Positions 1 through 64,000 of a DNA stretch of 64,000 nucleotides are shown piece after piece; positions within the stretch are counted from its first letter, which is position 1; each line of letters starts with the position of its first letter. The notes beneath the pieces are model-generated. The model ran no database searches. It worked only from the letters and a program-made list of their open reading frames with translations, and was not told where the DNA came from. This DNA is from a virus, in the IMG/VR virus record IMGVR_UViG_3300030107_001040, positions 37,656 through 101,655 of that record. One strand, written 5' to 3'. Both the position numbers and the translations under genes were made by a program.

Positions 1-1
1 A

Positions 2-2011
2 GTTCAGGCATCTCCACCAACGACAAGAGTTCAAGGTTACACAGTTGGTGCTAGACAAGATGGCACTGGTGGTAGTGCAGTACCAGATAAGATTAATTGT
101 TTGCTTGTTGCTCAAGGAGCATCTGAAGCATCAACACATTACGCATCTATATCACCTTATGGTCCTAGTGTATCTGGTCTTGCTGCTGGTGTTGCTGGAT
201 CACCACTTCAATATGACAGTGCAACTTATACTATAGGTGGTGTTGCTAACTCAGTTGGTGGATGGTATTTAAATGTTAGTGCAACTAACAACACAATTTA
301 TACTACTCTATCTACTAATACTACTTACAATACAGTCAACTTTACTCCAACAACATTCCTTAAGAGAATACCTGACCCAAGAGACTTACAAGATAGAACT
401 TATCGTGTTAGGTATGTAATTGATAAAGATAAGACTAACCCATTACCAAGAGATCCTATCTCTGGTTATGTATTACAACCATTGAACAGTGATACTACAT
501 CATATAATCTTACTAAGTGTTTCTACATCTATGATATTGAAACGGTTCAGAAGTTTGTAAGAGGATCTACAGATGGTATCTATTATCTAACTCTTCTTTG
601 CGGATCTATTGCACCTTCAACATCTAACTTCAATGATAGGAAGTTCTCACAGAATGTGAACGAAGTTTATCCTACGTTTGACAGAGATAATCCTGTTGCT
701 GATCCTACTGCTGCAACTTCTGTAGCAAATAATGAAACTATTGGATTGGTTAATTCAACTGATGGTGCAACTCCACCAGCATTAGATCCAAAACTTTCTA
801 TTACTAAGGAAGCAATTCAATTTATGTTGCAGGATAGTGGTTGGACTCAACCAGGTACTACTCCAAACTATGATTCCGTTAATGGTAGATTATCTAGTAT
901 TGATTTAACTGCTCGTGCAGGTGATGAGGAAACAAGAAAGATTAATATAAGAGAAAATAATGATGGAACAGTCGCACCTATTAACGTAGAGTTTAGACGA
1001 CATTCAATTCTAAGATCTGGTAACCATACATTTGAGTATCTCGGTTTTGGTCCAGGTAACTACTCAACAGCATTCCCTCAAGCACAGGTTGAAACTTTAG
1101 ATTCTAACCAAGTTAGATTCTCTCAGAGTATTAAAGAGGAAGCGGGTGTTGCATTCTATTCAGGATTGAACTCTCAAGGTGACCTATACATTGGTAACCA
1201 GGTTATTAACCCAGTTACAGGTCAGGTTACTACTGAAGATGTTGCTCAACTTAATGTTGTTGGTGAAGAGAACACAACTATTGAGACTTTCTCTGAATTA
1301 GTATTAACAGATAAATTAACCGTAATTGGTGGTGCATCTAACCAGTTAGAATCTATATTCGCTGGTCCAGTTACATTCCAAGGACAGACAACATTTACTG
1401 GTAATGCTTCTGTTAGAAAATTAACTTATACTAATGCAGATGGTACTGTAATTAAACAGACATTACTTGCACCGAAACTTGCAACTGGTTTACCTGACTT
1501 CTCTAATATCGTAGGATATGATACACCTGCTGATGGTGATTTAGTTTATAATATTAACTGGACACCTGGTGATTCACTTGGTTGGATACACTATAATGGA
1601 AATTGGAAAGAATTTGGTTTAACTGACACTGGTCAAATTAATATTGCTACATTTACTAATGACCAACATATTGGTATTGGAGTAGCAGCATCATCTGGAT
1701 ATAGGGTTGATGTTAATGGTAACGTCAGAGTTGATGGTAACTTAGTTGTTACTGGAACTGGTGGTATTTCCTCTGCAGGATATATTACTAAGTCATACAC
1801 TGGTGATGGATCACAGTTAACATTTGCTGTGACTACTTACGGTGGTGGCATTAAGCACACTGCAAGTTCGTTGTTAGTGTCCTTAAATGGTGTTGTGCAA
1901 ATTGCAGGAACAAATTATACCGTTGACACTAATGGTGCTAACGTTGTATTTGGCTCTGGTGATGCACCACTGGCAACAGACGTAGTTCACATCCTAGAGA
2001 TGCCTATATAA
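2..2011 (+). CDS. Large virion protein, C-terminal part (fibre/baseplate type)
   Basis: The reading frame is open from the window edge, so the N-terminus is missing; about 669 codons are present. The protein is rich in Thr, Asn, Gly and Ser and low in Cys, as expected of a beta-rich virion protein. Near its end it has a stalk-like block (GDLVYNINW, then GWIHYNGNWKEFG) and a GNVRVDGNLVV strand repeat of the kind seen in phage fibres. The last 40 residues carry a LNGVVQ..GTNYTVD module that recurs in the giant baseplate protein at 34168-57153. It sits directly upstream of fibre genes. I infer a structural role in tail or baseplate; the exact T4 counterpart (gp10-like or a proximal fibre) cannot be decided here. 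Confidence 0.6.
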   Translation, partial: VQASPPTTRVQGYTVGARQDGTGGSAVPDKINCLLVAQGASEASTHYASISPYGPSVSGLAAGVAGSPLQYDSATYTIGGVANSVGGWYLNVSATNNTIYTTLSTNTTYNTVNFTPTTFLKRIPDPRDLQDRTYRVRYVIDKDKTNPLPRDPISGYVLQPLNSDTTSYNLTKCFYIYDIETVQKFVRGSTDGIYYLTLLCGSIAPSTSNFNDRKFSQNVNEVYPTFDRDNPVADPTAATSVANNETIGLVNSTDGATPPALDPKLSITKEAIQFMLQDSGWTQPGTTPNYDSVNGRLSSIDLTARAGDEETRKINIRENNDGTVAPINVEFRRHSILRSGNHTFEYLGFGPGNYSTAFPQAQVETLDSNQVRFSQSIKEEAGVAFYSGLNSQGDLYIGNQVINPVTGQVTTEDVAQLNVVGEENTTIETFSELVLTDKLTVIGGASNQLESIFAGPVTFQGQTTFTGNASVRKLTYTNADGTVIKQTLLAPKLATGLPDFSNIVGYDTPADGDLVYNINWTPGDSLGWIHYNGNWKEFGLTDTGQINIATFTNDQHIGIGVAASSGYRVDVNGNVRVDGNLVVTGTGGISSAGYITKSYTGDGSQLTFAVTTYGGGIKHTASSLLVSLNGVVQIAGTNYTVDTNGANVVFGSGDAPLATDVVHILEMPI

Positions 2012-2032
2012 AAAGGAGGAAACTAAAGCAAT

Positions 2033-2449
2033 ATGGCAATTTCAAAGATTAGTGGAAATCAAATTTCTACTTCCACATCCGCAATCATTACTACTTTAAG
2101 TTTCTTAAACACGAATAGTGTTTTGAAGATTCCTACAGGTACTACAGCACAACGTCCAACGGGTGTTAGTGTTGGAACAATGCGTTTTAACTCATCAACA
2201 GACGCAGCAGAAATTTATAAAGCAGATGATGGAACTGGTAGTGCTGGATGGGCTTCAGTTTCTGGTGGAGGACCATCTTTAGGAGATAAGTCTGTCATTA
2301 GAACTAATGCAGCAACAATAGCAGAGAATATTACGGTTGGACCAACCGCAGGAGCAGAATTTGCAAACGGAATGAGTGCAGGTCCGATAACAATTAACTC
2401 AGGTTTCACAGTAACAGTAGAATCTGGTGGAGCATGGAGTATTAGATAA
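2033..2449 (+). CDS. Short tail-fibre-like protein
   Basis: 138 residues. The stalk module IPTGTTAQRP...GTMRFNSST...W at about residues 33-75 is shared with the next four genes and is typical of marine myovirus fibre proteins. The C-terminus is a short Gly/Thr-rich beta segment (GGAWSIR end) with no receptor-binding domain, so this may be a connector or minimal fibre. A strong AGGAGG lies at 2014-2019, 13 bases before the ATG. The stop overlaps the next start (TAATG), so the two are probably translationally coupled. Function is inferred from the shared module and position. Confidence 0.6.
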   Translation: MAISKISGNQISTSTSAIITTLSFLNTNSVLKIPTGTTAQRPTGVSVGTMRFNSSTDAAEIYKADDGTGSAGWASVSGGGPSLGDKSVIRTNAATIAENITVGPTAGAEFANGMSAGPITINSGFTVTVESGGAWSIR

Positions 2450-3339
2450 TGAAACTCAATGTCGGTCAAATACAAGGCTTGTCTGGCAACAGTTTCAATG
2501 TCACAATACCAGATAATACAGCACTAGAATTTAATGGGAGTTCGTTGAGGATTTTAAATCCTGCTACGGGTTCCTTTCCTTGTCCTAATGGGACAGCAGC
2601 AGAATGGGATGCTAACGAAAGAGAGAAACAACATAAACCTTACATAGATGGTCAGATAAGATTTAATGCTGACACTAATGGATTACAGTGTTACTATAAT
2701 GGTCAGTGGATGGTTGCTTCTACTGATTCTTCAAATCCAGGAGACAGTCAAGATAATCCTGCAGCAAGTGGAACTGCAATTAAAGATGCTGGAAAACCAA
2801 GTGGTCTTTATTGGATTAAACCTAATAGTGGTTCAACTGCATACGAGATGTATGTTGACACAACTAGAAATGGTGGTGGATGGGTATTAGTTGCTAGAGT
2901 TACTACAGCAAGTTGTCAGGCACACATGACCACTTCAGCAGTTGGTGTATCTGGAACTACTGGTCCTAGGTTAACTAATACCTCAACAGTTAAGATGTCA
3001 GATAGTTGGATAAATGAACTAAGGACTGCTTCTCCTTATACTGGTTCAACACGTTGGTGGCTTGAAGCAGATGGATGGAATAAGGATATGTTTGTTGATT
3101 CTGCTGCAACAATGGATGGTTTATCCAGTGCATCTAACCAGAATGAAAGAACAAGAGTATCTACTTCATACGAAGGAACTATAAGTGATCAAGGTCCGAA
3201 TACTGGTACTAGAGGATTTGGTGACCACCATACAAACAGTACATATTTTGCTTGGGGTAGACACCCTGAACAGAATAACAACTGTGGATTCCGTCAGGAT
3301 AGTTTAGGTTCTTCTAACGGATACCTGTGGCTTAAATAA
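2449..3339 (+). CDS. Tail fibre with fibrinogen-like C-terminal domain
   Basis: 296 residues. The N-terminal third is a fibre stalk with a variant of the common module (GQIRFNAD..GLQCYYNGQW). From about residue 110 it matches the start of a fibrinogen-related or intelectin-like domain: GLYWIKP, then YEMYVD and NGGGWVLVAR. Further on come DSWINELR, WWLEADGW, GFGDHH and a CGFR...YLWLK end. Such domains usually bind sugars or acetyl groups, so this is probably a receptor-binding tip. It is a close paralogue of 4320-5222 over the whole C-terminal domain and a more distant one of 3361-4317. The stop is followed by a T4-type late promoter before the next gene. Confidence 0.7.
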   Translation: MKLNVGQIQGLSGNSFNVTIPDNTALEFNGSSLRILNPATGSFPCPNGTAAEWDANEREKQHKPYIDGQIRFNADTNGLQCYYNGQWMVASTDSSNPGDSQDNPAASGTAIKDAGKPSGLYWIKPNSGSTAYEMYVDTTRNGGGWVLVARVTTASCQAHMTTSAVGVSGTTGPRLTNTSTVKMSDSWINELRTASPYTGSTRWWLEADGWNKDMFVDSAATMDGLSSASNQNERTRVSTSYEGTISDQGPNTGTRGFGDHHTNSTYFAWGRHPEQNNNCGFRQDSLGSSNGYLWLK

Positions 3340-3342
3340 ATA
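3335..3342 (+). promoter_or_regulatory. Late promoter (T4-type), AATAAATA
   Basis: AATAAATA at the end of the preceding gene, 18 bases before the ATG at 3361. It fits the T4 late consensus TATAAATA and the relaxed cyanophage form. No -35 box is expected for this class. Confidence 0.5.
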
Positions 3343-3360
3343 TAGAAAAGTAGTAATCTT

Positions 3361-4317
3361 ATGAGTCAATTACAAACTGGTGGATTAGGAGGAATCGCTC
3401 AAACACTGAATCAAGTTACAGTTCCCGCAGGACATAATTTGGTAATTGATGGTGATATACTTCATCATAATGGTAATGGAGCATTTACGATTCCTGCTGG
3501 TACAACAGCCCAGAGACCAGGAAGTCCAAATAGGGGCGATATGAGATTTAATACTTCTGATGATGCTCTTGAAGTTTGGACTGGAACTGATTGGAAACAA
3601 TATGGTATTGCTTTAGGTACTAGTTCTGGTAATCCTGCAGAATCTGCTGCTGCTATTCTTGCTAATGATGCTAGTGCAACTGATGGTGTTTACTGGTTAA
3701 GTCATTCAGGAGGATCGGGAGCATATCAAGCATATTGTGATATGAGTAATGGTGGTTATATATTAGTTGGTAAGGTATCATCTTCACCTGCTGATACATC
3801 TAACCCTTGGTCATATAGTGGAGCAAGATGGACTGCAACTTCACCTCATAGTGAAGATGGTTGTCAGAGTACTGGTGCTGGTGATTCCCTAAATAGAGGG
3901 TATTATGAACATACTCTTGCCACAGGATTTAGATTTTCTATGAATACAGTTGGTAATGTTCTTTCAGTAGCAAGGACGGGAGTTACTCCTAGACAAGCAT
4001 TTACTGGAGCAGCATACAACACTAATAAGAGTAGAAGTGATTTTCTAAACTGGATACCTAATAGTAGTAGTGAGTGGAACAACCAACCTCATTGTAATAG
4101 AAACGGTTTTAACAGAACTGACTCTAGTGGTAGTGCTATGAGATATGGTCATACTATGAACAATGAGAATGAGTGTAACTCTAACGATTCTGCTATTGGA
4201 TTTGGTTGTTATACTAATAGCCAAAGTAGCAGTGGTGATAGAAATTGTGCTTGCGGTGGTTTCCGATGGAATGGAACTACAAGATGGGCATACAACGGTT
4301 GGATTTGGGTTAAGTAA
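3361..4317 (+). CDS. Tail fibre with divergent fibrinogen-like domain
   Basis: 318 residues. The stalk module IPAGTTAQRPGSPNRGDMRF is at about residues 42-61. The C-terminal domain opens with GVYWLSHSGG...AYQAYCDMSNGGYILVGK, the hallmark start of a fibrinogen-related domain. The middle and end differ from the two flanking paralogues: there is a long Asn/Ser-rich region with several Cys (CNRNGF, NENECNSND, CYTNSQ, CACGGFRW) that could form disulphides. It ends NGWIWVK, like the others. The next gene starts three bases after the stop. A role in host receptor binding is inferred. Confidence 0.65.
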   Translation: MSQLQTGGLGGIAQTLNQVTVPAGHNLVIDGDILHHNGNGAFTIPAGTTAQRPGSPNRGDMRFNTSDDALEVWTGTDWKQYGIALGTSSGNPAESAAAILANDASATDGVYWLSHSGGSGAYQAYCDMSNGGYILVGKVSSSPADTSNPWSYSGARWTATSPHSEDGCQSTGAGDSLNRGYYEHTLATGFRFSMNTVGNVLSVARTGVTPRQAFTGAAYNTNKSRSDFLNWIPNSSSEWNNQPHCNRNGFNRTDSSGSAMRYGHTMNNENECNSNDSAIGFGCYTNSQSSSGDRNCACGGFRWNGTTRWAYNGWIWVK

Positions 4318-4319
4318 CT

Positions 4320-5222
4320 ATGAGTATTATACGTGTAGGAACAATAGAAGGAACTTCTGATACTGACTATCATATTCAGATGGAATCTACTGCTGATATT
4401 AAAGTAGAGGGTGGATTAACTGTTGCAGATAGAGCGCAAGTTACTATCCCTGTAGGAACTGAGGCACAAAGACCAGGTACTCCTGCTGCTGGAATGATAA
4501 GAGTAAATACAGAGAATGATGGTGCATTTGAAGTTTATACTGGATCAGGATGGGCTCCAATACTAACACCACCACCACCCCCTGAAACTGGAGGCGGCGG
4601 TGGCGGCGGCGGAGGACCAGAAATAGGTTCTAATGGTAATCCTGCTACAAGTGGTATGGCATTATTAGCAGCAGGTAAGACCAGTGGAATATATTGGGTG
4701 AAACCTGGAAGTGAATCAGCATACGAAATGTATTATAATGGTAGTGATAACGGTGGAGGATGGATACTTTGTGCTCGTGTAAGAACTAATACTTGTCAGG
4801 ATCATGTAAATAATGGTGCTGTTCGTATCAGTGGAACTACTGGTCCGAGGACTGGAGACACTGATACATCAAAAATGCCAGATAGTTGGATCAATGCTTT
4901 GCGTTCAGCATCAACATATACTGGTCCTACTGCATATTGGTTAGAAGCAGATGGTTGGGGTGCAAATATGTTTGTTGACTCTAATGCTACTGTTGATTTA
5001 GTATCTTCTGCTAGTAATCAAAACGAAAGGACAAGAGTAACTACTTCATATGAAGGTGGTTTAAGTGATAGAGGTCCGAACTCTGGTACTAGAGGATTTG
5101 GTGACCACCATACTTCTGGTAATACATACTATGCGTGGGCTAGACACCCAGAGCAAGGTAATAATTGCGGATTTAGATCTGATGCTAGAGGTGCCTCACA
5201 TGGCAGACTCTGGGTTAAATAA
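4320..5222 (+). CDS. Tail fibre with fibrinogen-like C-terminal domain (second close paralogue)
   Basis: 300 residues. Stalk module IPVGTEAQRPGTPAAGMIRV at about residues 40-59. A flexible Pro/Gly linker (TPPPPPETGGGGGGGGGP) at about residues 82-99 separates stalk from tip. The tip runs GIYWVKP, YEMYYN, NGGGWILCAR, DSWINALR, YWLEADGW, GFGDHH, CGFR and LWVK, collinear with the tip of 2449-3339. The pair looks like a tandem duplication that kept the tip and diverged in stalk and linker. A perfect TATAAATA follows the stop. Confidence 0.7.
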   Translation: MSIIRVGTIEGTSDTDYHIQMESTADIKVEGGLTVADRAQVTIPVGTEAQRPGTPAAGMIRVNTENDGAFEVYTGSGWAPILTPPPPPETGGGGGGGGGPEIGSNGNPATSGMALLAAGKTSGIYWVKPGSESAYEMYYNGSDNGGGWILCARVRTNTCQDHVNNGAVRISGTTGPRTGDTDTSKMPDSWINALRSASTYTGPTAYWLEADGWGANMFVDSNATVDLVSSASNQNERTRVTTSYEGGLSDRGPNSGTRGFGDHHTSGNTYYAWARHPEQGNNCGFRSDARGASHGRLWVK

Positions 5223-5230
5223 TATAAATA
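5223..5230 (+). promoter_or_regulatory. Late promoter (T4-type), TATAAATA
   Basis: A perfect TATAAATA directly after the previous stop codon and 23 bases before the ATG at 5254. It should drive the Gly-rich adhesin gene late in infection. Confidence 0.65.
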
Positions 5231-5253
5231 ACTAACAAAAGACAGTTGCAACA

Positions 5254-6441
5254 ATGTCAGAAATAAGAGTTGATAAAATCAAAGGAACTAATGTCGGAGC
5301 TGGTGGCAAGGACATTCAGTTTGATGGTAGTGGTAATATAGTATATACTGGCAACTTGAGCAGTGTCGGAACTATTACAGCATCAAACGCTACACTTTCT
5401 ACACTATTAACAATTCCCAACTATGCTACTGCTAGTTTACCTGCTAGCCCTGCTGTTGGAACTATAGCGTATGATACTGATGAAACAGTAATGAAAGTAT
5501 ACACTGGATCTGATAATGGATGGGTCGGTGTAGGATCTGCTGCTGGTGGTGCAGCAACTGGAAGTGGAGGAAACGTAACAACTTCTGGTGGATATACCAT
5601 ACACCAATTTACAGGTAATGGAACATTTACTGTTGCAGGAGCATCTGGTTTAACTGTTGACGTTCTTCTCGTAGGAGGAGGTGGAGGCGGTGGAACCCGT
5701 AATGCTGGTCCTAATACTGGTGGAACTGATGGAGGTTCTGGTGGTGGTGCTGGAGGATGGGTTCAAGTTTCTGGACAAACTCTTGCAGAAGGAAGTTTCC
5801 CAGTCAATGTTGGTGGTGGAGGAACTGGATATAATAATCCAGGTCAACAACAACATGGAACCTCTGGTAGTCCATCAACCTTTAATGGTCTTGTAGCATA
5901 CGGTGGAGGTTGGGGTGCATCTGGACCTGGCAACCGACCTGGTGGACAAGGCGGATCAGGCGGTGGAGCAGGAGGAGGCGGTGGTTCACCTGGACAAGGT
6001 GGACAAGCAACTCAACCTGGCGCACCTGGTCAATCAGGTTCTAATGGTCATGGTCACGATGGTGGTCCTAATCCTAACCAAGCACCTTACACTGGATCTG
6101 GTGGAGGTGGTGCTGGCGGTGGCGGAGCACAAGGAGGTAACTCACGTCAAGCACCTGGAGGAAGTGGACGTGCTAGTACATATTCTGGCAGTTCAGTAAC
6201 CTACGCTGGTGGTGGCGGAGGTGGAGGTGGTTATCCTTCACCAACTAGAGGTGGTAACGGTGGACCTGGTGGCGGTGGTCATGGTGGTTCTTCACCTCAA
6301 AGATCAGGAGATGGTAGAGGTGGTAATGGATCTGGAAACCGTGGCGGCGGTGGAGGAGGCGGTGCAGGAAGCAGTTGGCCTCAAGGTGGTGCTGGACAAG
6401 GTGGATCTGGTATCGTTGTTATTCGCTATCCAACCCCTTAA
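5254..6441 (+). CDS. Glycine-rich tail adhesin
   Basis: 395 residues. The N-terminal 85 residues form the fibre stalk seen in neighbouring genes (LPASPAVGTIAYDTDETVMK...GWVGVG). A short beta segment follows (GYTIHQFTGNGTFTV, then VDVLLVGGGGGGG). Residues about 145-385 are extremely Gly-rich, with runs of five to nine Gly separated by short loops. The end GGSGIVVIRYPTP is typical of phage Gly-rich domains. Known Gly-rich adhesins of T4-like phages (gp38 type) pack polyglycine II helices and expose loops that touch the receptor; a similar fold is inferred. The 3' end overlaps the convergent carbamoyltransferase gene by 4 bases. Confidence 0.7.
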   Translation: MSEIRVDKIKGTNVGAGGKDIQFDGSGNIVYTGNLSSVGTITASNATLSTLLTIPNYATASLPASPAVGTIAYDTDETVMKVYTGSDNGWVGVGSAAGGAATGSGGNVTTSGGYTIHQFTGNGTFTVAGASGLTVDVLLVGGGGGGGTRNAGPNTGGTDGGSGGGAGGWVQVSGQTLAEGSFPVNVGGGGTGYNNPGQQQHGTSGSPSTFNGLVAYGGGWGASGPGNRPGGQGGSGGGAGGGGGSPGQGGQATQPGAPGQSGSNGHGHDGGPNPNQAPYTGSGGGGAGGGGAQGGNSRQAPGGSGRASTYSGSSVTYAGGGGGGGGYPSPTRGGNGGPGGGGHGGSSPQRSGDGRGGNGSGNRGGGGGGGAGSSWPQGGAGQGGSGIVVIRYPTP

Positions 6442-8045
6442 ATTAAGACTTCATAGTCAGGAAAATATATATGATCTATTTCAGAATCTTGTAAGGTTCT
6501 GACAGCATCTTCAGGAGTTTCTACAATACATTTACCAGCAAGGTTAAATGATGTATTGAATAACACAGGAACTCCTGTTTTTTCATGGAATTTTTTAATT
6601 AGATCATAGAAATGTTTGTTCTGTTCTCTAGTTACTGTCTGAACCCTACATGTAGAATCGATGTGAGTGATTCCAGGTAAATTTTTGGTCAATGTACTTA
6701 CAGCATACATCATAAAAGGACTTTCTTTTAGTCCACGCATATCAAAATATTCATCTGCATACTCTTGTAACACTGCACCAGCAAAGGGTCTAAAGTGTTC
6801 TCTCTTTTTAATTCTGTTTATCTTATCCTTTGCATTAGGATCACGTGGATCATATAGTATAGATCTATTACCTAATGCTCTTGGTCCTGCTTCAGATCTC
6901 TTTTGGAATATAGCAACAACCTTTCCATCTACTAATAGATCAGCAACTTCATCAACAGTAGTAGACCATAGGTTTGGTAGGAAACCAACTTCTCTTTCTG
7001 GTCCTAGGTATAGACTGGTGAGTTTTCTTTTAGTAGTATCACCCGTTTCTTTATGCCACATGTATTTGGCAGCACCAATAGATGTTCCTGCATCACTTGA
7101 TACTGGTTCAATATAAAGGTTCACATCTTTAGGAAGGATACTTAGATAATAATAGTTTGCTACACAATTAAGAAAGAAACCACCAGACAGACATACGTTT
7201 TTCTGTCCAGTTAATCTAATCATATCTAAGATGTATTGTCCTACATGTTCTTGTGTTTGTTTCTGTAGAGTATAGGCAAGATCACACTTACTTTGAAAAT
7301 CTAGTACAGTATAATTGACCCCAGTTTCGAGCAATGTACTTCCAATGTAGAATATTTCATTGTTTATGAAACCATCCTTGTATATTTCTATTGGTAATTC
7401 CTTTCCATAAGATGCCATACCCATTACCTTTCCAGCATCTAGTTCATGGAAACCATATAGCATGGAGAGTTTCTGAAATGCTAATGCTTCTCCAATATTA
7501 TTGGATATAACTAACTCATCAAACCTATTGTTTGCTTCAAATGGTACAGCAACATGCTTGTCAACAGTTACAAAATCTGCTGGATATGATCCAATATATG
7601 TTGTTGTTAGTTCTCTTCCATAGGTTCCTTTCATAAAATGATCTCCTATTAAAGGATAGTCAGAACCCATACCATCCTTTACAATACATAATGCTTCATC
7701 AAATCCAGAGTTATAGAAGGCATGAGCAGCATGTAACTTATGATGTGATAGAGAGAGATCGTGAACCTTTGTATCGTATTTGTTTTCTTTTGTTTTTACA
7801 TATAAACTATAAGCATCATCATCAATAAAACAATCTGCTGGAGTCAGTTTACCAACACCAGCAATACATATATTATCTAAGTCACTTGTATCTAATTTCT
7901 GAAGACATTGGAAAGGAAAACCATCATATTTTCTACCCGATAGTCTCTCGTTCTCTAGGTGGTAGACAAATTCACCATTCTGTAGTAGAGTGGTAGCAGA
8001 GTTATGGACACGACTTATTCCTAAATTTCTCACGTTCTTATTCAT
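6438..8045 (-). CDS. Carbamoyltransferase (NodU/CmcH family)
   Basis: 535 residues, full length for the family. The N-terminal Kae1-like domain begins LGISRVHNSATTLL and carries the metal-site histidines in SLSHHKLHAAHAFYNSGF (about residues 97-114). Then come GMASYGK, CLSGGFFLNCVAN and EPVSSDAGTSIGAA. The C-terminal domain has EAGPRALGNRSIL (about residue 385), FRPFAGAVL and VPVLFNTSFNLAGK. These enzymes transfer a carbamoyl group from carbamoyl phosphate to a hydroxyl of a sugar, antibiotic or nucleoside. It is the only gene on this strand and overlaps its convergent neighbour by 4 bases. Its neighbours are eight oxygenase-like genes, suggesting joint tailoring of a surface glycan, metabolite or nucleotide; the substrate is unknown. 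Confidence 0.9.
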   Translation of the reverse strand: MNKNVRNLGISRVHNSATTLLQNGEFVYHLENERLSGRKYDGFPFQCLQKLDTSDLDNICIAGVGKLTPADCFIDDDAYSLYVKTKENKYDTKVHDLSLSHHKLHAAHAFYNSGFDEALCIVKDGMGSDYPLIGDHFMKGTYGRELTTTYIGSYPADFVTVDKHVAVPFEANNRFDELVISNNIGEALAFQKLSMLYGFHELDAGKVMGMASYGKELPIEIYKDGFINNEIFYIGSTLLETGVNYTVLDFQSKCDLAYTLQKQTQEHVGQYILDMIRLTGQKNVCLSGGFFLNCVANYYYLSILPKDVNLYIEPVSSDAGTSIGAAKYMWHKETGDTTKRKLTSLYLGPEREVGFLPNLWSTTVDEVADLLVDGKVVAIFQKRSEAGPRALGNRSILYDPRDPNAKDKINRIKKREHFRPFAGAVLQEYADEYFDMRGLKESPFMMYAVSTLTKNLPGITHIDSTCRVQTVTREQNKHFYDLIKKFHEKTGVPVLFNTSFNLAGKCIVETPEDAVRTLQDSEIDHIYFPDYEVLI

Positions 8046-8054
8046 AACTACATA

Positions 8055-8060
8055 ATTATA
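8055..8060 (-). promoter_or_regulatory. Possible -10 element for the carbamoyltransferase
   Basis: Read on the minus strand this is TATAAT, about 9 bases before the ATG at 8045. The spacing would give a very short leader. No convincing -35 was found. It is the only visible candidate in the 31-base gap between this gene and the divergent oxygenase. Confidence 0.3.
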
Positions 8061-8076
8061 ACACGAATTTTTTAAT

Positions 8077-8631
8077 ATGGCATATCAGACAATGTGGTTT
8101 GATACTGAGATACCAGAAGACCTCGTTGATATTATAGAGAGGGAGATCAGTCATTATGAGGATAAATCTAATGCTGCTTCAATTTCTAGTGGTATAGATA
8201 AAGAGATCAGAGATAGTAGAACTGCTTGGATCAGTGACAACCATTGGGTACCTGGTCTTTGTATGTCCTATATTTTAAAGGCAAACAAGGACAATTTCCA
8301 GTATGATATTACTGGTATAGATGGTGGTGAGATGCAATACACTATCTATGAGGAAGGTATGTTTTATGATTGGCATCAAGATGCTGGTGTTGAAGCATTA
8401 GAAAATGATGCAGTAAGAAAGTTATCAATCATTCTTCAGTTGTCTAATCCTGAAGATTATGAGGGTGGAGAAGTGGAACTAATAAATGAATCAGGTAATC
8501 CATATTTCGTTCCTAAGAAGCGTGGAACATTAATTGTATTTGATAGTAGAACTAAGCATAGGGTTAAGGAAGTCTTTAGTGGTAAGAGGAAATCATTAGT
8601 CGGATGGGTTGTTGGACCTAGGTGGAAGTAA
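8077..8631 (+). CDS. 2-oxoglutarate/Fe(II) dioxygenase (PKHD/prolyl-hydroxylase-like)
   Basis: 184 residues. The iron-binding triad is clear: H100 and D102 in DWHQD and H161 in TKHRV. The 2-oxoglutarate-binding basic residue lies in GKRKSLVGWVVGP. The layout (N-terminal helices, double-stranded beta-helix core, GGEVEL) fits the PKHD-type hydroxylase group. It hydroxylates an unknown substrate using O2 and 2-oxoglutarate. It is the first of three coupled oxygenase genes and starts 31 bases from the divergent carbamoyltransferase. Confidence 0.85.
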   Translation: MAYQTMWFDTEIPEDLVDIIEREISHYEDKSNAASISSGIDKEIRDSRTAWISDNHWVPGLCMSYILKANKDNFQYDITGIDGGEMQYTIYEEGMFYDWHQDAGVEALENDAVRKLSIILQLSNPEDYEGGEVELINESGNPYFVPKKRGTLIVFDSRTKHRVKEVFSGKRKSLVGWVVGPRWK

Positions 8632-9167
8632 TGTTTCATATTCCTTTATACCATTATAAAGTTCAGGACTGGGAGCGAAAGCAAGATAAATTACTTGATT
8701 TGTATTGTGACATTGCTTCAGACTTAGAGAACTGTAATGATGAGTTGTCTGACGTTTATACTGACTACTTTAATAACTATGGTAAGACTAGATATAAGAA
8801 TTTTGTTGTTGATATATTACGTGATGAACTAGGTAGGTTTCAAGATGAGGAACAGTTATACAAACCATTTGTAGATGAGATGTGGATACAGAAATATGTT
8901 GAAGGATCTTTCCATACTCCTCATAATCATGGTCAATTAGGATTTAGTTCAGTATTATACGTTAAATTTGATGCCAATGTACATACTCCTACACGATTTA
9001 TTGCACCATTCCCCGATATTCGTGGTAATATATTAGAGCATTCACCAGAAGTAGAAGAAGGATCTATAGTATTTTTTCCATCCATGTTACACCATTACGT
9101 CTTACCAAATGAAGCAAAAGATGTTAGAATAATACTCTCCATGAATATTCGGGAGGGTAAAGACTAA
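8631..9167 (+). CDS. 2OG-Fe(II) oxygenase family protein (Oxy_5-like)
   Basis: 178 residues from the ATG that overlaps the previous stop (TAATG); an in-frame GTG at 8622 is less likely. Motifs: WIQKYVEGSFHTPHNHG with the HxH metal pair, SSVLYVKF, then EEGSIVFFPSMLHHYVLPN with the distal histidine, and RIILSMNIR at the end. This pattern is that of small phage 2OG-Fe(II) oxygenases. The substrate is unknown. The gene is coupled on both sides by TAATG overlaps, so it is one operon with its neighbours. Confidence 0.75.
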   Translation: MFHIPLYHYKVQDWERKQDKLLDLYCDIASDLENCNDELSDVYTDYFNNYGKTRYKNFVVDILRDELGRFQDEEQLYKPFVDEMWIQKYVEGSFHTPHNHGQLGFSSVLYVKFDANVHTPTRFIAPFPDIRGNILEHSPEVEEGSIVFFPSMLHHYVLPNEAKDVRIILSMNIREGKD

Positions 9168-9748
9168 TGCAGATAGAGAAAGGTCAATGGAGTTTGATCC
9201 AACTGAATAACCTAGTTGATGTTCGTGGTATTGTTGAAGAACCCCCAAAAGATAGAGGTAAGTTTGGATATGATAAGAAAGGACGGTTAAACTCTTGGAT
9301 AGAGGAAGGACAAGTAGCAGGTAGTCTTGCTAGATATAATCATCCTAAGTTTAAAGAACTTCATACATGTGTTATGGAGATGGTTGAACAGGTAATCCAT
9401 GAGAAATTATATCCAACATATTATTTTGATAGATTCTATTTTAGAGGACAAGAATTAAAGAGACATAGTGATAGAGGTTCATGTGAGATTAGCGTCTCTA
9501 TGCACATATCAACTAATGCAAAATACCCTTGGCCGATATACTTTGAAGTAGACAATACCGTAAAAGAATTAACATGTAAACCTGGAGATGCGATACTATA
9601 TAAAGGGTGTGAGTTAGATCATTGGAGAGAACCTTTAAAAGGTCCATCTGATACTTACTTTCACCAAATATTCTTCCATTATGTTAGGGCAAATGGTTAT
9701 TACCTACAACATGCCTATGACACATGTGTAGAAGATACTGCTAAATAG
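9167..9748 (+). CDS. 2OG-Fe(II) oxygenase-like protein
   Basis: 193 residues. H100 and D102 lie in LKRHSDRGSCEISVSMHIS. The distal part GDAILYKGCELDHWREPL supplies H152, and FHQIFFHYV forms a late core strand. The GDAILY-type turn followed by a histidine matches prolyl-4-hydroxylase-like folds seen in many cyanophages. Neighbouring oxygenases overlap it. Substrate unknown. Confidence 0.75.
   Translation: MQIEKGQWSLIQLNNLVDVRGIVEEPPKDRGKFGYDKKGRLNSWIEEGQVAGSLARYNHPKFKELHTCVMEMVEQVIHEKLYPTYYFDRFYFRGQELKRHSDRGSCEISVSMHISTNAKYPWPIYFEVDNTVKELTCKPGDAILYKGCELDHWREPLKGPSDTYFHQIFFHYVRANGYYLQHAYDTCVEDTAK
9741..9747 (+). promoter_or_regulatory. Late promoter, CTAAATA
   Basis: CTAAATA overlaps the preceding stop codon, 24 bases before the ATG at 9772. 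This variant of the T4 late box also occurs at 19148. Confidence 0.5.
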
Positions 9749-9771
9749 TACTATTAAAAGACCCGATTTCG

Positions 9772-10140
9772 ATGGCACATTACGCACAATTAGATGAAAA
9801 TAACAATGTCATTTCTGTCCGTCTTTTGGATGATTTCTATGAAATGAATGACATTGGGGAACTAGATGAAGAGAAGGCAATCTGCCTTCTTCAAAAGGAG
9901 AATGGTAGAGAAACCATTTGGAAGAAAACTTCATATAGTGGAAAAACGAGAGGCAAGTTTGCTTCTGTAGGTGGAACATACCATGCAGCAACAGATGAGT
10001 TTAGAGATCCTAAACCATACAAAAGTTGGGTGTATGATGATGACGCAAACCAATGGAAACCACCAATTCCAAGACCAGGAGTCTTATGGGATTGGGATGA
10101 GGAAAATTTAAAATGGGTTGAGGAAGAACAAGACACATGA
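9772..10140 (+). CDS. Conserved cyanophage-type protein of unknown function
   Basis: 122 residues, acidic and Trp-rich. It begins MAHYAQLDENNNVISV and has WKKTSYSGKTRGKFASVGG, PYKSWVYDDDANQWKPP and a Trp/Asp/Glu-rich tail. I recognise the general pattern as common in marine T4-like phages next to fibre or collar genes, but no function is known to me. A late promoter precedes it and the next gene overlaps its stop (ATGA), so a virion or assembly role is plausible. Confidence 0.55.
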   Translation: MAHYAQLDENNNVISVRLLDDFYEMNDIGELDEEKAICLLQKENGRETIWKKTSYSGKTRGKFASVGGTYHAATDEFRDPKPYKSWVYDDDANQWKPPIPRPGVLWDWDEENLKWVEEEQDT

Positions 10141-10478
10141 AACCAGTTTATGAATGGGTCGCATTTGACTCAGCGATTTCGTTATTAAGACCTAAAGCAA
10201 AATGGTCATTAAATCATGGAACTCTTGAGTGGCAAGATCCTAGACCAATGCCAACATTAGAAGAAATCCAAGATACCATTAAAAAGATTAAAGATTTTGA
10301 AGAGAGTATAGATTATATTCTCTTACCAGAGCAACAGGAAGAACAACCTGATCTTGCTCAAGAAGATGTGACTCATGGTATTAAACCTTATGATGATTCT
10401 GACATGTCAGGAGGTGGACCAGATGGATTACAAGGTAAGAGTGGAGTTCCACCAACAGGGTGGCATGTTCCACAATAG
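10137..10478 (+). CDS. XkdW-like / tail-fibre accessory protein
   Basis: 113 residues. The first half has a short beta region (WSLNHGTLEWQD) followed by PMPTLEEIQDTIKKI, the pattern of small XkdW-type phage tail proteins in which a Trp strand is followed by P-T-x-E-E. The C-terminus is Asp/Gly/Pro-rich and probably flexible. It overlaps the previous gene by 4 bases and precedes a tail-collar fibre, which supports a tail-assembly role. Confidence 0.45.
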   Translation: MKPVYEWVAFDSAISLLRPKAKWSLNHGTLEWQDPRPMPTLEEIQDTIKKIKDFEESIDYILLPEQQEEQPDLAQEDVTHGIKPYDDSDMSGGGPDGLQGKSGVPPTGWHVPQ

Positions 10479-10486
10479 TATAAATA
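10479..10486 (+). promoter_or_regulatory. Late promoter (T4-type), TATAAATA
   Basis: A perfect TATAAATA two bases after... the stop of the preceding gene ends at 10478; the box begins at the next base and lies 25 bases before the ATG at 10512. AAGGAGT at about 10492 can serve as ribosome binding site. Confidence 0.65.
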
Positions 10487-10511
10487 ACCGTAAGGAGTTT
10501 AAATATCATCC

Positions 10512-11141
10512 ATGTCTCAAATTAATGCGGGGACTCTAAACGTCACCACGACAACTTATGCAGATAGCACTTCACAAACAAGTGGTTCTATTTCTGGTTT
10601 AATTACTGGATCTCCTTCTAATGGTGACTCAGTTCAGTACAATGGATCCGCATGGGTTCCTGCTGCTGTATCAGGAGCACCAGTTGGTGCTATTTTTGCT
10701 TATGCAAAGAACACACCGCCAACTGGATTTTTGAAGTGCAATGGTGCATCAATTAGCACCTCTACATATTCTGCTTTACATACAGTTATAGGTACCACTT
10801 TTGGTGGATCAGGTAGTAACTTTAATGTTCCTGATCTTAGAGGGGAGTTTATCAGAGGATGGGATGATGGTAGAAATGTGGACAACGGAAGAAATTTTGG
10901 ATCCACTCAGGGTGATATGGTAGAGGAGCATAGGCACTGGATCTCATCTATGGCAACTGACGACAGAAACATCACTGGTACTGGTGGTAACGGTCAGGAA
11001 TATGGTTTAGTATCTGACGCTGGTGGTTACTCTGCAAATGACCCTAATAAGTCAACTGGTCGTTATACGAGGAATGACCCTAGCGGTAATGGAGAAACTC
11101 GTCCTCGTAATTTAGCACTCATGTATATAATCAAGTATTAA
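10512..11141 (+). CDS. Short tail fibre with phage tail-collar domain
   Basis: 209 residues. Residues about 55-118 are a classic tail-collar domain: PVGAIFAYAKNTPPTGFLKC, then GASISTSTYSALHTVIG and FNVPDLRGEFIRGWD. A receptor-proximal loop region rich in Gly and Asn follows, with EEHRHW. The end ETRPRNLALMYIIKY is the usual C-terminal signature. The N-terminal 50 residues are a short stalk. T4 gp12-type collar fibres bind the host surface irreversibly; a similar role is inferred. Preceded by a perfect late promoter. Confidence 0.85.
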   Translation: MSQINAGTLNVTTTTYADSTSQTSGSISGLITGSPSNGDSVQYNGSAWVPAAVSGAPVGAIFAYAKNTPPTGFLKCNGASISTSTYSALHTVIGTTFGGSGSNFNVPDLRGEFIRGWDDGRNVDNGRNFGSTQGDMVEEHRHWISSMATDDRNITGTGGNGQEYGLVSDAGGYSANDPNKSTGRYTRNDPSGNGETRPRNLALMYIIKY

Positions 11142-11143
11142 TC

Positions 11144-11605
11144 ATGGCATCAGGAAATTTAGACATATTAGTTTATCACTATGACCCAGTGAGTTACATC
11201 TATCAGGAACTATGGGAACCTGCGGATGAGTCTCCATTGGAACCTGGTAAATATTTGGTTCCAGCATTTGCTACTACAGTATGTCCACCACCTATAGAAG
11301 AGGGTTGGCAAGCAAAATGGATTGGTGACCACTGGGAACTCTCAGAAAAAAGATTAGAAGATGATCCAACAGTAACAAATGTAACCTATCCTTTTGAGGA
11401 TATTACACCTGAGAGACAGTTAAGAGAAACAAGAAGAGGTAAGTTAAGATCTAGTGATTGGACACAACTTCCAGATGTACCTTTAGATGCTAAACAAAAA
11501 GAAGCATGGGGTAAATATCGTCAGGAATTAAGAGATCTTCCTTCTCAACAAACAGCAGAAGATATTGAACTAACTAATATTGTTTGGCCAAATCCACCCA
11601 CATAA
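11144..11605 (+). CDS. Tail-assembly-chaperone-like protein
   Basis: 153 residues. The N-terminal half reads YHYDPVSYIYQELWEPADES then LEPGKYLVPAFAT and AKWIGDHWEL, as in tail fibre assembly proteins. The C-terminal half has RRGKLRSSDWTQLPDVPLD and AWGKYRQELRDLPSQ, the signature of the phage tail assembly chaperone family. Such proteins help fold or trimerise the fibre encoded upstream, here the collar fibre, from which it is separated by two bases. It directly abuts the next oxygenase gene. Confidence 0.75.
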   Translation: MASGNLDILVYHYDPVSYIYQELWEPADESPLEPGKYLVPAFATTVCPPPIEEGWQAKWIGDHWELSEKRLEDDPTVTNVTYPFEDITPERQLRETRRGKLRSSDWTQLPDVPLDAKQKEAWGKYRQELRDLPSQQTAEDIELTNIVWPNPPT

Positions 11606-12148
11606 ATGTATTTTTTTCGTTATTGGATCAACGATCCACTCCTTGAAAAAATTAAAGAAGAAGTCAATGAAGCAAAGGATACTTATGATTCTCTAGTTAG
11701 TAAAGAGAAGCATAATATCAGCACTTGTGGTAGTAAACAATATGATTTGAGTCCGAAGGTTGCTTCAGATAAATTAGTTCAGACTAACAAGACTTTAAAA
11801 GAAATAATAAAAGACTCTTTAGATAAAGAGGTATTCTACAAAACCGCTTGGAGTGTTATAGGCACAAAGGGCGGTTATCATACTGTACATAATCATAATA
11901 ATTATGTTAATGGTGCATTTGGTCAGACTACTGATAAAGATATATGCACTGTATTATATTTGGATGTTGAACCAGAAGAGAGACCTTGGGAACAAGGCAC
12001 ATTTTTCTATTGGAAGGATAACACCTTCCATGAGGTAGAACCTAAGTCAGGAGATCTATTGGTATTTCCTGCCGATCTATATCATGGAACCTATCCTCAA
12101 TCAGCAGAGACTAGATGGACATTGAACATTGACTTTGGAATAAAATGA
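11606..12148 (+). CDS. 2OG-Fe(II) oxygenase family protein (Oxy_5-like)
   Basis: 180 residues. Metal-site region GGYHTVHNHNN, strand TVLYLDVE, and GDLLVFPADLYHGTYPQ with the distal histidine, followed by RWTLNIDF with the 2-oxoglutarate-binding Arg. The substrate is unknown. It begins a second block of four overlapping oxygenase genes (11606-13836), each overlapping the next by 4-11 bases, so they are probably translated as one coupled unit. Confidence 0.75.
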   Translation: MYFFRYWINDPLLEKIKEEVNEAKDTYDSLVSKEKHNISTCGSKQYDLSPKVASDKLVQTNKTLKEIIKDSLDKEVFYKTAWSVIGTKGGYHTVHNHNNYVNGAFGQTTDKDICTVLYLDVEPEERPWEQGTFFYWKDNTFHEVEPKSGDLLVFPADLYHGTYPQSAETRWTLNIDFGIK

Positions 12149-12696
12149 AACCTATATTTTATAATGACTTCTACTTCCAATACAGGATGCCTTTCTTTGA
12201 TAAGTTATTGGAAGCAATACCAGAAGATAATTTTGATGAGAATTTTACATGGGGTGATCTCTGTAAGATAAACAGAGTATCCTTAGATGCTGAGGACTAT
12301 AGAGATCTATTACTTCAACCATTACATCAATTAGGTTCACAGTTAGGGATTGACTTTGATGCTCAGATACTACACCCTTGGATGAATGTATATGGTGAGG
12401 GAGATTTCCAAGAGGTTCACTACCATGACGACTGTGACATAGCGTCAGTTATATTTCTAAATGATGGTCCAGATTTTGCTAAGTTCTATTTCTGGGATTC
12501 AAATCACACAGCATTTACAAAACCTTGGATTAAGATAATCACTAAGATGAAGATGAGTAACATATACTATCCTGAAGTCAAAGCAGGTGATATAATAATG
12601 TTCCCATCTCATACCTATCATGGTGTTACGCCACATAAATCAAAAGAGAAGAGAAGGACTCTTAGTTTTAATACGGTGATTACGAATGTCAACTGA
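12145..12696 (+). CDS. 2OG-Fe(II) oxygenase family protein (Oxy_5-like)
   Basis: 183 residues. The metal region is GDFQEVHYHDDCDIASVIFL, the distal turn is AGDIIMFPSHTYHGVTPH, and KRRTLSFNTVI provides the basic residue. The order and spacing match the neighbours at 11606 and 14925, but the proteins are clearly divergent, so this is an old family expansion rather than a recent duplication. Overlaps its upstream neighbour by 4 bases (ATGA). Confidence 0.75.
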   Translation: MKPIFYNDFYFQYRMPFFDKLLEAIPEDNFDENFTWGDLCKINRVSLDAEDYRDLLLQPLHQLGSQLGIDFDAQILHPWMNVYGEGDFQEVHYHDDCDIASVIFLNDGPDFAKFYFWDSNHTAFTKPWIKIITKMKMSNIYYPEVKAGDIIMFPSHTYHGVTPHKSKEKRRTLSFNTVITNVN

Positions 12697-13228
12697 AGTT
12701 CATGTAATACCAGACTTCCTCTCCAAAGAGGAGTGTGAGTGGTTCTCTGCATTCCATAAGGTTATGTGGAGGTATCATGGTGTGACATTCTCTGATCGTA
12801 AGATCCTTAACGTTAATCAAATGATTGATTATCTAGCAGATGAGAAGGCATACAACAGCACTGATCCATTAAAGAAAATATTAGCAGATATTGCTTGTAA
12901 TATTCGTAAGTATGATGAGAGAGCATATCCAAACTATAGTCACATAACTGGGTGGGTAGCACCCATAAGACAACCAATGCACTTTGATTTTCCACAACAC
13001 GCATGGACATCTATAATCTATTTGAATGAGGATTTTGTAGGTGGTTCAACTATAATAGAAGATCAGAACATACAACCAGAGCAAGGCATGATGGTCTTGT
13101 TTGAGGGTTGTAAGTTGAATCATGGTGTAGAAAATGTAACGCATGGTACTAGATATACTATCTCTACGTGGTATAAGAGTTTCATGGAGGACAACCAGTC
13201 CTACCTTTATCAGATTCAGAACAAGTGA
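12686..13228 (+). CDS. 2OG-Fe(II) oxygenase (prolyl-4-hydroxylase-like)
   Basis: 180 residues. H99 and D101 (QPMHFDFPQH), H146 (CKLNHGVENV) and R156 (GTRYTISTWY) give a complete catalytic set. The beginning VIPDFLSKEECEWF is the usual N-terminal helix of the P4H-like class, and YLNEDFVGGSTII is the core strand pair. This is the P4H type, unlike the two genes before it, so at least two oxygenase subfamilies are mixed in one operon. Confidence 0.85.
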   Translation: MSTEVHVIPDFLSKEECEWFSAFHKVMWRYHGVTFSDRKILNVNQMIDYLADEKAYNSTDPLKKILADIACNIRKYDERAYPNYSHITGWVAPIRQPMHFDFPQHAWTSIIYLNEDFVGGSTIIEDQNIQPEQGMMVLFEGCKLNHGVENVTHGTRYTISTWYKSFMEDNQSYLYQIQNK

Positions 13229-13836
13229 TAATAGATCTATTCCCTACTTCAGTATATGTTGATGAGTTTAGTCTCACTGATACTGAGAGGGATTTTTTAT
13301 TGTCTGTTCCCCTTAATAGAAATGATGATGACGTAGCGTCAGTCAGTTCTACTAGATTGAATGAAGAGGAGGGATACCAGAGTTTTTTAAGGAAGGTTGA
13401 CCAGCATGTGTACGAGTATGCTTTTAATATAATGAAGTTGGATCCTCAGTATGGTTTAAAATGTCATGGTGCATGGGTCAATAGGAATGATACAGGAGAT
13501 AGAACAAACCCACATCACCACTCTAACTCATTGATTAGTGGTGTGTATTATATTGATGTAGAGGCAGAGTCACAAGGAGCAATAGACTTTACTGATGAGA
13601 AATGTGGTCCATTTGGTAAGTTCTTTACTCTTCTCAAGTATACTGAGCAGGAGATCAGGAACTCTCACATATCTCAGATCAAGGTTAAAAATGGTATGAT
13701 CCTGCTGTTCCCATCTATCTTGAAGCATGGTGTGGCAATGAATAGATCTCTGACTCCACGTTACACAACAGCGTTTGATTATATGATTGAAGGTCAGGTC
13801 AGTGGGTGGGTTAATAGAATGGACGTGACACTTTAA
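13225..13836 (+). CDS. 2OG-Fe(II) oxygenase family protein (Oxy_5-like)
   Basis: 203 residues from a GTG that overlaps the previous stop (GTGA). The first residues MIIDLFPTSVYVDEF are typical of this family, whose members often begin with a short IFPTPVY-like strand. Metal region TNPHHHSNSLISGVYYIDV; distal turn GMILLFPSILKHGV; late strand RYTTAFDYMI. It is the last gene of the second oxygenase block. Substrate unknown. Confidence 0.75.
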   Translation: MIIDLFPTSVYVDEFSLTDTERDFLLSVPLNRNDDDVASVSSTRLNEEEGYQSFLRKVDQHVYEYAFNIMKLDPQYGLKCHGAWVNRNDTGDRTNPHHHSNSLISGVYYIDVEAESQGAIDFTDEKCGPFGKFFTLLKYTEQEIRNSHISQIKVKNGMILLFPSILKHGVAMNRSLTPRYTTAFDYMIEGQVSGWVNRMDVTL

Positions 13837-13865
13837 CGACTGTCCAATGGTCAATGTACTTAATC

Positions 13866-13876
13866 TGTGCTATAGT
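13866..13876 (+). promoter_or_regulatory. Extended -10 promoter (TGTGCTATAGT)
   Basis: TATAGT at 13871-13876 preceded by TGC, 34 bases before the GTG at 13911. No good -35. The same TGCTATAnT pattern occurs before several early genes in this window. Confidence 0.45.
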
Positions 13877-13910
13877 TGACAGGTATTGAAACAGGAGCAA
13901 TTTTTGAACA

Positions 13911-14180
13911 GTGCCACAATTTACATTAGTTGCCGTTGACGAGGACGGTGTATGCACAACCTCTAAAGAATTTGAAACCGTATTTTTAAATGATGCAGTT
14001 GAATACTATGGTGATTTTCTTCGTGGTGTGGGATATGAGTTTGATGAACTCAGTGTCTCTGCATCTATTGGAGAAGTTCCTGAAGAGGAAATCAACATTG
14101 TCAAATCTGATAATGGTCCAGCATTAAAAGCGAAGGACTCTGCATACGTTGAACAGTATCGTCAAAACGGTGCTGATTGA
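13911..14180 (+). CDS. Small conserved phage protein, unknown function
   Basis: 89 residues, acidic, starting at GTG with a GGAG about 13 bases upstream. It begins MPQFTLVAVDEDGVCTTSKE and has YYGDFLRGVGYEFDELSV, a pattern I associate with T4-like cyanophages. No catalytic motif is visible. It opens the early-type gene block after the second oxygenase operon. Confidence 0.55.
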   Translation: MPQFTLVAVDEDGVCTTSKEFETVFLNDAVEYYGDFLRGVGYEFDELSVSASIGEVPEEEINIVKSDNGPALKAKDSAYVEQYRQNGAD

Positions 14181-14197
14181 TACCGAACACTGGGTTC

Positions 14198-14226
14198 TTG
14201 ACATTAAGAGAACCTTGTGTTACTAT
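14198..14226 (+). promoter_or_regulatory. Sigma70-like promoter
   Basis: TTGACA at 14198-14203, a 17-base spacer, then TACTAT at 14221-14226. The next ATG is at 14265. A perfect -35 and ideal spacing suggest transcription by host RNA polymerase early in infection. Confidence 0.65.
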
Positions 14227-14264
14227 ATAAAAATGTAGTTCAGTTTTTTCTACAAGACATACAC

Positions 14265-14462
14265 ATGGGCAAGACATTCAGGCGAGGTGGTAGCGAACAA
14301 GGTTACTACTATGGCGGAAAATCCCTTCGTGACAAGAGGCAAAAAGGTACCAATCGTTCTTCATTCAGAGAGGAGTCTTATGACTACGATAGATCCAAAA
14401 AAGGTAACAACAAGTCCAGAGACCAGCGAACCTATGATGAATTTGAAGGAGGAGTTACGTGA
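14265..14462 (+). CDS. Small basic protein, unknown function
   Basis: 65 residues from ATG. Strongly charged: MGKTFRRGGSEQGYYYGGK, KSLRDKRQKGTNR, then SRDQRTYDEFEGG. It is rich in Arg, Lys, Gly and Tyr and probably disordered; nucleic-acid binding is possible but unproven. It lies 38 bases downstream of a strong promoter. The +1-shifted frame overlapping it (14311-14535) is also open. Confidence 0.5.
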   Translation: MGKTFRRGGSEQGYYYGGKSLRDKRQKGTNRSSFREESYDYDRSKKGNNKSRDQRTYDEFEGGVT

Positions 14463-14535
14463 AGATTATGATGAGATTGAGTACGATGATGGATCGTATG
14501 CTGACATAGAAATAGACTACACAACACAATATTAA
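14311..14535 (+). CDS. Small acidic protein overlapping the previous gene in another frame
   Basis: 74 residues from the ATG (MAENPFVTRGK); an in-frame GTG lies at 14287 and a later ATG pair at 14434-14439. The C-terminus is very acidic (REDYDEIEYDDGSYADIEID). Its stop overlaps the next start (TAATG), which supports translation of at least the 3' part. Most of the gene overlaps the basic protein at 14265-14462 in a different frame. Either two proteins are encoded by the same DNA or only the last 34 codons are used. Confidence 0.4.
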   Translation: MAENPFVTRGKKVPIVLHSERSLMTTIDPKKVTTSPETSEPMMNLKEELREDYDEIEYDDGSYADIEIDYTTQY

Positions 14536-14735
14536 TGCCAAGTAAAGATCAGAGAACAATAGATGACAATGAGTCCAAAGACCAGAAATGGAACCGAGGA
14601 CTTGATTTGTACATTGAATCTATTCATAAAGCAGACCACTCTTTGCGTGGATGCGCTCACAATCAGAAATGTTACGTTGAATTGATGGAAGTTCGTGATA
14701 ATATATTAGAGTATGCCAAGACCCTACGGAGATGA
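14535..14735 (+). CDS. Small protein, unknown function
   Basis: 66 residues, charged and predicted mostly helical. It has two Cys (GCAHNQKC) at about residues 39-46. The start overlaps the previous stop and its own stop overlaps the next start (ATGA), so it belongs to a coupled run of small genes. Confidence 0.5.
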   Translation: MPSKDQRTIDDNESKDQKWNRGLDLYIESIHKADHSLRGCAHNQKCYVELMEVRDNILEYAKTLRR

Positions 14736-14935
14736 TTGGAATCCACTCTGCTATATTGACAAGACAACAAAAACTGATAGTGAAGGATGCGCTGATAACT
14801 TACGTCTGTCAACTACAGAAGCAATTCTTTAGAGACAACGATATTCCTTTTGATGAATACACACAGCGTATGCAGGAAATTGACGACATCACTGACAAAT
14901 TACATTTGAAGGAACTCTACAAATATGACTATTGA
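14732..14935 (+). CDS. Small helical protein, unknown function
   Basis: 67 residues with heptad-like hydrophobic spacing (LTRQQKLIVKDALITYV, then YTQRMQEIDDITDKLH). No enzymatic motif. It overlaps the oxygenase downstream by 11 bases. Confidence 0.5.
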   Translation: MIGIHSAILTRQQKLIVKDALITYVCQLQKQFFRDNDIPFDEYTQRMQEIDDITDKLHLKELYKYDY

Positions 14936-15572
14936 AATGTTCTGTCCTCGTTGGTATTATTGTGGGTCAGTCCCAGAAGATAACCAACAAGAGATAAAAG
15001 AACTCTTTGAGGAATTTTTATCTATTGATAAGAATTTCATTAATCCTGATGATTTGAATGGAGAGTTACTCACTTCATACGGTTTACCTACAAATCAGAC
15101 AGCACCTTGGACTGACTGGTTAGGGTTGATTAAACCTTGCTTGACTGAAATGGTTGAGCAGTTGAAACCTAAGTTAGATATTGAGATAGTACCGCAAGAA
15201 GCATGGTGTAATAGGTATGATAAAGGACATTATCAGGAGTATCACTGCCACTCTGTTCAGCACTGCAACCTAGCAGCAGTATACTTTTTTAAATTAGAAG
15301 AGGATAAGTGTCCTTACTTCAAATTCTATAATAATCAACACGCACAATATAAGATGAGTGGGTTGGCAGATACGTTTGAGATACCAACGGATGCTACTGT
15401 TACGCCAAGAGTTAGTGAAGGTGATCTAATAGTATTCCCTGCTCACTATCCTCATTTGGTATCACCTAATAAAAATGGAAGTGAAAGGATAACGTTTAGT
15501 GCTAATTTTGATGTTGTACCAGCGAAGAGAGTGTCACATGGCAGCACTGGAAAGGACATGGATCTATTATAA
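14925..15572 (+). CDS. 2OG-Fe(II) oxygenase family protein (Oxy_5-like)
   Basis: 215 residues. Metal-site region GHYQEYHCHSVQHCNLAAVY, distal turn EGDLIVFPAHYPHLVSPN, then RITFSANFDVVPA. The core matches the Oxy_5-like genes at 8631, 11606, 12145 and 13225. It is separated from the main oxygenase block by about 1.1 kb of early-type small genes. A later in-frame ATG (14937) is possible. Substrate unknown. Confidence 0.75.
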   Translation: MTIEMFCPRWYYCGSVPEDNQQEIKELFEEFLSIDKNFINPDDLNGELLTSYGLPTNQTAPWTDWLGLIKPCLTEMVEQLKPKLDIEIVPQEAWCNRYDKGHYQEYHCHSVQHCNLAAVYFFKLEEDKCPYFKFYNNQHAQYKMSGLADTFEIPTDATVTPRVSEGDLIVFPAHYPHLVSPNKNGSERITFSANFDVVPAKRVSHGSTGKDMDLL

Positions 15573-15595
15573 TTGATTCATGTAACGGAGTCTCC

Positions 15596-16075
15596 ATGAC
15601 TTTAGAATTTAACAAGGTATACTCATTTAAGGTTGAGCACCTATTCCATCCTCAGTGTCCTAAGAATTACGTCAATTCTATGGTCAAGAAGATACAGACA
15701 GATGCTAGGACATCATCTCCTATCATCACTTCATTTGTATCAGAGCAGTGGTTCTGTGGTCTTGAGTATGTTGATGAGAAGTATCGTGACTTCGTTGGTG
15801 GTGGTTATAATATAGAGAAGAAGATGTTTGGTAGATACGGTTCTAAGTTCTGTCCTTCCTACATGGTAGGATCAGGTAGAACTATTGATCCTGAGAAGTC
15901 ACTTAAGATATGCAAGGATAATGAGTTGGTTTACTTGCTTGCTGATGCTAACGAGTTTCCTAATGTGTATCTCACATTCGTTGATGGTATTGAGTTGCAT
16001 AAGCGTCACGCTTCATGTTCTATAGGTTACAGTAACAAGTGGAGACAATTTTATTTTAATCGTGATGTTGTATAA
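15596..16075 (+). CDS. Unknown protein coupled to a DNA methyltransferase
   Basis: 159 residues, not recognised. GGAG lies about 8 bases before the ATG. The middle is aromatic and Gly-rich (FVGGGYNIEKKMFGRYGSK); later parts include VYLLADANEFPNVYLTFVDG and a Cys near the end. No clear PD-(D/E)XK, HNH or methylase motif. The 3' end overlaps the methyltransferase start by about 10 bases, so the two are co-translated. A cognate nuclease, specificity factor or inhibitor are all possible; none is demonstrated. Confidence 0.5.
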   Translation: MTLEFNKVYSFKVEHLFHPQCPKNYVNSMVKKIQTDARTSSPIITSFVSEQWFCGLEYVDEKYRDFVGGGYNIEKKMFGRYGSKFCPSYMVGSGRTIDPEKSLKICKDNELVYLLADANEFPNVYLTFVDGIELHKRHASCSIGYSNKWRQFYFNRDVV

Positions 16076-16850
16076 CGAGGACTGCTTAACTGGGATGAGT
16101 AAACTTGATGATAGGTCAGTTGATGCTATCGTCACATCCCCACCATATAACCTTAATATCAAATACAGCAAGTATGAGGACAAGAAACCGAGAGATCAAT
16201 ATATCAGTTGGTTGCAGGATATATTTACTGAGTGTAAGAGAGTATTAAAGGATAATGGTCACTTGTTCGTTAATATGGGGTATTCAAATATTGATCCTTG
16301 GGTAGGTATTGAGGTGGGTATGTCACTCAGGAACACATGGCACCTACAGAATCATATTGCATGGGTCAAATCAATCCATGTCAATAATAAGACAAGTGGT
16401 CATTTTAAACCTATCAACAGTAAGAGGTATTTGTGTCCTACATGGGAGCATCTATTCCATTTGACTAAGAGTGGTGATGTGGAAATTGATAGACTGTCTG
16501 TTGGTGTCCCTTACGAATACTATGAAGCGAATATTCGTGGTAAGAATACAAAGGAGAATAAACCTAACCTAAGAGACAAGGGTAACAGTTGGTTTATACC
16601 TTATGAGACTGTGAACAGTAAAGATTTACGTGGTAAGCATCCTGCTACCTTCCCAGTTAAATTAGTTGAGGACTGTATTAAGATGACTGGTATTACTTCT
16701 GGTATAGTATTAGATCCTTTCATGGGAACTGGTACTACTGGACTAGCAGCACTCAACCTTGGATGGGATTATATTGGATATGAGATAGATGAGGATTATA
16801 TTAAGTTTTCCTTAAGAAGACTAGATCAAGGGTTATTATCCATATTATAA
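16065..16850 (+). CDS. DNA methyltransferase (N4-cytosine/N6-adenine, beta-type order)
   Basis: 261 residues from ATG (a GTG lies one codon upstream). Catalytic motif IV TSPPYNL is at about residues 24-30 and the S-adenosylmethionine motif DPFMGTGTTGLAAL at about 217-230, so the order IV then I is that of beta-class methylases. NGHLFVNMGYSN and HIAWVKS are the usual intervening strands. The TSPPY form occurs in both N4-cytosine and N6-adenine enzymes. A short target-recognition region is probably around residues 105-190. Likely roles are protection of phage DNA from host restriction or marking of phage DNA. Confidence 0.85.
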   Translation: MLYNEDCLTGMSKLDDRSVDAIVTSPPYNLNIKYSKYEDKKPRDQYISWLQDIFTECKRVLKDNGHLFVNMGYSNIDPWVGIEVGMSLRNTWHLQNHIAWVKSIHVNNKTSGHFKPINSKRYLCPTWEHLFHLTKSGDVEIDRLSVGVPYEYYEANIRGKNTKENKPNLRDKGNSWFIPYETVNSKDLRGKHPATFPVKLVEDCIKMTGITSGIVLDPFMGTGTTGLAALNLGWDYIGYEIDEDYIKFSLRRLDQGLLSIL

Positions 16851-16935
16851 TGGATATATAATCTGTATAACGAAATTGATGGAAGATACACCAATCGGAA
16901 GTTAGTTTCAAACTCACAAAATTAGAGGAAAAATT

Positions 16936-18054
16936 ATGACGCTTCAGTTGGAAGTTGGGGTATGGTATGTGTTACCAGGAATCCCAAATGTAGAAATAGG
17001 TTTACTACCTACGAAAGAATTTTTAGATCTCCCTGAGTGGATAACTCAGCGTAATACGGAGAACAGACTTAAGAAGAAAGGTGTGATAGATCACCTAAGA
17101 AAAGTATTCCCCACTCATCATATTGTAGCAGTTGGAGAGATAACAGCACAAGATGAATGGGAAGATGGAACGATATATGAGGAAGGATCAAGTTGGAGAC
17201 TTGATGCCAATACAAGAGCGAAGGTGTGGGATAGAGGTTTATCTGATACTACACCAGAAGTAGTACTAGCGATTAAGTATAAAGGTAAAACACTAAAGGA
17301 TCTTAGGAGTATTTACTGGGCGTTTGATAACCCAACAGCAGCAGAGATAGCAGCAGAAGTGGTTACTGGATGTCTTAAGTCTCTTGGCATAGAGTTACAG
17401 ACTAAGAAGTTTCAAGATGGTCAGTTTGTAACAGCACTATCATATACTTGCAAGTATAATGCACCTGAAGTATATGGTGAGAAGGGTTTATGGTCAGAAC
17501 CATCTGACGACTCAGTTACTATAAGTGACTACAAGAGAACTCAGACTCTTCATGCTGTTAGAGATTACTCTGAGACTATCGTGGCAGTTGATGAACTGTT
17601 ATCTAAGACTGGTATCATATCAGACTTTGACCAGACCTTCATCACAGCATTATTTTTGTTTCATAGACAGTACGGTGTCTTTGATGACCACGTGACTGAC
17701 TTATGCTTAAACCTTACAGGCAGATTAAAGGATGAGGATGGCGAGCAGTTATTGATAGCAACTGCCCCTAACGCTGGTGCTAAGTTGAATGCAGCAGGGT
17801 GGATAAAGAGAGAGAACGACAAGACCTACGAGAAGTATGACAAGCAAGTGGTCATCAAAGATCGTGGTAAAATGGATGGATTTGCTCAGGGTGTTCCCTT
17901 CTTCTGCTACTGGTTGACCATAGCATCACAGAATGGATTCAAGCACAGACAAAATCAAGGAGCAAAGGGAGGATATACTAACTGGTTTAATGAGGTCTTT
18001 CTAAAGACCAATAGGAAAGCACTGGTAGAAAAACTAGAAAAACTGGTCAGTTGA
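16936..18054 (+). CDS. Unknown protein with possible ParB/Srx-like N-terminal domain
   Basis: 372 residues; GAGGAAAAATT precedes the ATG. The N-terminal region has IVAVGEITAQDEW then WRLDANTRAKVWDRG, which resembles the D-G-x-T-R turn of ParB/sulfiredoxin-like domains, though Ala replaces the usual Gly. The C-terminal half is mostly helical (LLIATAPNAGAKLNAAGW, FFCYWLTIASQ). It lies between methyltransferase genes, so a DNA-related role is likely, but the fold call is weak. Confidence 0.4.
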   Translation: MTLQLEVGVWYVLPGIPNVEIGLLPTKEFLDLPEWITQRNTENRLKKKGVIDHLRKVFPTHHIVAVGEITAQDEWEDGTIYEEGSSWRLDANTRAKVWDRGLSDTTPEVVLAIKYKGKTLKDLRSIYWAFDNPTAAEIAAEVVTGCLKSLGIELQTKKFQDGQFVTALSYTCKYNAPEVYGEKGLWSEPSDDSVTISDYKRTQTLHAVRDYSETIVAVDELLSKTGIISDFDQTFITALFLFHRQYGVFDDHVTDLCLNLTGRLKDEDGEQLLIATAPNAGAKLNAAGWIKRENDKTYEKYDKQVVIKDRGKMDGFAQGVPFFCYWLTIASQNGFKHRQNQGAKGGYTNWFNEVFLKTNRKALVEKLEKLVS

Positions 18055-18282
18055 GATAGTGGCACATACTTCCACACAGAATGCTCTGAGTGGTATACCA
18101 TATAAATATGGGAAACAAAGGAGGTTTCTTTCTAGTCTGACAAGTAGGGTTCAATCATTTTGAATACGGAATACCAGCAATGGTACACTTCTTATATGAT
18201 TACTACAAGAAGCAGACACATGACGAAAGAGTAATGCACCGCCCCCTCTTTTTGTTTCTCTCACCTTATCACATACGAGGAG
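18055..18282 (+). other. Intergenic stretch with a late-type box
   Basis: About 230 bases. It contains a perfect TATAAATA at 18101-18108 and a CCCCCTCTTTTTG stretch near 18242-18254, but no convincing hairpin. A 50-codon ORF at 18180-18332 is open but lacks a ribosome binding site and overlaps the next gene, so it is not called. Confidence 0.4.
18101..18108 (+). promoter_or_regulatory. Late-type promoter box, TATAAATA
   Basis: A perfect match to the T4 late consensus in an intergenic gap, followed by GGGAAACAAAGGAGG. The nearest convincing downstream gene starts at 18283, so the leader would be about 170 bases. Confidence 0.4.
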
Positions 18283-18540
18283 ATGGATGTGCCTCTCGGT
18301 TCGCAACCGAAGAAAGAACTAACATCCGCTAGCAATTTAAGGAGGTTACACGAGTTGAAATTCTTCTCAACCAAAACCCAAATTTATGGGATCAAGAAGG
18401 CACTTAAAGCAGCAGAGAAAGATCCCTTCCTGTATAAGGATGAGGAGTTAATCAAATTGAAAACTTCTCTTCGCAAACTACGTGAAGAAGAAGAACTCAC
18501 CAGACAAGCACAAAATGGAGGATTTGGTTACAATGTCTAA
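18283..18540 (+). CDS. Small helical basic protein, unknown function
   Basis: 85 residues. GAGGAG lies 3-8 bases upstream of the ATG. The sequence is Lys/Glu-rich and helical (KTQIYGIKKALKAAEKD, then KLKTSLRKLREEEE), consistent with a coiled coil. Overlaps the next start by 8 bases. Confidence 0.5.
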   Translation: MDVPLGSQPKKELTSASNLRRLHELKFFSTKTQIYGIKKALKAAEKDPFLYKDEELIKLKTSLRKLREEEELTRQAQNGGFGYNV

Positions 18541-18682
18541 ACCCATCAAAGTGGACTACGATTCTCAATTTGACTTATGTCAAGAGCAAGAGGATGAGTG
18601 GGTCTCTGACATCCTAGGAGGTGTCAAATGCTATGTTGATGAGGATGAAGTCAACTGCAAAACTTGGAAACCTGACTATTAA
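18533..18682 (+). CDS. Small acidic protein, unknown function
   Basis: 49 residues from the ATG that follows GGAGG (18517-18521) by 11 bases; the frame is open upstream but without a good start. Acidic, with three Cys (DLCQEQ, VKCYVD, VNCKTW), so metal binding is possible. Three bases separate it from the membrane protein gene. Confidence 0.45.
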   Translation: MSKPIKVDYDSQFDLCQEQEDEWVSDILGGVKCYVDEDEVNCKTWKPDY

Positions 18683-18684
18683 CC

Positions 18685-19110
18685 ATGAACTACAACACTT
18701 ACGAAGTTCTATTAGGACGTGACAACGGTTACAACAAAACTGTTCATGTCCATGACTGTATGTACGAGGATGAGGCAAGACTACTTGCTGAATCACAGTA
18801 TGGTCTTTCTGCTTTAAGGGTGTTGTATCAAGGCAGAACTGACCAGCAAAGAACACAGGATGAGTTAGCACCACCATACTATCAACCTAGAGGTTCTCTC
18901 TGGTCAGGTTTAGCAGTTCCTTCAGTATTGCTAGGACTCGTGGGTGTTGTTTTAGTTGTGGAATTCTGGTGGGTGTTTCTACTAGGAGCAGGAGGAGTAG
19001 CAGGTTATAAAGCATATCGTGACCGTCCTAACTTAGGTAAAGATACTACTGAGTATGAGGAGGAAGACGAGGAGGAAATGACACTAGATGAGTATTTGAA
19101 CTCAATTTAG
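18685..19110 (+). CDS. Small membrane protein, unknown function
   Basis: 141 residues. The N-terminal 70 residues are soluble. Residues about 74-108 form one long or two close hydrophobic segments (SGLAVPSVLLGLVGVVLVV, then WWVFLLGAGGVAGY). The tail is strongly acidic (EYEEEDEEEMTLDEYL). It probably sits in the host inner membrane with its tail exposed. No family recognised. Confidence 0.5.
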   Translation: MNYNTYEVLLGRDNGYNKTVHVHDCMYEDEARLLAESQYGLSALRVLYQGRTDQQRTQDELAPPYYQPRGSLWSGLAVPSVLLGLVGVVLVVEFWWVFLLGAGGVAGYKAYRDRPNLGKDTTEYEEEDEEEMTLDEYLNSI

Positions 19111-19147
19111 ATATGTGTAGATTGTCAGTGGATCAGCACCAAAATGC

Positions 19148-19154
19148 CTAAATA
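19148..19154 (+). promoter_or_regulatory. Late-type promoter, CTAAATA
   Basis: CTAAATA in an intergenic gap, 27 bases before the ATG at 19181, which has a GGAGG ribosome binding site. Confidence 0.45.
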
Positions 19155-19180
19155 GTAGCAGAGTTATCGGAGGTGTTAAA

Positions 19181-19288
19181 ATGATCCCTACTTCTCTATA
19201 TCATGTTGGCGTAAACAGTCCATTTGGAGATCTAACCTATGCACAATATCCTTTCTCAAAACCGATTAATAGAATGGCAACATTCTAG
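19181..19288 (+). CDS. Possible 35-residue peptide
   Basis: A short ORF (MIPTSLYHVGVNSPFGD...) with GGAGG about 7 bases before its ATG and a late-type box just upstream. It overlaps the next short ORF in another frame. Signals favour translation; the product is unknown. Confidence 0.35.
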   Translation: MIPTSLYHVGVNSPFGDLTYAQYPFSKPINRMATF

Positions 19289-19412
19289 TAATTACACGAC
19301 ACAACCAAGTGCAGACGATCTTATGGACGATTATTTTGAGTGTCTCATAGATTGCTCAGACAGTTCACATGACGCTTCATGCAGGAGGATATGTTCTGAA
19401 ATGCTACGATAA
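19239..19412 (+). CDS. Small twin-CX3C protein, unknown function
   Basis: 57 residues. The C-terminal half reads DDLMDDYFECLIDCSDSS and then CRRICSEMLR, giving two CX3C pairs on predicted helices, as in helix-hairpin proteins held by two disulphides or a metal. The start lies inside the preceding short ORF and has no strong ribosome binding site, so it may be coupled to it. The pattern looks conserved-type rather than random. A terminator follows 15 bases later. Confidence 0.45.
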   Translation: MHNILSQNRLIEWQHSSNYTTQPSADDLMDDYFECLIDCSDSSHDASCRRICSEMLR

Positions 19413-19426
19413 GTTAAGTTATTTGA

Positions 19427-19453
19427 GACCACCTTGACGGTGGTCTTTTTTTT
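19427..19453 (+). terminator. Rho-independent terminator
   Basis: GACCACC (19427-19433), loop TTGAC, GGTGGTC (19439-19445), then eight T. A perfect 7-bp GC-rich stem plus a T run. The loop also contains the -35 box of the next promoter. Confidence 0.85.
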
Positions 19454-19462
19454 ATGTACAAT
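19434..19462 (+). promoter_or_regulatory. Sigma70-like promoter embedded in the terminator
   Basis: TTGACG (19434-19439) spans the terminator loop and the first base of its second arm. A 17-base spacer made of the second arm and the T run leads to TACAAT (19457-19462). It should drive the nuclease-methylase genes. Confidence 0.55.
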
Positions 19463-19489
19463 ATTCCTATACACGCAACAGAAACAACC

Positions 19490-20023
19490 ATGTTTACTGA
19501 GATCTTTGAAGACGGCAGTCTAACCAACTATATCGGCACTAACGTGCAAGACCCTTGGCAGTCCACCCCATTTGAAGGATATGTCCACATGAGTCCTAAG
19601 CAGAAGGGTGAGTTTGGTGAAAGGTTCGTGACTAAGTATTTTGAGTTACAGGGATCAGGAGTCAAGAGGGCAAAGACATCTACAGCAGGACATGATAGAG
19701 TTGTTGACGAGATACTAACAGAGATCAAGTTCTCTCTTGCTACACGTGACAGAAAAGGAGGAGTCAAGAAGGACTCATTCATCATCAACCACGTATCTAA
19801 GGACAAGGACTGGGAGAGATTAGTTTTCTTTGGCATCAACCCAGACAACAGCAGCAGATTGGTCTGGTTCACTAAGGGAGATTTCCTTGCACACCTTGAG
19901 TCAGATGAGTGCTTGTTTGCTCATCAGCAGGGAGGCAAGAGCATAGAGAATGACGACTTCATTTGCACTAAAGTTAAAGATCTGCTAGAATGTGACTGGG
20001 TTAAGTCTGTGGAGGTATGGTAG
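19490..20023 (+). CDS. PD-(D/E)XK-like nuclease, putative restriction endonuclease
   Basis: 177 residues from ATG 19490; an in-frame ATG at 19454 overlaps the promoter -10 and is unlikely. The motif set fits a PD-(D/E)XK fold: a helix with KGEFGERFVTKYF (Glu near 41-44), then GHDRVVDEILTEIKFSL with Asp69 and E78-I-K80. A following strand WERLVFFGINP and VWFTKG fit the core. Its 3' end overlaps a DNA methyltransferase start by 7 bases, the usual arrangement of a type II restriction-modification pair. Alternatives are a repair or Holliday-junction nuclease. The catalytic fold call is moderate; specificity is unknown. Confidence 0.6.
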   Translation: MFTEIFEDGSLTNYIGTNVQDPWQSTPFEGYVHMSPKQKGEFGERFVTKYFELQGSGVKRAKTSTAGHDRVVDEILTEIKFSLATRDRKGGVKKDSFIINHVSKDKDWERLVFFGINPDNSSRLVWFTKGDFLAHLESDECLFAHQQGGKSIENDDFICTKVKDLLECDWVKSVEVW

Positions 20024-20742
20024 ATTTATTATATGGTGACTGCTTAAAACTGTTACCTAATTTGCTTGATGATAGTATTGATATGTTACTGGTAGATTTA
20101 CCGTATGGTACTACTGCTTGTAAATGGGATAGTGTGTTACCACTTGACAAACTATGGGAGCAATACAATAGAGTATGTAAGAAGGATGCCGCTATGGTAT
20201 TCACAGCAGCACAACCATTTACTACTGTCTTGGCATCATCCAATATCAGTAATTTCAGGTATGAGTGGATATGGGAGAAACCGCAGGGAACTAATCCTAT
20301 GAACTCTAAGATCATGCCACTAAAGGCACATGAGAATATATTGGTATTTTATAGAATTAAACCAACATATAATCCTCAAATGTGGTATTCTACTCCTTAC
20401 AGTGGGTTCAGTTCTGATACTGCTAAGATAGGTGAGGTCTATGGTCAGCAGCAGTCTAAGCATAGAGATAATCCTGAAGGATCACGCTACCCTAAGACAG
20501 TATTGAAATTTAAACAAGAGAAGGGACAGCACCCAACACAGAAACCAGTCAAGTTGATGGAATATTTGATTAAGACCTATACTAACGAGGGTGATACAGT
20601 ATTGGATAATACTATGGGATCAGGCACGACTGGAGTGGCAGCAGTTGACACTGGTAGAAACTTCATTGGTATGGAGAATAATAGAGACTACTACCAGACA
20701 GCAGAGAATAGAATTAATCATCCTATCAGGTCTCTACTATGA
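20017..20742 (+). CDS. DNA methyltransferase (N6-adenine type, DLPY)
   Basis: 241 residues. It starts LLYGDCLKLL; motif IV is VDLPYGTT at about residues 26-33 and motif I DNTMGSGTTGVAA at about 197-209, again the beta-class order. GQHPTQKPVKLMEYLI is the typical motif X helix. The DLPYGTT form is usual for N6-adenine enzymes. It overlaps the nuclease gene upstream and the next methyltransferase downstream (ATGA), so three genes are co-translated. The likely role is protection against the adjacent nuclease and/or host enzymes. Confidence 0.85.
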   Translation: MVDLLYGDCLKLLPNLLDDSIDMLLVDLPYGTTACKWDSVLPLDKLWEQYNRVCKKDAAMVFTAAQPFTTVLASSNISNFRYEWIWEKPQGTNPMNSKIMPLKAHENILVFYRIKPTYNPQMWYSTPYSGFSSDTAKIGEVYGQQQSKHRDNPEGSRYPKTVLKFKQEKGQHPTQKPVKLMEYLIKTYTNEGDTVLDNTMGSGTTGVAAVDTGRNFIGMENNRDYYQTAENRINHPIRSLL

Positions 20743-21710
20743 AGGATACTATTTTATATGGAGACTGTAGAGAAACACTGCCAGCATTTATAGACAAAGC
20801 ACGAATGTGTGTCACCTCACCACCATACTACGGATTAAGAGACTATGGTGGTAAGGATGAGCAGATAGGGCAGGAGCAGTCACCAGAAGAGTATATTGAC
20901 CAGTTAGTACAAGTGTTCAGGAAGGTTAGAGACTGTCTTACAGATGATGGCACCTTATGGGTTAATATTGGTGATTCATATTATAATTATAGACCTGGAA
21001 AAGGTCAGGCACTAAACAAGCAGTCAGTCAGTAAGACTAAGCAGGATTTACCAGACGAGTGTCCACGTAGAGGAAACAAATTAGAAGGACTCAAAGAAAA
21101 GGATTTAATCGGCATCCCTTGGATGTTGGCATTTGCTCTACGTGCAGATGGATGGTATTTGAGGCAGGATATTATATGGCACAAACCTAATCCCATGCCA
21201 GAGTCAGTCAAGGACAGATGCACTAAGGCACATGAGTATATTTTTCTATTCAGTAAAAATAAGAAGTATTTCTATGACAACGAAGCAATCAAGGAACCTG
21301 CAAAGGACTGGGGAACCAGAGACAGATCAAAAGGAAAGTATCACAACGAGGGAACAGGACTGCAACCGCATACAGGTCTTACAAAATCATATCCAACAAA
21401 AAATAAACGATCTGTCTGGTCAGTAACTAACAAACCATACAAGGGATCACATTTTGCAGTGTTTCCACCTGACCTGATTGAACCATGTATCAAGGCAGGT
21501 AGTGAGAAGGGTGATGTGGTATTAGATCCATTTATGGGATCAGGCACAACTGGTATGGTAGCGAAACAGTTAGGCAGATACTACCTAGGATGCGAACTGA
21601 ACGAGGACTATAGAAATTTGATAGAGACACGTGTGTCGGATAACAAAGTGGTACAAATTTGTGACAAACCCGTAACAAACGGGTTGAGTGACTTGATTCA
21701 GTCTGTATAA
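20739..21710 (+). CDS. DNA methyltransferase (TSPPYYGLRDYG type)
   Basis: 323 residues. ILYGDCRETL at the start, motif IV VTSPPYYGLRDYG at about residues 25-37, motif I LDPFMGSGTTGMVA at about 262-275. HKPNPMPESVKDR is a well-known conserved block of phage and bacterial methylases of this type. The region RGNKLEGLKEKDLIGIPWML is also standard. It is larger than its neighbour and probably has a different target site. It overlaps the upstream methylase by 4 bases. Confidence 0.88.
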   Translation: MKDTILYGDCRETLPAFIDKARMCVTSPPYYGLRDYGGKDEQIGQEQSPEEYIDQLVQVFRKVRDCLTDDGTLWVNIGDSYYNYRPGKGQALNKQSVSKTKQDLPDECPRRGNKLEGLKEKDLIGIPWMLAFALRADGWYLRQDIIWHKPNPMPESVKDRCTKAHEYIFLFSKNKKYFYDNEAIKEPAKDWGTRDRSKGKYHNEGTGLQPHTGLTKSYPTKNKRSVWSVTNKPYKGSHFAVFPPDLIEPCIKAGSEKGDVVLDPFMGSGTTGMVAKQLGRYYLGCELNEDYRNLIETRVSDNKVVQICDKPVTNGLSDLIQSV

Positions 21711-21711
21711 T
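21684..21711 (+). promoter_or_regulatory. Sigma70-like promoter
   Basis: TTGAGT at 21684-21689, a 16-base spacer, TATAAT at 21706-21711, inside the end of the methyltransferase gene. It lies ahead of the basic protein gene at 21764. Confidence 0.5.
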
Positions 21712-21763
21712 GTGAGGAGGCAGCACACCGTTGCCTAAATGTTCAAAAAATCATCATTTTAAA

Positions 21764-22093
21764 ATGACAGCAACGACCTTGACTACCCCTTCAACATCTA
21801 AAACAACTAGAAAAAGAAGGTCTAGGAAGGCAAAGACTACTCCACTAAATAGAACACCTAAGACTGAGGTAATTACTGTGACCGAATCAACCGCACCTGC
21901 CAGAGTCCGTCCAGAGAAACCAAACCTAACTTGGGAAGACTACAGAGATGACGCTAAAGTCAGATATGAGATTCACCAGTATGAGGTTCAGGAATTATGG
22001 AACGACTGCAAGTGGGTTTATCAACAGTCACTACCATACGTCACTAAGGGTTTCAACTACGTGAGAGATAGATTCAATTCCTTCAAGAAGTAA
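21764..22093 (+). CDS. Small basic protein, unknown function
   Basis: 109 residues from the ATG. An in-frame TTG at 21731 with GGAGG 10 bases upstream is an alternative start and adds 11 residues. The first 55 residues are Thr/Lys/Arg-rich and probably disordered (TRKRRSRKAKTTPLNRTPK). The rest is helical with aromatic residues (YEVQELWNDCKWVYQQ, FNYVRDRFNSFKK). The basic tail suggests nucleic-acid binding; this is not proven. A terminator follows. Confidence 0.5.
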   Translation: MTATTLTTPSTSKTTRKRRSRKAKTTPLNRTPKTEVITVTESTAPARVRPEKPNLTWEDYRDDAKVRYEIHQYEVQELWNDCKWVYQQSLPYVTKGFNYVRDRFNSFKK

Positions 22094-22116
22094 TCCGCAT
22101 TTCAAAGTGTCACATG

Positions 22117-22139
22117 TCCCCTCTAACGAGGGGATTTTT
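22117..22139 (+). terminator. Rho-independent terminator
   Basis: CCCCTC (22118-22123), loop TAAC, GAGGGG (22128-22133), plus a flanking T-A pair and a T run. It separates the basic protein gene from the helicase. TACAAT at 22144-22149 immediately follows and may be a -10 box. Confidence 0.8.
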
Positions 22140-22172
22140 CATGTACAATGAAATTATTCAGAAGAGAACCGA

Positions 22173-23405
22173 GTGACAACACTGAGACCACATCAGCAAC
22201 GTGCATACGATAAGATGAACACAGCAGTATGTGGTCAGGTTATTGTTCCTACTGGTGGTGGCAAGACTTATATAATGATACAGGACTGCATCAGGAGATT
22301 AAAGACTAGGCATGATGACAGAGTGATCGTGGTGGTGGCACCTCGTATATTATTAGCAAACCAGTTGAGCAGTGAGTTCACTGGTCTATTAGATGATGAT
22401 ATAAATGTATTACACGTGCATAGCGGAGAAACACATTTTGACAGCACGACTAATGCGGAGGAGGTAGCGCAGTGGGTAAGTGATAGGACTGGTAACAGTA
22501 TAATATTTACCACTTACCACTCCTTACCACGTATTGTCAAGAGTGCTATACAGATTGATACCATATATTTTGATGAAGCGCACAACGGATGCGGAAAGAA
22601 GTTTTTTGAGGGCATTTTGAATACTGCTGAATATGCGAAGAGAAGATTTTACTTTACTGCTACACCTCGTATAGGTAGAGGCACCAGCAAAGAACGTGGT
22701 ATGAATAATACTACTGTATGGGGTGAAGTGTTAGAGCAGGTTGAAGCACGTGAACTGATTAACAGTGGTGCTATACTTCCACCGAAGGTCACACCATTTG
22801 AGACTGATCGGACTCGTGATAAGATTAACGCTCACGAGGTTGACGCTAGTAACCTAAAGGACATCATTAAGCAGTTTGATTCTAATGCCAAGGTATTAGT
22901 AGCAGCACCGAGCACTAGGATACTATGGAACATGCTCACTAAGACTGATATTCTTGACTGGTTCAAAAAGCAGAATTATGACGTGATGCACATCACATCT
23001 AAGCATGGTGCCTACGTTAATGGCAAGAAGGTAGGAAGAGAATCATTTTTTGATACCTTGTCAGACTGGGGTAACAGCAACCGCAGATTTGTGGTATTCC
23101 ATTACAGCATATTGTCAGAGGGTATAAATGTACCAGGATTGACTCATACTGTATTATTGAGGAATTTACCTATTATTGAAATGGCACAAACCATAGGTAG
23201 AGTTATCAGAGTTCATCCTGAAGATAGGAAGGATGTAGAAGATGGTATCATACCAGCAGCGCAGTTCACTTTATACCGTAAAGGTTATGGTAGTGTTACT
23301 GTTCCCTTGACTGGTAAGTATGGTGCCAAGATCGCTCAAAGATTAGAGCGAGTGGTTACCGACATATTTGTAGAGGGAAGACCACCAACTGCCTACACAT
23401 CTTAG
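22173..23405 (+). CDS. Superfamily 2 DNA/RNA helicase
   Basis: 410 residues from GTG with GAAGAG about 9 bases upstream. Q-motif-like LRPHQQRAYDKM; Walker A PTGGGKT at 26-32; DEAH at about 134-137; TATP motif III; SEGINVPGLTH motif V; QTIGRVIR motif VI at about 339-346. The length and layout resemble a stripped-down UvsW or type III restriction helicase core, with no nuclease domain. T4 UvsW has an extra N-terminal domain that is absent here. It may act in recombination-dependent replication or with the nearby methylase and nuclease genes; I cannot decide between these. Confidence 0.85.
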   Translation: MTTLRPHQQRAYDKMNTAVCGQVIVPTGGGKTYIMIQDCIRRLKTRHDDRVIVVVAPRILLANQLSSEFTGLLDDDINVLHVHSGETHFDSTTNAEEVAQWVSDRTGNSIIFTTYHSLPRIVKSAIQIDTIYFDEAHNGCGKKFFEGILNTAEYAKRRFYFTATPRIGRGTSKERGMNNTTVWGEVLEQVEARELINSGAILPPKVTPFETDRTRDKINAHEVDASNLKDIIKQFDSNAKVLVAAPSTRILWNMLTKTDILDWFKKQNYDVMHITSKHGAYVNGKKVGRESFFDTLSDWGNSNRRFVVFHYSILSEGINVPGLTHTVLLRNLPIIEMAQTIGRVIRVHPEDRKDVEDGIIPAAQFTLYRKGYGSVTVPLTGKYGAKIAQRLERVVTDIFVEGRPPTAYTS

Positions 23406-23653
23406 GACAGTTTGCAAAGTGAACACATTTTCCCCCACTGTCCCCTTGCTTTGCTATTATATAAATGTTGAGGGATACGTGGTTCTACTGCCCAAAACTC
23501 ATTTGTGGGGTTATCCTACTAAGATATGAGGAGTAGGGGTTCAGGTGTAAGCGATTCCCAGTAGGTAAATTTGGTCTCTTGGGTGAAACCCATTGAAGTT
23601 AGACCCACTCTCTCAACACCCCAAACCATGATCTTATTCAAGTGCATTACCAA
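23406..23653 (+). other. Intergenic stretch with predicted RNA structure
   Basis: No convincing gene. TTTGCTATTAT (23450-23460) looks like an extended -10. Downstream, CCTACT/AGTAGG (about 23514-23536) and GGTCT...AGACC enclosing GGGT-GAA-ACCC (about 23572-23606) can form stem-loops. A noncoding RNA or structured 5' leader is possible. Confidence 0.35.
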
Positions 23654-23761
23654 ATGACTGAAGAGTGTTACAAGTTGCTTTGCAACCCTACTCCGATCAT
23701 CAAGTACTATTTCTTGACTGGTATCGGATCTTATCAACCACGCAAGGAGGAAAAGAAATGA
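23654..23761 (+). CDS. Possible 35-residue leader-type protein
   Basis: MTEECYKLLCNPTPII... ending with Lys-rich PRKEEKK. Its stop overlaps the start of the next gene (ATGA), and the GGAGG for the next gene lies inside its 3' end. That coupling is the main support. Confidence 0.4.
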   Translation: MTEECYKLLCNPTPIIKYYFLTGIGSYQPRKEEKK

Positions 23762-23970
23762 AATCCGCAGTATTTCAAGTTCGCATCCAACTAGATGATG
23801 AGAACGATCCGATCAACCCAGTTCACTTATGCGAAGAGATTCAAGCATATTTGAACTCTTGGCACTCTCAACTGGACGAGTCCACTGACGAGTATCAGGA
23901 TGCTAGAGTTGTAGGATACAAGTTTGAATACGACAAGTTTCTACCATTCACTGCTCAGGAGGAATACTAA
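23758..23970 (+). CDS. Small acidic protein, unknown function
   Basis: 70 residues from the ATG preceded by AAGGAGG; the open frame extends upstream but that part lacks coding signals. It begins MKSAVFQVRIQLDDENDPIN and contains a helix (LCEEIQAYLNSW). The stop overlaps the next start (TAATG). It leads a run of four coupled mini-genes. Confidence 0.55.
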   Translation: MKSAVFQVRIQLDDENDPINPVHLCEEIQAYLNSWHSQLDESTDEYQDARVVGYKFEYDKFLPFTAQEEY

Positions 23971-24128
23971 TGAAGGAATTCAGAATCGTTGCTTCACGTG
24001 TTACCAATTATGTTGCATACGTGGAAGCAGAGAACGAAGCAGAAGCAGAATTTCTTTCTAGTGATGTTGACTGGCAGTTTTTGGATGATGAGGACTACGA
24101 GGTCTACACAGTTGAGGAGGTTGAGTAA
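23970..24128 (+). CDS. Small acidic protein, unknown function
   Basis: 52 residues: MKEFRIVASRVTNYVAYVEA then a run of Glu/Ala and DDEDYEVYTVEEVE. CAGGAGG about 10 bases upstream. Length and charge are similar to the preceding protein but there is no clear homology. Confidence 0.5.
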   Translation: MKEFRIVASRVTNYVAYVEAENEAEAEFLSSDVDWQFLDDEDYEVYTVEEVE

Positions 24129-24305
24129 ATGAAATTACATCAAGACTGGTCACAACGCTACATGAAAGACTGTCGTTTGACTTTTGAAGAGCATCACCTA
24201 AACAACGAGTGGTTTAACAAGATGCTCTACATGCTTAAGGATGATGGACAGTTATATGTCCCATTTCTTAAGAAATCGTTTAACAAGCGAGGTGAGGAAC
24301 TATGA
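24129..24305 (+). CDS. Small protein, unknown function
   Basis: 58 residues: MKLHQDWSQRYMKDCRLTFE, helical, mildly basic. GAGGAGG-like sequence lies just upstream in the end of the previous gene. Overlaps the zinc-ribbon gene by 4 bases (ATGA). Confidence 0.5.
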   Translation: MKLHQDWSQRYMKDCRLTFEEHHLNNEWFNKMLYMLKDDGQLYVPFLKKSFNKRGEEL

Positions 24306-24475
24306 ACTGGAAACCAGTTGACAAGTATACAAGGTCAGGCAAGGATGGTAAACTGTTAAAGTGTCCCAAGTGTGAATCCATCCATAAGGTTTATCACTTT
24401 GCATGGTCAGCACTTGGTTGCAACCACTGTGGTAAATCATTTGAGAAAAACCTATGGTTAGTGGAGACAGCATAA
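24302..24475 (+). CDS. Small zinc-ribbon protein
   Basis: 57 residues. CPKC at residues 21-24 and CNHC at 40-43 form a four-cysteine zinc ribbon with a 15-residue insert. Ribbons of this size often act as transcription or protein-interaction modules. It is in an early-type operon, so a role in host takeover is plausible but inferred. Confidence 0.6.
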   Translation: MNWKPVDKYTRSGKDGKLLKCPKCESIHKVYHFAWSALGCNHCGKSFEKNLWLVETA

Positions 24476-24476
24476 A

Positions 24477-24710
24477 ATGGCACTTATCATTACACCAGAT
24501 GACCCCAACCTGTATAAAAGTATGAGAACACCAGAAGAAATTCGCAGAAGGCAGGAATTATGCCTTGATCTCATTCAAGTATGTCAAGATGATTTGACTG
24601 TCCTTGAACAACTGGTAGATGACCACGTTTATGACCTGACGTTAGAGCAGGTCAAAGAATACGAGGAATTATGCACCAGTATTCTGTCTCATCCTGATTA
24701 TGTCAAGTGA
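24477..24710 (+). CDS. Small acidic helical protein, unknown function
   Basis: 77 residues. MALIITPDDPNLYKSMRTPE, then two helices rich in Leu, Glu and Asp. It starts one base after the zinc-ribbon stop and is followed by a strong terminator, so it is the last gene of this operon. Confidence 0.55.
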   Translation: MALIITPDDPNLYKSMRTPEEIRRRQELCLDLIQVCQDDLTVLEQLVDDHVYDLTLEQVKEYEELCTSILSHPDYVK

Positions 24711-24738
24711 TAAGGGACAGTACGACAAAGTGTCCACT

Positions 24739-24763
24739 AAATGCCCCATTAGGGGCATTTTTT
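24739..24763 (+). terminator. Rho-independent terminator
   Basis: ATGCCCC (24741-24747), loop ATTA, GGGGCAT (24752-24758), stem extended by A-T pairs, then T run. The sequence GTGTATATTATAAGAG directly after it looks like a new -10 region. Confidence 0.88.
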
Positions 24764-24765
24764 GT

Positions 24766-24777
24766 GTATATTATAAG
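24766..24777 (+). promoter_or_regulatory. Possible -10 region after the terminator
   Basis: GTATATTATAAG contains TATTAT and TATAAG, about 20 bases before the ATG at 24798. No -35 match. The same terminator-then--10 order occurs at 26074-26107. Confidence 0.4.
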
Positions 24778-24797
24778 AGTAAACAAAAGAGGACTTT

Positions 24798-25142
24798 ATG
24801 ACCACTTCCTTTCCTGATCTTCCAACACTATCACTTGACGCAAAAGTGGAGTTGTGGGTTTTGGATTTGGTAGACGCACTTGAAGCAAACTACGCAAGTC
24901 GCTATCCAGATTCATCATGCCCTGTAAAGTTTGAAACTAAGATAGGTAAAAAGTACATCAAGATTATTCAGGTTGATGGAGGTGTCCACGCATTTGTTGA
25001 CAAGAAAACTGGTGAGGTCTACAAACCAGCATCTTGGAAAGCACCAGCAAAGCACGTAAGGTATGATCTCAGGATCATCAACCAACGTCAAGAGTGTCTA
25101 GCACGTGCTGACTGGGCAGGTGGTTATCTTTATCTACGCTAG
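24798..25142 (+). CDS. Conserved phage protein, unknown function
   Basis: 114 residues; AGAGGAC upstream. The block GGVHAFVDKKTGEVYKPASW followed by KAPAKHVRYDLR is a pattern I recognise from many marine phages, without a known function. The end ADWAGGYLYLR fits a beta-rich small domain. It leads an operon running to the terminator at 26074. Confidence 0.65.
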   Translation: MTTSFPDLPTLSLDAKVELWVLDLVDALEANYASRYPDSSCPVKFETKIGKKYIKIIQVDGGVHAFVDKKTGEVYKPASWKAPAKHVRYDLRIINQRQECLARADWAGGYLYLR

Positions 25143-25154
25143 GAGGAAATCAAA

Positions 25155-25346
25155 ATGTCTTATCTTGAAGCAATCAGAGCACAACCTATGGATCAAATTG
25201 ATTTCCTACAGGAAGTATATGCAGACTATGTGGTCAAGCATAGACTACCTATGGTATCAGCAGATGAGCAGGATTTTCATCCTGAGCACACTGCATGGTT
25301 TCACAATTTCATTAAAGCATGGGATCATGCTCAGGAGGTATCATAA
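25155..25346 (+). CDS. Small protein, unknown function
   Basis: 63 residues; TAGGAGG about 10 bases upstream. Helical (MSYLEAIRAQPMDQIDFLQE), with His-rich FHPEHTAWFHNF. The stop overlaps the next start (TAATG). Confidence 0.55.
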   Translation: MSYLEAIRAQPMDQIDFLQEVYADYVVKHRLPMVSADEQDFHPEHTAWFHNFIKAWDHAQEVS

Positions 25347-25576
25347 TGCACCATTCTGAAACATTTGGACGCATATTCTGGGTTGATGAGGATTTTGAGT
25401 TTAGATCCTGTCCACAATACCTAGATGGAACTGGCGATTTTGATAATTCTGATTATGTATCAGAGTGGGATGACTGGGAAGGAGTGGATCTACAAAAACT
25501 CTTTGCCATTCATAAATCATGCGTTATTAACAAGGTTGAGCACGCAAATTCACTTACATTCAAGGAGGCACTCTAA
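25346..25576 (+). CDS. Small acidic protein, unknown function
   Basis: 76 residues from the ATG coupled to the previous stop, with CAGGAGG upstream; an earlier in-frame start has no such support. Acidic and Trp-rich in the middle (YVSEWDDWEGVDLQKLF). Confidence 0.55.
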   Translation: MHHSETFGRIFWVDEDFEFRSCPQYLDGTGDFDNSDYVSEWDDWEGVDLQKLFAIHKSCVINKVEHANSLTFKEAL

Positions 25577-25846
25577 ATGTCAAATCTACCTAAGAACGCA
25601 GCACAACTAGATGCGATCATTGAGCAGTATACAGATATTGTCCTTGAGCGCATGGATTACCAAGCACTTGAGCAGTATGTGTATGACTCTCTTATAGACT
25701 ATTATTCCAAAATGAGCAAGGTTGAACTAAAGGAGCATATCATAGAAATGGAAAATTCAGGATGTCCAGAAGATAACCTATGGGACGAACTCGCCGATAA
25801 TGTTAAAGATCTTGAAGATGCTATCCCGATTGACTATAATGGATGA
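25577..25846 (+). CDS. Small acidic helical protein, unknown function
   Basis: 89 residues, starting directly at the base after the previous stop, with CAAGGAGG upstream. Repeated helical segments (LDAIIEQYTDIVLERMDY, YSKMSKVELKEHIIEMEN). The general pattern is known from T4-like cyanophages; no function. Confidence 0.6.
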   Translation: MSNLPKNAAQLDAIIEQYTDIVLERMDYQALEQYVYDSLIDYYSKMSKVELKEHIIEMENSGCPEDNLWDELADNVKDLEDAIPIDYNG

Positions 25847-25885
25847 TATACTACTAGAAGGAACCAACCTAATGAGGACATCCAA

Positions 25886-26059
25886 ATGACCGTCACCAGA
25901 GTCAAAACCGATCATCACGTGATTGACTTCAGATCTAAGAAACTATACAAAGAGGTTCTGAAGGACTGCCGAGATCTAGGAATTTCACTTGACTACTACT
26001 TCTTTGAGTTTGAACTGGAGGCAGATGACCTACCAGAAGACGAGATAGATGACGATTGA
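25886..26059 (+). CDS. Small acidic protein, unknown function
   Basis: 57 residues; GAGGA about 8 bases upstream of the ATG. MTVTRVKTDHHVIDFRSKKL, then a long acidic tail (EADDLPEDEIDDD). Followed 15 bases later by a strong terminator. Confidence 0.5.
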   Translation: MTVTRVKTDHHVIDFRSKKLYKEVLKDCRDLGISLDYYFFEFELEADDLPEDEIDDD

Positions 26060-26073
26060 AGTACTGTCACACT

Positions 26074-26096
26074 AAACCCCCATTAGGGGGTTTTTT
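26074..26096 (+). terminator. Rho-independent terminator
   Basis: AAACCCCC (26074-26081), loop ATTA, GGGGGTTT (26086-26093), T run. Near copy of the terminator at 24739 in form and loop. Confidence 0.88.
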
Positions 26097-26097
26097 A

Positions 26098-26107
26098 TGT
26101 GTATAAT
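26098..26107 (+). promoter_or_regulatory. -10 promoter element after the terminator
   Basis: TGTGTATAAT, with a perfect TATAAT at 26102-26107, 25 bases before the ATG at 26132. No -35 match in the hairpin. Confidence 0.5.
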
Positions 26108-26131
26108 GAGTATAACAAACAAAGAGACCTT

Positions 26132-26350
26132 ATGAACAAAACTCAAACCATTATCAACAGAATACTACAGGTTGAGAATTTCCAAAATGTTGCCTGTGTA
26201 TGTGCTAACTGGGAAGAGTTTGTTCAGGAGTTGAGCGAGTGGGGTGTTACAGGATGTGCCAAAATAGAATTTGATGATCCTGAACTAGACATCCCAACAC
26301 TTGACAAATTTATGGTCACTGAAAATGGATATATCAGGGAGGTTGCTTAA
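26132..26350 (+). CDS. Small protein, unknown function
   Basis: 72 residues from ATG (MNKTQTIINRILQVENFQNV); the longer frame starts inside the promoter and is rejected. AGAGACC upstream. Two Cys close together (VACVCANW). It abuts the next gene without a gap. Confidence 0.55.
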   Translation: MNKTQTIINRILQVENFQNVACVCANWEEFVQELSEWGVTGCAKIEFDDPELDIPTLDKFMVTENGYIREVA

Positions 26351-26584
26351 ATGAACAGTCTTAAAGAATTTGTTGACTATGTTGCGTCATTCTACCTACC
26401 TAGTCACCCTGACGTGTTATACCCTATAGAGGGATTAACAGAACAGAGAATTTATGATGCTTTCTACGTTTATAAGCATAGACTGTTGAAAGCAGCAAAT
26501 AACCCTAATAATAATTTTACTTGGGGTTATGGCGACAGTTTAGACAGAGAGCGAGTAAGGGACATCATTTTAGAGACAGTATAG
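26351..26584 (+). CDS. Small protein, unknown function
   Basis: 77 residues; CAGGGAGG about 9 bases upstream. MNSLKEFVDYVASFYLPSHP, later FTWGYGDSLDRERVRDIILE. No motif recognised. Last gene before a new promoter. Confidence 0.55.
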   Translation: MNSLKEFVDYVASFYLPSHPDVLYPIEGLTEQRIYDAFYVYKHRLLKAANNPNNNFTWGYGDSLDRERVRDIILETV

Positions 26585-26602
26585 AAACTGCCACAAGACC
26601 GC

Positions 26603-26640
26603 TTGATTTTTCCCTAAATCTATGCTATGCTTAAAGCATA
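26603..26640 (+). promoter_or_regulatory. Sigma70-like promoter with inverted repeat
   Basis: TTGATT (26603-26608), 17-base spacer, TATGCT (26626-26631). The -10 is one arm of a perfect inverted repeat TATGCT-TAA-AGCATA (26626-26640), a possible operator. The next ATG is at 26695. Confidence 0.5.
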
Positions 26641-26694
26641 AAGGATGAGGAAAGAAACCAAGTCCAAACAGCACAAACATTCAATTTCAAAATT

Positions 26695-27003
26695 ATGTCA
26701 ATTTCAACTAAATCTCTATTTTCCCAGTCCATTAACCTATGTGATGACTATCTAGGTTTTGAGTGGACTCGTGGTGTTACCACTAATCTATTTGATGTAT
26801 ATCGTAGAGAAAACGACCTAGATCCAAATCTAGCGATCTACCATTACGGAAATGACCGCTTTGAGGTCAGAACTATGGTCTATACAGACAATGGTTGCAT
26901 TATCGGAGATCAAATAGATCTCGGTACTTTTGATAATATCTCAGATGCAGAGGACTGCGCCGAGGATTATCTAAAGGATCTACTACTAGATCTAGGAGTG
27001 TGA
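26695..27003 (+). CDS. Small acidic protein, unknown function
   Basis: 102 residues. MSISTKSLFSQSINLCDDYL; central YHYGNDRFEVRTMVYTDNG; acidic C-terminus with ISDAEDCAEDYLKDLLLD. No ribosome binding site of note. Not recognised. Confidence 0.55.
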   Translation: MSISTKSLFSQSINLCDDYLGFEWTRGVTTNLFDVYRRENDLDPNLAIYHYGNDRFEVRTMVYTDNGCIIGDQIDLGTFDNISDAEDCAEDYLKDLLLDLGV

Positions 27004-27007
27004 TTCA

Positions 27008-27169
27008 ATGAGATACTCAGTTCATTGCCCATCCGCACCATTTGAGAACACCTCATTTATTAACCTTGACGACTGTTGGGGTTTATGCCTAGATTTATCC
27101 GAAGAATACGGATATGCTGAGGTTAGATATGGTGCTTGTGTTCTCGGTTCCTATACTAATGGAGGTTAA
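27008..27169 (+). CDS. Small cysteine-containing protein, unknown function
   Basis: 53 residues with four Cys (VHCPSA, DDCWGLCLDL, YGACVLG). Starts four bases after the previous stop. It ends in Gly-Gly, encoded by the GGAGGT that also serves as ribosome binding site for the next gene. Confidence 0.45.
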   Translation: MRYSVHCPSAPFENTSFINLDDCWGLCLDLSEEYGYAEVRYGACVLGSYTNGG

Positions 27170-27171
27170 TT

Positions 27172-27300
27172 ATGTCTTGCTTGCAAAATGAAATCATTCT
27201 TGAGAACATCTATGAGGAACTTGCTGAAGAGTTTCCTACACTAACTCAAGACGAATTAGAGTCACTAACTTATCAGAAATTTGAGGATCTATGCCAATAG
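27172..27300 (+). CDS. Small acidic peptide, unknown function
   Basis: 42 residues, GGAGG six bases upstream of the ATG. MSCLQNEIILENIYEELAEE, entirely helical and acidic. Confidence 0.45.
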   Translation: MSCLQNEIILENIYEELAEEFPTLTQDELESLTYQKFEDLCQ

Positions 27301-27345
27301 GTTCTCATTTTTTCTACCTTAATCATTCTTTCTAAATTAACAACA

Positions 27346-27489
27346 ATGCCAAGAACTATTGACCTCTATGATGTATTCACACCAGATGAATTAGATCAGG
27401 TTACTAACATTTACCTAGAAGCACTTGCTAGGTCTAAAGGTATAGAACCCGAAGTATTTGAAATAGTAACTAACATTATCGTGGAGTAA
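27346..27489 (+). CDS. Small acidic peptide, unknown function
   Basis: 47 residues. MPRTIDLYDVFTPDELDQVT; helical. Separated from the preceding gene by 45 bases of T-rich DNA (TTCTCATTTTTTCT) with no hairpin. Confidence 0.4.
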   Translation: MPRTIDLYDVFTPDELDQVTNIYLEALARSKGIEPEVFEIVTNIIVE

Positions 27490-27533
27490 TTAATCATGTT
27501 TGTGGTTAGCGAGCGCCTGGAATTTAGGGTGCC

Positions 27534-27773
27534 ATGAGTATACATTTTCAACTAATTCCTTGGAACATGATAACAACTGCCATTGACACATTACAGCACA
27601 TGGAAGATAACAAACCAACCATGACTTACGAAGAATTGTTAATACAATTACTTCAACAATCTCCAGACAAACTTTCACAAACGGTCACCATTTATGACAA
27701 AGATACAGATGAACAAATCCGAGCAGATTCGTCACTATTTGACAACAACGGAAAATTATTCATCAAGATATAG
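27534..27773 (+). CDS. Small protein, unknown function
   Basis: 79 residues. The second half TYEELLIQLLQQSPDKLSQT then VTIYDKDTDEQI resembles small beta-alpha phage proteins, but no family is recognised. Its last 65 bases are overlapped by the next ORF in another frame. Confidence 0.5.
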   Translation: MSIHFQLIPWNMITTAIDTLQHMEDNKPTMTYEELLIQLLQQSPDKLSQTVTIYDKDTDEQIRADSSLFDNNGKLFIKI

Positions 27774-27858
27774 TACATCTTGTTGGGAAGAATCTATGAC
27801 AGGTGATGAATACTTAGACTACCTAGATAGAAGAGAAGCAGAAAAGAATGGTTGGTAA
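27709..27858 (+). CDS. Possible small protein overlapping the previous gene
   Basis: 49 residues from ATG 27709. A shorter start at 27796 would give MTGDEYLDYLDRREAEKNGW. The stop is coupled to the next gene by TAATG, which supports the 3' half. The upstream half overlaps the previous gene. Confidence 0.35.
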   Translation: MNKSEQIRHYLTTTENYSSRYSTSCWEESMTGDEYLDYLDRREAEKNGW

Positions 27859-28082
27859 TGTGTATTGAAAAGTATAACTTTATCAGAGGCGAATCCATTA
27901 CACTAAATGATGATAATGGATGGGTCAATTTCATCTCTAATGAATACATTACCATGACAACAAATAGATGGAAAGATGATAATTATATGACTGGATATAG
28001 AGAGACTAATTTATTAGTTTATCCAACAGATTTCAAAAACATTATATTCAATGATAGGAAGATTAATGAAGAAAAGTGTTAG
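27858..28082 (+). CDS. Small protein, unknown function
   Basis: 74 residues from the coupled ATG. MCIEKYNFIRGESITLNDDN, then aromatic-rich NRWKDDNYMTGYRETNLLVY. Not recognised. Confidence 0.5.
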   Translation: MCIEKYNFIRGESITLNDDNGWVNFISNEYITMTTNRWKDDNYMTGYRETNLLVYPTDFKNIIFNDRKINEEKC

Positions 28083-28135
28083 TTCCGCAGAACAGATTAA
28101 CTACGTGTTTATAACATTTAAGGAGTTAATCATTA

Positions 28136-28207
28136 TGCAATGGGAATACATTAGAAAGCATAGATTATGGACAGTTATTAACACCTCTGTGGAAAACTTA
28201 GACTGAA
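28136..28207 (+). CDS. Possible 23-residue peptide
   Basis: MQWEYIRKHRLWTVINTSVE..., preceded by AAGGAG about 9 bases before the ATG. Very short; called only because of its ribosome binding site. Confidence 0.25.
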
Positions 28208-28337
28208 TTGTTGAAAACAATTAAATGGTAATTTAAATAGGTTTGTGTGTTTTATAGAGAGATTAATTGTCTCCGTTAATTGTAGTCTTAGCACACGTAT
28301 TACCGATTCGTCAATATTACTAAACACATTGCAATAA

Positions 28338-28366
28338 TTGACAAAAATGTCATATTGGACTATAAT
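28338..28366 (+). promoter_or_regulatory. Consensus sigma70 promoter with inverted repeat
   Basis: TTGACA (28338-28343), 17-base spacer, TATAAT (28361-28366): a perfect match. The inverted repeat TGACA-AAAA-TGTCA (28339-28352) overlaps the -35 and could be a repressor or activator site. The next ATG is at 28397. Confidence 0.8.
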
Positions 28367-28396
28367 ACAACTTAGAGATCTTTACACATTCTCGCA

Positions 28397-28594
28397 ATGA
28401 TTCTTCCAGGAAAGTATCAACAACTCCATGAGAGTTTTCCACAACTTAACAACAATGACATGATAGATTACTGTCAATTCTTGTTAGATACGGAACAACA
28501 TGTGGAAAACGTTGATACTAACCGTATGTGCAATTATTTACTATTAGAAGGATTATTGTATCACGTGCCTATAAACAATGAGGTGCCAATATGA
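28397..28594 (+). CDS. Small acidic protein, unknown function
   Basis: 65 residues. MILPGKYQQLHESFPQLNNN; helical, two Cys (DYCQFL, RMCNYLL). First gene after a consensus early promoter, so probably expressed immediately after infection. Overlaps the next gene by 4 bases. Confidence 0.55.
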   Translation: MILPGKYQQLHESFPQLNNNDMIDYCQFLLDTEQHVENVDTNRMCNYLLLEGLLYHVPINNEVPI

Positions 28595-28779
28595 TCTACA
28601 TTCTTTATAACAATAGAGAGGAGATTGAAGGCGAATTTAGTACAATAACTGATCTTGAATTGTATGTAGATACTGTTAGAGAATTGCGTAATGAAAGGTA
28701 TCCTAATACCCCACGATTATCATGCTTTGATTATATCAAATCAATTGGATGGTTCTTAACAATTAAGGATGGCAATTAG
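28591..28779 (+). CDS. Small protein, unknown function
   Basis: 62 residues. MIYILYNNREEIEGEFSTIT then LELYVDTVRELRNERYP; alpha/beta pattern. Co-translated with the gene before it (ATGA). Confidence 0.5.
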   Translation: MIYILYNNREEIEGEFSTITDLELYVDTVRELRNERYPNTPRLSCFDYIKSIGWFLTIKDGN

Positions 28780-28796
28780 GAAAACTTAATGATAAC

Positions 28797-28825
28797 TTGA
28801 CAAACAAATTAATGTATGCTATAGT
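28797..28825 (+). promoter_or_regulatory. Sigma70-like promoter
   Basis: TTGACA (28797-28802), 17-base spacer ending in TATGC, TATAGT (28820-28825). The next ATG is at 28853. Confidence 0.75.
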
Positions 28826-28852
28826 ATAAACATAATCAAGGAATTAATTCCA

Positions 28853-29077
28853 ATGAAACTTAATCCAATTGCCGCTAATCAGAACGAAGTTGTTCTTAAC
28901 AATGGAGACACAATCTTCTTCAGTTATAAAACACCAGTTGCAGCATATTTGCAAGAGAAAGGTTACATTAGGACTGAAAAGTTCTGGTCAGTAACAACAT
29001 CTAGGCACATAAATAAGTGGTTAAATGGTACTAATGCAACTGAATTACCACAGGAAGTATTCAACGAGTTAGTGTAA
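28853..29077 (+). CDS. Conserved small phage protein, unknown function
   Basis: 74 residues. The block GDTIFFSYKTPVAAYLQEKG followed by FWSVTTSRHINKWL is one I associate with many phages and plasmids, without known function. AAGGAAT upstream of the ATG. It has its own strong promoter. Confidence 0.6.
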   Translation: MKLNPIAANQNEVVLNNGDTIFFSYKTPVAAYLQEKGYIRTEKFWSVTTSRHINKWLNGTNATELPQEVFNELV

Positions 29078-29276
29078 TTACATGCACTAAGTAACAACCA
29101 AGACAGTTGATTGCTCAATAAAGTATAAAGAAAGACCCCCAAATCGCAGTCATATCGGGGGTTCTCGGTCTTGGTGCGGCCCCTATATTAAAAAAGATAG
29201 AGACCCTAACCTACAAAGGTTCCCAAACGCTAGTGATATATAAAAAATAATAAAAAAAATTCCCAAGGAAAAAAAG
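29078..29276 (+). other. Noncoding stretch with stem-loop potential
   Basis: About 200 bases. CCCCC (29136-29140) can pair with GGGGG (29157-29161), and AAGACC (29132-29137) can pair with GGTCTT (29167-29172), giving overlapping alternative stems. The rest is A-rich up to the next gene. A terminator is possible but there is no T run directly after the stems. Confidence 0.4.
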
Positions 29277-29495
29277 ATGACTCCTAAGTTTTCACAGACC
29301 CATCAAGATGATAGAGTGTGGGCGTTAGAGAGATTGATAAGATATGAAGGACATCTAGACCCTAGGATGTATGAGTGTGCTCAATTAAACTCTGAGCAGA
29401 GGGATAACAAAGATTGTGAAACTCTATATAAGTTGTGGGAGGACTGGAAGAAGCGTATACCAGCGAATCCTCACAGTCAATTAAATCGGTTATGA
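29277..29495 (+). CDS. Small protein, unknown function
   Basis: 72 residues. MTPKFSQTHQDDRVWALERL, LYKLWEDWKKRIPAN; helical and basic at the C-terminus. CAAGGAAAAAAAG precedes the ATG. Confidence 0.5.
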   Translation: MTPKFSQTHQDDRVWALERLIRYEGHLDPRMYECAQLNSEQRDNKDCETLYKLWEDWKKRIPANPHSQLNRL

Positions 29496-29499
29496 CAAC

Positions 29500-29661
29500 A
29501 TGAGCAAGAGATTCACAACTACATTAGACGAGGATGATTATGGCGATTTAATACTTACTATCCCGTATGATGTTTGTGAAGAACTGGGTTGGGATACAAG
29601 TACAGAATTGCAATATGACGTTGGTGAAGATAATTTTACGTTAAAGAAATCAGAAGAATAA
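29500..29661 (+). CDS. AbrB-like small protein
   Basis: 53 residues. The core LILTIPYDVCEELGWDTSTE followed by LQYDVGEDNFTLKK has the order of a swapped-hairpin AbrB/MazE-type domain (strand, I-P-x-x-x-x-x-x-L-G-W, strand). Such proteins are DNA-binding transition regulators or antitoxins; no toxin gene is next to it. Moderate fold call, function inferred. Confidence 0.45.
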   Translation: MSKRFTTTLDEDDYGDLILTIPYDVCEELGWDTSTELQYDVGEDNFTLKKSEE

Positions 29662-29709
29662 TTGTTACTGATACTCGTTCTCAATAGCGTAGTATTTTTA
29701 TCATTAAGG

Positions 29710-29720
29710 TGTGCTATATA
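29710..29720 (+). promoter_or_regulatory. Extended -10 promoter (TGTGCTATATA)
   Basis: TATATA (29715-29720) preceded by TGTGC, 20 bases before the ferredoxin ATG. No clear -35. Same TGCTATAnn family as at 13866 and 28815. Confidence 0.4.
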
Positions 29721-29740
29721 CAACAGTTGGGTAAACTATT

Positions 29741-30031
29741 ATGGCATATTCAGTAACGTTAATTGATACAGAAGGAGCATCTACTACCTTTGACTGCGGA
29801 CCAGATGAATACATACTGGATAAGGCAGAAGAGGAAGGGGTAGACGCTCCTTATTCATGTAGGGCTGGTGCATGTAGCACTTGTTGTGGTAGAATAGTAG
29901 AAGGTTCCGTTAACCAAGAGGAACAGTCTTTTCTAGATGATGACCAGATGAGTGAAGGATTTGTGCTAACATGCGTTGCATACCCAACCTCAGATGTTAC
30001 AATACAACTAGGAGAGGAGGAAAACTTATAA
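29741..30031 (+). CDS. petF: Plant-type 2Fe-2S ferredoxin
   Basis: 96 residues, full length. Cluster ligands C40, C45, C48 ([11 protein letters not shown]) and C78 (VLTCVAYP) are all present; the acidic surface typical of photosynthetic ferredoxins is retained. In cyanobacteria this protein carries electrons from photosystem I to reductases such as FNR and phycobilin oxidoreductases. Phage copies are known in T4-like cyanophages, where they are thought to redirect photosynthetic electrons during infection. It has its own extended -10 promoter, suggesting early or middle expression. Confidence 0.95.
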
Positions 30032-30042
30032 GGATGTTACAC

Positions 30043-30294
30043 ATGAGAGAACAATTAATTAAAGCAGTACTTGCTCATGCAAATGGCGAGATACAGAAAC
30101 ACAAGGCAAACGTTGAAGTTTACTTGGAGCACCCAATGGGGATCGGAGAGCACTCTGATATTACAGAAGCTATTGGTGTAGAGATTGATAAGATCGCAAG
30201 ATATCACGATCAAGTAGAAGTATTACAAAAATACTTTATGAAAGGATCAGTTGCTTCTGCTTATCAAACTCAGGTAGGAACCACGTCACTCTAA
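30043..30294 (+). CDS. Conserved small cyanophage protein, unknown function
   Basis: 83 residues from ATG 30043 (MREQLIKAVLAHANGEIQKH), with AAGGA 6 bases upstream; the ATG at 30034 is an alternative. Central NVEVYLEHPMGIGEHSDI. It is helical and follows the ferredoxin by 11 bases, a neighbour relation I have seen in cyanophages. The stop overlaps the next start (TAATG). Confidence 0.6.
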   Translation: MREQLIKAVLAHANGEIQKHKANVEVYLEHPMGIGEHSDITEAIGVEIDKIARYHDQVEVLQKYFMKGSVASAYQTQVGTTSL

Positions 30295-30473
30295 TGAACT
30301 GGAATCCTAGTGAAGAAATACCAAAATTCCCTATGGAATACAAGAAAATGATGAAAGGAAACCTAACTGAGCGTCAAATAGCAATATTAGACGGATCTGA
30401 ACTTAAATCCCATGAAGGAATGCTCTTTGGTGGGATGTATTCTGACTGGAAACATCAGAGGGGGTTCTCATGA
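30294..30473 (+). CDS. Small protein, unknown function
   Basis: 59 residues. MNWNPSEEIPKFPMEYKKMM, LTERQIAILDGSELKSHEG; basic and Met-rich. Overlaps its neighbours on both sides by 1 and 4 bases. Confidence 0.5.
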   Translation: MNWNPSEEIPKFPMEYKKMMKGNLTERQIAILDGSELKSHEGMLFGGMYSDWKHQRGFS

Positions 30474-30643
30474 CCTCCCAAGAAGACCAGTTTGAAGGCA
30501 TGGATAGAGGAGAATTGATCTCCGAACTGCTTCAAATCACTGCCTACCTAGGTGGTGAGATGCAAAGAACCACTACATTGAATAGTACAGGACGTTCTTC
30601 CGAGAAAATTATCATAGAATATGATGTCAAACAAAAAGATTGA
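30470..30643 (+). CDS. Small acidic protein, unknown function
   Basis: 57 residues. MTSQEDQFEGMDRGELISEL, helical N-terminus then a strand (SEKIIIEYDVKQKD). GAGGGGG lies just upstream of the ATG. Overlaps the next gene by about 20 bases. Confidence 0.5.
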   Translation: MTSQEDQFEGMDRGELISELLQITAYLGGEMQRTTTLNSTGRSSEKIIIEYDVKQKD

Positions 30644-30815
30644 CCCAGTTCAGGATAATATAGAGGCACATGAAGCCATAAACATGTGTCTTTCTACCGT
30701 GGGCGAGCGTTTATCCACATTAGAGGAGTATATTCAGAACAATCAGCTAGTACAAGCTGAGATTCTTAAGAAATTTGACGAAAGATTGAGCAATTTAGAG
30801 CAAAAGATGCTATAA
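30624..30815 (+). CDS. Small coiled-coil protein
   Basis: 63 residues from the second of two adjacent ATG codons. Heptad pattern in NMCLSTVGERLSTLEEYIQN and ILKKFDERLSNLEQK suggests a coiled coil. Function unknown. Confidence 0.5.
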   Translation: MSNKKIDPVQDNIEAHEAINMCLSTVGERLSTLEEYIQNNQLVQAEILKKFDERLSNLEQKML

Positions 30816-30816
30816 T
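30807..30816 (+). promoter_or_regulatory. Extended -10 promoter (TGCTATAAT)
   Basis: A perfect TATAAT (30811-30816) with TGC directly before it, 48 bases before the ATG at 30864. TTGAGC lies 19 bases upstream, which is too far for a good -35. Confidence 0.5.
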
Positions 30817-30863
30817 TAGCGTCGTCGCGCCGCGATCCACACTATACAAGAGGTTTTGATACT

Positions 30864-31007
30864 ATGGCTGTTAAAAAAAGTCTAACTGGGGGTGAATATA
30901 TTGAAGCAAGACCCAAAAAGACTCGTCAAGGAGAAGGAAAGCACACAAAAGTTGCGGCAACATCACGGAATAAGGCAAAAAAACGATATAGAGGACAAGG
31001 AAGGTAA
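30864..31007 (+). CDS. Small very basic protein conserved in cyanophages
   Basis: 47 residues: MAVKKSLTGGEYIEARPKKT and RQGEGKHTKVAATSRNKAKK, ending RYRGQGR. The charge suggests nucleic-acid binding. I recognise the pattern as a near-universal small gene of T4-like cyanophages with unknown role. Confidence 0.6.
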   Translation: MAVKKSLTGGEYIEARPKKTRQGEGKHTKVAATSRNKAKKRYRGQGR

Positions 31008-31211
31008 ATGTTTAACCTAAAAAAGATAAAAGAAAGACGTGAAAAGCAAAAAAAGTATATTAGAGACGAAATAAAGTCCATTGTTAAGGAAGCAATGGAC
31101 GAATGGGCGGGAAATTGTGAATATCTTACTACACAAACTGATAAGGAGGCTAGATACTATTGTTCCAAAGCAGATTGTGAAGGAGTAAGATTTAATGACA
31201 AAGGAACCTGA
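31008..31211 (+). CDS. Small basic protein, unknown function
   Basis: 67 residues, starting at the base after the previous stop, with CAAGGAAGG upstream. MFNLKKIKERREKQKKYIRD is a long charged helix. Three Cys follow (GNCEYL, YYCSKADC). Overlaps the next gene by 17 bases. Confidence 0.5.
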   Translation: MFNLKKIKERREKQKKYIRDEIKSIVKEAMDEWAGNCEYLTTQTDKEARYYCSKADCEGVRFNDKGT

Positions 31212-31410
31212 TCATATAGAAGAGGCATGGAGTGAGTCCAGAATCAATAAACCCAAGGTTATTCCTATGCCTCTTTGGGTTACCGATAAAGAATTTGATA
31301 AAATAGTAGAGTCTTTGTGGATTCGTCGTAAGACTGATCCACTTTCTAATGTACTATGGGAAAGACTCTCTCATTTAAAGGATGCCGCTAGTAAGATAAA
31401 TAATAATTAG
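31195..31410 (+). CDS. Small protein, unknown function
   Basis: 71 residues. MTKEPDHIEEAWSESRINKP, then VTDKEFDKIVESLWIRRKTD and LWERLSHLKDAASK. AAGGAG lies about 13 bases upstream. Not recognised. Confidence 0.5.
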   Translation: MTKEPDHIEEAWSESRINKPKVIPMPLWVTDKEFDKIVESLWIRRKTDPLSNVLWERLSHLKDAASKINNN

Positions 31411-31416
31411 TTGTTA

Positions 31417-31424
31417 TGTAAATA
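31417..31424 (+). promoter_or_regulatory. Late-type box, TGTAAATA
   Basis: A relaxed late box two bases before the GTG of the SET gene. It is too close to serve that start, but it could transcribe gp25 and the baseplate operon downstream. Confidence 0.3.
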
Positions 31425-31425
31425 G

Positions 31426-31710
31426 GTGACATACAAGGCATTGCCAGACGGTTTATACATCGGAAAGAGTCCAGTTGCAGGACAGGGCATATTTTCTATG
31501 ATGGATATTCAAATAGGCACTGAATTGGGTATGTCGCACCTAATAATTGATGATGAAATCATTAGGACACCGTTAGGAGGGTTTATAAACCACTCTAACT
31601 TCCCAAATTGCGAAAAATACCTTGTTGGTAATAGATATTATGTAAAAGTGATCAAAGCAATAGGTCCTAAAGAGGAATTATTCTTGAAATATACATTTTA
31701 TAGCGTATAG
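31426..31710 (+). CDS. SET-domain protein (putative protein lysine methyltransferase)
   Basis: 94 residues from GTG. GQGIFSMMDIQIGTEL is the SET-I start, GGFINHSNFPNCE holds the N-H-S-x-x-P-N-C signature (residues 55-62), and IKAIGPKEELFLKY ends with the conserved Tyr89. The core is complete but minimal; there are no pre- or post-SET domains. SET enzymes transfer methyl groups from S-adenosylmethionine to lysines; the target could be a host or phage protein. It starts two bases... the next gene, gp25, begins only two bases after its stop, so they share a transcript. Confidence 0.8.
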   Translation: MTYKALPDGLYIGKSPVAGQGIFSMMDIQIGTELGMSHLIIDDEIIRTPLGGFINHSNFPNCEKYLVGNRYYVKVIKAIGPKEELFLKYTFYSV

Positions 31711-31712
31711 GG

Positions 31713-32132
31713 ATGGCATTAAAAGAAGTAGATGGTAAACAGATCAATTTATCACGTGCATATAGGGACGTGGCAATTGGAATGCTTAAAAATCCCTTTA
31801 CAAAGGACGCTTCAACTGTAAAGAACGATAATTCTATCAAACAAGCAATTAAGAATTTAACATTAACTCAAATGGGAGAGAAATTATTCCAGCCAGAAAT
31901 AGGTTGCAATGTATTTCAACTGTTATTTGAACCTCTAGATGGGTTTACGGCTGACTCAATCAGAGATGAGATCATAAATACTCTTGGTCAGTATGAGACT
32001 AGGATAACTATCAATACTGTAGCAGTGGTACCAAACGATGATCAAAACACGTTTGATGTAACTGTTGAATATAGAATTGTAGGTCAACCTATTGTGGAGT
32101 CCGTTTCTTTCGTGTTACAGAGACCTGAATAA
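31713..32132 (+). CDS. 25: Baseplate wedge subunit gp25
   Basis: 139 residues, full length for the gp25/GPW family. SRAYRDVAIGMLKNPFTKD at the start, then NDNSIKQAIKNLTLTQMGEK and FQPEIGCNVFQLLFEPLD, the conserved core. In T4, gp25 links the wedge to the sheath and helps start sheath assembly. Its stop overlaps the gp6 start (TAATG), as expected from the conserved T4-like gene order 25-6. Confidence 0.93.
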   Translation: MALKEVDGKQINLSRAYRDVAIGMLKNPFTKDASTVKNDNSIKQAIKNLTLTQMGEKLFQPEIGCNVFQLLFEPLDGFTADSIRDEIINTLGQYETRITINTVAVVPNDDQNTFDVTVEYRIVGQPIVESVSFVLQRPE

Positions 32133-34162
32133 TGCAACCCAATAATTTAACAGCATTAGATTTTACAGATATCAAGTCTTCCATTAAGTCTTATCTGAGA
32201 ACCAGAGAAGAATTTACAGATTACGACTTTGAAGGAGCTGCTCTTTCATATCTGATTGATGTTTTAGCGTATAATACCTATTATTCCGCTTTTAATGCGA
32301 ATATGTCAATGAATGAGGCATTTCTACCCTCAGCGACTGTTCGTGACAACGTTGTAAACATTGCAAAACTCCTAAATTACGTTCCAAAGTCAATTATTGC
32401 CTCTAGAGCGTGTTTAAAACTTGTAATTCAAACAACACAGACTTCTGGGTCATATCCTAGCACTGTAACACTAGCAAAAGGACCAGTAGCGACTGGTGGT
32501 GGTTATATTTGGAATACTACCTCATCTGTTACTGCTGAAGTTGATCCTACTACAGGAATTGCCACAATGGACAACCTTCAAATCAAAGAAGGCACCATTG
32601 TTAACTTTTCTTACGTAGTTAATACCTTTGCATCACAAATTTACAAGGTTCCTTCGGAAGATTGTGATATTTCTACTCTTTCCGTAAGGGTAAAGGCAAA
32701 CGAATCCTCTACAACGTCTGATTTGTATAATCAGGTTGATACTGTAACCAGTTTACTCGCTACATCACGTATATACTTCCTTGCAGAAGGTGAAGATATG
32801 CGTTATGAGATAAAGTTTGGTGATGGTAGTATTGGACGTGCTGTACAAGACGGAGAGGTCATTGATTTAGAATACTTGGTAACAAGTGGTTCTGATGCTA
32901 ATGATGTTAATGTATTTGGAATAATTGGTAAGTTTACTGATAACCTAGACACAAGTTATACCTCTTCTGCGGTCACAATGACCATGAAAGAGAAATCTCA
33001 GTATGGTGAAGCTGCTGAGAGCATGGAGTCTATTAAATATAACGCTCCAAGATACTATTCTTCTCAATATAGAGCAGTTACATCGCAAGATTATGCTCTT
33101 ATTACGAAAAAAGTGTATGATAACGCACAATCCGTCGTTGCATATGGTGGAGATTCACTAAATCCGCCAATTTACGGAAAAGTGTATGTTGCGATACAAA
33201 CTAAGACGGGATCATTGCTAAATGATGCTACAAAGAAGGATATTGCGGCAAAATTAAGGGCATATGCGATGGCATCTATTGATCCAGTCGTTATTGACCC
33301 TGAAAATGTATACATTTATCCAAAACTGTTCATTCAGTATGATACAGGTTGCGGATCTGATACATCAACTATTAAAACTAACGTTTCAAACGCTATTACG
33401 AGTTGGGCTACCCAAACACAGATCAATAACTTTAACTCTACGTTTAGATCACAAGCATTTGAAAAAGCAATTACTTTAGCGGATAGATGCGTAAGTGACG
33501 TATCTGTTCAGACTACAATACTAAGATACATCGTTCCAACAACCAATCAGACGAATACTTATACAATTTCAACTGGTTCTGCACTATACAACAGTGCTCC
33601 TAGTAAATTGACCGATTCTGCTGGAACAGATGACGATAAAGAACCCATTCTTTTGTCTGGAACCTTTAGAACATCAGATAGACCTGGTGTTGACCAGCAA
33701 TTTGAAGATGATGGGTTTGGAAAACTAAAAACCTTCTATAACACAGGAACAAGGAAGGTTTATACAAACACTAATGCTGGTACAGTTAATTATGATACTG
33801 GAGAGATCAAATTCGGACCAATTAATGTAATTGGTGCTGGAACAAATATAAGTCTAACAGCAGTTACTATCACTGATACTACAACGGGTGCTGGTTCTGT
33901 AAGTGACGGATCTTTACTTCCTGCAAGTCTACAAATACCTTGTCAGTTTATTCCTGCGAACTCTAATAGTATACCTGCTTCTACTCCAGGCACTATTATC
34001 AATATCGTATCTCCTGAAATAACAGTTGCTGCAGTGGGAACTACTCCACCTCCAACTATACCACTAAATAGTTTGACACCAACGATTTTCGACCAAACAC
34101 CTACTACGGTAACAGTCGCAAGTACGACGGGTACAACTCTAAACACATCATCTTGTCTGTAA
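32132..34162 (+). CDS. 6: Baseplate wedge subunit gp6
   Basis: 676 residues, close to T4 gp6 (660). It opens NNLTALDFTDIKSSIKSYLR and has SYLIDVLAYNTYYSAFNANM, SMNEAFLPSATVRDNVV and FGDGSIGRAV, the baseplate J-like core. RYYSSQYRAVTSQDYALIT is another conserved block. gp6 forms the inner ring that holds wedges together. The C-terminal 150 residues are Thr/Pro-rich. Six bases separate it from the giant gene. Confidence 0.93.
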   Translation: MQPNNLTALDFTDIKSSIKSYLRTREEFTDYDFEGAALSYLIDVLAYNTYYSAFNANMSMNEAFLPSATVRDNVVNIAKLLNYVPKSIIASRACLKLVIQTTQTSGSYPSTVTLAKGPVATGGGYIWNTTSSVTAEVDPTTGIATMDNLQIKEGTIVNFSYVVNTFASQIYKVPSEDCDISTLSVRVKANESSTTSDLYNQVDTVTSLLATSRIYFLAEGEDMRYEIKFGDGSIGRAVQDGEVIDLEYLVTSGSDANDVNVFGIIGKFTDNLDTSYTSSAVTMTMKEKSQYGEAAESMESIKYNAPRYYSSQYRAVTSQDYALITKKVYDNAQSVVAYGGDSLNPPIYGKVYVAIQTKTGSLLNDATKKDIAAKLRAYAMASIDPVVIDPENVYIYPKLFIQYDTGCGSDTSTIKTNVSNAITSWATQTQINNFNSTFRSQAFEKAITLADRCVSDVSVQTTILRYIVPTTNQTNTYTISTGSALYNSAPSKLTDSAGTDDDKEPILLSGTFRTSDRPGVDQQFEDDGFGKLKTFYNTGTRKVYTNTNAGTVNYDTGEIKFGPINVIGAGTNISLTAVTITDTTTGAGSVSDGSLLPASLQIPCQFIPANSNSIPASTPGTIINIVSPEITVAAVGTTPPPTIPLNSLTPTIFDQTPTTVTVASTTGTTLNTSSCL

Positions 34163-34167
34163 AATAG

Positions 34168-37100
34168 ATGACGAATATTAATAAGGTATCACAGGCGGTT
34201 GTCTCACAGACACCCGACTTTATTGAGCAGGATTATCCCCTCTTTAACAAATTTCTTGAGTATTACTACTTGTCTCAGGAAAAAACAGGGATGGGTCAGA
34301 ACATCCTTAATAATTTCCTAGGTTATCTTGATATTGATAAGTTAGACATTGGAATTCTTGATGGTGCGACTAAGGTAGTAGAAGATATAACTGCAACGAG
34401 CGATACAATAATTGTAGAGAGTGTTGATAAGTTTCTTGATACAAATGGTACTATTCTCATTGGTGATGAGGTAGTTTACTATGAAACTGTCACTGCTGCT
34501 CCCGATATTGCCCTAAGTCCTGGTATTTCTTACGATCAGGTCAAATTAAAGTGGATTAATCTTGCAAGTCCTTTATTGAGCTTTGATGGGACAACAAGAA
34601 CGTTCCCATTAACATCTCAGGATAATCCTATTGCTGCTCCGTCAGCACAGCATTTAATTGTAAGTAATTACGGTAAAGTACTTATACCTGGTACTGACTA
34701 TGCAGTCAGTGGTACAAATATCGTATTTACTACTGCTCCTAGAGCTAGAGTTCCTTCTGATGACTCTTCATCAACCTATATTACCTATTTGAACGGTTTT
34801 AACGAGAATACAATCGTTGCTTTAGATAACCTATCAAATGGTTTTGGTGAACAGAAGAGACAATTCACTATTACTAAGAGTGGAACAAGATATGAACCCG
34901 TTGTAGATGAATATGTTCTTGCAGTTTATGATAACCGTCTTTTAGTCCCTAAAGTAGACTTTTTCATTGATGGTGACCAATTTATCTTCCTAACAGCACC
35001 TCTGAATGGAAGATACTTATCATTGTACGCTATTGAGGCACCAATTCCTTCATTTGGATCTGGTGCTGTAGGATATGCTCGTATTAGCGATACTGGGACA
35101 CTTTCTAATATTTCTGTTAATACTAATGGAACAAAATATAGATTTGCTTATCCACCAAAGGTTTCTATCAATTCTGCTACTGGAAGTGGTGCATCTGCAA
35201 CTTCTCTTGTAAATGGTATTAAATCTGTAACTCTACTTGATGGTGGTGCGGGATATAGTGCTACAAACCCACCTACTGTTCAAATACAGACTCCAACTGC
35301 TACTGGATCTACTGCAGCAACATTAAAAGCAACTGTTGGTACTGATGGTGCTGTTTCTTCCCTAGAAGTAACTAATTCTGGTTCTGGATATACATTCACA
35401 CCTAGAATCACTTTCAAGCAGCCTGGAGGCGCAAAATTAGGCACTCCGACTATAACCAGTGGTAAGATTACAGGCACAGTTCCTATTACCGATGGTGGTC
35501 AAGGATATACTACTATTCCTACTGTTTATGTTGATGAACCAACAGGAACAAACCCAGTTAGAGCAGCATTAACTGCAACTTTGACTAATGGTGTTGTTAC
35601 TGGCATAACTATCGCTAATGCTGGATCAGGTTACACTGAAACTCCAAGAATTGCTATAATTGACCCTGTAGGTGCTCAAATTTTAGAAACTAAGGTTGAT
35701 AGTGACGGTAGAGTCATTGATATTGACCTTCTAAGCGGCGGAAGTGGTTATACAGACATTCCATCAGTTTATATCGTTGATAACCGTACAGACGCTACAG
35801 GAGCGTATGCAGGAGGCACTGGAGCTAAGGCAACTGCCTCTATATTCAATGGTAAGATCACAGATATTAACGTCAGCACTTTTGGAACTGGATATAGTCA
35901 AACTTCTCCTCCAGATGTCGTTATTCAGTCTCCACCTGCTGCAGAAGCTTCTGCAACTACTGGTCTGAATGAAATTACTGGATTTACTATAAATCAAGCT
36001 GGAACAGGATATACTAAAGCATCATTTAATAAATGCGCTCGTGCTGCTAGTGGAATAACCTCTTATACAGAGGATGGTAATGCTGTTTTCACAAATATGA
36101 CTACAGCAGCTGCTCATGTCACAAATGACAACATTAAGTGCTTAGATCAGTTATTTGTTAAGAGATTACTAGACAAATACACAGAACAATACCTTCCTGA
36201 CGTTCCTACTCTTGATTATAAGACTATTGACGTTAGAACAGCGATTAAGACCATTAAGGACTTCTATGGTTCTAAAGGAACGTCTTATAGTATTGGATAC
36301 TTGTTTAAACTGCTTTATGGTGAGCAGGTAAGTATTTCTTATCCAAAAGATCAAATCATTAAACCATCTGATGCTACATGGTCTATTGATACGATTTTAC
36401 GTGCTACACTGGTTAGTGGAGATCCTGAAAATATAAGAGACGGTCTTTTAACACAAGATGCAGATATTGCAGATACTAATGTTAAAGCAGCGAGTGCTTT
36501 AGTAGAAAACTATATTTCAATTAAAACTTCAAAACTTGAGATCTATGAATTAGTTCTTTCTGAAGAAACTATTGCTGGAACGTTTATTGTTCCATATAAG
36601 ACAAAATTAGCAGAACCTTTAGATAAAACTGCTTCTATTATCACTGTTGACTCTACAATTGGTTGGCCAGAGAGAAACGGTGAATTTCTAATTGGTAGTT
36701 CAACTGATACTGCAGAACTTATCCAATACAAGGAAAAATCACTTAACCAGTTCATTGAGTGTACTAGATCAGTTAATTCTGTAGTTGAAGACTGGGATTC
36801 CGCAACTGAAGTAAAATCAAACTTCAAAGTTTACGTTAATAAGGGAACTGCTCAAGAAGTAGTGATGAATATTGTTGGTATCGTTGATGCTCAACAGACA
36901 ACCCTTACTGACACTGGATCTTATTACCTACCAGGTGATAAATTAACAGTTTCTAAGTTAGGTGGAACAGGAACTTCTCCTGAACTTACAACTTGGTTGT
37001 ATAACGTTAAAAAACTTATTTCCGTAAGTACTATCACTTATGGCGGGGTAAATGATCAATCTGCTACCGTTACTTGCGCGAATAATCATGGATTGTTAGT

Positions 37101-40100
37101 TGGTGATCAGGTTACGATATATGGTGCGAACCCAATCATCTATAATGGAACATTTTTGGTAACATCTAGGGATAGTGCGACTGTTTTCCAGTACAACCTT
37201 CCTCAACCTGCTACTGTTATTCCGCAGGGAAATATTCTGGTATCTATTGACCTTAATAAAGGTAAATCTGAGAATGCTGCTGTTTTAAATGCTATTGGTC
37301 CTTATACTACCAACATTCAGAACTCATTCTTTAATGACACGTATGTATACGTTGCCTCTACAGGTATTCCAAACTATAACATTGGTCCTTTCCCAGGATC
37401 TGCACTTCTTCCAGGAAATCAGAGAAAATTAACAAGATTCCCTATAAGTCCAACAACAATTTCAACAAAGAATAATATTGCGGCAGGTCCAATTGGAACT
37501 TGGGTTAATGGTGTTTCAGTATGGTCATATAAGTCAACTTTATCAAAAACATTTGGTGCTGTCACAAGTATTGACATCACAAACGCTGGATCTGGGTATG
37601 ATGCCGCATATCCTCCAAAAATCACTATATCAGATGGTGGTGGAAGCGGAGCAACTGCATCTGTAGTTGTTAATGGTTCTGTAAGTGAAATTACAGTATC
37701 TACTGGTGGATCTGGTTATACATCATCTCCATTGGTGTCTATAGTAGGTGGAGGCGGGTCTGGTGCTGCTGCTACAGCAATTATCACCAAAGGTGTTGTT
37801 TCACGTGTTCTAATCAATTCTGGAGGTAGCGGATATACCTCACAACCTTCAATTACTATTGTTGGTGGAGGCGGAACTGGTGCTACCGCTACCGCATCTG
37901 TTAGAGGTCCAATCAAATCAATTGGAGTAGACACGGGTGGTAATTCATATACATCTAATCCATCCGTAACATTAAGCTCTGGTTCTGGTGCTGTTGCACA
38001 ACCAGTTATAAGTAACGGACGTATTATCTCTATTGCTATCATTTCTGCTGGATCTGGATATACAACTGCTCCTGAAATTGATATACAAGGTGCTGGATTT
38101 GGTGCTGTTGCTAGAGCAACTATTGACCTTGATGGTGAAAATGCTGGTAGGGTTACTGGTATTACCATTGTTAACAGAGGTATTGGATATGTACAAGGAA
38201 CCACTGTTATTAACCTGAATTCAATTGGTTTAGGTGCTGTATTCTCTCCAAACGTATTTAAGTGGACATATAACCTTCAAGCAACTGCTACATTAGATTC
38301 AGCGAAGGGTGGTGTCTTTGAAGGATTTAATAACCAATATGGTGGTGAATATGGTCATATTTCAAACCCACAAAGATTAAGATATATCCTTGGTGATAGT
38401 TTACAAGAGCAAACTGCAGGAACTATTACTGAGCAAGAAAGTCAGATTACTCACTCACCTATTATTGGTTGGGCGTTTGATGGTAATCCAATTTATGGTC
38501 CTTATGGATACTCTGATCCTACAGATCAAACTTCTACTATTAATAGACTCCTTACATCTTATAGATTAAAGACTGCACTTGTTTATAATGCTACAACAAA
38601 CCCACTTCCAGTTAGAGAGGCTGGTCCTTTACTAACTTCAGAAGCTGCTGGTAATTTTGTTGAAGACTATGAATATGTCTTTGGTTTAGGTGGTCTTGAT
38701 CAGTATAATGGTCGTTTCTGTAAGACTCCTGAATATCCTAATGGTAGATACTGCTATTTCGTCACTATTGACGCTACTGAGGCAGGTAATCCAGTTTTCC
38801 CGTATGTTATTGGTCCAAGTTTCAATTCTGTTGTTGATGCTTGGAATTTAAGTACATCTGCTATTCAGCAGAACATTCCTACTGGTGTTGTCCGTTATAG
38901 AGACCCATATGAGAATGTTGACATTGATGTAGATAGAGCACCTAACGTTTCTACAAATGCTCTTACAACTGAAGCTGGAGATATACTATTATTTGAAATA
39001 GAAGACGAAGACAGAAGTGGTGTTATTGATCAGGCAGAAACTGATGATCCAGATCAAATGTTTGAGGAATCACCTTTACAGTTATTTGATTACTTCCCAA
39101 CAGTAACATTTGACTCTAAAGTTGATATTGAAGTTGAAACTATCACTAAATTTGAGGATGCTTCTGTAACTGGGTTTACTGTTGAGAACTCTGGTAAAAA
39201 CTATCAGGTTAATGACCGTTTAATATTTGATAATACTGATACTGATGGAACTGGTGTTTCTGCTCGTATATCACGTATTAAAGGTGAAACTGTAGCTTCT
39301 TATAATTTTGAGAATGTAGGTGGAACTAATTACGGTGTTTTAAAGACATCTACTCCACATAACTTGTCAGTTGGAGATAGTGTCTTCTTAACATATACTC
39401 CAATAATGAACAATACGAACAAGACTTTCGTTGTTCGTCAACTTAAAGGTATTGAAGAAATTGTTGTAAATACGACTGGTTCTGGATATAGTTCTGATAT
39501 TCCTCCAGTAATTACGATTGATAGTACTAGTGGTAGTGCTGGTTCTCTAGAAGCAGTTGTAACTACTGTTGGATCTATTGAGACTGTTAATATACTTAAT
39601 TCTGGTTCAGGTTATACTTCAAATCCTCGTGTCATCTTATCTCATCCACAAATCTTTAAAAAGGCAGATTACTACGTTTCTAAGATTGAAAATCAGGATT
39701 ATGTTAAGGTAAATGATGCTGTTGTTAATACTAAGAAAGAAGTCTTTATTTGTGGTAAAACATTAGATGCTACTGGTAATACAGTTGGATTTGTTGCTAA
39801 GTTGTCTGCAACTGGTGTTAAGGAGTGGCAAAAGACTCTAGAAAGCACAGATGGACAAACATATACAGAATTCCAAAAACTTTATGTTGAGGGTAATGAT
39901 GTTTGGGCTGTTGGTAATAACAAACCAAATGCTGCTCTTTTAGCAGCATATAACCCTGATGTAATCTTAGCGAAGTATACACAGGCAACAAACGGATTAA
40001 GTGCAACACTTACATTCCAGAAGGCATATGCTGGTATTTCTGGTTCTACTCGTTCTGATAATGTAACTGCTATTACCAAGTATTCAGATACTAGGTTTGT

Positions 40101-43100
40101 TATTGGTGGTTATACTAATACTAACTCTGCAAACCCATATGATGCTTATATTGCTCTAATTGATACTACTGGTAATTTCGCACTTAAGAGAAAGGTTGCT
40201 TCTACATCTAGTTCTGAAAAGATTACTGGATTAATCGTTAAAGGTTCAAATATCTATTTCTCTTTAGAAATTGCAGCAACTCAAGCAGCAACTGCAGTTG
40301 ACGTTGGATTTGGTAAAGCAACAGTTGGTACTACTGCAATTACTGTTGATTATGTTAAAAATTATAGTAATACTCTTTATTCTTTCTTAGATTCAAGTTG
40401 TGCTATTGATGAATTTGATGAAGTTTATCTAACAGCAACTTTAAGACTTAAGAGTAATAATACAACTAAAGATAGTTTCTGGGTAGGTAAAGTTGATCTT
40501 ACTGGAGATTTAATCTGGAATTATCGTTATCTTATCTCTGCTGGAACAATTACTGCTGCTTCTAAGAGTGAAATTGATTTATTTGGTGATCTTAATGTTA
40601 TTATTAATAAGAGTGCAACCTCTAATGGTGAGAAGACTGTAGAAACACTTAAGATTGGTTATAATGGTCTCTTAAAAGAGCATTCTACTAATGTATTCAA
40701 TGTTAATAATATTGAAGGTATTACTGCTTATGGAATGGCTATTGATGAGTCTGCTGATGTTCATGTATTTGGTCAGACTTCTTGGAATAGAAATGAGTTT
40801 GTATACGATTTTGCAGGTAATGAACAGACAGATGTAACAGGTCATTATACACTTACATCTACTTCTACTACTAACTCAATTACATATGCAGATAATGTTG
40901 CTAAGATCTTGGGATATAATCCTGCAGGATCTAATAGCACATGGATCAATTCTCATCTAAAAGTAACTGGGACTCAATTAAAGACTAAGTTAAGTGGTGA
41001 TTGGACTTTAGAATTCCAAATTTATAAAGATTCTACTACATCTCAAACATTATCTCAGACAGGTCAAACTCTTTGTGCTATTGGTGGTGCTCAAGATGCC
41101 ACTGGTGGTTTATGGTTGGGATATGATATTTCGTCAGGTAAGTTGCAATTTGCTGTTACGAATAGCAGTACTGCATTAAACACAGCAACTCCAATTGAGT
41201 CTACTCAGACTACAATGTATTATAACAATTCTTGGCAATTCGTTGCGATAACTAAGATTGGTACTGCATTTAAAGTATATGTTAATGGTGTTGAGGTAAT
41301 TAGTGGAACACAATCTAGCACACAACTTGAGAATAAGGATCTTTACTTTGGTCAGCAAGTTGGTTGGGGATCTGGTGCTGCAGACTTTAATCAGAATAAG
41401 CAAGGTCAATTCTATATTGATAACATAAGATTAAGAAATAAAGGAGTAACTCCTACAGTTCCTACTGATGTTACAGGTGTACCACCTTCAAATAACACAT
41501 TTGGATTTGCATTTGATTGGGTAGATGATGCTTGGTTCACAACTCACTTAAACAAGTATGATTACATTGATTATGTTGGTTGGGGTATTAAGATTGATAA
41601 GAATGCTGATGCTGTAAGAGTTGGAACATTTACTGAAAGAACCAATACTAAGTTAGGATTTATTAGAGCTAATGTATCTCCTGTAGTTGGTTCTACACTT
41701 ACTATGGCATCAACAGGACTTGGATTAGCAGAAGCAGGATTCCAGTCTCTTGACTTTGATGATGCTACTACAACGATGTCTCAGGATACTGAAACATTAA
41801 CATACACTCAAGATATTTGGAGTTCTAGAACTGCTACAGTTCCTTCTCCAGGTTCTCAGAAGTTATCTGTATCTGCTGTAGTTAAAGACAGATACTACTT
41901 TAAAGTTACAAATACAGTAAAGATTGACAATGTTCAGAAACTTACGTTAAACCAGTCATTTACCTTTACTAATAACGCAAAATTACAACTTTATGATGGA
42001 AGCACCTTTATTAATAGCGGTTATATCATTAAACAGGATGCTGACAATAAACAGGTATATCTTGCTATCAATAATAATGCTTGGTCTAATGATCTTAATA
42101 CTGGTACATTAAGTACTGTTCAATTTAGTGAGCAGAGCACTTATGGTATTGTTGGACCTATTCCTAATGATATTAACGAAATTACGTCTTATAGTTTCGC
42201 TCAGATAAACAATACCACACCTGGAACCTTTGATATTGATTTAAACGACTTCAATCATCCTGAAGGTGGTTCTAACAATATGGATGAACTTAGCAAGTTC
42301 AAACCTTATGCTGATGCGGATTATTCAATCAGAATTGATGAAGTTGCTGGTGGATCAGCTTATATTGTAGGATCTGTTATTACAATTGCTAGTGGTAATA
42401 TTTCATTCAATGCTGCATATACTACTGCACAAATTACTGGATTAACTGGTGTTCTTAAGATCACTTTAGTTGCAAACTTAACTAAGGTTCTTCAAGTAAG
42501 TGCTGTTGCTAATAGTGATGAAGTTTATGTAATTACAGGAACAAGTCATTATCTCAAGAAAGGAGAAATGATTTTTGTTGATGGTAACCCATCTCAGCAA
42601 GTTGGTGCTACAACTTATGATGAATATGATGGATCATTCCCAGTTGATACTGTTGTAAGTCCTCTAGAATTCACTTATAAACTTAATTCTATTGCTGTCA
42701 CTGATCCTGCTACAACAGCGGCTAATGTAAGCATATTTGTTAAGTCTCCTGTTTTGAAGATGTATTATGGTCACCAATATTTGTTTGACCTAAGTCATTC
42801 TTCACTTGTTGGTGGTAACTTATCATTTGCTAAGGATAACCTATACAAACTAGAGTATTCCTTTAACTCTATTGAAAGAGTTGGAACTCCAGGTGTAACA
42901 GGTCAAGGTATTACTACTCCTACAGTTAAACTGAAGGTTGACGAAAATGTTGTAACTAATATTTCTTACTATTTTGATCCATCTAGAACTACAGATGCTG
43001 ATTCTCCTGTTATTTCAGGTAGTTATCTGGATGTTACTGATTCTCCTTATAAGGGAACCTTTACCATTAGTTCTATCTCTGGTGCAACCATTACAACAGG

Positions 43101-46100
43101 TGCAGATACATTTAAGTTTGTTCTATTGAATGAACCAGAAGGTGCTGCTGATATTACACAAACATCTTATAGTACAAGTTCTGTTAAAGCAGTTGGTGCT
43201 ATATCAAATATTCGTATTGTTAATCCAGGTGGTTTTTACACTAAACTTCCTATTGTTACAGGTATTACCTCCACAAGGGTTATTGAAAGAGTTCAAATTG
43301 AAACACCAGGTACTGAATATGCTGTAGGAGAATACACTGGAGTTCCTATTGCAGGTGATGGCGAAGGTGGATTAGTTAGCATTACAGTTGCTGATGGAAC
43401 TGATGATGAGGGAACTGTAATTCCAGGTCAAATTAATAATGTTGTTGTTACTTCTCCAGGTAAAGGATATACTTCTGGAACAATTGATATTGAAGCTATA
43501 TCTGGTATATTAGGATCTGGATTAACTGGATCTGGTGCTGTATTGAATGTTATTATTCCTTCAAATGGAACAGAAGCATCTATCTTTACTCAGGGGACAA
43601 GCGTTGGAAAAATCAAGAAACTTAAGAATAATAACTTTGGATATGATTATCCTCATGACTATACTTTACGTCCTGAAATTACGTTCCCAATTAACGCACA
43701 ACTCACATCAACATCCATTCTAGACAGTATTACAATTACTGACCCAGGTTCTGGATATTCACAAGCACCTGCTGTTGTAATTACAGGTGGTGGTGGATCT
43801 GGTGCTCTAGCTGAGGCAACAATTAGGAACGGTAGATTAGATCAGGTGATTGTTAAGGATCCTGGTGCTGGATATTCATCTACACCAACTGTTTCCTTAA
43901 GATCTTCCTTTAACTATGTTATTAACATTGACTTAGGATTACTACAATTTGCCTTCCCTCATGGTATTGCAAATGGATCTGCTATAACATTAAATGTAGT
44001 TGATACTGGATCTGGTGCTGAATTCCCACTTGCTGCTGGTGCTACTGGTCGTCTTAACGGAACAACAACTTATTATGCTATTACTGGAACAGCAAATTCA
44101 TTAGAAAATGATCAATTAAAAGTAGCGATTACTGCTGCAAACGCTGAATTGGGTGATGCTTTAACATTCACCAATGCTGGAACAGGTCGTCAACAGGTAT
44201 TGACAGAATCATTTGGTGGTGGTGCTTCTGCTAATGTTATCACTTCTACCTTCTTAGAAGGAGAACTTGTTTATCAAGGTGATTCACTTGCTTCTGCAAC
44301 TGCAACTGGATACGTTTCAACTAATGAAGGTTGGCAAGTTGGACCTAGAGTTCTTAAGATTGTTGATTATACAGGAACATTTGCAGAGACTCAGAAATTA
44401 ACTGGTGTTATCTCTAAGTCTTCAGGTACTATTAGTGATCTAAACATCGCTAAAGGTGTTCTAGAAATTGGATCTATCACTAAGACTACTGGTCAATTCA
44501 TTGATGACGTTGGTAAACCTTCCGAAATTATTCAGAAGATTCAAGATAGTTACTATTATCAGGACTTCTCCTATGCTGTTAAGTCTGCTGTTTCTATTAG
44601 TGATTGGAAAGAGATTTTAATTAAGAACGTTCATCCTGCATCATTTAAGGTATTTGGTGAGTTGAACCTTTCAGATTATGGTTCAATTCCAAACAAAGAG
44701 ACTGATTTCCAACTTACAAAGTCTGTTGAACTTGCAAGAGAAGCAATTGTTCCCAATATACAGAGTTTTGCTCTAGTTGAACCAATTTACTCAGAATTTA
44801 ATAATACTGAAGTTCTGTTCCGTCAGAAGAGATTAACGTCTTCTGAGAACATTCTAACTTCTGTTGTACAAAGATTAGATGATATTTCTTCCTTATTTGA
44901 TGGTGAAAGAATATCATTCCCTCTACAAGTTAATCAAACTAACGTTGTTGCTAATGCCAATCAGTTAATGATTGTTTTGAATGGTGTTGTTCAAAACCCA
45001 GGAACATCATTCAGTATTCAAGGTGATTCTGTTGTATTCAGTGAACCACCTCAACCACCAGCAAGTGTTAAGTATGTAAACATAACAATTTCTCAACAAG
45101 CAACTAAGACTAACACATTTACTAATATTAGCGGTATCTTCCCTAGTGTTGGTAATGCTTTAGTTGGAACAGTTTCTGGTGCTAGATTAACCGTAACTTC
45201 TGTTGTTGGTAACGTAATTGATGGTTTCATTACAGAAGGAACCTTTATAATAGGTGAAAACGTAACTGTTGGTGCTACTGGATTTAATGCTAATATTGCG
45301 ACTCAAAGTGATGTTTCTAACATTGGATTGTTCCAGTACGGTGAGACAGTTACTAACTTAACTTCAGATACTGCAAAAGTTGAGCAAATCAACTTGGCAA
45401 CTGGTCAAGAAACACCTTTGGCACAACTTCGTTACACAATTGGTCCATCTACAACTGATTTTGAAGTTGTTGCATATAAGACAGATAATAGTGCTGCAGA
45501 TGCTGTAGTTCCTGTTGGAACATTCACTGCAACTAAGAAGTATCAGTTTGGATCTGAAATTTTCCTAGTTAACAGTATCACACAGGGTTCTGACTCTACA
45601 ACTTTAAATGTTACAAGAGCACAAGATGGAACTGCTGCTGTTTCTCAGCAAGAAGATCTTCCTGTTTATGGAACAGATATTAGTGTTACTACTGCTCTAA
45701 CATTAAGTAAGACTGCTGGTACTTACCAATCAACTCCTGGTTTATTTGATATTCAGTTAAATGATTATATTATCGGTGCTAAATCTGGGGTAGTAGCAAA
45801 AGTTACTGCTACTGCTGTATACACAGATCCTATTACTAATGAAGCAATTAGTCAGGTTAATATATCTGCAGGTTCATCCTTCTTTGGTCTATTATTCAAC
45901 AGAATTGCCTCTCAGACTTATCCAAACCAAGTCTTAGATGATATTTCTAAGTCTCAGGTAAGTATCGTTAAGTTTACTGATACTAATATTACTGATGGTC
46001 TTTCTAGCACAGCATTTAACGCAGAATTCCCTGCCAATGAAAGAATTAACAATTATGTAGTTCCATATGATAATGCAACTGGTGCATTTGCAGAAAACGA

Positions 46101-49100
46101 ATTCATACGTAACTATAAACTTGAATATGGTAATAACATTGGTGAGTTTACTGCTGGAGAAAGTGGAAAGGTAAGAAAACTAACTTATACACTCCCTCAA
46201 GGTGATGGATTCTTTAGTGCTGGACAAATTATAAGAACTCGTGATACTAAGGCAGAAGTTATAGGATATAACCAAGCACGTCAAACAGTTTATATTGGTA
46301 AGATAGGTAGAACTAAGGCTACTGGTGAAGATTATCATGCAGTTACATTTACTGGAAATGCTCAGTTAGATACTGCTCAGAAGAAATTTGGTACTGCATC
46401 ACTATTATGTGATGGCACAGGTGATTACACTAATATTGTTACATCTACAGAATTTGGACTTGCAACTGGTTCATTTACTATTGAAGCATATGTTCGTCCT
46501 GCTAACGTCTCTGGAACCAAAGTTATAATTGACTTTAGAACTGCAGCAACTGAAGTATCACCGATGCTTCAGATGAATAATGCTGCTTTAGAATTTTATG
46601 TTAATGGTTCAGTAGTTGCTAGTGGTGGAACTCTTGCTGCAAATACTTGGCATCATATTGCTGTTGTTAAGGGTGGCACAACCACGAAACTCTATGTAGA
46701 TGGAACTAAGGTTGGTTCTGATTATACCGATAACAATAACTATGGAGCTACTAAACCAATTAGAATCGGTGCTGATGTTGCTGGTGCAAATGGATTCAAT
46801 GGTCATGTTGATGAAGTAAGAGTATCAAATACTAACCGTTATACTGCTAACTTCACTCCTCTAGTTGGTATTCATCAAGGTGATTCAAATACTGTTCTAT
46901 TACTCCATTATGATGGTGCTGATGCTCAGACATGGGTTGAAGACTGGTCTGGTGGTGAGAGCTTTACAAATGGAGAATACTTCAATAATGATGCAATTCG
47001 TGCAACTCATCGTTCTTCTGCAAATGCTCCTAGTGGATATGTTAATAAAACAAACAGATATTATAATGCTGCAGATTTAATTGAGCTCAATAAAGAATTC
47101 CTTGCTCAAGAAGTAGTATTCATTCTTAAGAGAAGACATCCTCATCATACAATTAAGGGTAGTGAAGTTGATTGTGAAGATGATGTTCGTGATGTATTGA
47201 CTGCTATCATTTATGACCTCCGTAATGGTGGTAATAATAAGATTTGGGATGCATCTTCTTACTACATTGATAGAACAACTACTCCCGTTACACTGAAATT
47301 TGTCACTAACGAAGTTGATGAAGTTGTTTATACTTACGATAAATTAGAGCAAATAGTCAAGTATATCTTGACAAATACACCTTGGGAAGTTCAAGGTGAT
47401 CATGGTCTTAAACAGAAGTTTGACACTAGCATTACTGAGTCTGATGGTACTTCACCAACAGCATTGACACCAACAGCAGCAACATATAATGCTGTTACAG
47501 GTGATATGATCTTGACTGTTGCAAGTCATGGTTTGAATGCTGAAACACAAATTACTGCAACTAATGCTGCATATGTTGCTTCAACAGGTGTATTAACACT
47601 TACTAAGTCAGGTCATGGTCTTGCAAATGGCACAAGAATTAAGTTAGATCACAACTCTATTGTAATGAGTTGCACCTCTGATAGTAATACAGTTAATCAG
47701 AGTTATCCAAGACCTGATGATCCTGCTGCTCAAGGTTGGTTAGAAATTTCTAACGTCCAAACAAATACATTTGATATTAATGTTGGTAAGTCTCCAACAG
47801 TAAATTACACACCATCTGCAGGAACTTATAATGCAGAAACTGGTTTCTTGACAATGAATATTGGTAAGCATAACCTAAGAACTGGTCGTAAATATACTGC
47901 TTCTAATGCATCATATGATCCAGCTGGCGGTGTAATGACTATTACCATTGGTAATAATATTGATGTTGATAGTGCTGCCTATGATCCTGCTTCAGGTGAT
48001 TTGGTAATGACTATTGGTACTCATAACTTTGATATTGGTGATAAGGTTAAGATTGCTAAGAATTCATTGTTCTTTACATGTTCAATGGATGAACATCGTT
48101 CTGTTCATGCTTATCCAAGAGACGGTGATCCAGCATTCAATGCTGATCTTGAAATTACAGATACAACAGGAACTTCAATCACAGTTAATGTTGGAACAAC
48201 ACCTATCGTATCTTACACAGCAACAGGTGCAACTTATACTCCTGCAACTGGTGTTATGGAGCTTACTATTGGATCTCATAGCATTGCTGTTAATGATAGT
48301 ATAAGAATTGCAGATAATTCATTAACATTTACTTGTGCAGAAGATAGCGATCAAACAAGTCATACTTATCCTAGAGCAATTACAGATCCATTAGCTGCTC
48401 CAACTGGTGCTACCTATAATCCAAATACAGGTATCATGCAAATGACTATTAACAGTCATGGCATGTCAGGTCCAAGCACAACTACACCAACAGCAGCAAC
48501 TTATGATGCTGACACTGGTATTATGAGACTTACCAAGTCATCTCACGGATTTAAGGTCGGTGATATGGTTAAGTTAGATGACGGTGCAATTACCTTTAGT
48601 TGCACAATGGATTCCAATGCTACTAACCATGCTTATCCACGTGCTACAGACCCAATAAGCGGTCAATGGGTGGCAATCGTTGCTGCAGCTACAAACACAT
48701 TTGATATCCCTGTAGGTGCATCTGAACTTGGAGACTATACTCATACATTTGTTTCTGCTGTCACAAATGGTGTTAAGAAAGCAAATGATGTAATGAAGAT
48801 TGCTGATAATGGAATCTCATTCAAGTGTGCTGAAGATGGTAACAATAGCATTCACTCATATCCACGTCCTGGCGATCCTATGAGTGGTAAGTGGATGGTT
48901 ATTGAAGCTGCTGCTACAAATACAATAGATGTTCAAGTTTTAGATAGTGTTCCTTCAACTCATACATCAGTTCATACATTTAATAATGCTGTAACTGGTT
49001 CATTCCTTAAGAAGAGAGATCCATTCCAAGGAACTTCAATTCCAGTTACTGCTGTAACAGGAACAACAATTACTGTTAATGTTGGTATTTCTTCTAACAC

Positions 49101-52100
49101 AACTGCTCATACATGGACTGCAGCAGGAGTTAATGGAATCAGTTCTGGTGGTAACTACACTCATAAGTATGTTGATTCTGCTACTGGTGCAATTATTCCT
49201 AATCATGGATTCTATGTTGGTGATAGAGTAATGGTTGAGAAGGGTGCATTGGTATTCACATGTGCTCAAGATAGTCATGGTACTAGACATGCTTACCCAA
49301 GAATTACAGATCCATATTTCAATAAGTGGATCAAGATTATTAATGTAACAACCAATACATTTGGTATTAATGTTGGAGTTTCTTCTAACACAACTGCTCA
49401 TACATTCAAGTTCTGCACTCCTAATGGAATTGTAAGATCTGGTGAGACGATAAGGATGGCTAAAGATGCTATATCCTTCACATGTTCTCAGGATGGTTAT
49501 GCAACTGTTCACTCTTATCCTAGAGGTGATGATCCTGTTGCTAGTACTTCTATTCCAATCTACAACGATGGATCTGAGCATACAGCAACAACTGCTTCTT
49601 ATAATTCTTCTACAGGTGCAATGGTTATCACTGTTCCTGCACATGGATTTGCAGTTGATGATCAAATCAGAATTGAGAATAATTCTCTAACATTTGCTTG
49701 TAAGAAAGATAGTAATCAAACTCTTCATAGTTATCCTAGAGAGACTGATCCATATGTTCGTAGATGGCTCAGAATCAGTGCTGTAACTACAAATACATTT
49801 ACTGTTAATGTTGGTGCTGCTAATTCTACAGACGACAGATATGACCATACATTTGTATCTGCAACTCCGAAGGGAATAGTTAAGCGTGATAATACTATTA
49901 CAGTTAATGTTGGTCCAACACCTAATAAGAATTTCGTTCCAACAACAGGTGCTTATACTCCTGCATCTGGTGCATTAGAACTTACCATTGGTTCACATAG
50001 TTTACCTGCTCCTACAACTCACACAGTAACTGGTGCAGCATATGTGCCATCTACAGGTGTAATGACATTAACGCTTGCTGGTCATGGATTCTCTAATGGT
50101 GAACAAGTTAAGTTTGCTCAAGATGCATTAACATTTACTTGCACACATGGAGCAGGTAACCATACATATCCACGTGCTACTGACCCAATGCACAATAAGT
50201 GGATGCCAATTTCAAATGTAACAACTAATACATTTGATGTTCAGGTATTGGATGTTATTCCATCTAGTAACATAACAGTTCATACATTCGTTTCTGCTAC
50301 AACAAACGGTATGAGCAAGGCGAATTCAACAATTAGACTTGCTTCTGACTCATTACAAATGAGTTGCACATTTGGTGGTGGCGGTGCAGTTACTAAGACT
50401 TATCCAAGACATCAAGCTGCAACACATACAGCAGCCGCTGGAACTACTTACAACCCTAATACAGGTATTTTGAGTATTACTACAAGTTCTGCTCATGGAA
50501 TGGTTCCTGGTACACCAATTCAACTTCTTGACGATTCATTGACATTCAGTTGTGGATTTGGTGGCGGTGGTCAAGTTAATAAGACATATCCACGTTCAAC
50601 TGACCCAGTAAGTAATAGATGGTTATTCATTCAGAACGTAACTGCAACTACATTTGATGTTAAAGTTCTTGATAGTATTCCTTCTACTAACGTAGATGCT
50701 CATACATTTGTATCTGCTACATCTGCTGGTATTATTGAAGGCGATCCTATGATGGGACGTGCAATTCCTATTGAGGCTGTCACAGGTACTACAATCACTG
50801 TTAATGCTTTAAATGGTAAGGATGTAACCAATACTGATGCTCATACATGGGTTGGATTATCAACTTATCAGCATCAACCAACTGCAGCAACATATACACC
50901 AACTACAGGTGTATTAAGTCTTACTAAAGCAGCACATGGTTGGAGAGATGGTGATAAGGTTCAGATTGCTGATAACTCATTATCATTTAGATGTGCAATG
51001 GGTGATGATTCCTCATTACACACTTATCCACGTGCAACAGACCCTGTAAGTGGTAGATGGTTAACAATTTCTAATGTAACAACTAATACATATGATGTTA
51101 ATGTTGGAACTACACCAACATTGAATTTCACACCAACTGACGTTGATTATAATCCAGTAACAGGTAAGATGAAACTTACCATTGGTCATCATAATCTTGC
51201 TGTTGGTAATAGCGTTAAATTTGCAACAGAATCTTTAATATTCAAGTGTGCTCATGATTCTTATGCAACAAATCATTCATATCCAAGATCTACTATTTTA
51301 ACCCACACCGTAACTGACGGTGCTTATAATACTGGCACAGGTGTTATGACACTTACTGTTGCTGGTCATGGAATGGGTAATGGTGATTGGATTAAGATGG
51401 CAGATAATTCAATTACATTCAGTTGTGCTTTTGGTGGTGCTTCAGGTACTGCTGCTCAAAAATCTTATCCAAGATCTACTGACCCAATTAGCGGTAAGTG
51501 GGTTAAGATTTCTGGTGTAACTACAAACACATTCAATATCCAAGTTTTAGATACAGCACCTTCTACTAACACTGATGCTCACACATTTGTATCTGCAACT
51601 ACTGGTGGAGTTACACAGAAGAAGGATCGTTCTTACGATGCTCCTATTGAAATCCTTGAAGCTGATGAGTCATCTATTACAGTTCAGGTTCTTTCTACAA
51701 TTCCTTCATCTAATACTACAAATCACATCTTCGTTTCTTCTAGTGCAAATGCAGTAATTACTGGTGGTAACTATACACACGAATTTGTTAAAGCAACTTC
51801 TACTGCTGTTACAAGATCTATATGCAATAGTGGTGGTAATTATAATCACGTATTCTCATCTGGTGTTACTAATTCAATAAGCACTGGTGGTAACTACACT
51901 CATACATTTGTATCTGCAGGAACTAATGGTATTACAATTGCTGGTGATTCAGTTTATATTGATAAGGAAGCATTAACCTTTACTTGCACTAAGGATAATA
52001 ACGAGAAACAAGCTAAGTATCCTCGCACAACTGATCCTAAGTTCAAGCAAATTCTACCAATTATTAAGAAAGATACTAATACCTTTACTATTAATGTTGG

Positions 52101-55100
52101 TGCTGCTGCAGCAAAAGATCAGTATGCACATACGTTTATATCTGCAACAACAGGTGGTGTTAAGAAGTCTAATTACAGTAATACTGATTGTGCAGATGTT
52201 GTATCAACGTCAGCTAACCTAATTGATATTTTAACTGATACTTTAGAGAATGGCGCATTAGCAACTCCTGTTGATCATTTGGGAACAGTTACTAAGGTAA
52301 CACCTCCAACTAAGTTCCTTGGTGGACTTATTGACTCTTATATGGAGACTCCATTTGATCTTTCTTATCATAATGCATCTACAGATTTAGTTTACTCTAA
52401 TCAGATTGATCTTGATACACACTATCGTTATCGTGATGCTGCTAATCTAATTCGCAGAAATAGAGGTGCTATTGTAGATAAGGCAGCATATGATATGCTA
52501 CAACGTTATCCTGATCTTGCTCAGGATATGCCTAGAAATGCTGGTGGAACATCTACAGATGGTACTACTCGTTGTAAGCAAGACCTTGGATTAGTTGTAG
52601 ATGGTATAGCAAATGATTTAGAACATGGTGGTAACTTAGATACTATTACTGCTGCTAATTTCTACATTGGAACTGGTGGTGAACTACAACATATTCGTTT
52701 ACAAATTGCTCAGTCAGTTTATGTTCATGAGCGTTTAGCACTTTATCTAAAACAAGCAATAACTGGTGATCTAACAGATGATAATACAGATAATATCGTA
52801 GTTGGTGATTGGGGTATTACCAATGATGCTACTGGAACACAGTTTAGTGTAACTGGTGCAACATATGATCCAACTGGCGGTGATTTAGTATTAACTATTG
52901 GTTCACATACACTTCCTATTGGAAGAATGATAACAATTGCTGAGAATGGACTTACATTCTCATGTAACACTGGTAGTGGAGTTGTTAATAAGACATATCC
53001 AAGATCCTCTGGTGCAAGTACAACCAGTGGTGCAGACTATGCATACAACGCTAATCTTGCAATCACTGCAGTTACTGCAACTACAATTACTGTTAATGTT
53101 AACGGTGGACAAGGTGCTATTAGTAACCTTGCTGCTCATACATACGTTTCTTCTACTGCTAACTGCGTTTCAGTTCCTGGAAATTGTGCAAATGTTCAAA
53201 GTGCAATTGATACTTTAATTACAACAGTTAATGATATTATTGCTCCTACTGGTTCTGATTATGCAATCGGTGCTGATAGACTTCACTTTAACAGAAAGTA
53301 TATTGCTGAAGAAATCACTGGTCTTACATCAACATACTTCACTTATACATTAAATAACGTTTCTTACGTTGCTCTAACATATCCTAACGAAGTAACATGT
53401 CAGAGAGATATTAGATATGTTATTGAAGGAATTATTTCTGACTTACAAACAGGTGGTAATAATAGCACAATTGCTGCTATTGAGAAGTATATAACTGCTA
53501 CTTTACAACTTGATCATATTGAAGATCAGTTGTTAGGAACGATCTATGCTATGGAGCAAATCAAGCAGATGGGTGAGAAGGCACTTAACAATCTTCTTTA
53601 TGATAATGGTGCTACTGTAACAGGTCAACAATATGCTGCTATTCATACAGATGAAACTGCATACAGAGATGTATTAACTCCAACAAATATTAATGATGTA
53701 ATTTACGATTTCCGTGATCTTGTTGATGTTGTAGTTGAAATGCTTGCTCCTGCTGGTGTTGCTGGTAGAAGTGCTGGTAAGAACATTCTCTTTAACCAAA
53801 ACTACTATAAGCAAGAATTAAATTCACTTGTTAATGCTCAGTTTGGTGCTGGTGCTTGGACTACAGCATACAATACATTTGTTGATGAAATGGTTAATAA
53901 TGTCTGCCATGACATTGTTACTACCGATCTTTCTAAGACACAAGTTGGTTATACAATTAACGTTGAAGGTTCACTCGGAGAATTTGTTGTTGGTGAAACT
54001 GTAATCTCTAGTAATGGTGGTAAGGCAACTGTTCTTGAATGGGATGGTGAGCAAGAAATTCTATATGTTGATGATTTTGATGTTCATCATTGGGTTCCAA
54101 CAAATACTCTAACTGGTGTAGATTCTGATGCATGGGCTACTATCTCTGCTAATGGTGTAAGTTCTCCATATGATTGGTATACAACACCTACTAACGTTAA
54201 AGCAATTGCTAGTGCTAGATTAATAACCTCTAATGTTCAGGGTCAGATTGCTGGTACTAACATCTTCCCAAGTCCTGAAAACTTCAATGCTGCTGGTTGG
54301 ACAGATACAGGAATTACTAAGGTTCTTGATAATCTTACTTCTCCTGATACTACTTTAACTGCAGATAAGTTAGTTTGTAGTGCTGTTGCTGGAGAGCATT
54401 TTACTTATAAGAACTTTACTATTAGTGCTTATGATACATTTGATGATGGAACTATTAAGTGGGATACTACAGGTCAGAAATTTGACGAAGGTGCTACTGG
54501 AACACAAGAATCTCAGCAATATACATTCTCTGTATTCTTGAAGAAAGGAGAATTTAGTAGAGTTCGTCTTCAGTTTGGTCTTGATACTGGTGGAGCAGCT
54601 GAGCAATTAGCATTCTTTGATCTTAATACTACTGATGGAACTGTCGGATCTATCTTCACTCCTGGAAATGGAGTTACTGTTGATGCCTTTGGTGCAATTC
54701 CTTATGGTGATGGATGGTATAGAGGATACATTACTTGCACATTCTCCTTCGGTTTTGCTCAGATCCGCACACAAATCTTTGTAAGAAATGCTACTGGACA
54801 GGCAAGTTTCACTGGAGATGGAAGTTCTGGTGTATATGGATGGGGTCTAAAACTCTTTAAGGGTGTTCTTGATCCTTATCAATCTGCTTCTGGTAAGTTA
54901 TTCTATGCTGATACAGAATACAACATTAAGAATTACACATTAGATCAGTTACAGACATATATGTCTAGAGCTCTTAATGGGTCTAATCAGTCACCTTCTC
55001 CTAGTGCAACATTCTATGAGTACTATGATGCTACTGCTGCTGGAGATTATGAGTATGTTTCAATTGAAAGATTGGTCAGAAATAACTTGAATATTATCCG

Positions 55101-57153
55101 TAATCAGTTAGACAGTTCTGCTTACTACGCAACTATAAGTTTAAATAATGCAATTTCTATTCCTACTAAGAAGTATGGAACTAGAACTATACCTGTTGGT
55201 TTAGGTGGCGGATTAAGAAATGCTGATCATATTTACGGAATACAAAGTGACGCACATGCTGAACTAGAAAGAGTTACAGAAAATTCAGGTAAGGTAGTAC
55301 AAGTTTACCAGAGATTCCGTATTGATGGTGATATCACTGATGGTCCTTACACTATGGGTGAAGTTGTTAAGAAACAAGGTAATTCTTCTATTACTGGTGT
55401 TGTATACGGTTTCTATTCAGATGATAATTACAAGTATCTTGATGTTAAGGTAACCGCAGGTCCATGGGCGATTACTGATAACGTTGTAGGTGATGAAAAC
55501 TCAACAACTGCTCAGATTAGTGCTATTGAAAATAGACTTCATATTATTGATCTTAAGGGTGAATTTACTAATGATATTCCATTCAAAGGATATACAAGCA
55601 CTAAGACAGCAACTCCAACAGGATTCCTGAAGAACGAAGCTGCTGTTACTGCTAATACAGGTGGAACACTTACAGTTGATACTGAAAGTTTAACAGGAAC
55701 ATTTGAAAGAACTGCAGTTGTTTATCCAGAATCTTCTAGAATATATCTGGATGTAAGTAAGATTGCTGGTCTTGATATTAAGGTTGGTGATACAGTTAAA
55801 TCTACTGGATATGTAAGATACGGTATTAGTATTCTTAACAGTCTGAATGTATTTGTAGAGGGTAATAGACTCTATAAGGTTGTTGGTGGTATCCAACAGA
55901 CAGGTACATACGCAGTTATTACTGAAGTTGATGTAGCAAATAACTTCATCTATATAACTCCAGTCGCAGGAACGATTGTTGCAACTGATATAGTTGGTGA
56001 TTATGGAAGTGGATTATCATTCCCACAAGGATATGCAACCGTAACTACTGTCACAACTACTGCAGGTGCAGGTGCTGGATTAGTTCAAGATATTCGTGAT
56101 ATTGCTCTTAATAAGAGAATATATCTCACAAATGTCGCAGGATCATTTGATGCTAAGGATTCCATTAAAGGTCCAAACTCTTACAAGGGAGCAATCGTTG
56201 GACAGGCAGATCTTAAGGGACGTGTTAAGAGAGCATTCAAGGGATTTGATGGAACAACAACTACATTCCCATTAACGATTAGTAATGGAACATCATATCT
56301 ACCTGATCCCGCAGGTCATATGTTGATATTCCTTAATGGTATTCTACAACCTCCAGGTGGAACTAACGCATATACAGCGTTCTCTAACCAGATTCAGTTT
56401 ACTGAAGCACCAGATCTAGGTGCATCCTTCACAGGATTCTACGTAGGTAAAATGAGACAGTTAGATGATATATCATTTGAATTTGACTCTTTACGTCAAT
56501 CATTCAACCTTAAGCGTAATGATGTATTCTACTCACTAACGCTTACGGATGGTGTTCAATCTTCTGTCATCAGACCTGAAAATAATATTATTGTTTCACT
56601 CAATGGTGTTATACAGGAACCAGGCGTTGGTTTTGAATTGGTTGGTTCTAGAATAATCTTCTCTGAGATTCCTCGTGTAGGATCAACATTCGTTGCATTC
56701 TCATATGTTGGTTCTGAGGCAGACGTTGACGCTGCTGAAGTGGTACCACCAATTGAACCTGGTGACTTCATAGATATACAAGGTGAAACTGCAGATAGAG
56801 AAGTTGCTGTTATTGAATCTTCCAACTCTCTAATTACATACGACTATCTTGGATCCGTCTTCGGTAAGGATGGTGCTGGAACTGCAATAGTTCAAAAAGG
56901 ATTTATTAGAGATGTTCAGATCACATCAGGTGGTTCTGGATATACTTCTAGACCTACAGTTAGACTTGATTCTATCTCTGGTTTTGAAGGTAATGTTAAA
57001 GCACTGGTTGGTGTTGCTAGTGTTGAGATGAGTGCTGCTGGAACTGGATATCAGGATCCAACCATTGCAGTTGAAACTTCTGTTCCTGATGATTGGACTG
57101 CTCCTGACTTAAGTCAATACGGCGAAGAGTTAGTAGATCCAGAAACACCATAA
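34168..57153 (+). CDS. Giant mosaic baseplate/virion protein in the gp7 position (7661 residues)
   Basis: A single uninterrupted ORF of 22,986 bases. Order of parts (residues approximate): 1-60 N-terminal helix bundle; 300-620 a first set of GSGYT beta repeats; 620-950 a helical wedge-like region (DVRTAIKTIKDFYGSKGTSY); 1130-1350 more GSGYT repeats; 1428-1555 a YHYH domain; 1830-2210 beta-propeller-like repeats; 2225-2440 and 4050-4255 two LamG/concanavalin-type domains; 4430-6336 a 16-copy YPR repeat array; then alpha/beta linkers and two LNGVxQ modules near the C-terminus. It lies between gp6 and gp8, where T4 has gp7. I infer a wedge component with long host-facing extensions. Whether it is processed is unknown. 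Confidence 0.8.
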   Translation: MTNINKVSQAVVSQTPDFIEQDYPLFNKFLEYYYLSQEKTGMGQNILNNFLGYLDIDKLDIGILDGATKVVEDITATSDTIIVESVDKFLDTNGTILIGDEVVYYETVTAAPDIALSPGISYDQVKLKWINLASPLLSFDGTTRTFPLTSQDNPIAAPSAQHLIVSNYGKVLIPGTDYAVSGTNIVFTTAPRARVPSDDSSSTYITYLNGFNENTIVALDNLSNGFGEQKRQFTITKSGTRYEPVVDEYVLAVYDNRLLVPKVDFFIDGDQFIFLTAPLNGRYLSLYAIEAPIPSFGSGAVGYARISDTGTLSNISVNTNGTKYRFAYPPKVSINSATGSGASATSLVNGIKSVTLLDGGAGYSATNPPTVQIQTPTATGSTAATLKATVGTDGAVSSLEVTNSGSGYTFTPRITFKQPGGAKLGTPTITSGKITGTVPITDGGQGYTTIPTVYVDEPTGTNPVRAALTATLTNGVVTGITIANAGSGYTETPRIAIIDPVGAQILETKVDSDGRVIDIDLLSGGSGYTDIPSVYIVDNRTDATGAYAGGTGAKATASIFNGKITDINVSTFGTGYSQTSPPDVVIQSPPAAEASATTGLNEITGFTINQAGTGYTKASFNKCARAASGITSYTEDGNAVFTNMTTAAAHVTNDNIKCLDQLFVKRLLDKYTEQYLPDVPTLDYKTIDVRTAIKTIKDFYGSKGTSYSIGYLFKLLYGEQVSISYPKDQIIKPSDATWSIDTILRATLVSGDPENIRDGLLTQDADIADTNVKAASALVENYISIKTSKLEIYELVLSEETIAGTFIVPYKTKLAEPLDKTASIITVDSTIGWPERNGEFLIGSSTDTAELIQYKEKSLNQFIECTRSVNSVVEDWDSATEVKSNFKVYVNKGTAQEVVMNIVGIVDAQQTTLTDTGSYYLPGDKLTVSKLGGTGTSPELTTWLYNVKKLISVSTITYGGVNDQSATVTCANNHGLLVGDQVTIYGANPIIYNGTFLVTSRDSATVFQYNLPQPATVIPQGNILVSIDLNKGKSENAAVLNAIGPYTTNIQNSFFNDTYVYVASTGIPNYNIGPFPGSALLPGNQRKLTRFPISPTTISTKNNIAAGPIGTWVNGVSVWSYKSTLSKTFGAVTSIDITNAGSGYDAAYPPKITISDGGGSGATASVVVNGSVSEITVSTGGSGYTSSPLVSIVGGGGSGAAATAIITKGVVSRVLINSGGSGYTSQPSITIVGGGGTGATATASVRGPIKSIGVDTGGNSYTSNPSVTLSSGSGAVAQPVISNGRIISIAIISAGSGYTTAPEIDIQGAGFGAVARATIDLDGENAGRVTGITIVNRGIGYVQGTTVINLNSIGLGAVFSPNVFKWTYNLQATATLDSAKGGVFEGFNNQYGGEYGHISNPQRLRYILGDSLQEQTAGTITEQESQITHSPIIGWAFDGNPIYGPYGYSDPTDQTSTINRLLTSYRLKTALVYNATTNPLPVREAGPLLTSEAAGNFVEDYEYVFGLGGLDQYNGRFCKTPEYPNGRYCYFVTIDATEAGNPVFPYVIGPSFNSVVDAWNLSTSAIQQNIPTGVVRYRDPYENVDIDVDRAPNVSTNALTTEAGDILLFEIEDEDRSGVIDQAETDDPDQMFEESPLQLFDYFPTVTFDSKVDIEVETITKFEDASVTGFTVENSGKNYQVNDRLIFDNTDTDGTGVSARISRIKGETVASYNFENVGGTNYGVLKTSTPHNLSVGDSVFLTYTPIMNNTNKTFVVRQLKGIEEIVVNTTGSGYSSDIPPVITIDSTSGSAGSLEAVVTTVGSIETVNILNSGSGYTSNPRVILSHPQIFKKADYYVSKIENQDYVKVNDAVVNTKKEVFICGKTLDATGNTVGFVAKLSATGVKEWQKTLESTDGQTYTEFQKLYVEGNDVWAVGNNKPNAALLAAYNPDVILAKYTQATNGLSATLTFQKAYAGISGSTRSDNVTAITKYSDTRFVIGGYTNTNSANPYDAYIALIDTTGNFALKRKVASTSSSEKITGLIVKGSNIYFSLEIAATQAATAVDVGFGKATVGTTAITVDYVKNYSNTLYSFLDSSCAIDEFDEVYLTATLRLKSNNTTKDSFWVGKVDLTGDLIWNYRYLISAGTITAASKSEIDLFGDLNVIINKSATSNGEKTVETLKIGYNGLLKEHSTNVFNVNNIEGITAYGMAIDESADVHVFGQTSWNRNEFVYDFAGNEQTDVTGHYTLTSTSTTNSITYADNVAKILGYNPAGSNSTWINSHLKVTGTQLKTKLSGDWTLEFQIYKDSTTSQTLSQTGQTLCAIGGAQDATGGLWLGYDISSGKLQFAVTNSSTALNTATPIESTQTTMYYNNSWQFVAITKIGTAFKVYVNGVEVISGTQSSTQLENKDLYFGQQVGWGSGAADFNQNKQGQFYIDNIRLRNKGVTPTVPTDVTGVPPSNNTFGFAFDWVDDAWFTTHLNKYDYIDYVGWGIKIDKNADAVRVGTFTERTNTKLGFIRANVSPVVGSTLTMASTGLGLAEAGFQSLDFDDATTTMSQDTETLTYTQDIWSSRTATVPSPGSQKLSVSAVVKDRYYFKVTNTVKIDNVQKLTLNQSFTFTNNAKLQLYDGSTFINSGYIIKQDADNKQVYLAINNNAWSNDLNTGTLSTVQFSEQSTYGIVGPIPNDINEITSYSFAQINNTTPGTFDIDLNDFNHPEGGSNNMDELSKFKPYADADYSIRIDEVAGGSAYIVGSVITIASGNISFNAAYTTAQITGLTGVLKITLVANLTKVLQVSAVANSDEVYVITGTSHYLKKGEMIFVDGNPSQQVGATTYDEYDGSFPVDTVVSPLEFTYKLNSIAVTDPATTAANVSIFVKSPVLKMYYGHQYLFDLSHSSLVGGNLSFAKDNLYKLEYSFNSIERVGTPGVTGQGITTPTVKLKVDENVVTNISYYFDPSRTTDADSPVISGSYLDVTDSPYKGTFTISSISGATITTGADTFKFVLLNEPEGAADITQTSYSTSSVKAVGAISNIRIVNPGGFYTKLPIVTGITSTRVIERVQIETPGTEYAVGEYTGVPIAGDGEGGLVSITVADGTDDEGTVIPGQINNVVVTSPGKGYTSGTIDIEAISGILGSGLTGSGAVLNVIIPSNGTEASIFTQGTSVGKIKKLKNNNFGYDYPHDYTLRPEITFPINAQLTSTSILDSITITDPGSGYSQAPAVVITGGGGSGALAEATIRNGRLDQVIVKDPGAGYSSTPTVSLRSSFNYVINIDLGLLQFAFPHGIANGSAITLNVVDTGSGAEFPLAAGATGRLNGTTTYYAITGTANSLENDQLKVAITAANAELGDALTFTNAGTGRQQVLTESFGGGASANVITSTFLEGELVYQGDSLASATATGYVSTNEGWQVGPRVLKIVDYTGTFAETQKLTGVISKSSGTISDLNIAKGVLEIGSITKTTGQFIDDVGKPSEIIQKIQDSYYYQDFSYAVKSAVSISDWKEILIKNVHPASFKVFGELNLSDYGSIPNKETDFQLTKSVELAREAIVPNIQSFALVEPIYSEFNNTEVLFRQKRLTSSENILTSVVQRLDDISSLFDGERISFPLQVNQTNVVANANQLMIVLNGVVQNPGTSFSIQGDSVVFSEPPQPPASVKYVNITISQQATKTNTFTNISGIFPSVGNALVGTVSGARLTVTSVVGNVIDGFITEGTFIIGENVTVGATGFNANIATQSDVSNIGLFQYGETVTNLTSDTAKVEQINLATGQETPLAQLRYTIGPSTTDFEVVAYKTDNSAADAVVPVGTFTATKKYQFGSEIFLVNSITQGSDSTTLNVTRAQDGTAAVSQQEDLPVYGTDISVTTALTLSKTAGTYQSTPGLFDIQLNDYIIGAKSGVVAKVTATAVYTDPITNEAISQVNISAGSSFFGLLFNRIASQTYPNQVLDDISKSQVSIVKFTDTNITDGLSSTAFNAEFPANERINNYVVPYDNATGAFAENEFIRNYKLEYGNNIGEFTAGESGKVRKLTYTLPQGDGFFSAGQIIRTRDTKAEVIGYNQARQTVYIGKIGRTKATGEDYHAVTFTGNAQLDTAQKKFGTASLLCDGTGDYTNIVTSTEFGLATGSFTIEAYVRPANVSGTKVIIDFRTAATEVSPMLQMNNAALEFYVNGSVVASGGTLAANTWHHIAVVKGGTTTKLYVDGTKVGSDYTDNNNYGATKPIRIGADVAGANGFNGHVDEVRVSNTNRYTANFTPLVGIHQGDSNTVLLLHYDGADAQTWVEDWSGGESFTNGEYFNNDAIRATHRSSANAPSGYVNKTNRYYNAADLIELNKEFLAQEVVFILKRRHPHHTIKGSEVDCEDDVRDVLTAIIYDLRNGGNNKIWDASSYYIDRTTTPVTLKFVTNEVDEVVYTYDKLEQIVKYILTNTPWEVQGDHGLKQKFDTSITESDGTSPTALTPTAATYNAVTGDMILTVASHGLNAETQITATNAAYVASTGVLTLTKSGHGLANGTRIKLDHNSIVMSCTSDSNTVNQSYPRPDDPAAQGWLEISNVQTNTFDINVGKSPTVNYTPSAGTYNAETGFLTMNIGKHNLRTGRKYTASNASYDPAGGVMTITIGNNIDVDSAAYDPASGDLVMTIGTHNFDIGDKVKIAKNSLFFTCSMDEHRSVHAYPRDGDPAFNADLEITDTTGTSITVNVGTTPIVSYTATGATYTPATGVMELTIGSHSIAVNDSIRIADNSLTFTCAEDSDQTSHTYPRAITDPLAAPTGATYNPNTGIMQMTINSHGMSGPSTTTPTAATYDADTGIMRLTKSSHGFKVGDMVKLDDGAITFSCTMDSNATNHAYPRATDPISGQWVAIVAAATNTFDIPVGASELGDYTHTFVSAVTNGVKKANDVMKIADNGISFKCAEDGNNSIHSYPRPGDPMSGKWMVIEAAATNTIDVQVLDSVPSTHTSVHTFNNAVTGSFLKKRDPFQGTSIPVTAVTGTTITVNVGISSNTTAHTWTAAGVNGISSGGNYTHKYVDSATGAIIPNHGFYVGDRVMVEKGALVFTCAQDSHGTRHAYPRITDPYFNKWIKIINVTTNTFGINVGVSSNTTAHTFKFCTPNGIVRSGETIRMAKDAISFTCSQDGYATVHSYPRGDDPVASTSIPIYNDGSEHTATTASYNSSTGAMVITVPAHGFAVDDQIRIENNSLTFACKKDSNQTLHSYPRETDPYVRRWLRISAVTTNTFTVNVGAANSTDDRYDHTFVSATPKGIVKRDNTITVNVGPTPNKNFVPTTGAYTPASGALELTIGSHSLPAPTTHTVTGAAYVPSTGVMTLTLAGHGFSNGEQVKFAQDALTFTCTHGAGNHTYPRATDPMHNKWMPISNVTTNTFDVQVLDVIPSSNITVHTFVSATTNGMSKANSTIRLASDSLQMSCTFGGGGAVTKTYPRHQAATHTAAAGTTYNPNTGILSITTSSAHGMVPGTPIQLLDDSLTFSCGFGGGGQVNKTYPRSTDPVSNRWLFIQNVTATTFDVKVLDSIPSTNVDAHTFVSATSAGIIEGDPMMGRAIPIEAVTGTTITVNALNGKDVTNTDAHTWVGLSTYQHQPTAATYTPTTGVLSLTKAAHGWRDGDKVQIADNSLSFRCAMGDDSSLHTYPRATDPVSGRWLTISNVTTNTYDVNVGTTPTLNFTPTDVDYNPVTGKMKLTIGHHNLAVGNSVKFATESLIFKCAHDSYATNHSYPRSTILTHTVTDGAYNTGTGVMTLTVAGHGMGNGDWIKMADNSITFSCAFGGASGTAAQKSYPRSTDPISGKWVKISGVTTNTFNIQVLDTAPSTNTDAHTFVSATTGGVTQKKDRSYDAPIEILEADESSITVQVLSTIPSSNTTNHIFVSSSANAVITGGNYTHEFVKATSTAVTRSICNSGGNYNHVFSSGVTNSISTGGNYTHTFVSAGTNGITIAGDSVYIDKEALTFTCTKDNNEKQAKYPRTTDPKFKQILPIIKKDTNTFTINVGAAAAKDQYAHTFISATTGGVKKSNYSNTDCADVVSTSANLIDILTDTLENGALATPVDHLGTVTKVTPPTKFLGGLIDSYMETPFDLSYHNASTDLVYSNQIDLDTHYRYRDAANLIRRNRGAIVDKAAYDMLQRYPDLAQDMPRNAGGTSTDGTTRCKQDLGLVVDGIANDLEHGGNLDTITAANFYIGTGGELQHIRLQIAQSVYVHERLALYLKQAITGDLTDDNTDNIVVGDWGITNDATGTQFSVTGATYDPTGGDLVLTIGSHTLPIGRMITIAENGLTFSCNTGSGVVNKTYPRSSGASTTSGADYAYNANLAITAVTATTITVNVNGGQGAISNLAAHTYVSSTANCVSVPGNCANVQSAIDTLITTVNDIIAPTGSDYAIGADRLHFNRKYIAEEITGLTSTYFTYTLNNVSYVALTYPNEVTCQRDIRYVIEGIISDLQTGGNNSTIAAIEKYITATLQLDHIEDQLLGTIYAMEQIKQMGEKALNNLLYDNGATVTGQQYAAIHTDETAYRDVLTPTNINDVIYDFRDLVDVVVEMLAPAGVAGRSAGKNILFNQNYYKQELNSLVNAQFGAGAWTTAYNTFVDEMVNNVCHDIVTTDLSKTQVGYTINVEGSLGEFVVGETVISSNGGKATVLEWDGEQEILYVDDFDVHHWVPTNTLTGVDSDAWATISANGVSSPYDWYTTPTNVKAIASARLITSNVQGQIAGTNIFPSPENFNAAGWTDTGITKVLDNLTSPDTTLTADKLVCSAVAGEHFTYKNFTISAYDTFDDGTIKWDTTGQKFDEGATGTQESQQYTFSVFLKKGEFSRVRLQFGLDTGGAAEQLAFFDLNTTDGTVGSIFTPGNGVTVDAFGAIPYGDGWYRGYITCTFSFGFAQIRTQIFVRNATGQASFTGDGSSGVYGWGLKLFKGVLDPYQSASGKLFYADTEYNIKNYTLDQLQTYMSRALNGSNQSPSPSATFYEYYDATAAGDYEYVSIERLVRNNLNIIRNQLDSSAYYATISLNNAISIPTKKYGTRTIPVGLGGGLRNADHIYGIQSDAHAELERVTENSGKVVQVYQRFRIDGDITDGPYTMGEVVKKQGNSSITGVVYGFYSDDNYKYLDVKVTAGPWAITDNVVGDENSTTAQISAIENRLHIIDLKGEFTNDIPFKGYTSTKTATPTGFLKNEAAVTANTGGTLTVDTESLTGTFERTAVVYPESSRIYLDVSKIAGLDIKVGDTVKSTGYVRYGISILNSLNVFVEGNRLYKVVGGIQQTGTYAVITEVDVANNFIYITPVAGTIVATDIVGDYGSGLSFPQGYATVTTVTTTAGAGAGLVQDIRDIALNKRIYLTNVAGSFDAKDSIKGPNSYKGAIVGQADLKGRVKRAFKGFDGTTTTFPLTISNGTSYLPDPAGHMLIFLNGILQPPGGTNAYTAFSNQIQFTEAPDLGASFTGFYVGKMRQLDDISFEFDSLRQSFNLKRNDVFYSLTLTDGVQSSVIRPENNIIVSLNGVIQEPGVGFELVGSRIIFSEIPRVGSTFVAFSYVGSEADVDAAEVVPPIEPGDFIDIQGETADREVAVIESSNSLITYDYLGSVFGKDGAGTAIVQKGFIRDVQITSGGSGYTSRPTVRLDSISGFEGNVKALVGVASVEMSAAGTGYQDPTIAVETSVPDDWTAPDLSQYGEELVDPETP
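40840..41480 (+). other. LamG-like domain 1 of the giant protein
   Basis: Encodes LSGDWTLEFQIYKD, NNSWQFVAITKIG and FKVYVNGVEVISG, then YIDNIRLRN: the strand order of a concanavalin/LamG jelly roll. These domains often bind sugars. Confidence 0.65.
46320..46930 (+). other. LamG-like domain 2 of the giant protein
   Basis: Encodes FGTASLLCDGTGDY, GSFTIEAYVRP, NTWHHIAVVKGG, TKLYVDGTKVG and GHVDEVRVSN. A textbook LamG signature; closer to the family consensus than domain 1. Confidence 0.8.
47460..53175 (+). repeat. Protein-coding repeat array (16 YPR units) in the giant ORF
   Basis: About 5.7 kb of divergent repeats of roughly 80-120 codons. Each full unit reads ATYxPxTGxMxLTIGSHxL, VKIADNSLTFTC, then xHxYPRxTDPxxxxW, VTTNTFDVxV and HTFVSATxxGI. 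Sixteen YPR motifs can be counted. Several units have lost the middle or end. Units differ enough at DNA level to rule out recent slippage copies. Confidence 0.85.
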
Positions 57154-57156
57154 ATA
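57150..57156 (+). promoter_or_regulatory. Late promoter, ATAAATA
   Basis: CATAAATA spans the stop codon of the giant gene, 20 bases before the ATG at 57177. Confidence 0.55.
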
Positions 57157-57176
57157 ACTAAAAATTATAGCGAGAA

Positions 57177-58403
57177 ATGGCTAAACAATCACTAGGTCTT
57201 GGAACCGCAGCTAATGATAATACAGGTGATACCCTCCGTGCTGGTGGTGACAAGATTAATGATAATTTTAATGAACTGTATACTGCATTAGGTAACGGCA
57301 CTACATTAACTGTTAGTGTCACAAACCCTGCTAACGGTCAGGTCTTGCGTTATAATGGCACGAATTTTTTACCGTCAGATTATAGTGCGTTAACTTCTGC
57401 ATTAGATGTTTCAGGCAATTCAATTATTTCATCTTCTAATGGAAATATTGTCATTGCTCCTAACGGAACTGGAAACGTAACTATATCAAATGGTAGTGTT
57501 ACCAACACATTTAATGGTACTGATGGCATTATTGATATGCCAACGAAAGTAAAATATAAGAATGAGTTTGCTAATATTGGTGCTGCCCCTGCTGCTGCAA
57601 CATATACTGGATATTTCTTTACTGTAGATGGTGATGATAACCCATATGTAAACATTAATATTACTGCAGGTGGTGCTGGTGATGTTAGAGCAAAGATCTT
57701 AACACAGTATTCTAGTGTTGATCTTTTAACTGATATTGATATTACAACTGCTGCACCTACAGATGGACAAGTTTTAAAGTGGAGTGCTAGTGGAAGTAAG
57801 TTTGTTCCTGGTGATGATGCTGCTGGTGCTAGTTTACAAAACTTATTTGCAACTGTTGCTGGTGACACAGGATCTACAACGGCAAATAGCACAAGTGATA
57901 CGTTGACTGTTGCAGGTGGTACTAACATTACCACTGCTGTTTCTGGAGACACCGTTACAGTTAACTTTGATGGAACAATATATTCTACCTTTGCTTCATT
58001 AACAGATACAAGTGTAAGTAGTATTGTTCAGGGACAGTCTTTATTCCATAATGGAACTGCTTGGACTGTATCAAATAGTCCTCTTATTTGGTGGGAATTA
58101 AATTCCAACGGAAGCACAGACTTTACTTTTGCTGGACCTGGTTTTGCTTCTGCAACTAATGACCCAACTCTTTATGTTATGAGAGGTATGACTTATGCTT
58201 TTGATAACACTGTTTTGGGTGGTGCTCATCCTTTCAGAATTCAAAGCACACAAGGTTTGACAGGAACTCCTTATACAGATGGTCAATCTGGTAGTGGAAC
58301 GAGTGTTCTTTATTGGACAGTTCCTATGGGTGCTCCTAATACCCTTTATTATCAATGCACATTACATGCCGCTATGAACGGCACGATCAACGTTATAACG
58401 TAA
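57177..58403 (+). CDS. Virion structural protein with cupredoxin-like C-terminal domain
   Basis: 408 residues. The start GLGTAANDNTGDTLRAGGDK followed by INDNFNELY is common in phage fibre or baseplate proteins. The middle is Thr/Ser/Gly-rich beta structure. The last 110 residues resemble a cupredoxin: YVMRGMTYAFDNT, then HPFRIQ with H351, and YYQCTLHAAMNGTI with C394, H397 and M400. H, C, H, M is the ligand set of type I copper sites, although the C-H-M spacing is tighter than in plastocyanin. Located between the giant protein and the YHYH protein. Metal content is inferred, not known. Confidence 0.65.
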   Translation: MAKQSLGLGTAANDNTGDTLRAGGDKINDNFNELYTALGNGTTLTVSVTNPANGQVLRYNGTNFLPSDYSALTSALDVSGNSIISSSNGNIVIAPNGTGNVTISNGSVTNTFNGTDGIIDMPTKVKYKNEFANIGAAPAAATYTGYFFTVDGDDNPYVNINITAGGAGDVRAKILTQYSSVDLLTDIDITTAAPTDGQVLKWSASGSKFVPGDDAAGASLQNLFATVAGDTGSTTANSTSDTLTVAGGTNITTAVSGDTVTVNFDGTIYSTFASLTDTSVSSIVQGQSLFHNGTAWTVSNSPLIWWELNSNGSTDFTFAGPGFASATNDPTLYVMRGMTYAFDNTVLGGAHPFRIQSTQGLTGTPYTDGQSGSGTSVLYWTVPMGAPNTLYYQCTLHAAMNGTINVIT

Positions 58404-58408
58404 TATAA

Positions 58409-61400
58409 ATGGCGAGAACTGTCCCTGGATCTGGTGCCGTTATTGAACCAATTTTTGATGAAGTATTTGGTGTTCGTGCGGTAGAAGTTAAAAATGGTGG
58501 TACTGGATACTCTGTATCTGACCCACCACGTTTGACTGTTAATGGTTGTGGAACACCAGATAGAGCAGCAGTATTATATCCTATTATTGATGATGATTCT
58601 GGTAGAATTACACACGTTCGTGTGTTAGATAGAGGTCTAGGATATGATCCTCTACGTCTTCAAATCACACCTTTACAAGAGACTCCTAATATTGTTACTT
58701 CTTTTGATGTTAAGAGAGTCTTCCAAGATCATCCTAATTCACCTTTAACTACAACATTCCAATCATCTGGAACTCCTCCAGTATTAAATGATAGATTGGC
58801 TATTGTTGCTGATAATCATCCTAAACCTACTTGGACACAAGCAGAAGCAGCACCAGGTGGCGGTCCATTAGTAGATAGAACATTCAATCAACAGTTTGTT
58901 TATAGAGGTGGTAAAGACGTTCCTAACCCAGGAACAAGAGAATTACAGCAAGATAAGGTAACTGGTATATTAGCAAATGGAGGTTTACTCCATACTCCTG
59001 AATGGGGTGTAGACGGTAATGCTCCTCCAGGACATCAAATTGATGCAGTCAAGAATGGTAATGTAAAATCTAAGAGTGCTTATGATACTGTTGTAGAAAG
59101 TAATGTACAGTATTATCATTCTAGTAAAACTATTAATGAATTTGCCACGACAAATGGTGTTTTTGAATGGGGTAAGTTAAGACACTTTACATGGAAAGTT
59201 AAAGTTGAGACTGACAACATTATGTTGCAAGTCACAGAGGTTGATGAGACTCTTGGTAATGTTGAAGTTGGTAGACTTGTAGATGAAGTTGGTGGAAATG
59301 CAAGAGGAGAAGTTTCTAAAGTTGTTAGAGATGGAAGTAATAACGTTACTAGAGTATATCTTAGAGATCTAACACCAGATCATGCTTTCGCTAATAATGA
59401 TAGTTGTTTAGGTGCTAATGGATTTACATTTAAAGTAAGTGCAGTTCCTACTACTTTCACTAATGGTGCTTATTATTTTGAATTTGGTGAGAACGCATCA
59501 GAATTTGGTCCGTTTATACAGAATGCATATTATTTTTCACCAGAAAATATTAAAGTTAAAGCAAATTGGTTAATTAAACTTGATCAGTCAGATTCAAGTA
59601 ATGCAGGTCATCAGATACAATTTAGTACAACTCCAGATGGTCCTAATAACTCAACTCCTGGAACAATTTACTATAAGAGTAGTGGAGTAAGTGACGCACC
59701 TGCTGCTGATTATGAAAATGAATTGCAACCGATATTCGTAATGAATTCGGATGAAACTGGAAGCATTTATTATTACTGTAAGAACCATGCATACTCTGCT
59801 GGATTTACTGGAGATGCTGGTTATATAAAACTTGATACTGCTGCTGACACTCTTCCAGCTCTTACTAATACTTACTATACTACAGACTTTTATGCTACTG
59901 GTCCTGACTATTCAAGACATGTAGATGGTCACTCTAAGATTTTGGGTATGTCCTATGATGGATATCCAATTTATGGACCTTGGGGATATGATGCATCTGG
60001 GACAGTAATTAGACAAAAACCTGATTATAGACTTAGAACTACACCAGAATTAGCTGGTAGTCGTCCCATAGTTACTACTGCTTCAACAGTAAATTATACA
60101 GTTACTATTGCTAGTGGTAAGTATCTCTTTAGTGGATCTACTCCATCCTTTTTAAGTTTTGAAAGAGGTAAAACTTACGTATTTAATTGTAATGATTCTA
60201 GTTGTGATAGTCAGCAATTATTAATTTCTACACAAGAAGATGGTTGGCATAGTGGTAACCCTGTTGTAATTGGTGATACTTCTGTACTTTATGGTGATAT
60301 AGGTGTAACCTATCAGATTGATGGATCTGATGTATCATATACAGCATATCTTTCAGGATTTAATGGTGCAACAACAAGAGGAGTTACATTTACTATTCCT
60401 CCGACTGCTCCAACTGCTCTCTATATCTTTGCATATACAACTGCTGGACATGGTGTAAGAACTGTTCAAGATGGATATATCTTAGGTGATTTAATTGGAG
60501 ATTGGATTGATGATGAATCTGCTGCATGGGCTAGTGCATCAACATATGCTCAATATGATACAGTAACAAATGCTTCTAAGATATATGAAGCAACTGCTGC
60601 TATATCTTCAGGTGGTTCTGCTCCAACTCATACTTCAGGAACTACAAGTAATTGGAAGTATCTTGCTGATGTAGGAACTCTTGATCAATATAATGGAAAG
60701 TATGCTGTAACTCCAGAATATCCTAATGGAACTTATTGCTATTGGATGACAGAGGATTCTTCAGGTAATCCAATATATCCATATGCTATTGGTCCTAGAT
60801 TCTATGGAGCACCTTTATTTGAAGGTGATACAGTTCCAACTTTACCTGCAGTTTTCCCAACTGTTGCAGAAGGTAATGTTGTTTTAAGTGCTGATAATCC
60901 TGGTCAAGTCTCTTATATTAAGATGACTAGAATGGGAGATAATTATTTTGGTCCTGCTTCTGCAAGAATTCTTGGTGGACAAGGAACTGGTGCTTTAGGA
61001 AGTCCTACTGTTCAAACAATAACTGGTTTATCTCTTATTAATGCAGGTAGAGAATATGCCACACCTCCAACACTTATCTTTGAAGGTGGTGGTGGACAAG
61101 ATGCTCAAGGTGCTGCTGAAATTGATACTTTAGGTAGAATTACTTCTATTACTGTTTCTAATACTGGTGAATATTATCAAGAACCTCCTTATGTTTTAAT
61201 TACTGGTGGTGGTGGCGGTGGTGCTAAAGCTATTGCAACAGTAAGTCAAGGTTCTATTACTGGTATTACTGTTACCGAACCTGGTAATGGATATACTACT
61301 GAACCAAAAGTAATTCTTACAAAACTTGTAAACCTAAAACGTAAGACTAGAGCAAGACAGGCATTTAACTCTGGTGCTATCTACTTAACTGGTTTGGTTA

Positions 61401-62710
61401 AGGATGTAACTGCAAATGATGCAATAATATATGTTGATTCTACTGATGCATATCCTGGATCTGGTTCAGTTATTCTTAACACAGAGACTATTACATATAC
61501 TTCTAAAGCCGCAGGTAAGTTTAGTGGTTTAACTAGAGGTGTTAACTTTAATTATGATCAACGTCTTATTCTTGACTCTGGACAGAATGATAGTCAAGGT
61601 AATTCAACGTATCAATTTAGTGTTGGTGACCAAGTTATTAGAAAGGTTGAAAACGCTAACAATAAAATTGCTAAAGTTTATGATTGGAACTCTGCTACTA
61701 GGGAACTATTAGTAACATTTGAAATTGATGAATTAGCATTCATTGATGGTGGTATACCTTCTACAGAAGATGCAATCGTTCAGTTTGATGCTGGTGTTGC
61801 TGCTGCTTCTGGTTCTGGAGTTTTACCACATACAGTTCTTACCACAACAGGAAGTACTATTACAGCATTAACAGAACCAATTACAACTATTGCAGACAGA
61901 TCATTCCAAGATATTTTACCAACTTCAGCAGGAGATGGTATTCCTGATCTTATTAACACAAGTACTGAATTTGAAAACCAAATTGCACTTGATGGTGGTA
62001 TATACGATTCCTTATATGGTATTGAAGAAACTCAGGGTGGTCAGAACACTACTTTATTCCAAGTTGGTGACAACATTAAGGATGGTAGTATTCCATTCAA
62101 GTATGCAACTGTAGGCACTGCAGGTGCTCTTGCAGACGGTGTAGAGCATACTGCACTGGTTAAGATGTATTTGGATGCAAATAATGCTAATGGACAGAAC
62201 TTCAGTGTTAACGAAATCGTAACTGGTTCTGTTTCTGGAGTTAGAGGAACAGTTGTTTCTTGGGATCCTACAGAAGTTAGTATTCAAATTAAAGACGTTA
62301 TTCCATATAATACAGGTGACGTTAATGTAGGTATCGCAGGATACCTTTATAAATTCTCAGAAAAAGGAACTATAGTTGATTATTATATACAGAATTCTGG
62401 AACGAACTATAGCTCTACTCCTTCCGTAACAATTGAGAATACGGGAGATATCCAAGCAACTGCGACAGCGGTCATGAGTACTCAAGGTGACCAAGTTGCT
62501 TCTATAACCATAACAAATGGTGGATATGGTATTGAACAGACTGTTGATAATTCTTATGCCTTACATCCAACAGTAACTATTGCTGCCCCAGGTAGCGGAG
62601 TAACTGCTAAAGCATATGCAATTCTAGGTGGTGAGAACCTCGTTGGTAACGGTGGTGCAACTTATAGAATTAAGAGAATTGAGTATCAAGCAACACTTCG
62701 TTCCAAATAG
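58409..62710 (+). CDS. YHYH-domain virion structural protein
   Basis: 1433 residues. N-terminal GSGYT-type repeats (GTGYSVSDPPRLTV). A cupredoxin-like segment has H401 (AGHQIQFST) and C457/H460 (YYYCKNHAYS). A YHYH domain is split: SYDGYPIYGPWGYD at about 513-530 and LDQYNGKYAVTPEYPNGTY at about 755-775. Between the halves lies a segment like a small carbohydrate-binding module (WASASTYAQYDTVTNASKIY). The C-terminal third has more GSGYT-type repeats (GNGYTTEPKVIL, GTNYSSTPSVTI). Located between two structural genes in the baseplate operon, so a baseplate or fibre role is inferred. Confidence 0.7.
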   Translation: MARTVPGSGAVIEPIFDEVFGVRAVEVKNGGTGYSVSDPPRLTVNGCGTPDRAAVLYPIIDDDSGRITHVRVLDRGLGYDPLRLQITPLQETPNIVTSFDVKRVFQDHPNSPLTTTFQSSGTPPVLNDRLAIVADNHPKPTWTQAEAAPGGGPLVDRTFNQQFVYRGGKDVPNPGTRELQQDKVTGILANGGLLHTPEWGVDGNAPPGHQIDAVKNGNVKSKSAYDTVVESNVQYYHSSKTINEFATTNGVFEWGKLRHFTWKVKVETDNIMLQVTEVDETLGNVEVGRLVDEVGGNARGEVSKVVRDGSNNVTRVYLRDLTPDHAFANNDSCLGANGFTFKVSAVPTTFTNGAYYFEFGENASEFGPFIQNAYYFSPENIKVKANWLIKLDQSDSSNAGHQIQFSTTPDGPNNSTPGTIYYKSSGVSDAPAADYENELQPIFVMNSDETGSIYYYCKNHAYSAGFTGDAGYIKLDTAADTLPALTNTYYTTDFYATGPDYSRHVDGHSKILGMSYDGYPIYGPWGYDASGTVIRQKPDYRLRTTPELAGSRPIVTTASTVNYTVTIASGKYLFSGSTPSFLSFERGKTYVFNCNDSSCDSQQLLISTQEDGWHSGNPVVIGDTSVLYGDIGVTYQIDGSDVSYTAYLSGFNGATTRGVTFTIPPTAPTALYIFAYTTAGHGVRTVQDGYILGDLIGDWIDDESAAWASASTYAQYDTVTNASKIYEATAAISSGGSAPTHTSGTTSNWKYLADVGTLDQYNGKYAVTPEYPNGTYCYWMTEDSSGNPIYPYAIGPRFYGAPLFEGDTVPTLPAVFPTVAEGNVVLSADNPGQVSYIKMTRMGDNYFGPASARILGGQGTGALGSPTVQTITGLSLINAGREYATPPTLIFEGGGGQDAQGAAEIDTLGRITSITVSNTGEYYQEPPYVLITGGGGGGAKAIATVSQGSITGITVTEPGNGYTTEPKVILTKLVNLKRKTRARQAFNSGAIYLTGLVKDVTANDAIIYVDSTDAYPGSGSVILNTETITYTSKAAGKFSGLTRGVNFNYDQRLILDSGQNDSQGNSTYQFSVGDQVIRKVENANNKIAKVYDWNSATRELLVTFEIDELAFIDGGIPSTEDAIVQFDAGVAAASGSGVLPHTVLTTTGSTITALTEPITTIADRSFQDILPTSAGDGIPDLINTSTEFENQIALDGGIYDSLYGIEETQGGQNTTLFQVGDNIKDGSIPFKYATVGTAGALADGVEHTALVKMYLDANNANGQNFSVNEIVTGSVSGVRGTVVSWDPTEVSIQIKDVIPYNTGDVNVGIAGYLYKFSEKGTIVDYYIQNSGTNYSSTPSVTIENTGDIQATATAVMSTQGDQVASITITNGGYGIEQTVDNSYALHPTVTIAAPGSGVTAKAYAILGGENLVGNGGATYRIKRIEYQATLRSK

Positions 62711-62712
62711 GC

Positions 62713-62719
62713 ATAAATA
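62713..62719 (+). promoter_or_regulatory. Late promoter, ATAAATA
   Basis: CATAAATA just after the previous stop codon, 26 bases before the gp8 ATG at 62746. Confidence 0.55.
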
Positions 62720-62745
62720 AACAAGAGGACAATAGTCACTAGGAA

Positions 62746-64000
62746 ATGGCAGCTCTATTAACTGATCAATTTAGAATTTTTTCAGCGCAAAAATTCATTA
62801 AGGCTCTTGAAGGTCCAGATGCGACTCAATCCGACACTGTTGCTGGTGCAACAAGGGATCGTCTGTATTTGTTCATTGGAAGACCGCAATCTTGGGATAA
62901 TGAAAACTCGCCGCCGCAAGCGGTAGATTCATTTGCCGAATTTTCGGGTTCTTATGATGACATGATATCTTTGAAGAGAGTCCTTGCTTCTGATACCGTT
63001 CAGGTGGTTCGTAGAATTGACTGGGTTTCCCCAGAACAAACTACTGGTGGATTAGGTTTTACCTATGACATGTATAGACATGACTATTCTCCAAGTAAGA
63101 CTGCTGCTTCTGGTGCTACTAAACTATATGACTCTGACTTTTACGTTGTAAATTCTCAGTATCAAGTTTATAAGTGCATCTATAACGGTACTTCTCCTAG
63201 CGATCCTAACGGAAAACCTTCTACGGTTGAACCTACTGGTACTTCTACCTCTATTGTTACTACTGGTGATGGTTATAGATGGAAGTATATGTACACTATC
63301 CCTGTTGCATCTGTTCTTAAGTTCTTCTCGAACGATTATATGCCTGTATTCACTAATGATGCAGTGAAGACAAATGCTGTTGAGGGTGAAGTTGATACTG
63401 TAGTTATTAATGCTGCAGGTACAGGTTACAATAACGGTACTTACGATAATGTTTCTATTAACGGTGACGGTACTGGCGGTAGGGTCTCTATTGTTGTCGA
63501 TGGAGGTAAAATTATTTCTGCTACTGTTACTAGTGGTGGTACTGGATATACCTTTGGTAAAATTTCTGTTGACAATATTACTGGTATTGGTACTGGTCAA
63601 GGTGGTCAAGTCGATGTAATCATCCCACCTCCAGGTGGTCATGGTAGCGACACTGTTATCGAACTTGGTGCATTCCGAGTTATGATTAACGCTAAACTCT
63701 CATATGATGAGGGTGCTGGTGACTTCCCAGTTGATAATGACTACCGTCGTATTGGATTAATATCCAATCCCCTTAAGTTTGGTACAACTGAGTTGATATC
63801 AGATCTTACAGTTTCTGCTACTAAAGCAGTTATATTCAATCCAACATTCCAAGGTAACTATGTCCCTGACGAAATTATCACTCAAACTAGAGTTGTTGGT
63901 GGTACAAACGTTACTGCACGTGGAAGGGTTATATCCTGGAATGCCACAACAAAAGTCTTGAAGTATTATCAAAATGAAATTGATGGTATCTTCCCAGAAG
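62746..64000 (+). CDS. 8: Baseplate wedge subunit gp8 (5' part)
   Basis: 418 codons are present; the gene runs off the window. It begins ALLTDQFRIFSAQKFIKALE and has RDRLYLFIGRPQSWDNE, DMISLKRVLASDTVQVVRR and YRWKYMYTIPVASVLKFF, the conserved cyanophage gp8 blocks. A GTGYNNGTY / GGTGYTFGKI repeat pair at about residues 225-270 is inserted in the protein. gp8 is a dimer in each T4 wedge. Its place after gp25, gp6 and the large proteins matches marine T4-like gene order. Confidence 0.88.
   Translation, partial: MAALLTDQFRIFSAQKFIKALEGPDATQSDTVAGATRDRLYLFIGRPQSWDNENSPPQAVDSFAEFSGSYDDMISLKRVLASDTVQVVRRIDWVSPEQTTGGLGFTYDMYRHDYSPSKTAASGATKLYDSDFYVVNSQYQVYKCIYNGTSPSDPNGKPSTVEPTGTSTSIVTTGDGYRWKYMYTIPVASVLKFFSNDYMPVFTNDAVKTNAVEGEVDTVVINAAGTGYNNGTYDNVSINGDGTGGRVSIVVDGGKIISATVTSGGTGYTFGKISVDNITGIGTGQGGQVDVIIPPPGGHGSDTVIELGAFRVMINAKLSYDEGAGDFPVDNDYRRIGLISNPLKFGTTELISDLTVSATKAVIFNPTFQGNYVPDEIITQTRVVGGTNVTARGRVISWNATTKVLKYYQNEIDGIFPE

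Follow-up and report, generated by a model that had tools for sequence, protein, structure and literature searches.

The window analysed here, a stretch of 64,000 nucleotides, belongs to a marine cyanobacterial virus whose record (IMGVR_UViG_3300030107_001040) is itself a 101,655-bp fragment with about ten 2-oxoglutarate (2OG) oxygenase genes, two of them outside the window (G000:12.4 kb and 32.2 kb). A first-pass annotation had described a carbamoyltransferase (CT) and eight oxygenase-like genes of at least two subfamilies flanking a collar fibre and its likely chaperone. Open reading frames for all of these were confirmed (Table 1), the subfamilies by Pfam matches to PF13640 and PF13759 and the chaperone by its tail assembly domain. 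The interval originally delimited (6438-15572) omits the Gly-rich fibre and the fibre genes preceding it, both of which belong to the conserved block. These three preceding genes have a common N-terminal domain of ~90 amino acids (alignment A8), also carried by the Gly-rich fibre, and the one at 2449 has a weak Fibrinogen_C match in Pfam. Syntenic orthologs of the Gly-rich fibre are 64-70% identical. Long Gly-X-Y (collagen) tracts are absent from the fibres of the window, where the longest run is 5-6 triplets. Adjacent genes overlap or abut (gaps of -1, -1, 0, -4, -11 and -4), and the collar fibre, chaperone and ox4 to ox7 form a gapless run downstream of one TATAAATA motif. The window holds no excess of this motif (3 copies against 6.9 expected by chance); the copies are only well placed, and late promoters are weak as proof of co-expression. 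For ox2, position 8631 is an internal ATG, and the program-called reading frame opens at a GTG at 8622.

Table 1. Features of the fibre-side region, with positions in the window and the supporting matches or residues.
Feature	Positions	Strand	Evidence
Three tandem fibre/adhesin-like genes	2449-3339, 3361-4317, 4320-5222	+	PHROG 1959/1325, Pfam, alignment A8
TATAAATA motif before Gly-rich fibre	5223-5230		
Gly-rich (34% Gly) fibre/adhesin-like protein, candidate substrate	5254-6441	+	PF21722 Gly_rich_2 2e-11
O-carbamoyltransferase (NodU/TobZ/NovN family)	6438-8045	-	PF16861 7.5e-60, PF02543 4.6e-15
ox1, PKHD/P4H-type 2OG oxygenase	8077-8631	+	PF13640 4e-16; H100xD102, H161, R171; residues 23/23
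ox2, Oxy_5-type	8631-9167	+	PF13759 5e-11; HxH...H in 8/8
ox3, 2OG-fold oxygenase	9167-9748	+	phrog_2954 2e-62; H100xD102, H152; residues 27/27
Two small conserved module genes	9772-10140, 10137-10478	+	phrog_7759, phrog_21526; syntenic in relatives
TATAAATA motif before collar fibre	10479-10486		
Tail collar fibre	10512-11141	+	PF07484 4e-21
Tail fibre assembly chaperone, paired with collar fibre	11144-11605	+	PF16778 2.6e-18
ox4, Oxy_5-type	11606-12148	+	PF13759 2e-9; H95xH97, H160, R170; 10/10
ox5, Oxy_5-type	12145-12696	+	PF13759 9e-17; H92xH94, H159, R170; 13-14/14
ox6, PF13640-type	12686-13228	+	PF13640 8e-11; H99xD, H146, R156
ox7, Oxy_5-type	13225-13836	+	PF13759 3e-20; H97xH99, H168, R179
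ox8, Oxy_5-type	14925-15572	+	PF13759 1e-11; H107xH109, H177, R188; 14/14

The CT is a TobZ/NovN-type O-carbamoyltransferase, for which carbamoylation of a hydroxyl group is predicted from sequence. It has a Kae1-like N-terminal and a YrdC-like C-terminal domain with metal-site histidines, together with invariant HHxxH and GG/N motifs. Its profile matched 9s2t, 7xb6 and TobZ (3ven) in the PDB, where the search returned solely TobZ/GdmN/NovN-type, HypF and Kae1-like proteins and no aspartate carbamoyltransferase; an identity as aspartate carbamoyltransferase (PyrBI) was rejected, as Pfam gave no match to aspartate/ornithine carbamoyltransferase domains. One paper assigns a cyanophage CT to pyrimidine metabolism (PMC9146016), as does another for what is probably the same gene (PMC10436341), and the PyrBI label in these papers is probably a mislabelling of this CT. 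TobZ, NovN and GdmN have the two-domain architecture and conserved motifs in common with the window CT, but they tailor antibiotics, whereas for the phage enzyme there is only a candidate substrate. No close cellular homologue was found among the genome contigs searched. The CT is less divergent than first described: S-CAM8, S-SSM5, P-RSM4, S-TIM4 and S-MS29 have CTs at the corresponding position with which it shares 72-78% identity.

Among the oxygenases, ox1, ox3 and ox6 keep the HX(D/E)...H iron triad and a distal 2OG-binding arginine, the latter less certain in ox3, where R154 is invariant but unusually spaced. The double-stranded beta-helix fold is supported by PF13640 for ox1 and ox6 and by model and Foldseek for ox3, for which Pfam gave no match. 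Among solved structures, ox1 comes nearest to PKHD hydroxylases and to the EF-Tu prolyl hydroxylase (PDB 3dkq, 2e-7; 4iw3, 3e-5). The AlphaFold2 model of ox3 (pLDDT 89) resembles 2OG oxygenases of known structure, such as the prolyl-4-hydroxylase 4j25 (TM 0.60/0.63), and its fold neighbours include P4H and AlkB structures and the collagen prolyl hydroxylase of PBCV-1 (vCPH, 5c5t); the ferrochelatase label of phrog_2954 and of phage records was rejected on this modelled fold and the missing Pfam match. For ox6, the PDB search gave prolyl 3-hydroxylase 1 as a weak match (E 1e-3), and its 34 aligned relatives have HxD (25) or HxE (9). A halogenase assignment for ox6 (WelO5 match, E 0.0014) was ruled out by the intact HxD, and in relatives it carries the label "DNA endonuclease". 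Earlier annotation treated the module genes singly and was in part wrong (ferrochelatase, DNA endonuclease and probably PyrBI), and these public-record labels are here corrected.

The AlkB resemblance of ox3 and the pyrimidine label of the CT in the two papers cited above would fit a role in DNA or nucleotide repair or modification, with AlkB-like oxygenases and pyrimidine carbamoylation. However, nucleotide carbamoylation was rejected on the TobZ-type domains of the CT (PF02543/PF16861), the PDB profile is again free of aspartate carbamoyltransferase, genes for nucleic-acid enzymes in the vicinity are limited to methyltransferase- and helicase-type ones downstream, and repair-side 2OG genes form a separate set. 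Such a role is very improbable.

The remaining five enzymes (ox2, ox4, ox5, ox7 and ox8) all exceed the curated cut-off of PF13759 (Oxy_5) and carry HxH...H...R, with histidine in place of the iron-binding aspartate. This HxH was found in 47/47 aligned Oxy_5 proteins and in PDB 2RG4 and 3BVC, and no paper describing such a family-wide substitution was found in the literature searched. The classical 2-His-1-carboxylate iron triad is absent from this class; the 2OG-oxygenase fold and the distal arginine are present, as judged by the AF2 model of ox7 (pLDDT 89) and by R179, which is invariant in alignment A7. Foldseek matched this model to 2rg4 and 3bvc (TM 0.75/0.73), which are uncharacterised bacterial proteins rather than phage ones, with further matches to HygX, SnoN and PHD2. 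In P4H, the change D414H abolishes activity (PMC2767507), and with histidine at the aspartate position we therefore only infer a 2OG-oxygenase function for the Oxy_5 class.

The module begins with the Gly-rich fibre and the CT (opposite strand), followed by ox1 and ox3, the two small genes and then ox4 to ox7, and its synteny extends to sequenced phages of the Kyanoviridae and to many IMG/VR contigs. The fibre-side clusters of P-RSM4, S-CAM8, S-SSM5, S-TIM4 and S-MS29 have the gene order of the window (read gene by gene in P-RSM4, S-CAM8 and S-SSM5), to which the window adds ox2, the collar fibre with its chaperone, and ox8. The CT, ox1 and ox3-ox7, whose co-occurrence across cyanophages the first-pass annotation proposed to check, stand in fixed order in several genera, with identities of 37-78%. 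The six syntenic oxygenases (ox1, ox3 and ox4-ox7) are 37-66% identical to orthologs in matching positions and are under purifying selection; dN/dS is about 0.08-0.17 for 7/8 copies and 0.42 for ox8, the latter from three pairs only. Paralogs are at most 29% identical, which rules out recent amplification and agrees with the earlier view of a retained set, and no copy has lost its catalytic residues, contrary to the loss in most copies that would have refuted the earlier view. Many divergent 2OG genes are likewise seen in the cyanophage S-SCSM1, with 24 2OG oxygenases, although the parts of that paper considered here tie them to host metabolism and contain neither the fibre link nor the HxH motif (PMC9602691). 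For ox2, the best matches in relatives reach only 25-30% and the gene is absent from their module, indicating insertion here or loss there. The ox8 gene lies outside the conserved module and has its best relatives in S-RIM2/S-RIM12, and the collar fibre has no match in the relatives' modules (L006/L007/L066/L070).

In five complete genomes, the 2OG genes within 6 kb of the fibre block number 7/10, 6/9, 7/10, 7/14 and 6/10 against 0.7-1.0 expected, three of these genomes sharing the module by descent; P-SSM7 is among the five and has the clustering although its fibre region is without a CT. Insertions concentrate in the fibre region of T4-like phages, and this could account for such clustering. 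The enzymes might also share no pathway, with unrelated auxiliary genes gathered there and each oxygenase having its own host or phage target; we regard this latter reading as unlikely. The constant order of the CT, ox1, ox3 and ox4-ox7 across genera, the recurrence of CT-2OG adjacency in distant loci and an ox3-ox1 fusion argue against it, whereas the absence of ox2, ox8 and the collar/chaperone pair from relatives' modules, the 2OG genes elsewhere in S-SSM5 (for example, by uvsY/uvsW and uvsX) and the 2OG genes called scattered in S-SZBM1 (PMC9146016) are in its favour.

A link to Gly-rich or collagen-like proteins was found for ox1. Its relatives, collected solely through similarity to ox1 itself, are at most three genes from a Gly-rich/collagen-like ORF in 13/16 non-redundant loci (5.0 expected; 0/5000 shuffles). 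A separate link for ox3 is unsupported (2/5 loci against 1.5 expected, with low power). The two genes are fused in four contigs (L045/L046/L047/L051), and in L051 the fusion stands in one phage operon with genes for three PF13640 oxygenases, an epimerase, two GT2 proteins and two collagen fibres, whose Gly-X-Y triplets run unbroken for 40 and 78 repeats. Viral 2OG hydroxylases acting on viral collagen, with added glycosylation, are known from the mimivirus collagen hydroxylase/glycosyltransferase system (PMC9546862), and the ox3 model resembles the PBCV-1 enzyme; the window differs from both in belonging to a phage, in lacking a long collagen tract and in having a CT and several HxH oxygenases. 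It has also been proposed that the oxygenases deplete 2-oxoglutarate to tune host nitrogen signalling through NtcA (Sullivan et al., 2010; PMC3037559), and NtcA sites are reported in cyanophage genomes. This appears highly unlikely, as one strongly expressed enzyme would suffice, and eight enzymes of such divergence, their clustering beside fibres, the fusion and the CT link would be left unexplained.

In distant loci, Gly-rich ORFs are near CTs in 10 cases (11.4 expected) and near HxH oxygenases in 1 (4.1 expected), so these enzymes may have other targets, and the Gly-rich fibre was rejected as a universal CT partner. The gene before a distant CT is instead, in most loci, one of GT9 (heptosyltransferase) type; 22/69 loci pass Pfam at E 0.01, and the alignment consensus puts this family in the majority. 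Their neighbours include epimerase, cytidylyltransferase, sulfotransferase and 2OG genes, and heptose-type genes stand beside the CT in S-SSM7 and S-CAM3. A 2OG gene immediately adjoins the CT in 24/33 loci having one (6.7 expected; 0/2000 shuffles). The GT9-like, epimerase, cytidylyltransferase, sulfotransferase and heptose-type neighbours, and the action of TobZ/NovN relatives on small molecules or sugars, would suit modification of the host envelope during infection, at the LPS core or a surface glycan. The CT would then carbamoylate a sugar hydroxyl and the oxygenases would hydroxylate groups on sugars or lipids, with superinfection blocked or progeny released from debris as possible benefits. 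We consider this role rather unlikely. Against an envelope target, no Pfam match to GT9 was found in sequenced relatives with the same module, the S-SSM5 annotation lists no glycosyltransferase, the distant CT of S-SSM7 also adjoins tail fibre and fibre-assembly genes, and ox1 follows genes for Gly-rich proteins.

The best explanation, held with a little less than even confidence, is that cyanophages conserve this module for the modification of their receptor-binding fibres. Of the targets first suggested for decoration (sugar, nucleotide or fibre residues), the fibre is the best supported, sugar is only suggested, for distant CTs, and nucleotides are disfavoured by the CT type and the lack of a link to nucleotide genes. 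CT-2OG adjacency favours a shared pathway, but one pathway for all nine enzymes is unsupported, given that relatives' modules lack ox2, ox8 and the collar/chaperone pair and that the linkage of ox1 differs from that of the CT and HxH enzymes. The proposal is grounded in gene identity, fold (by model for ox3 and ox7), catalytic residues, synteny, selection and linkage, and from it we infer substrates, order of steps, timing and a common target. Late in infection, ox1, ox3 and probably ox6, as relatives of prolyl hydroxylases, would hydroxylate residues of the adjacent fibres where these are Gly-rich or collagen-like. The CT, using carbamoyl phosphate and ATP like TobZ, would carbamoylate a hydroxyl made by an oxygenase or borne on a fibre sugar, and the HxH-type enzymes (ox2, ox4, ox5, ox7 and ox8) could oxidise this substrate further, or one linked to it. 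As a result, the fibre may be stabilised or its binding range varied. The fuller proposal, that PF13759 comprises iron enzymes with the 2OG-oxygenase fold and a natural three-histidine site (HxH...H), and that marine phages use them with prolyl-hydroxylase-like enzymes and an O-carbamoyltransferase for a modification of receptor-binding fibres with no known counterpart in other phages, is put forward as a doubtful possibility.

2OG oxygenases are among the commonest accessory genes of marine T4-like cyanophages, and a tested function was found for none of them in the literature searched. The location of most copies beside fibres, and of one subfamily beside Gly-rich/collagen-like proteins, makes their role directly testable. 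Furthermore, an HxH that is invariant throughout a Pfam family, where the equivalent change is lethal to prolyl 4-hydroxylase, poses a problem in metalloenzyme chemistry. If the fibres are hydroxylated, phage-host recognition in the ocean would have an enzymatic layer that needs O2, iron and 2-oxoglutarate.

The window covers positions 37,656-101,655 of a virus record 101,655 bp long, and the named viruses closest to it are T4-like cyanophages (Kyanoviridae). Genes for 2-oxoglutarate/Fe(II) oxygenases (2OG) and carbamoyltransferases have been catalogued in cyanophages since 2010 (PMC3037559), and S-SCSM1 has 24 2OG genes (PMC9602691). All eight oxygenase-like genes of the first-pass annotation (ox1 to ox8) were found at their stated starts, as were the collar fibre and its chaperone, and the observation as a whole is confirmed. 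Pfam cut-offs are passed by seven of the eight. The remaining gene, ox3, is called 'ferrochelatase' in phage records (phrog_2954, phrog_3531), a label rejected for ox3 and its orthologs because motif and fold are those of a 2OG oxygenase: its HxD...H pattern is invariant, and its AlphaFold2 model (pLDDT 89, pTM 0.87) matches 2OG oxygenases, including a prolyl-4-hydroxylase (4j25, TM 0.60/0.63) and the PBCV-1 collagen prolyl hydroxylase (5c5t, TM 0.55/0.58). The 'DNA endonuclease' labels phrog_2297 and phrog_274 also cover 2OG oxygenases such as ox6 and were likewise set aside.

Coordinates of the genes and motifs discussed (window positions unless a contig, L, or the full virus record, G000, is named)
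Feature	Position	Family or note
Gly-rich fibre	5254-6441 (+)	
Carbamoyltransferase (CT)	6438-8045 (-)	
ox1	8077 (start)	PF13640
ox2	8631 (start)	PF13759
ox3	9167-9748	
ox4	11606 (start)	PF13759
ox5	12145 (start)	PF13759
ox6	12686 (start)	PF13640
ox7	13225 (start)	PF13759
ox8	14925 (start)	PF13759
Late promoter-like motif	5223-5230	before Gly-rich fibre
Late promoter-like motif	10479-10486	before collar fibre
Late promoter-like motif	18101	
Likely DNA methyltransferase	16062-16850	TSPPYN motif
Further oxygenase	G000:12408-12635	PF13640
Further oxygenase	G000:32201-32455	PF13640
GT9-like gene before CT	L025 9021-9971	
GT9-like gene before CT	L068 8731-9978	
GT9-like gene before CT	L069 8836-9975	
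Split CT frame	L029 4539-5934	two overlapping ORFs
Split CT frame	L030 1270-2686	two overlapping ORFs
Oxy_5-profile relative	L068 13355-13909	HxD, not HxH
Oxy_5-profile relative	L107 6274-6939	HxD, not HxH
Oxy_5-profile relative	L098 11658-12311	HxD, not HxH
Oxy_5-profile relative	L141 20662-21216	HxD, not HxH
Candidate collagen-modification operon	L051 49-11227	also L045, L046

The same virus record holds two further oxygenase genes beyond the window, and a similar 2OG gene directly precedes the fibre block in relatives. Just downstream of the cluster, a protein whose motif points to a likely DNA methyltransferase is encoded, and relatives too have methyltransferase genes after the module. 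Both the Gly-rich and the collar fibre are directly preceded by a T4-type late promoter-like TATAAATA motif, and a third such motif occurs farther along.

A pathway was to be doubted if most copies had lost their catalytic residues; the alignments show no such loss. HxD...H is kept in all relatives of ox1 (23/23) and ox3 (27/27), while ox6 relatives carry HxD (n=25) or HxE (n=9). All five PF13759 (Oxy_5) copies in the window have HxH...H followed by Arg, although for ox2 the eight relatives do not conserve this Arg well enough to pass the cut-off. The three histidines are the sole fully invariant columns among 47 diverse PF13759 relatives; in a 42-row set the Arg is invariant as well. HxH also occurs in 2RG4 and 3BVC, bacterial proteins of known structure to which the ox7 model is closest in fold (TM 0.75 and 0.73). 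Across PF13759, therefore, His occupies the position of the iron-binding Asp of other 2OG oxygenases, and, judged from the alignment, all three histidines may bind metal. In prolyl 4-hydroxylase, the engineered Asp-to-His change D414H abolished activity (PMC2767507). No paper describing His-for-Asp in PF13759 was found in the openly accessible literature. A few more distant relatives matching Oxy_5 profiles carry HxD and may show where evolution switched from one metal site to the other.

The cluster belongs to a conserved module: tail fibre, small fibre gene, three fibre genes, Gly-rich fibre, CT (opposite strand), ox1, ox3, two small genes, ox4, ox5, ox6 and ox7. This full order was seen in P-RSM4, S-CAM8, S-SSM5 and several IMG/VR contigs, and in S-TIM4 and S-MS29 the CT, along with other module genes, occupies corresponding positions. 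Compared with the relatives' module, the window adds ox2 (between ox1 and ox3), the collar fibre and chaperone ahead of ox4, and ox8 farther along, for which no counterparts were found there. Because identity between the window's paralogs does not exceed 29%, orthologs share 37-66% (six syntenic oxygenases) or 72-78% (CT), and median dN/dS is 0.08-0.17 for ox1-ox7 and 0.145 for CT (0.42 for ox8, three pairs only), the set is old and maintained, as had been proposed, rather than recently amplified.

Of the 2OG genes, 7/10 in P-RSM4, 6/9 in S-CAM8, 7/10 in S-SSM5, 7/14 in ACG-2014g and 6/10 in P-SSM7 lie no farther than 6 kb from the fibre block, where 0.7-1.0 per genome are expected; block limits and gene list were hand-set from search matches and annotations, and the first three of these five complete genomes share the module by descent. 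Among interior, non-redundant loci fetched with the ox1 sequence alone, 13/16 place the ox1 relative no more than three genes from an ORF that is collagen-like or Gly-rich (at least 18% Gly; expected 5.0; 0/5000 shuffles). The same test gives no link for CTs (10 vs 11.4 expected) or for the HxH oxygenases of CT loci (1 vs 4.1), and therefore discriminates; ox3 alone shows none either (2/5, expected 1.5). In four contigs ox3 and ox1 are fused into a single protein, with relatives of the fusion on further contigs. The L051 fusion lies in a run that also encodes two fibres with collagen Gly-X-Y repeats, unbroken for 40 and 78 triplets (Pfam Collagen 9e-39 and 6e-49), as well as three PF13640 oxygenases, a GT2-methyltransferase, a GT2 protein weakly matching DUF6445 at its C-terminus and a GDP-mannose-dehydratase-like epimerase. 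This context is the best comparative hint that ox1 and ox3 hydroxylate fibre proteins. The run, in which the two collagen-like fibre genes come first and several 2OG domains, both GT2 proteins and the epimerase come after them, is a candidate compact phage collagen-modification operon.

CT contains both TobZ-type domains. Cyanophage CT has been described as a pyrimidine enzyme (PMC9146016, S-SZBM1), and pyrBI in the S-MS29 paper (PMC10436341) is probably the same gene; the domains contradict this, the homologous genes being TobZ/NodU-type O-carbamoyltransferases. CT directly adjoins a 2OG gene in 24 of the 33 loci having one (expected 6.7; 0/2000). Distant CTs usually have a GT9-like gene before them (T4-GC 302, conserved directly upstream in most CT loci) and 2OG, cytidylyltransferase, epimerase or similar genes after. 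With the heptose-type genes also present in S-SSM7 and S-CAM3, this looks like a phage glycosylation unit beside the tail fibres. A Pfam GT9 search of sequenced relatives with the exact module gave no match, but also missed the divergent S-SSM7 gene and left that of S-CAM3 below cut-off; S-SSM5's full annotation lists no glycosyltransferase. In two contigs the CT frame is split, by frameshift or sequencing error. The weakest link of the fibre reading is that in distant phages CT and the HxH enzymes accompany sugar genes, not Gly-rich genes, which makes a glycan of the host envelope a serious rival target. A second rival is that the fibre region simply gathers unrelated genes.

Fibre modification is the best-supported reading of the cluster. 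The analysis shows gene identity, the modelled folds of ox3 and ox7, conserved residues, synteny, selection and linkage; every substrate, the step order and the timing are inferred. The prolyl-hydroxylase-like HxD enzymes (ox1, ox3 and probably ox6) would act on Gly-rich fibre segments, and CT and the HxH enzymes would add carbamoyl and further oxidations to a hydroxyl of the fibre or of a fibre-borne sugar. The decoration pathway first suggested, for a sugar, nucleotide or fibre, is partly supported, the fibre having the best support of the three. Earlier proposals for cyanophage 2OG genes were that they repair DNA or draw down 2-oxoglutarate to influence nitrogen signalling. The closest viral parallel is mimivirus, in which collagen is reported to be hydroxylated and glycosylated (PMC9546862). 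The module itself is already present in public genomes; new are its reading as one fibre-side unit, the statistics on gene linkage and the recognition of the HxH pattern.
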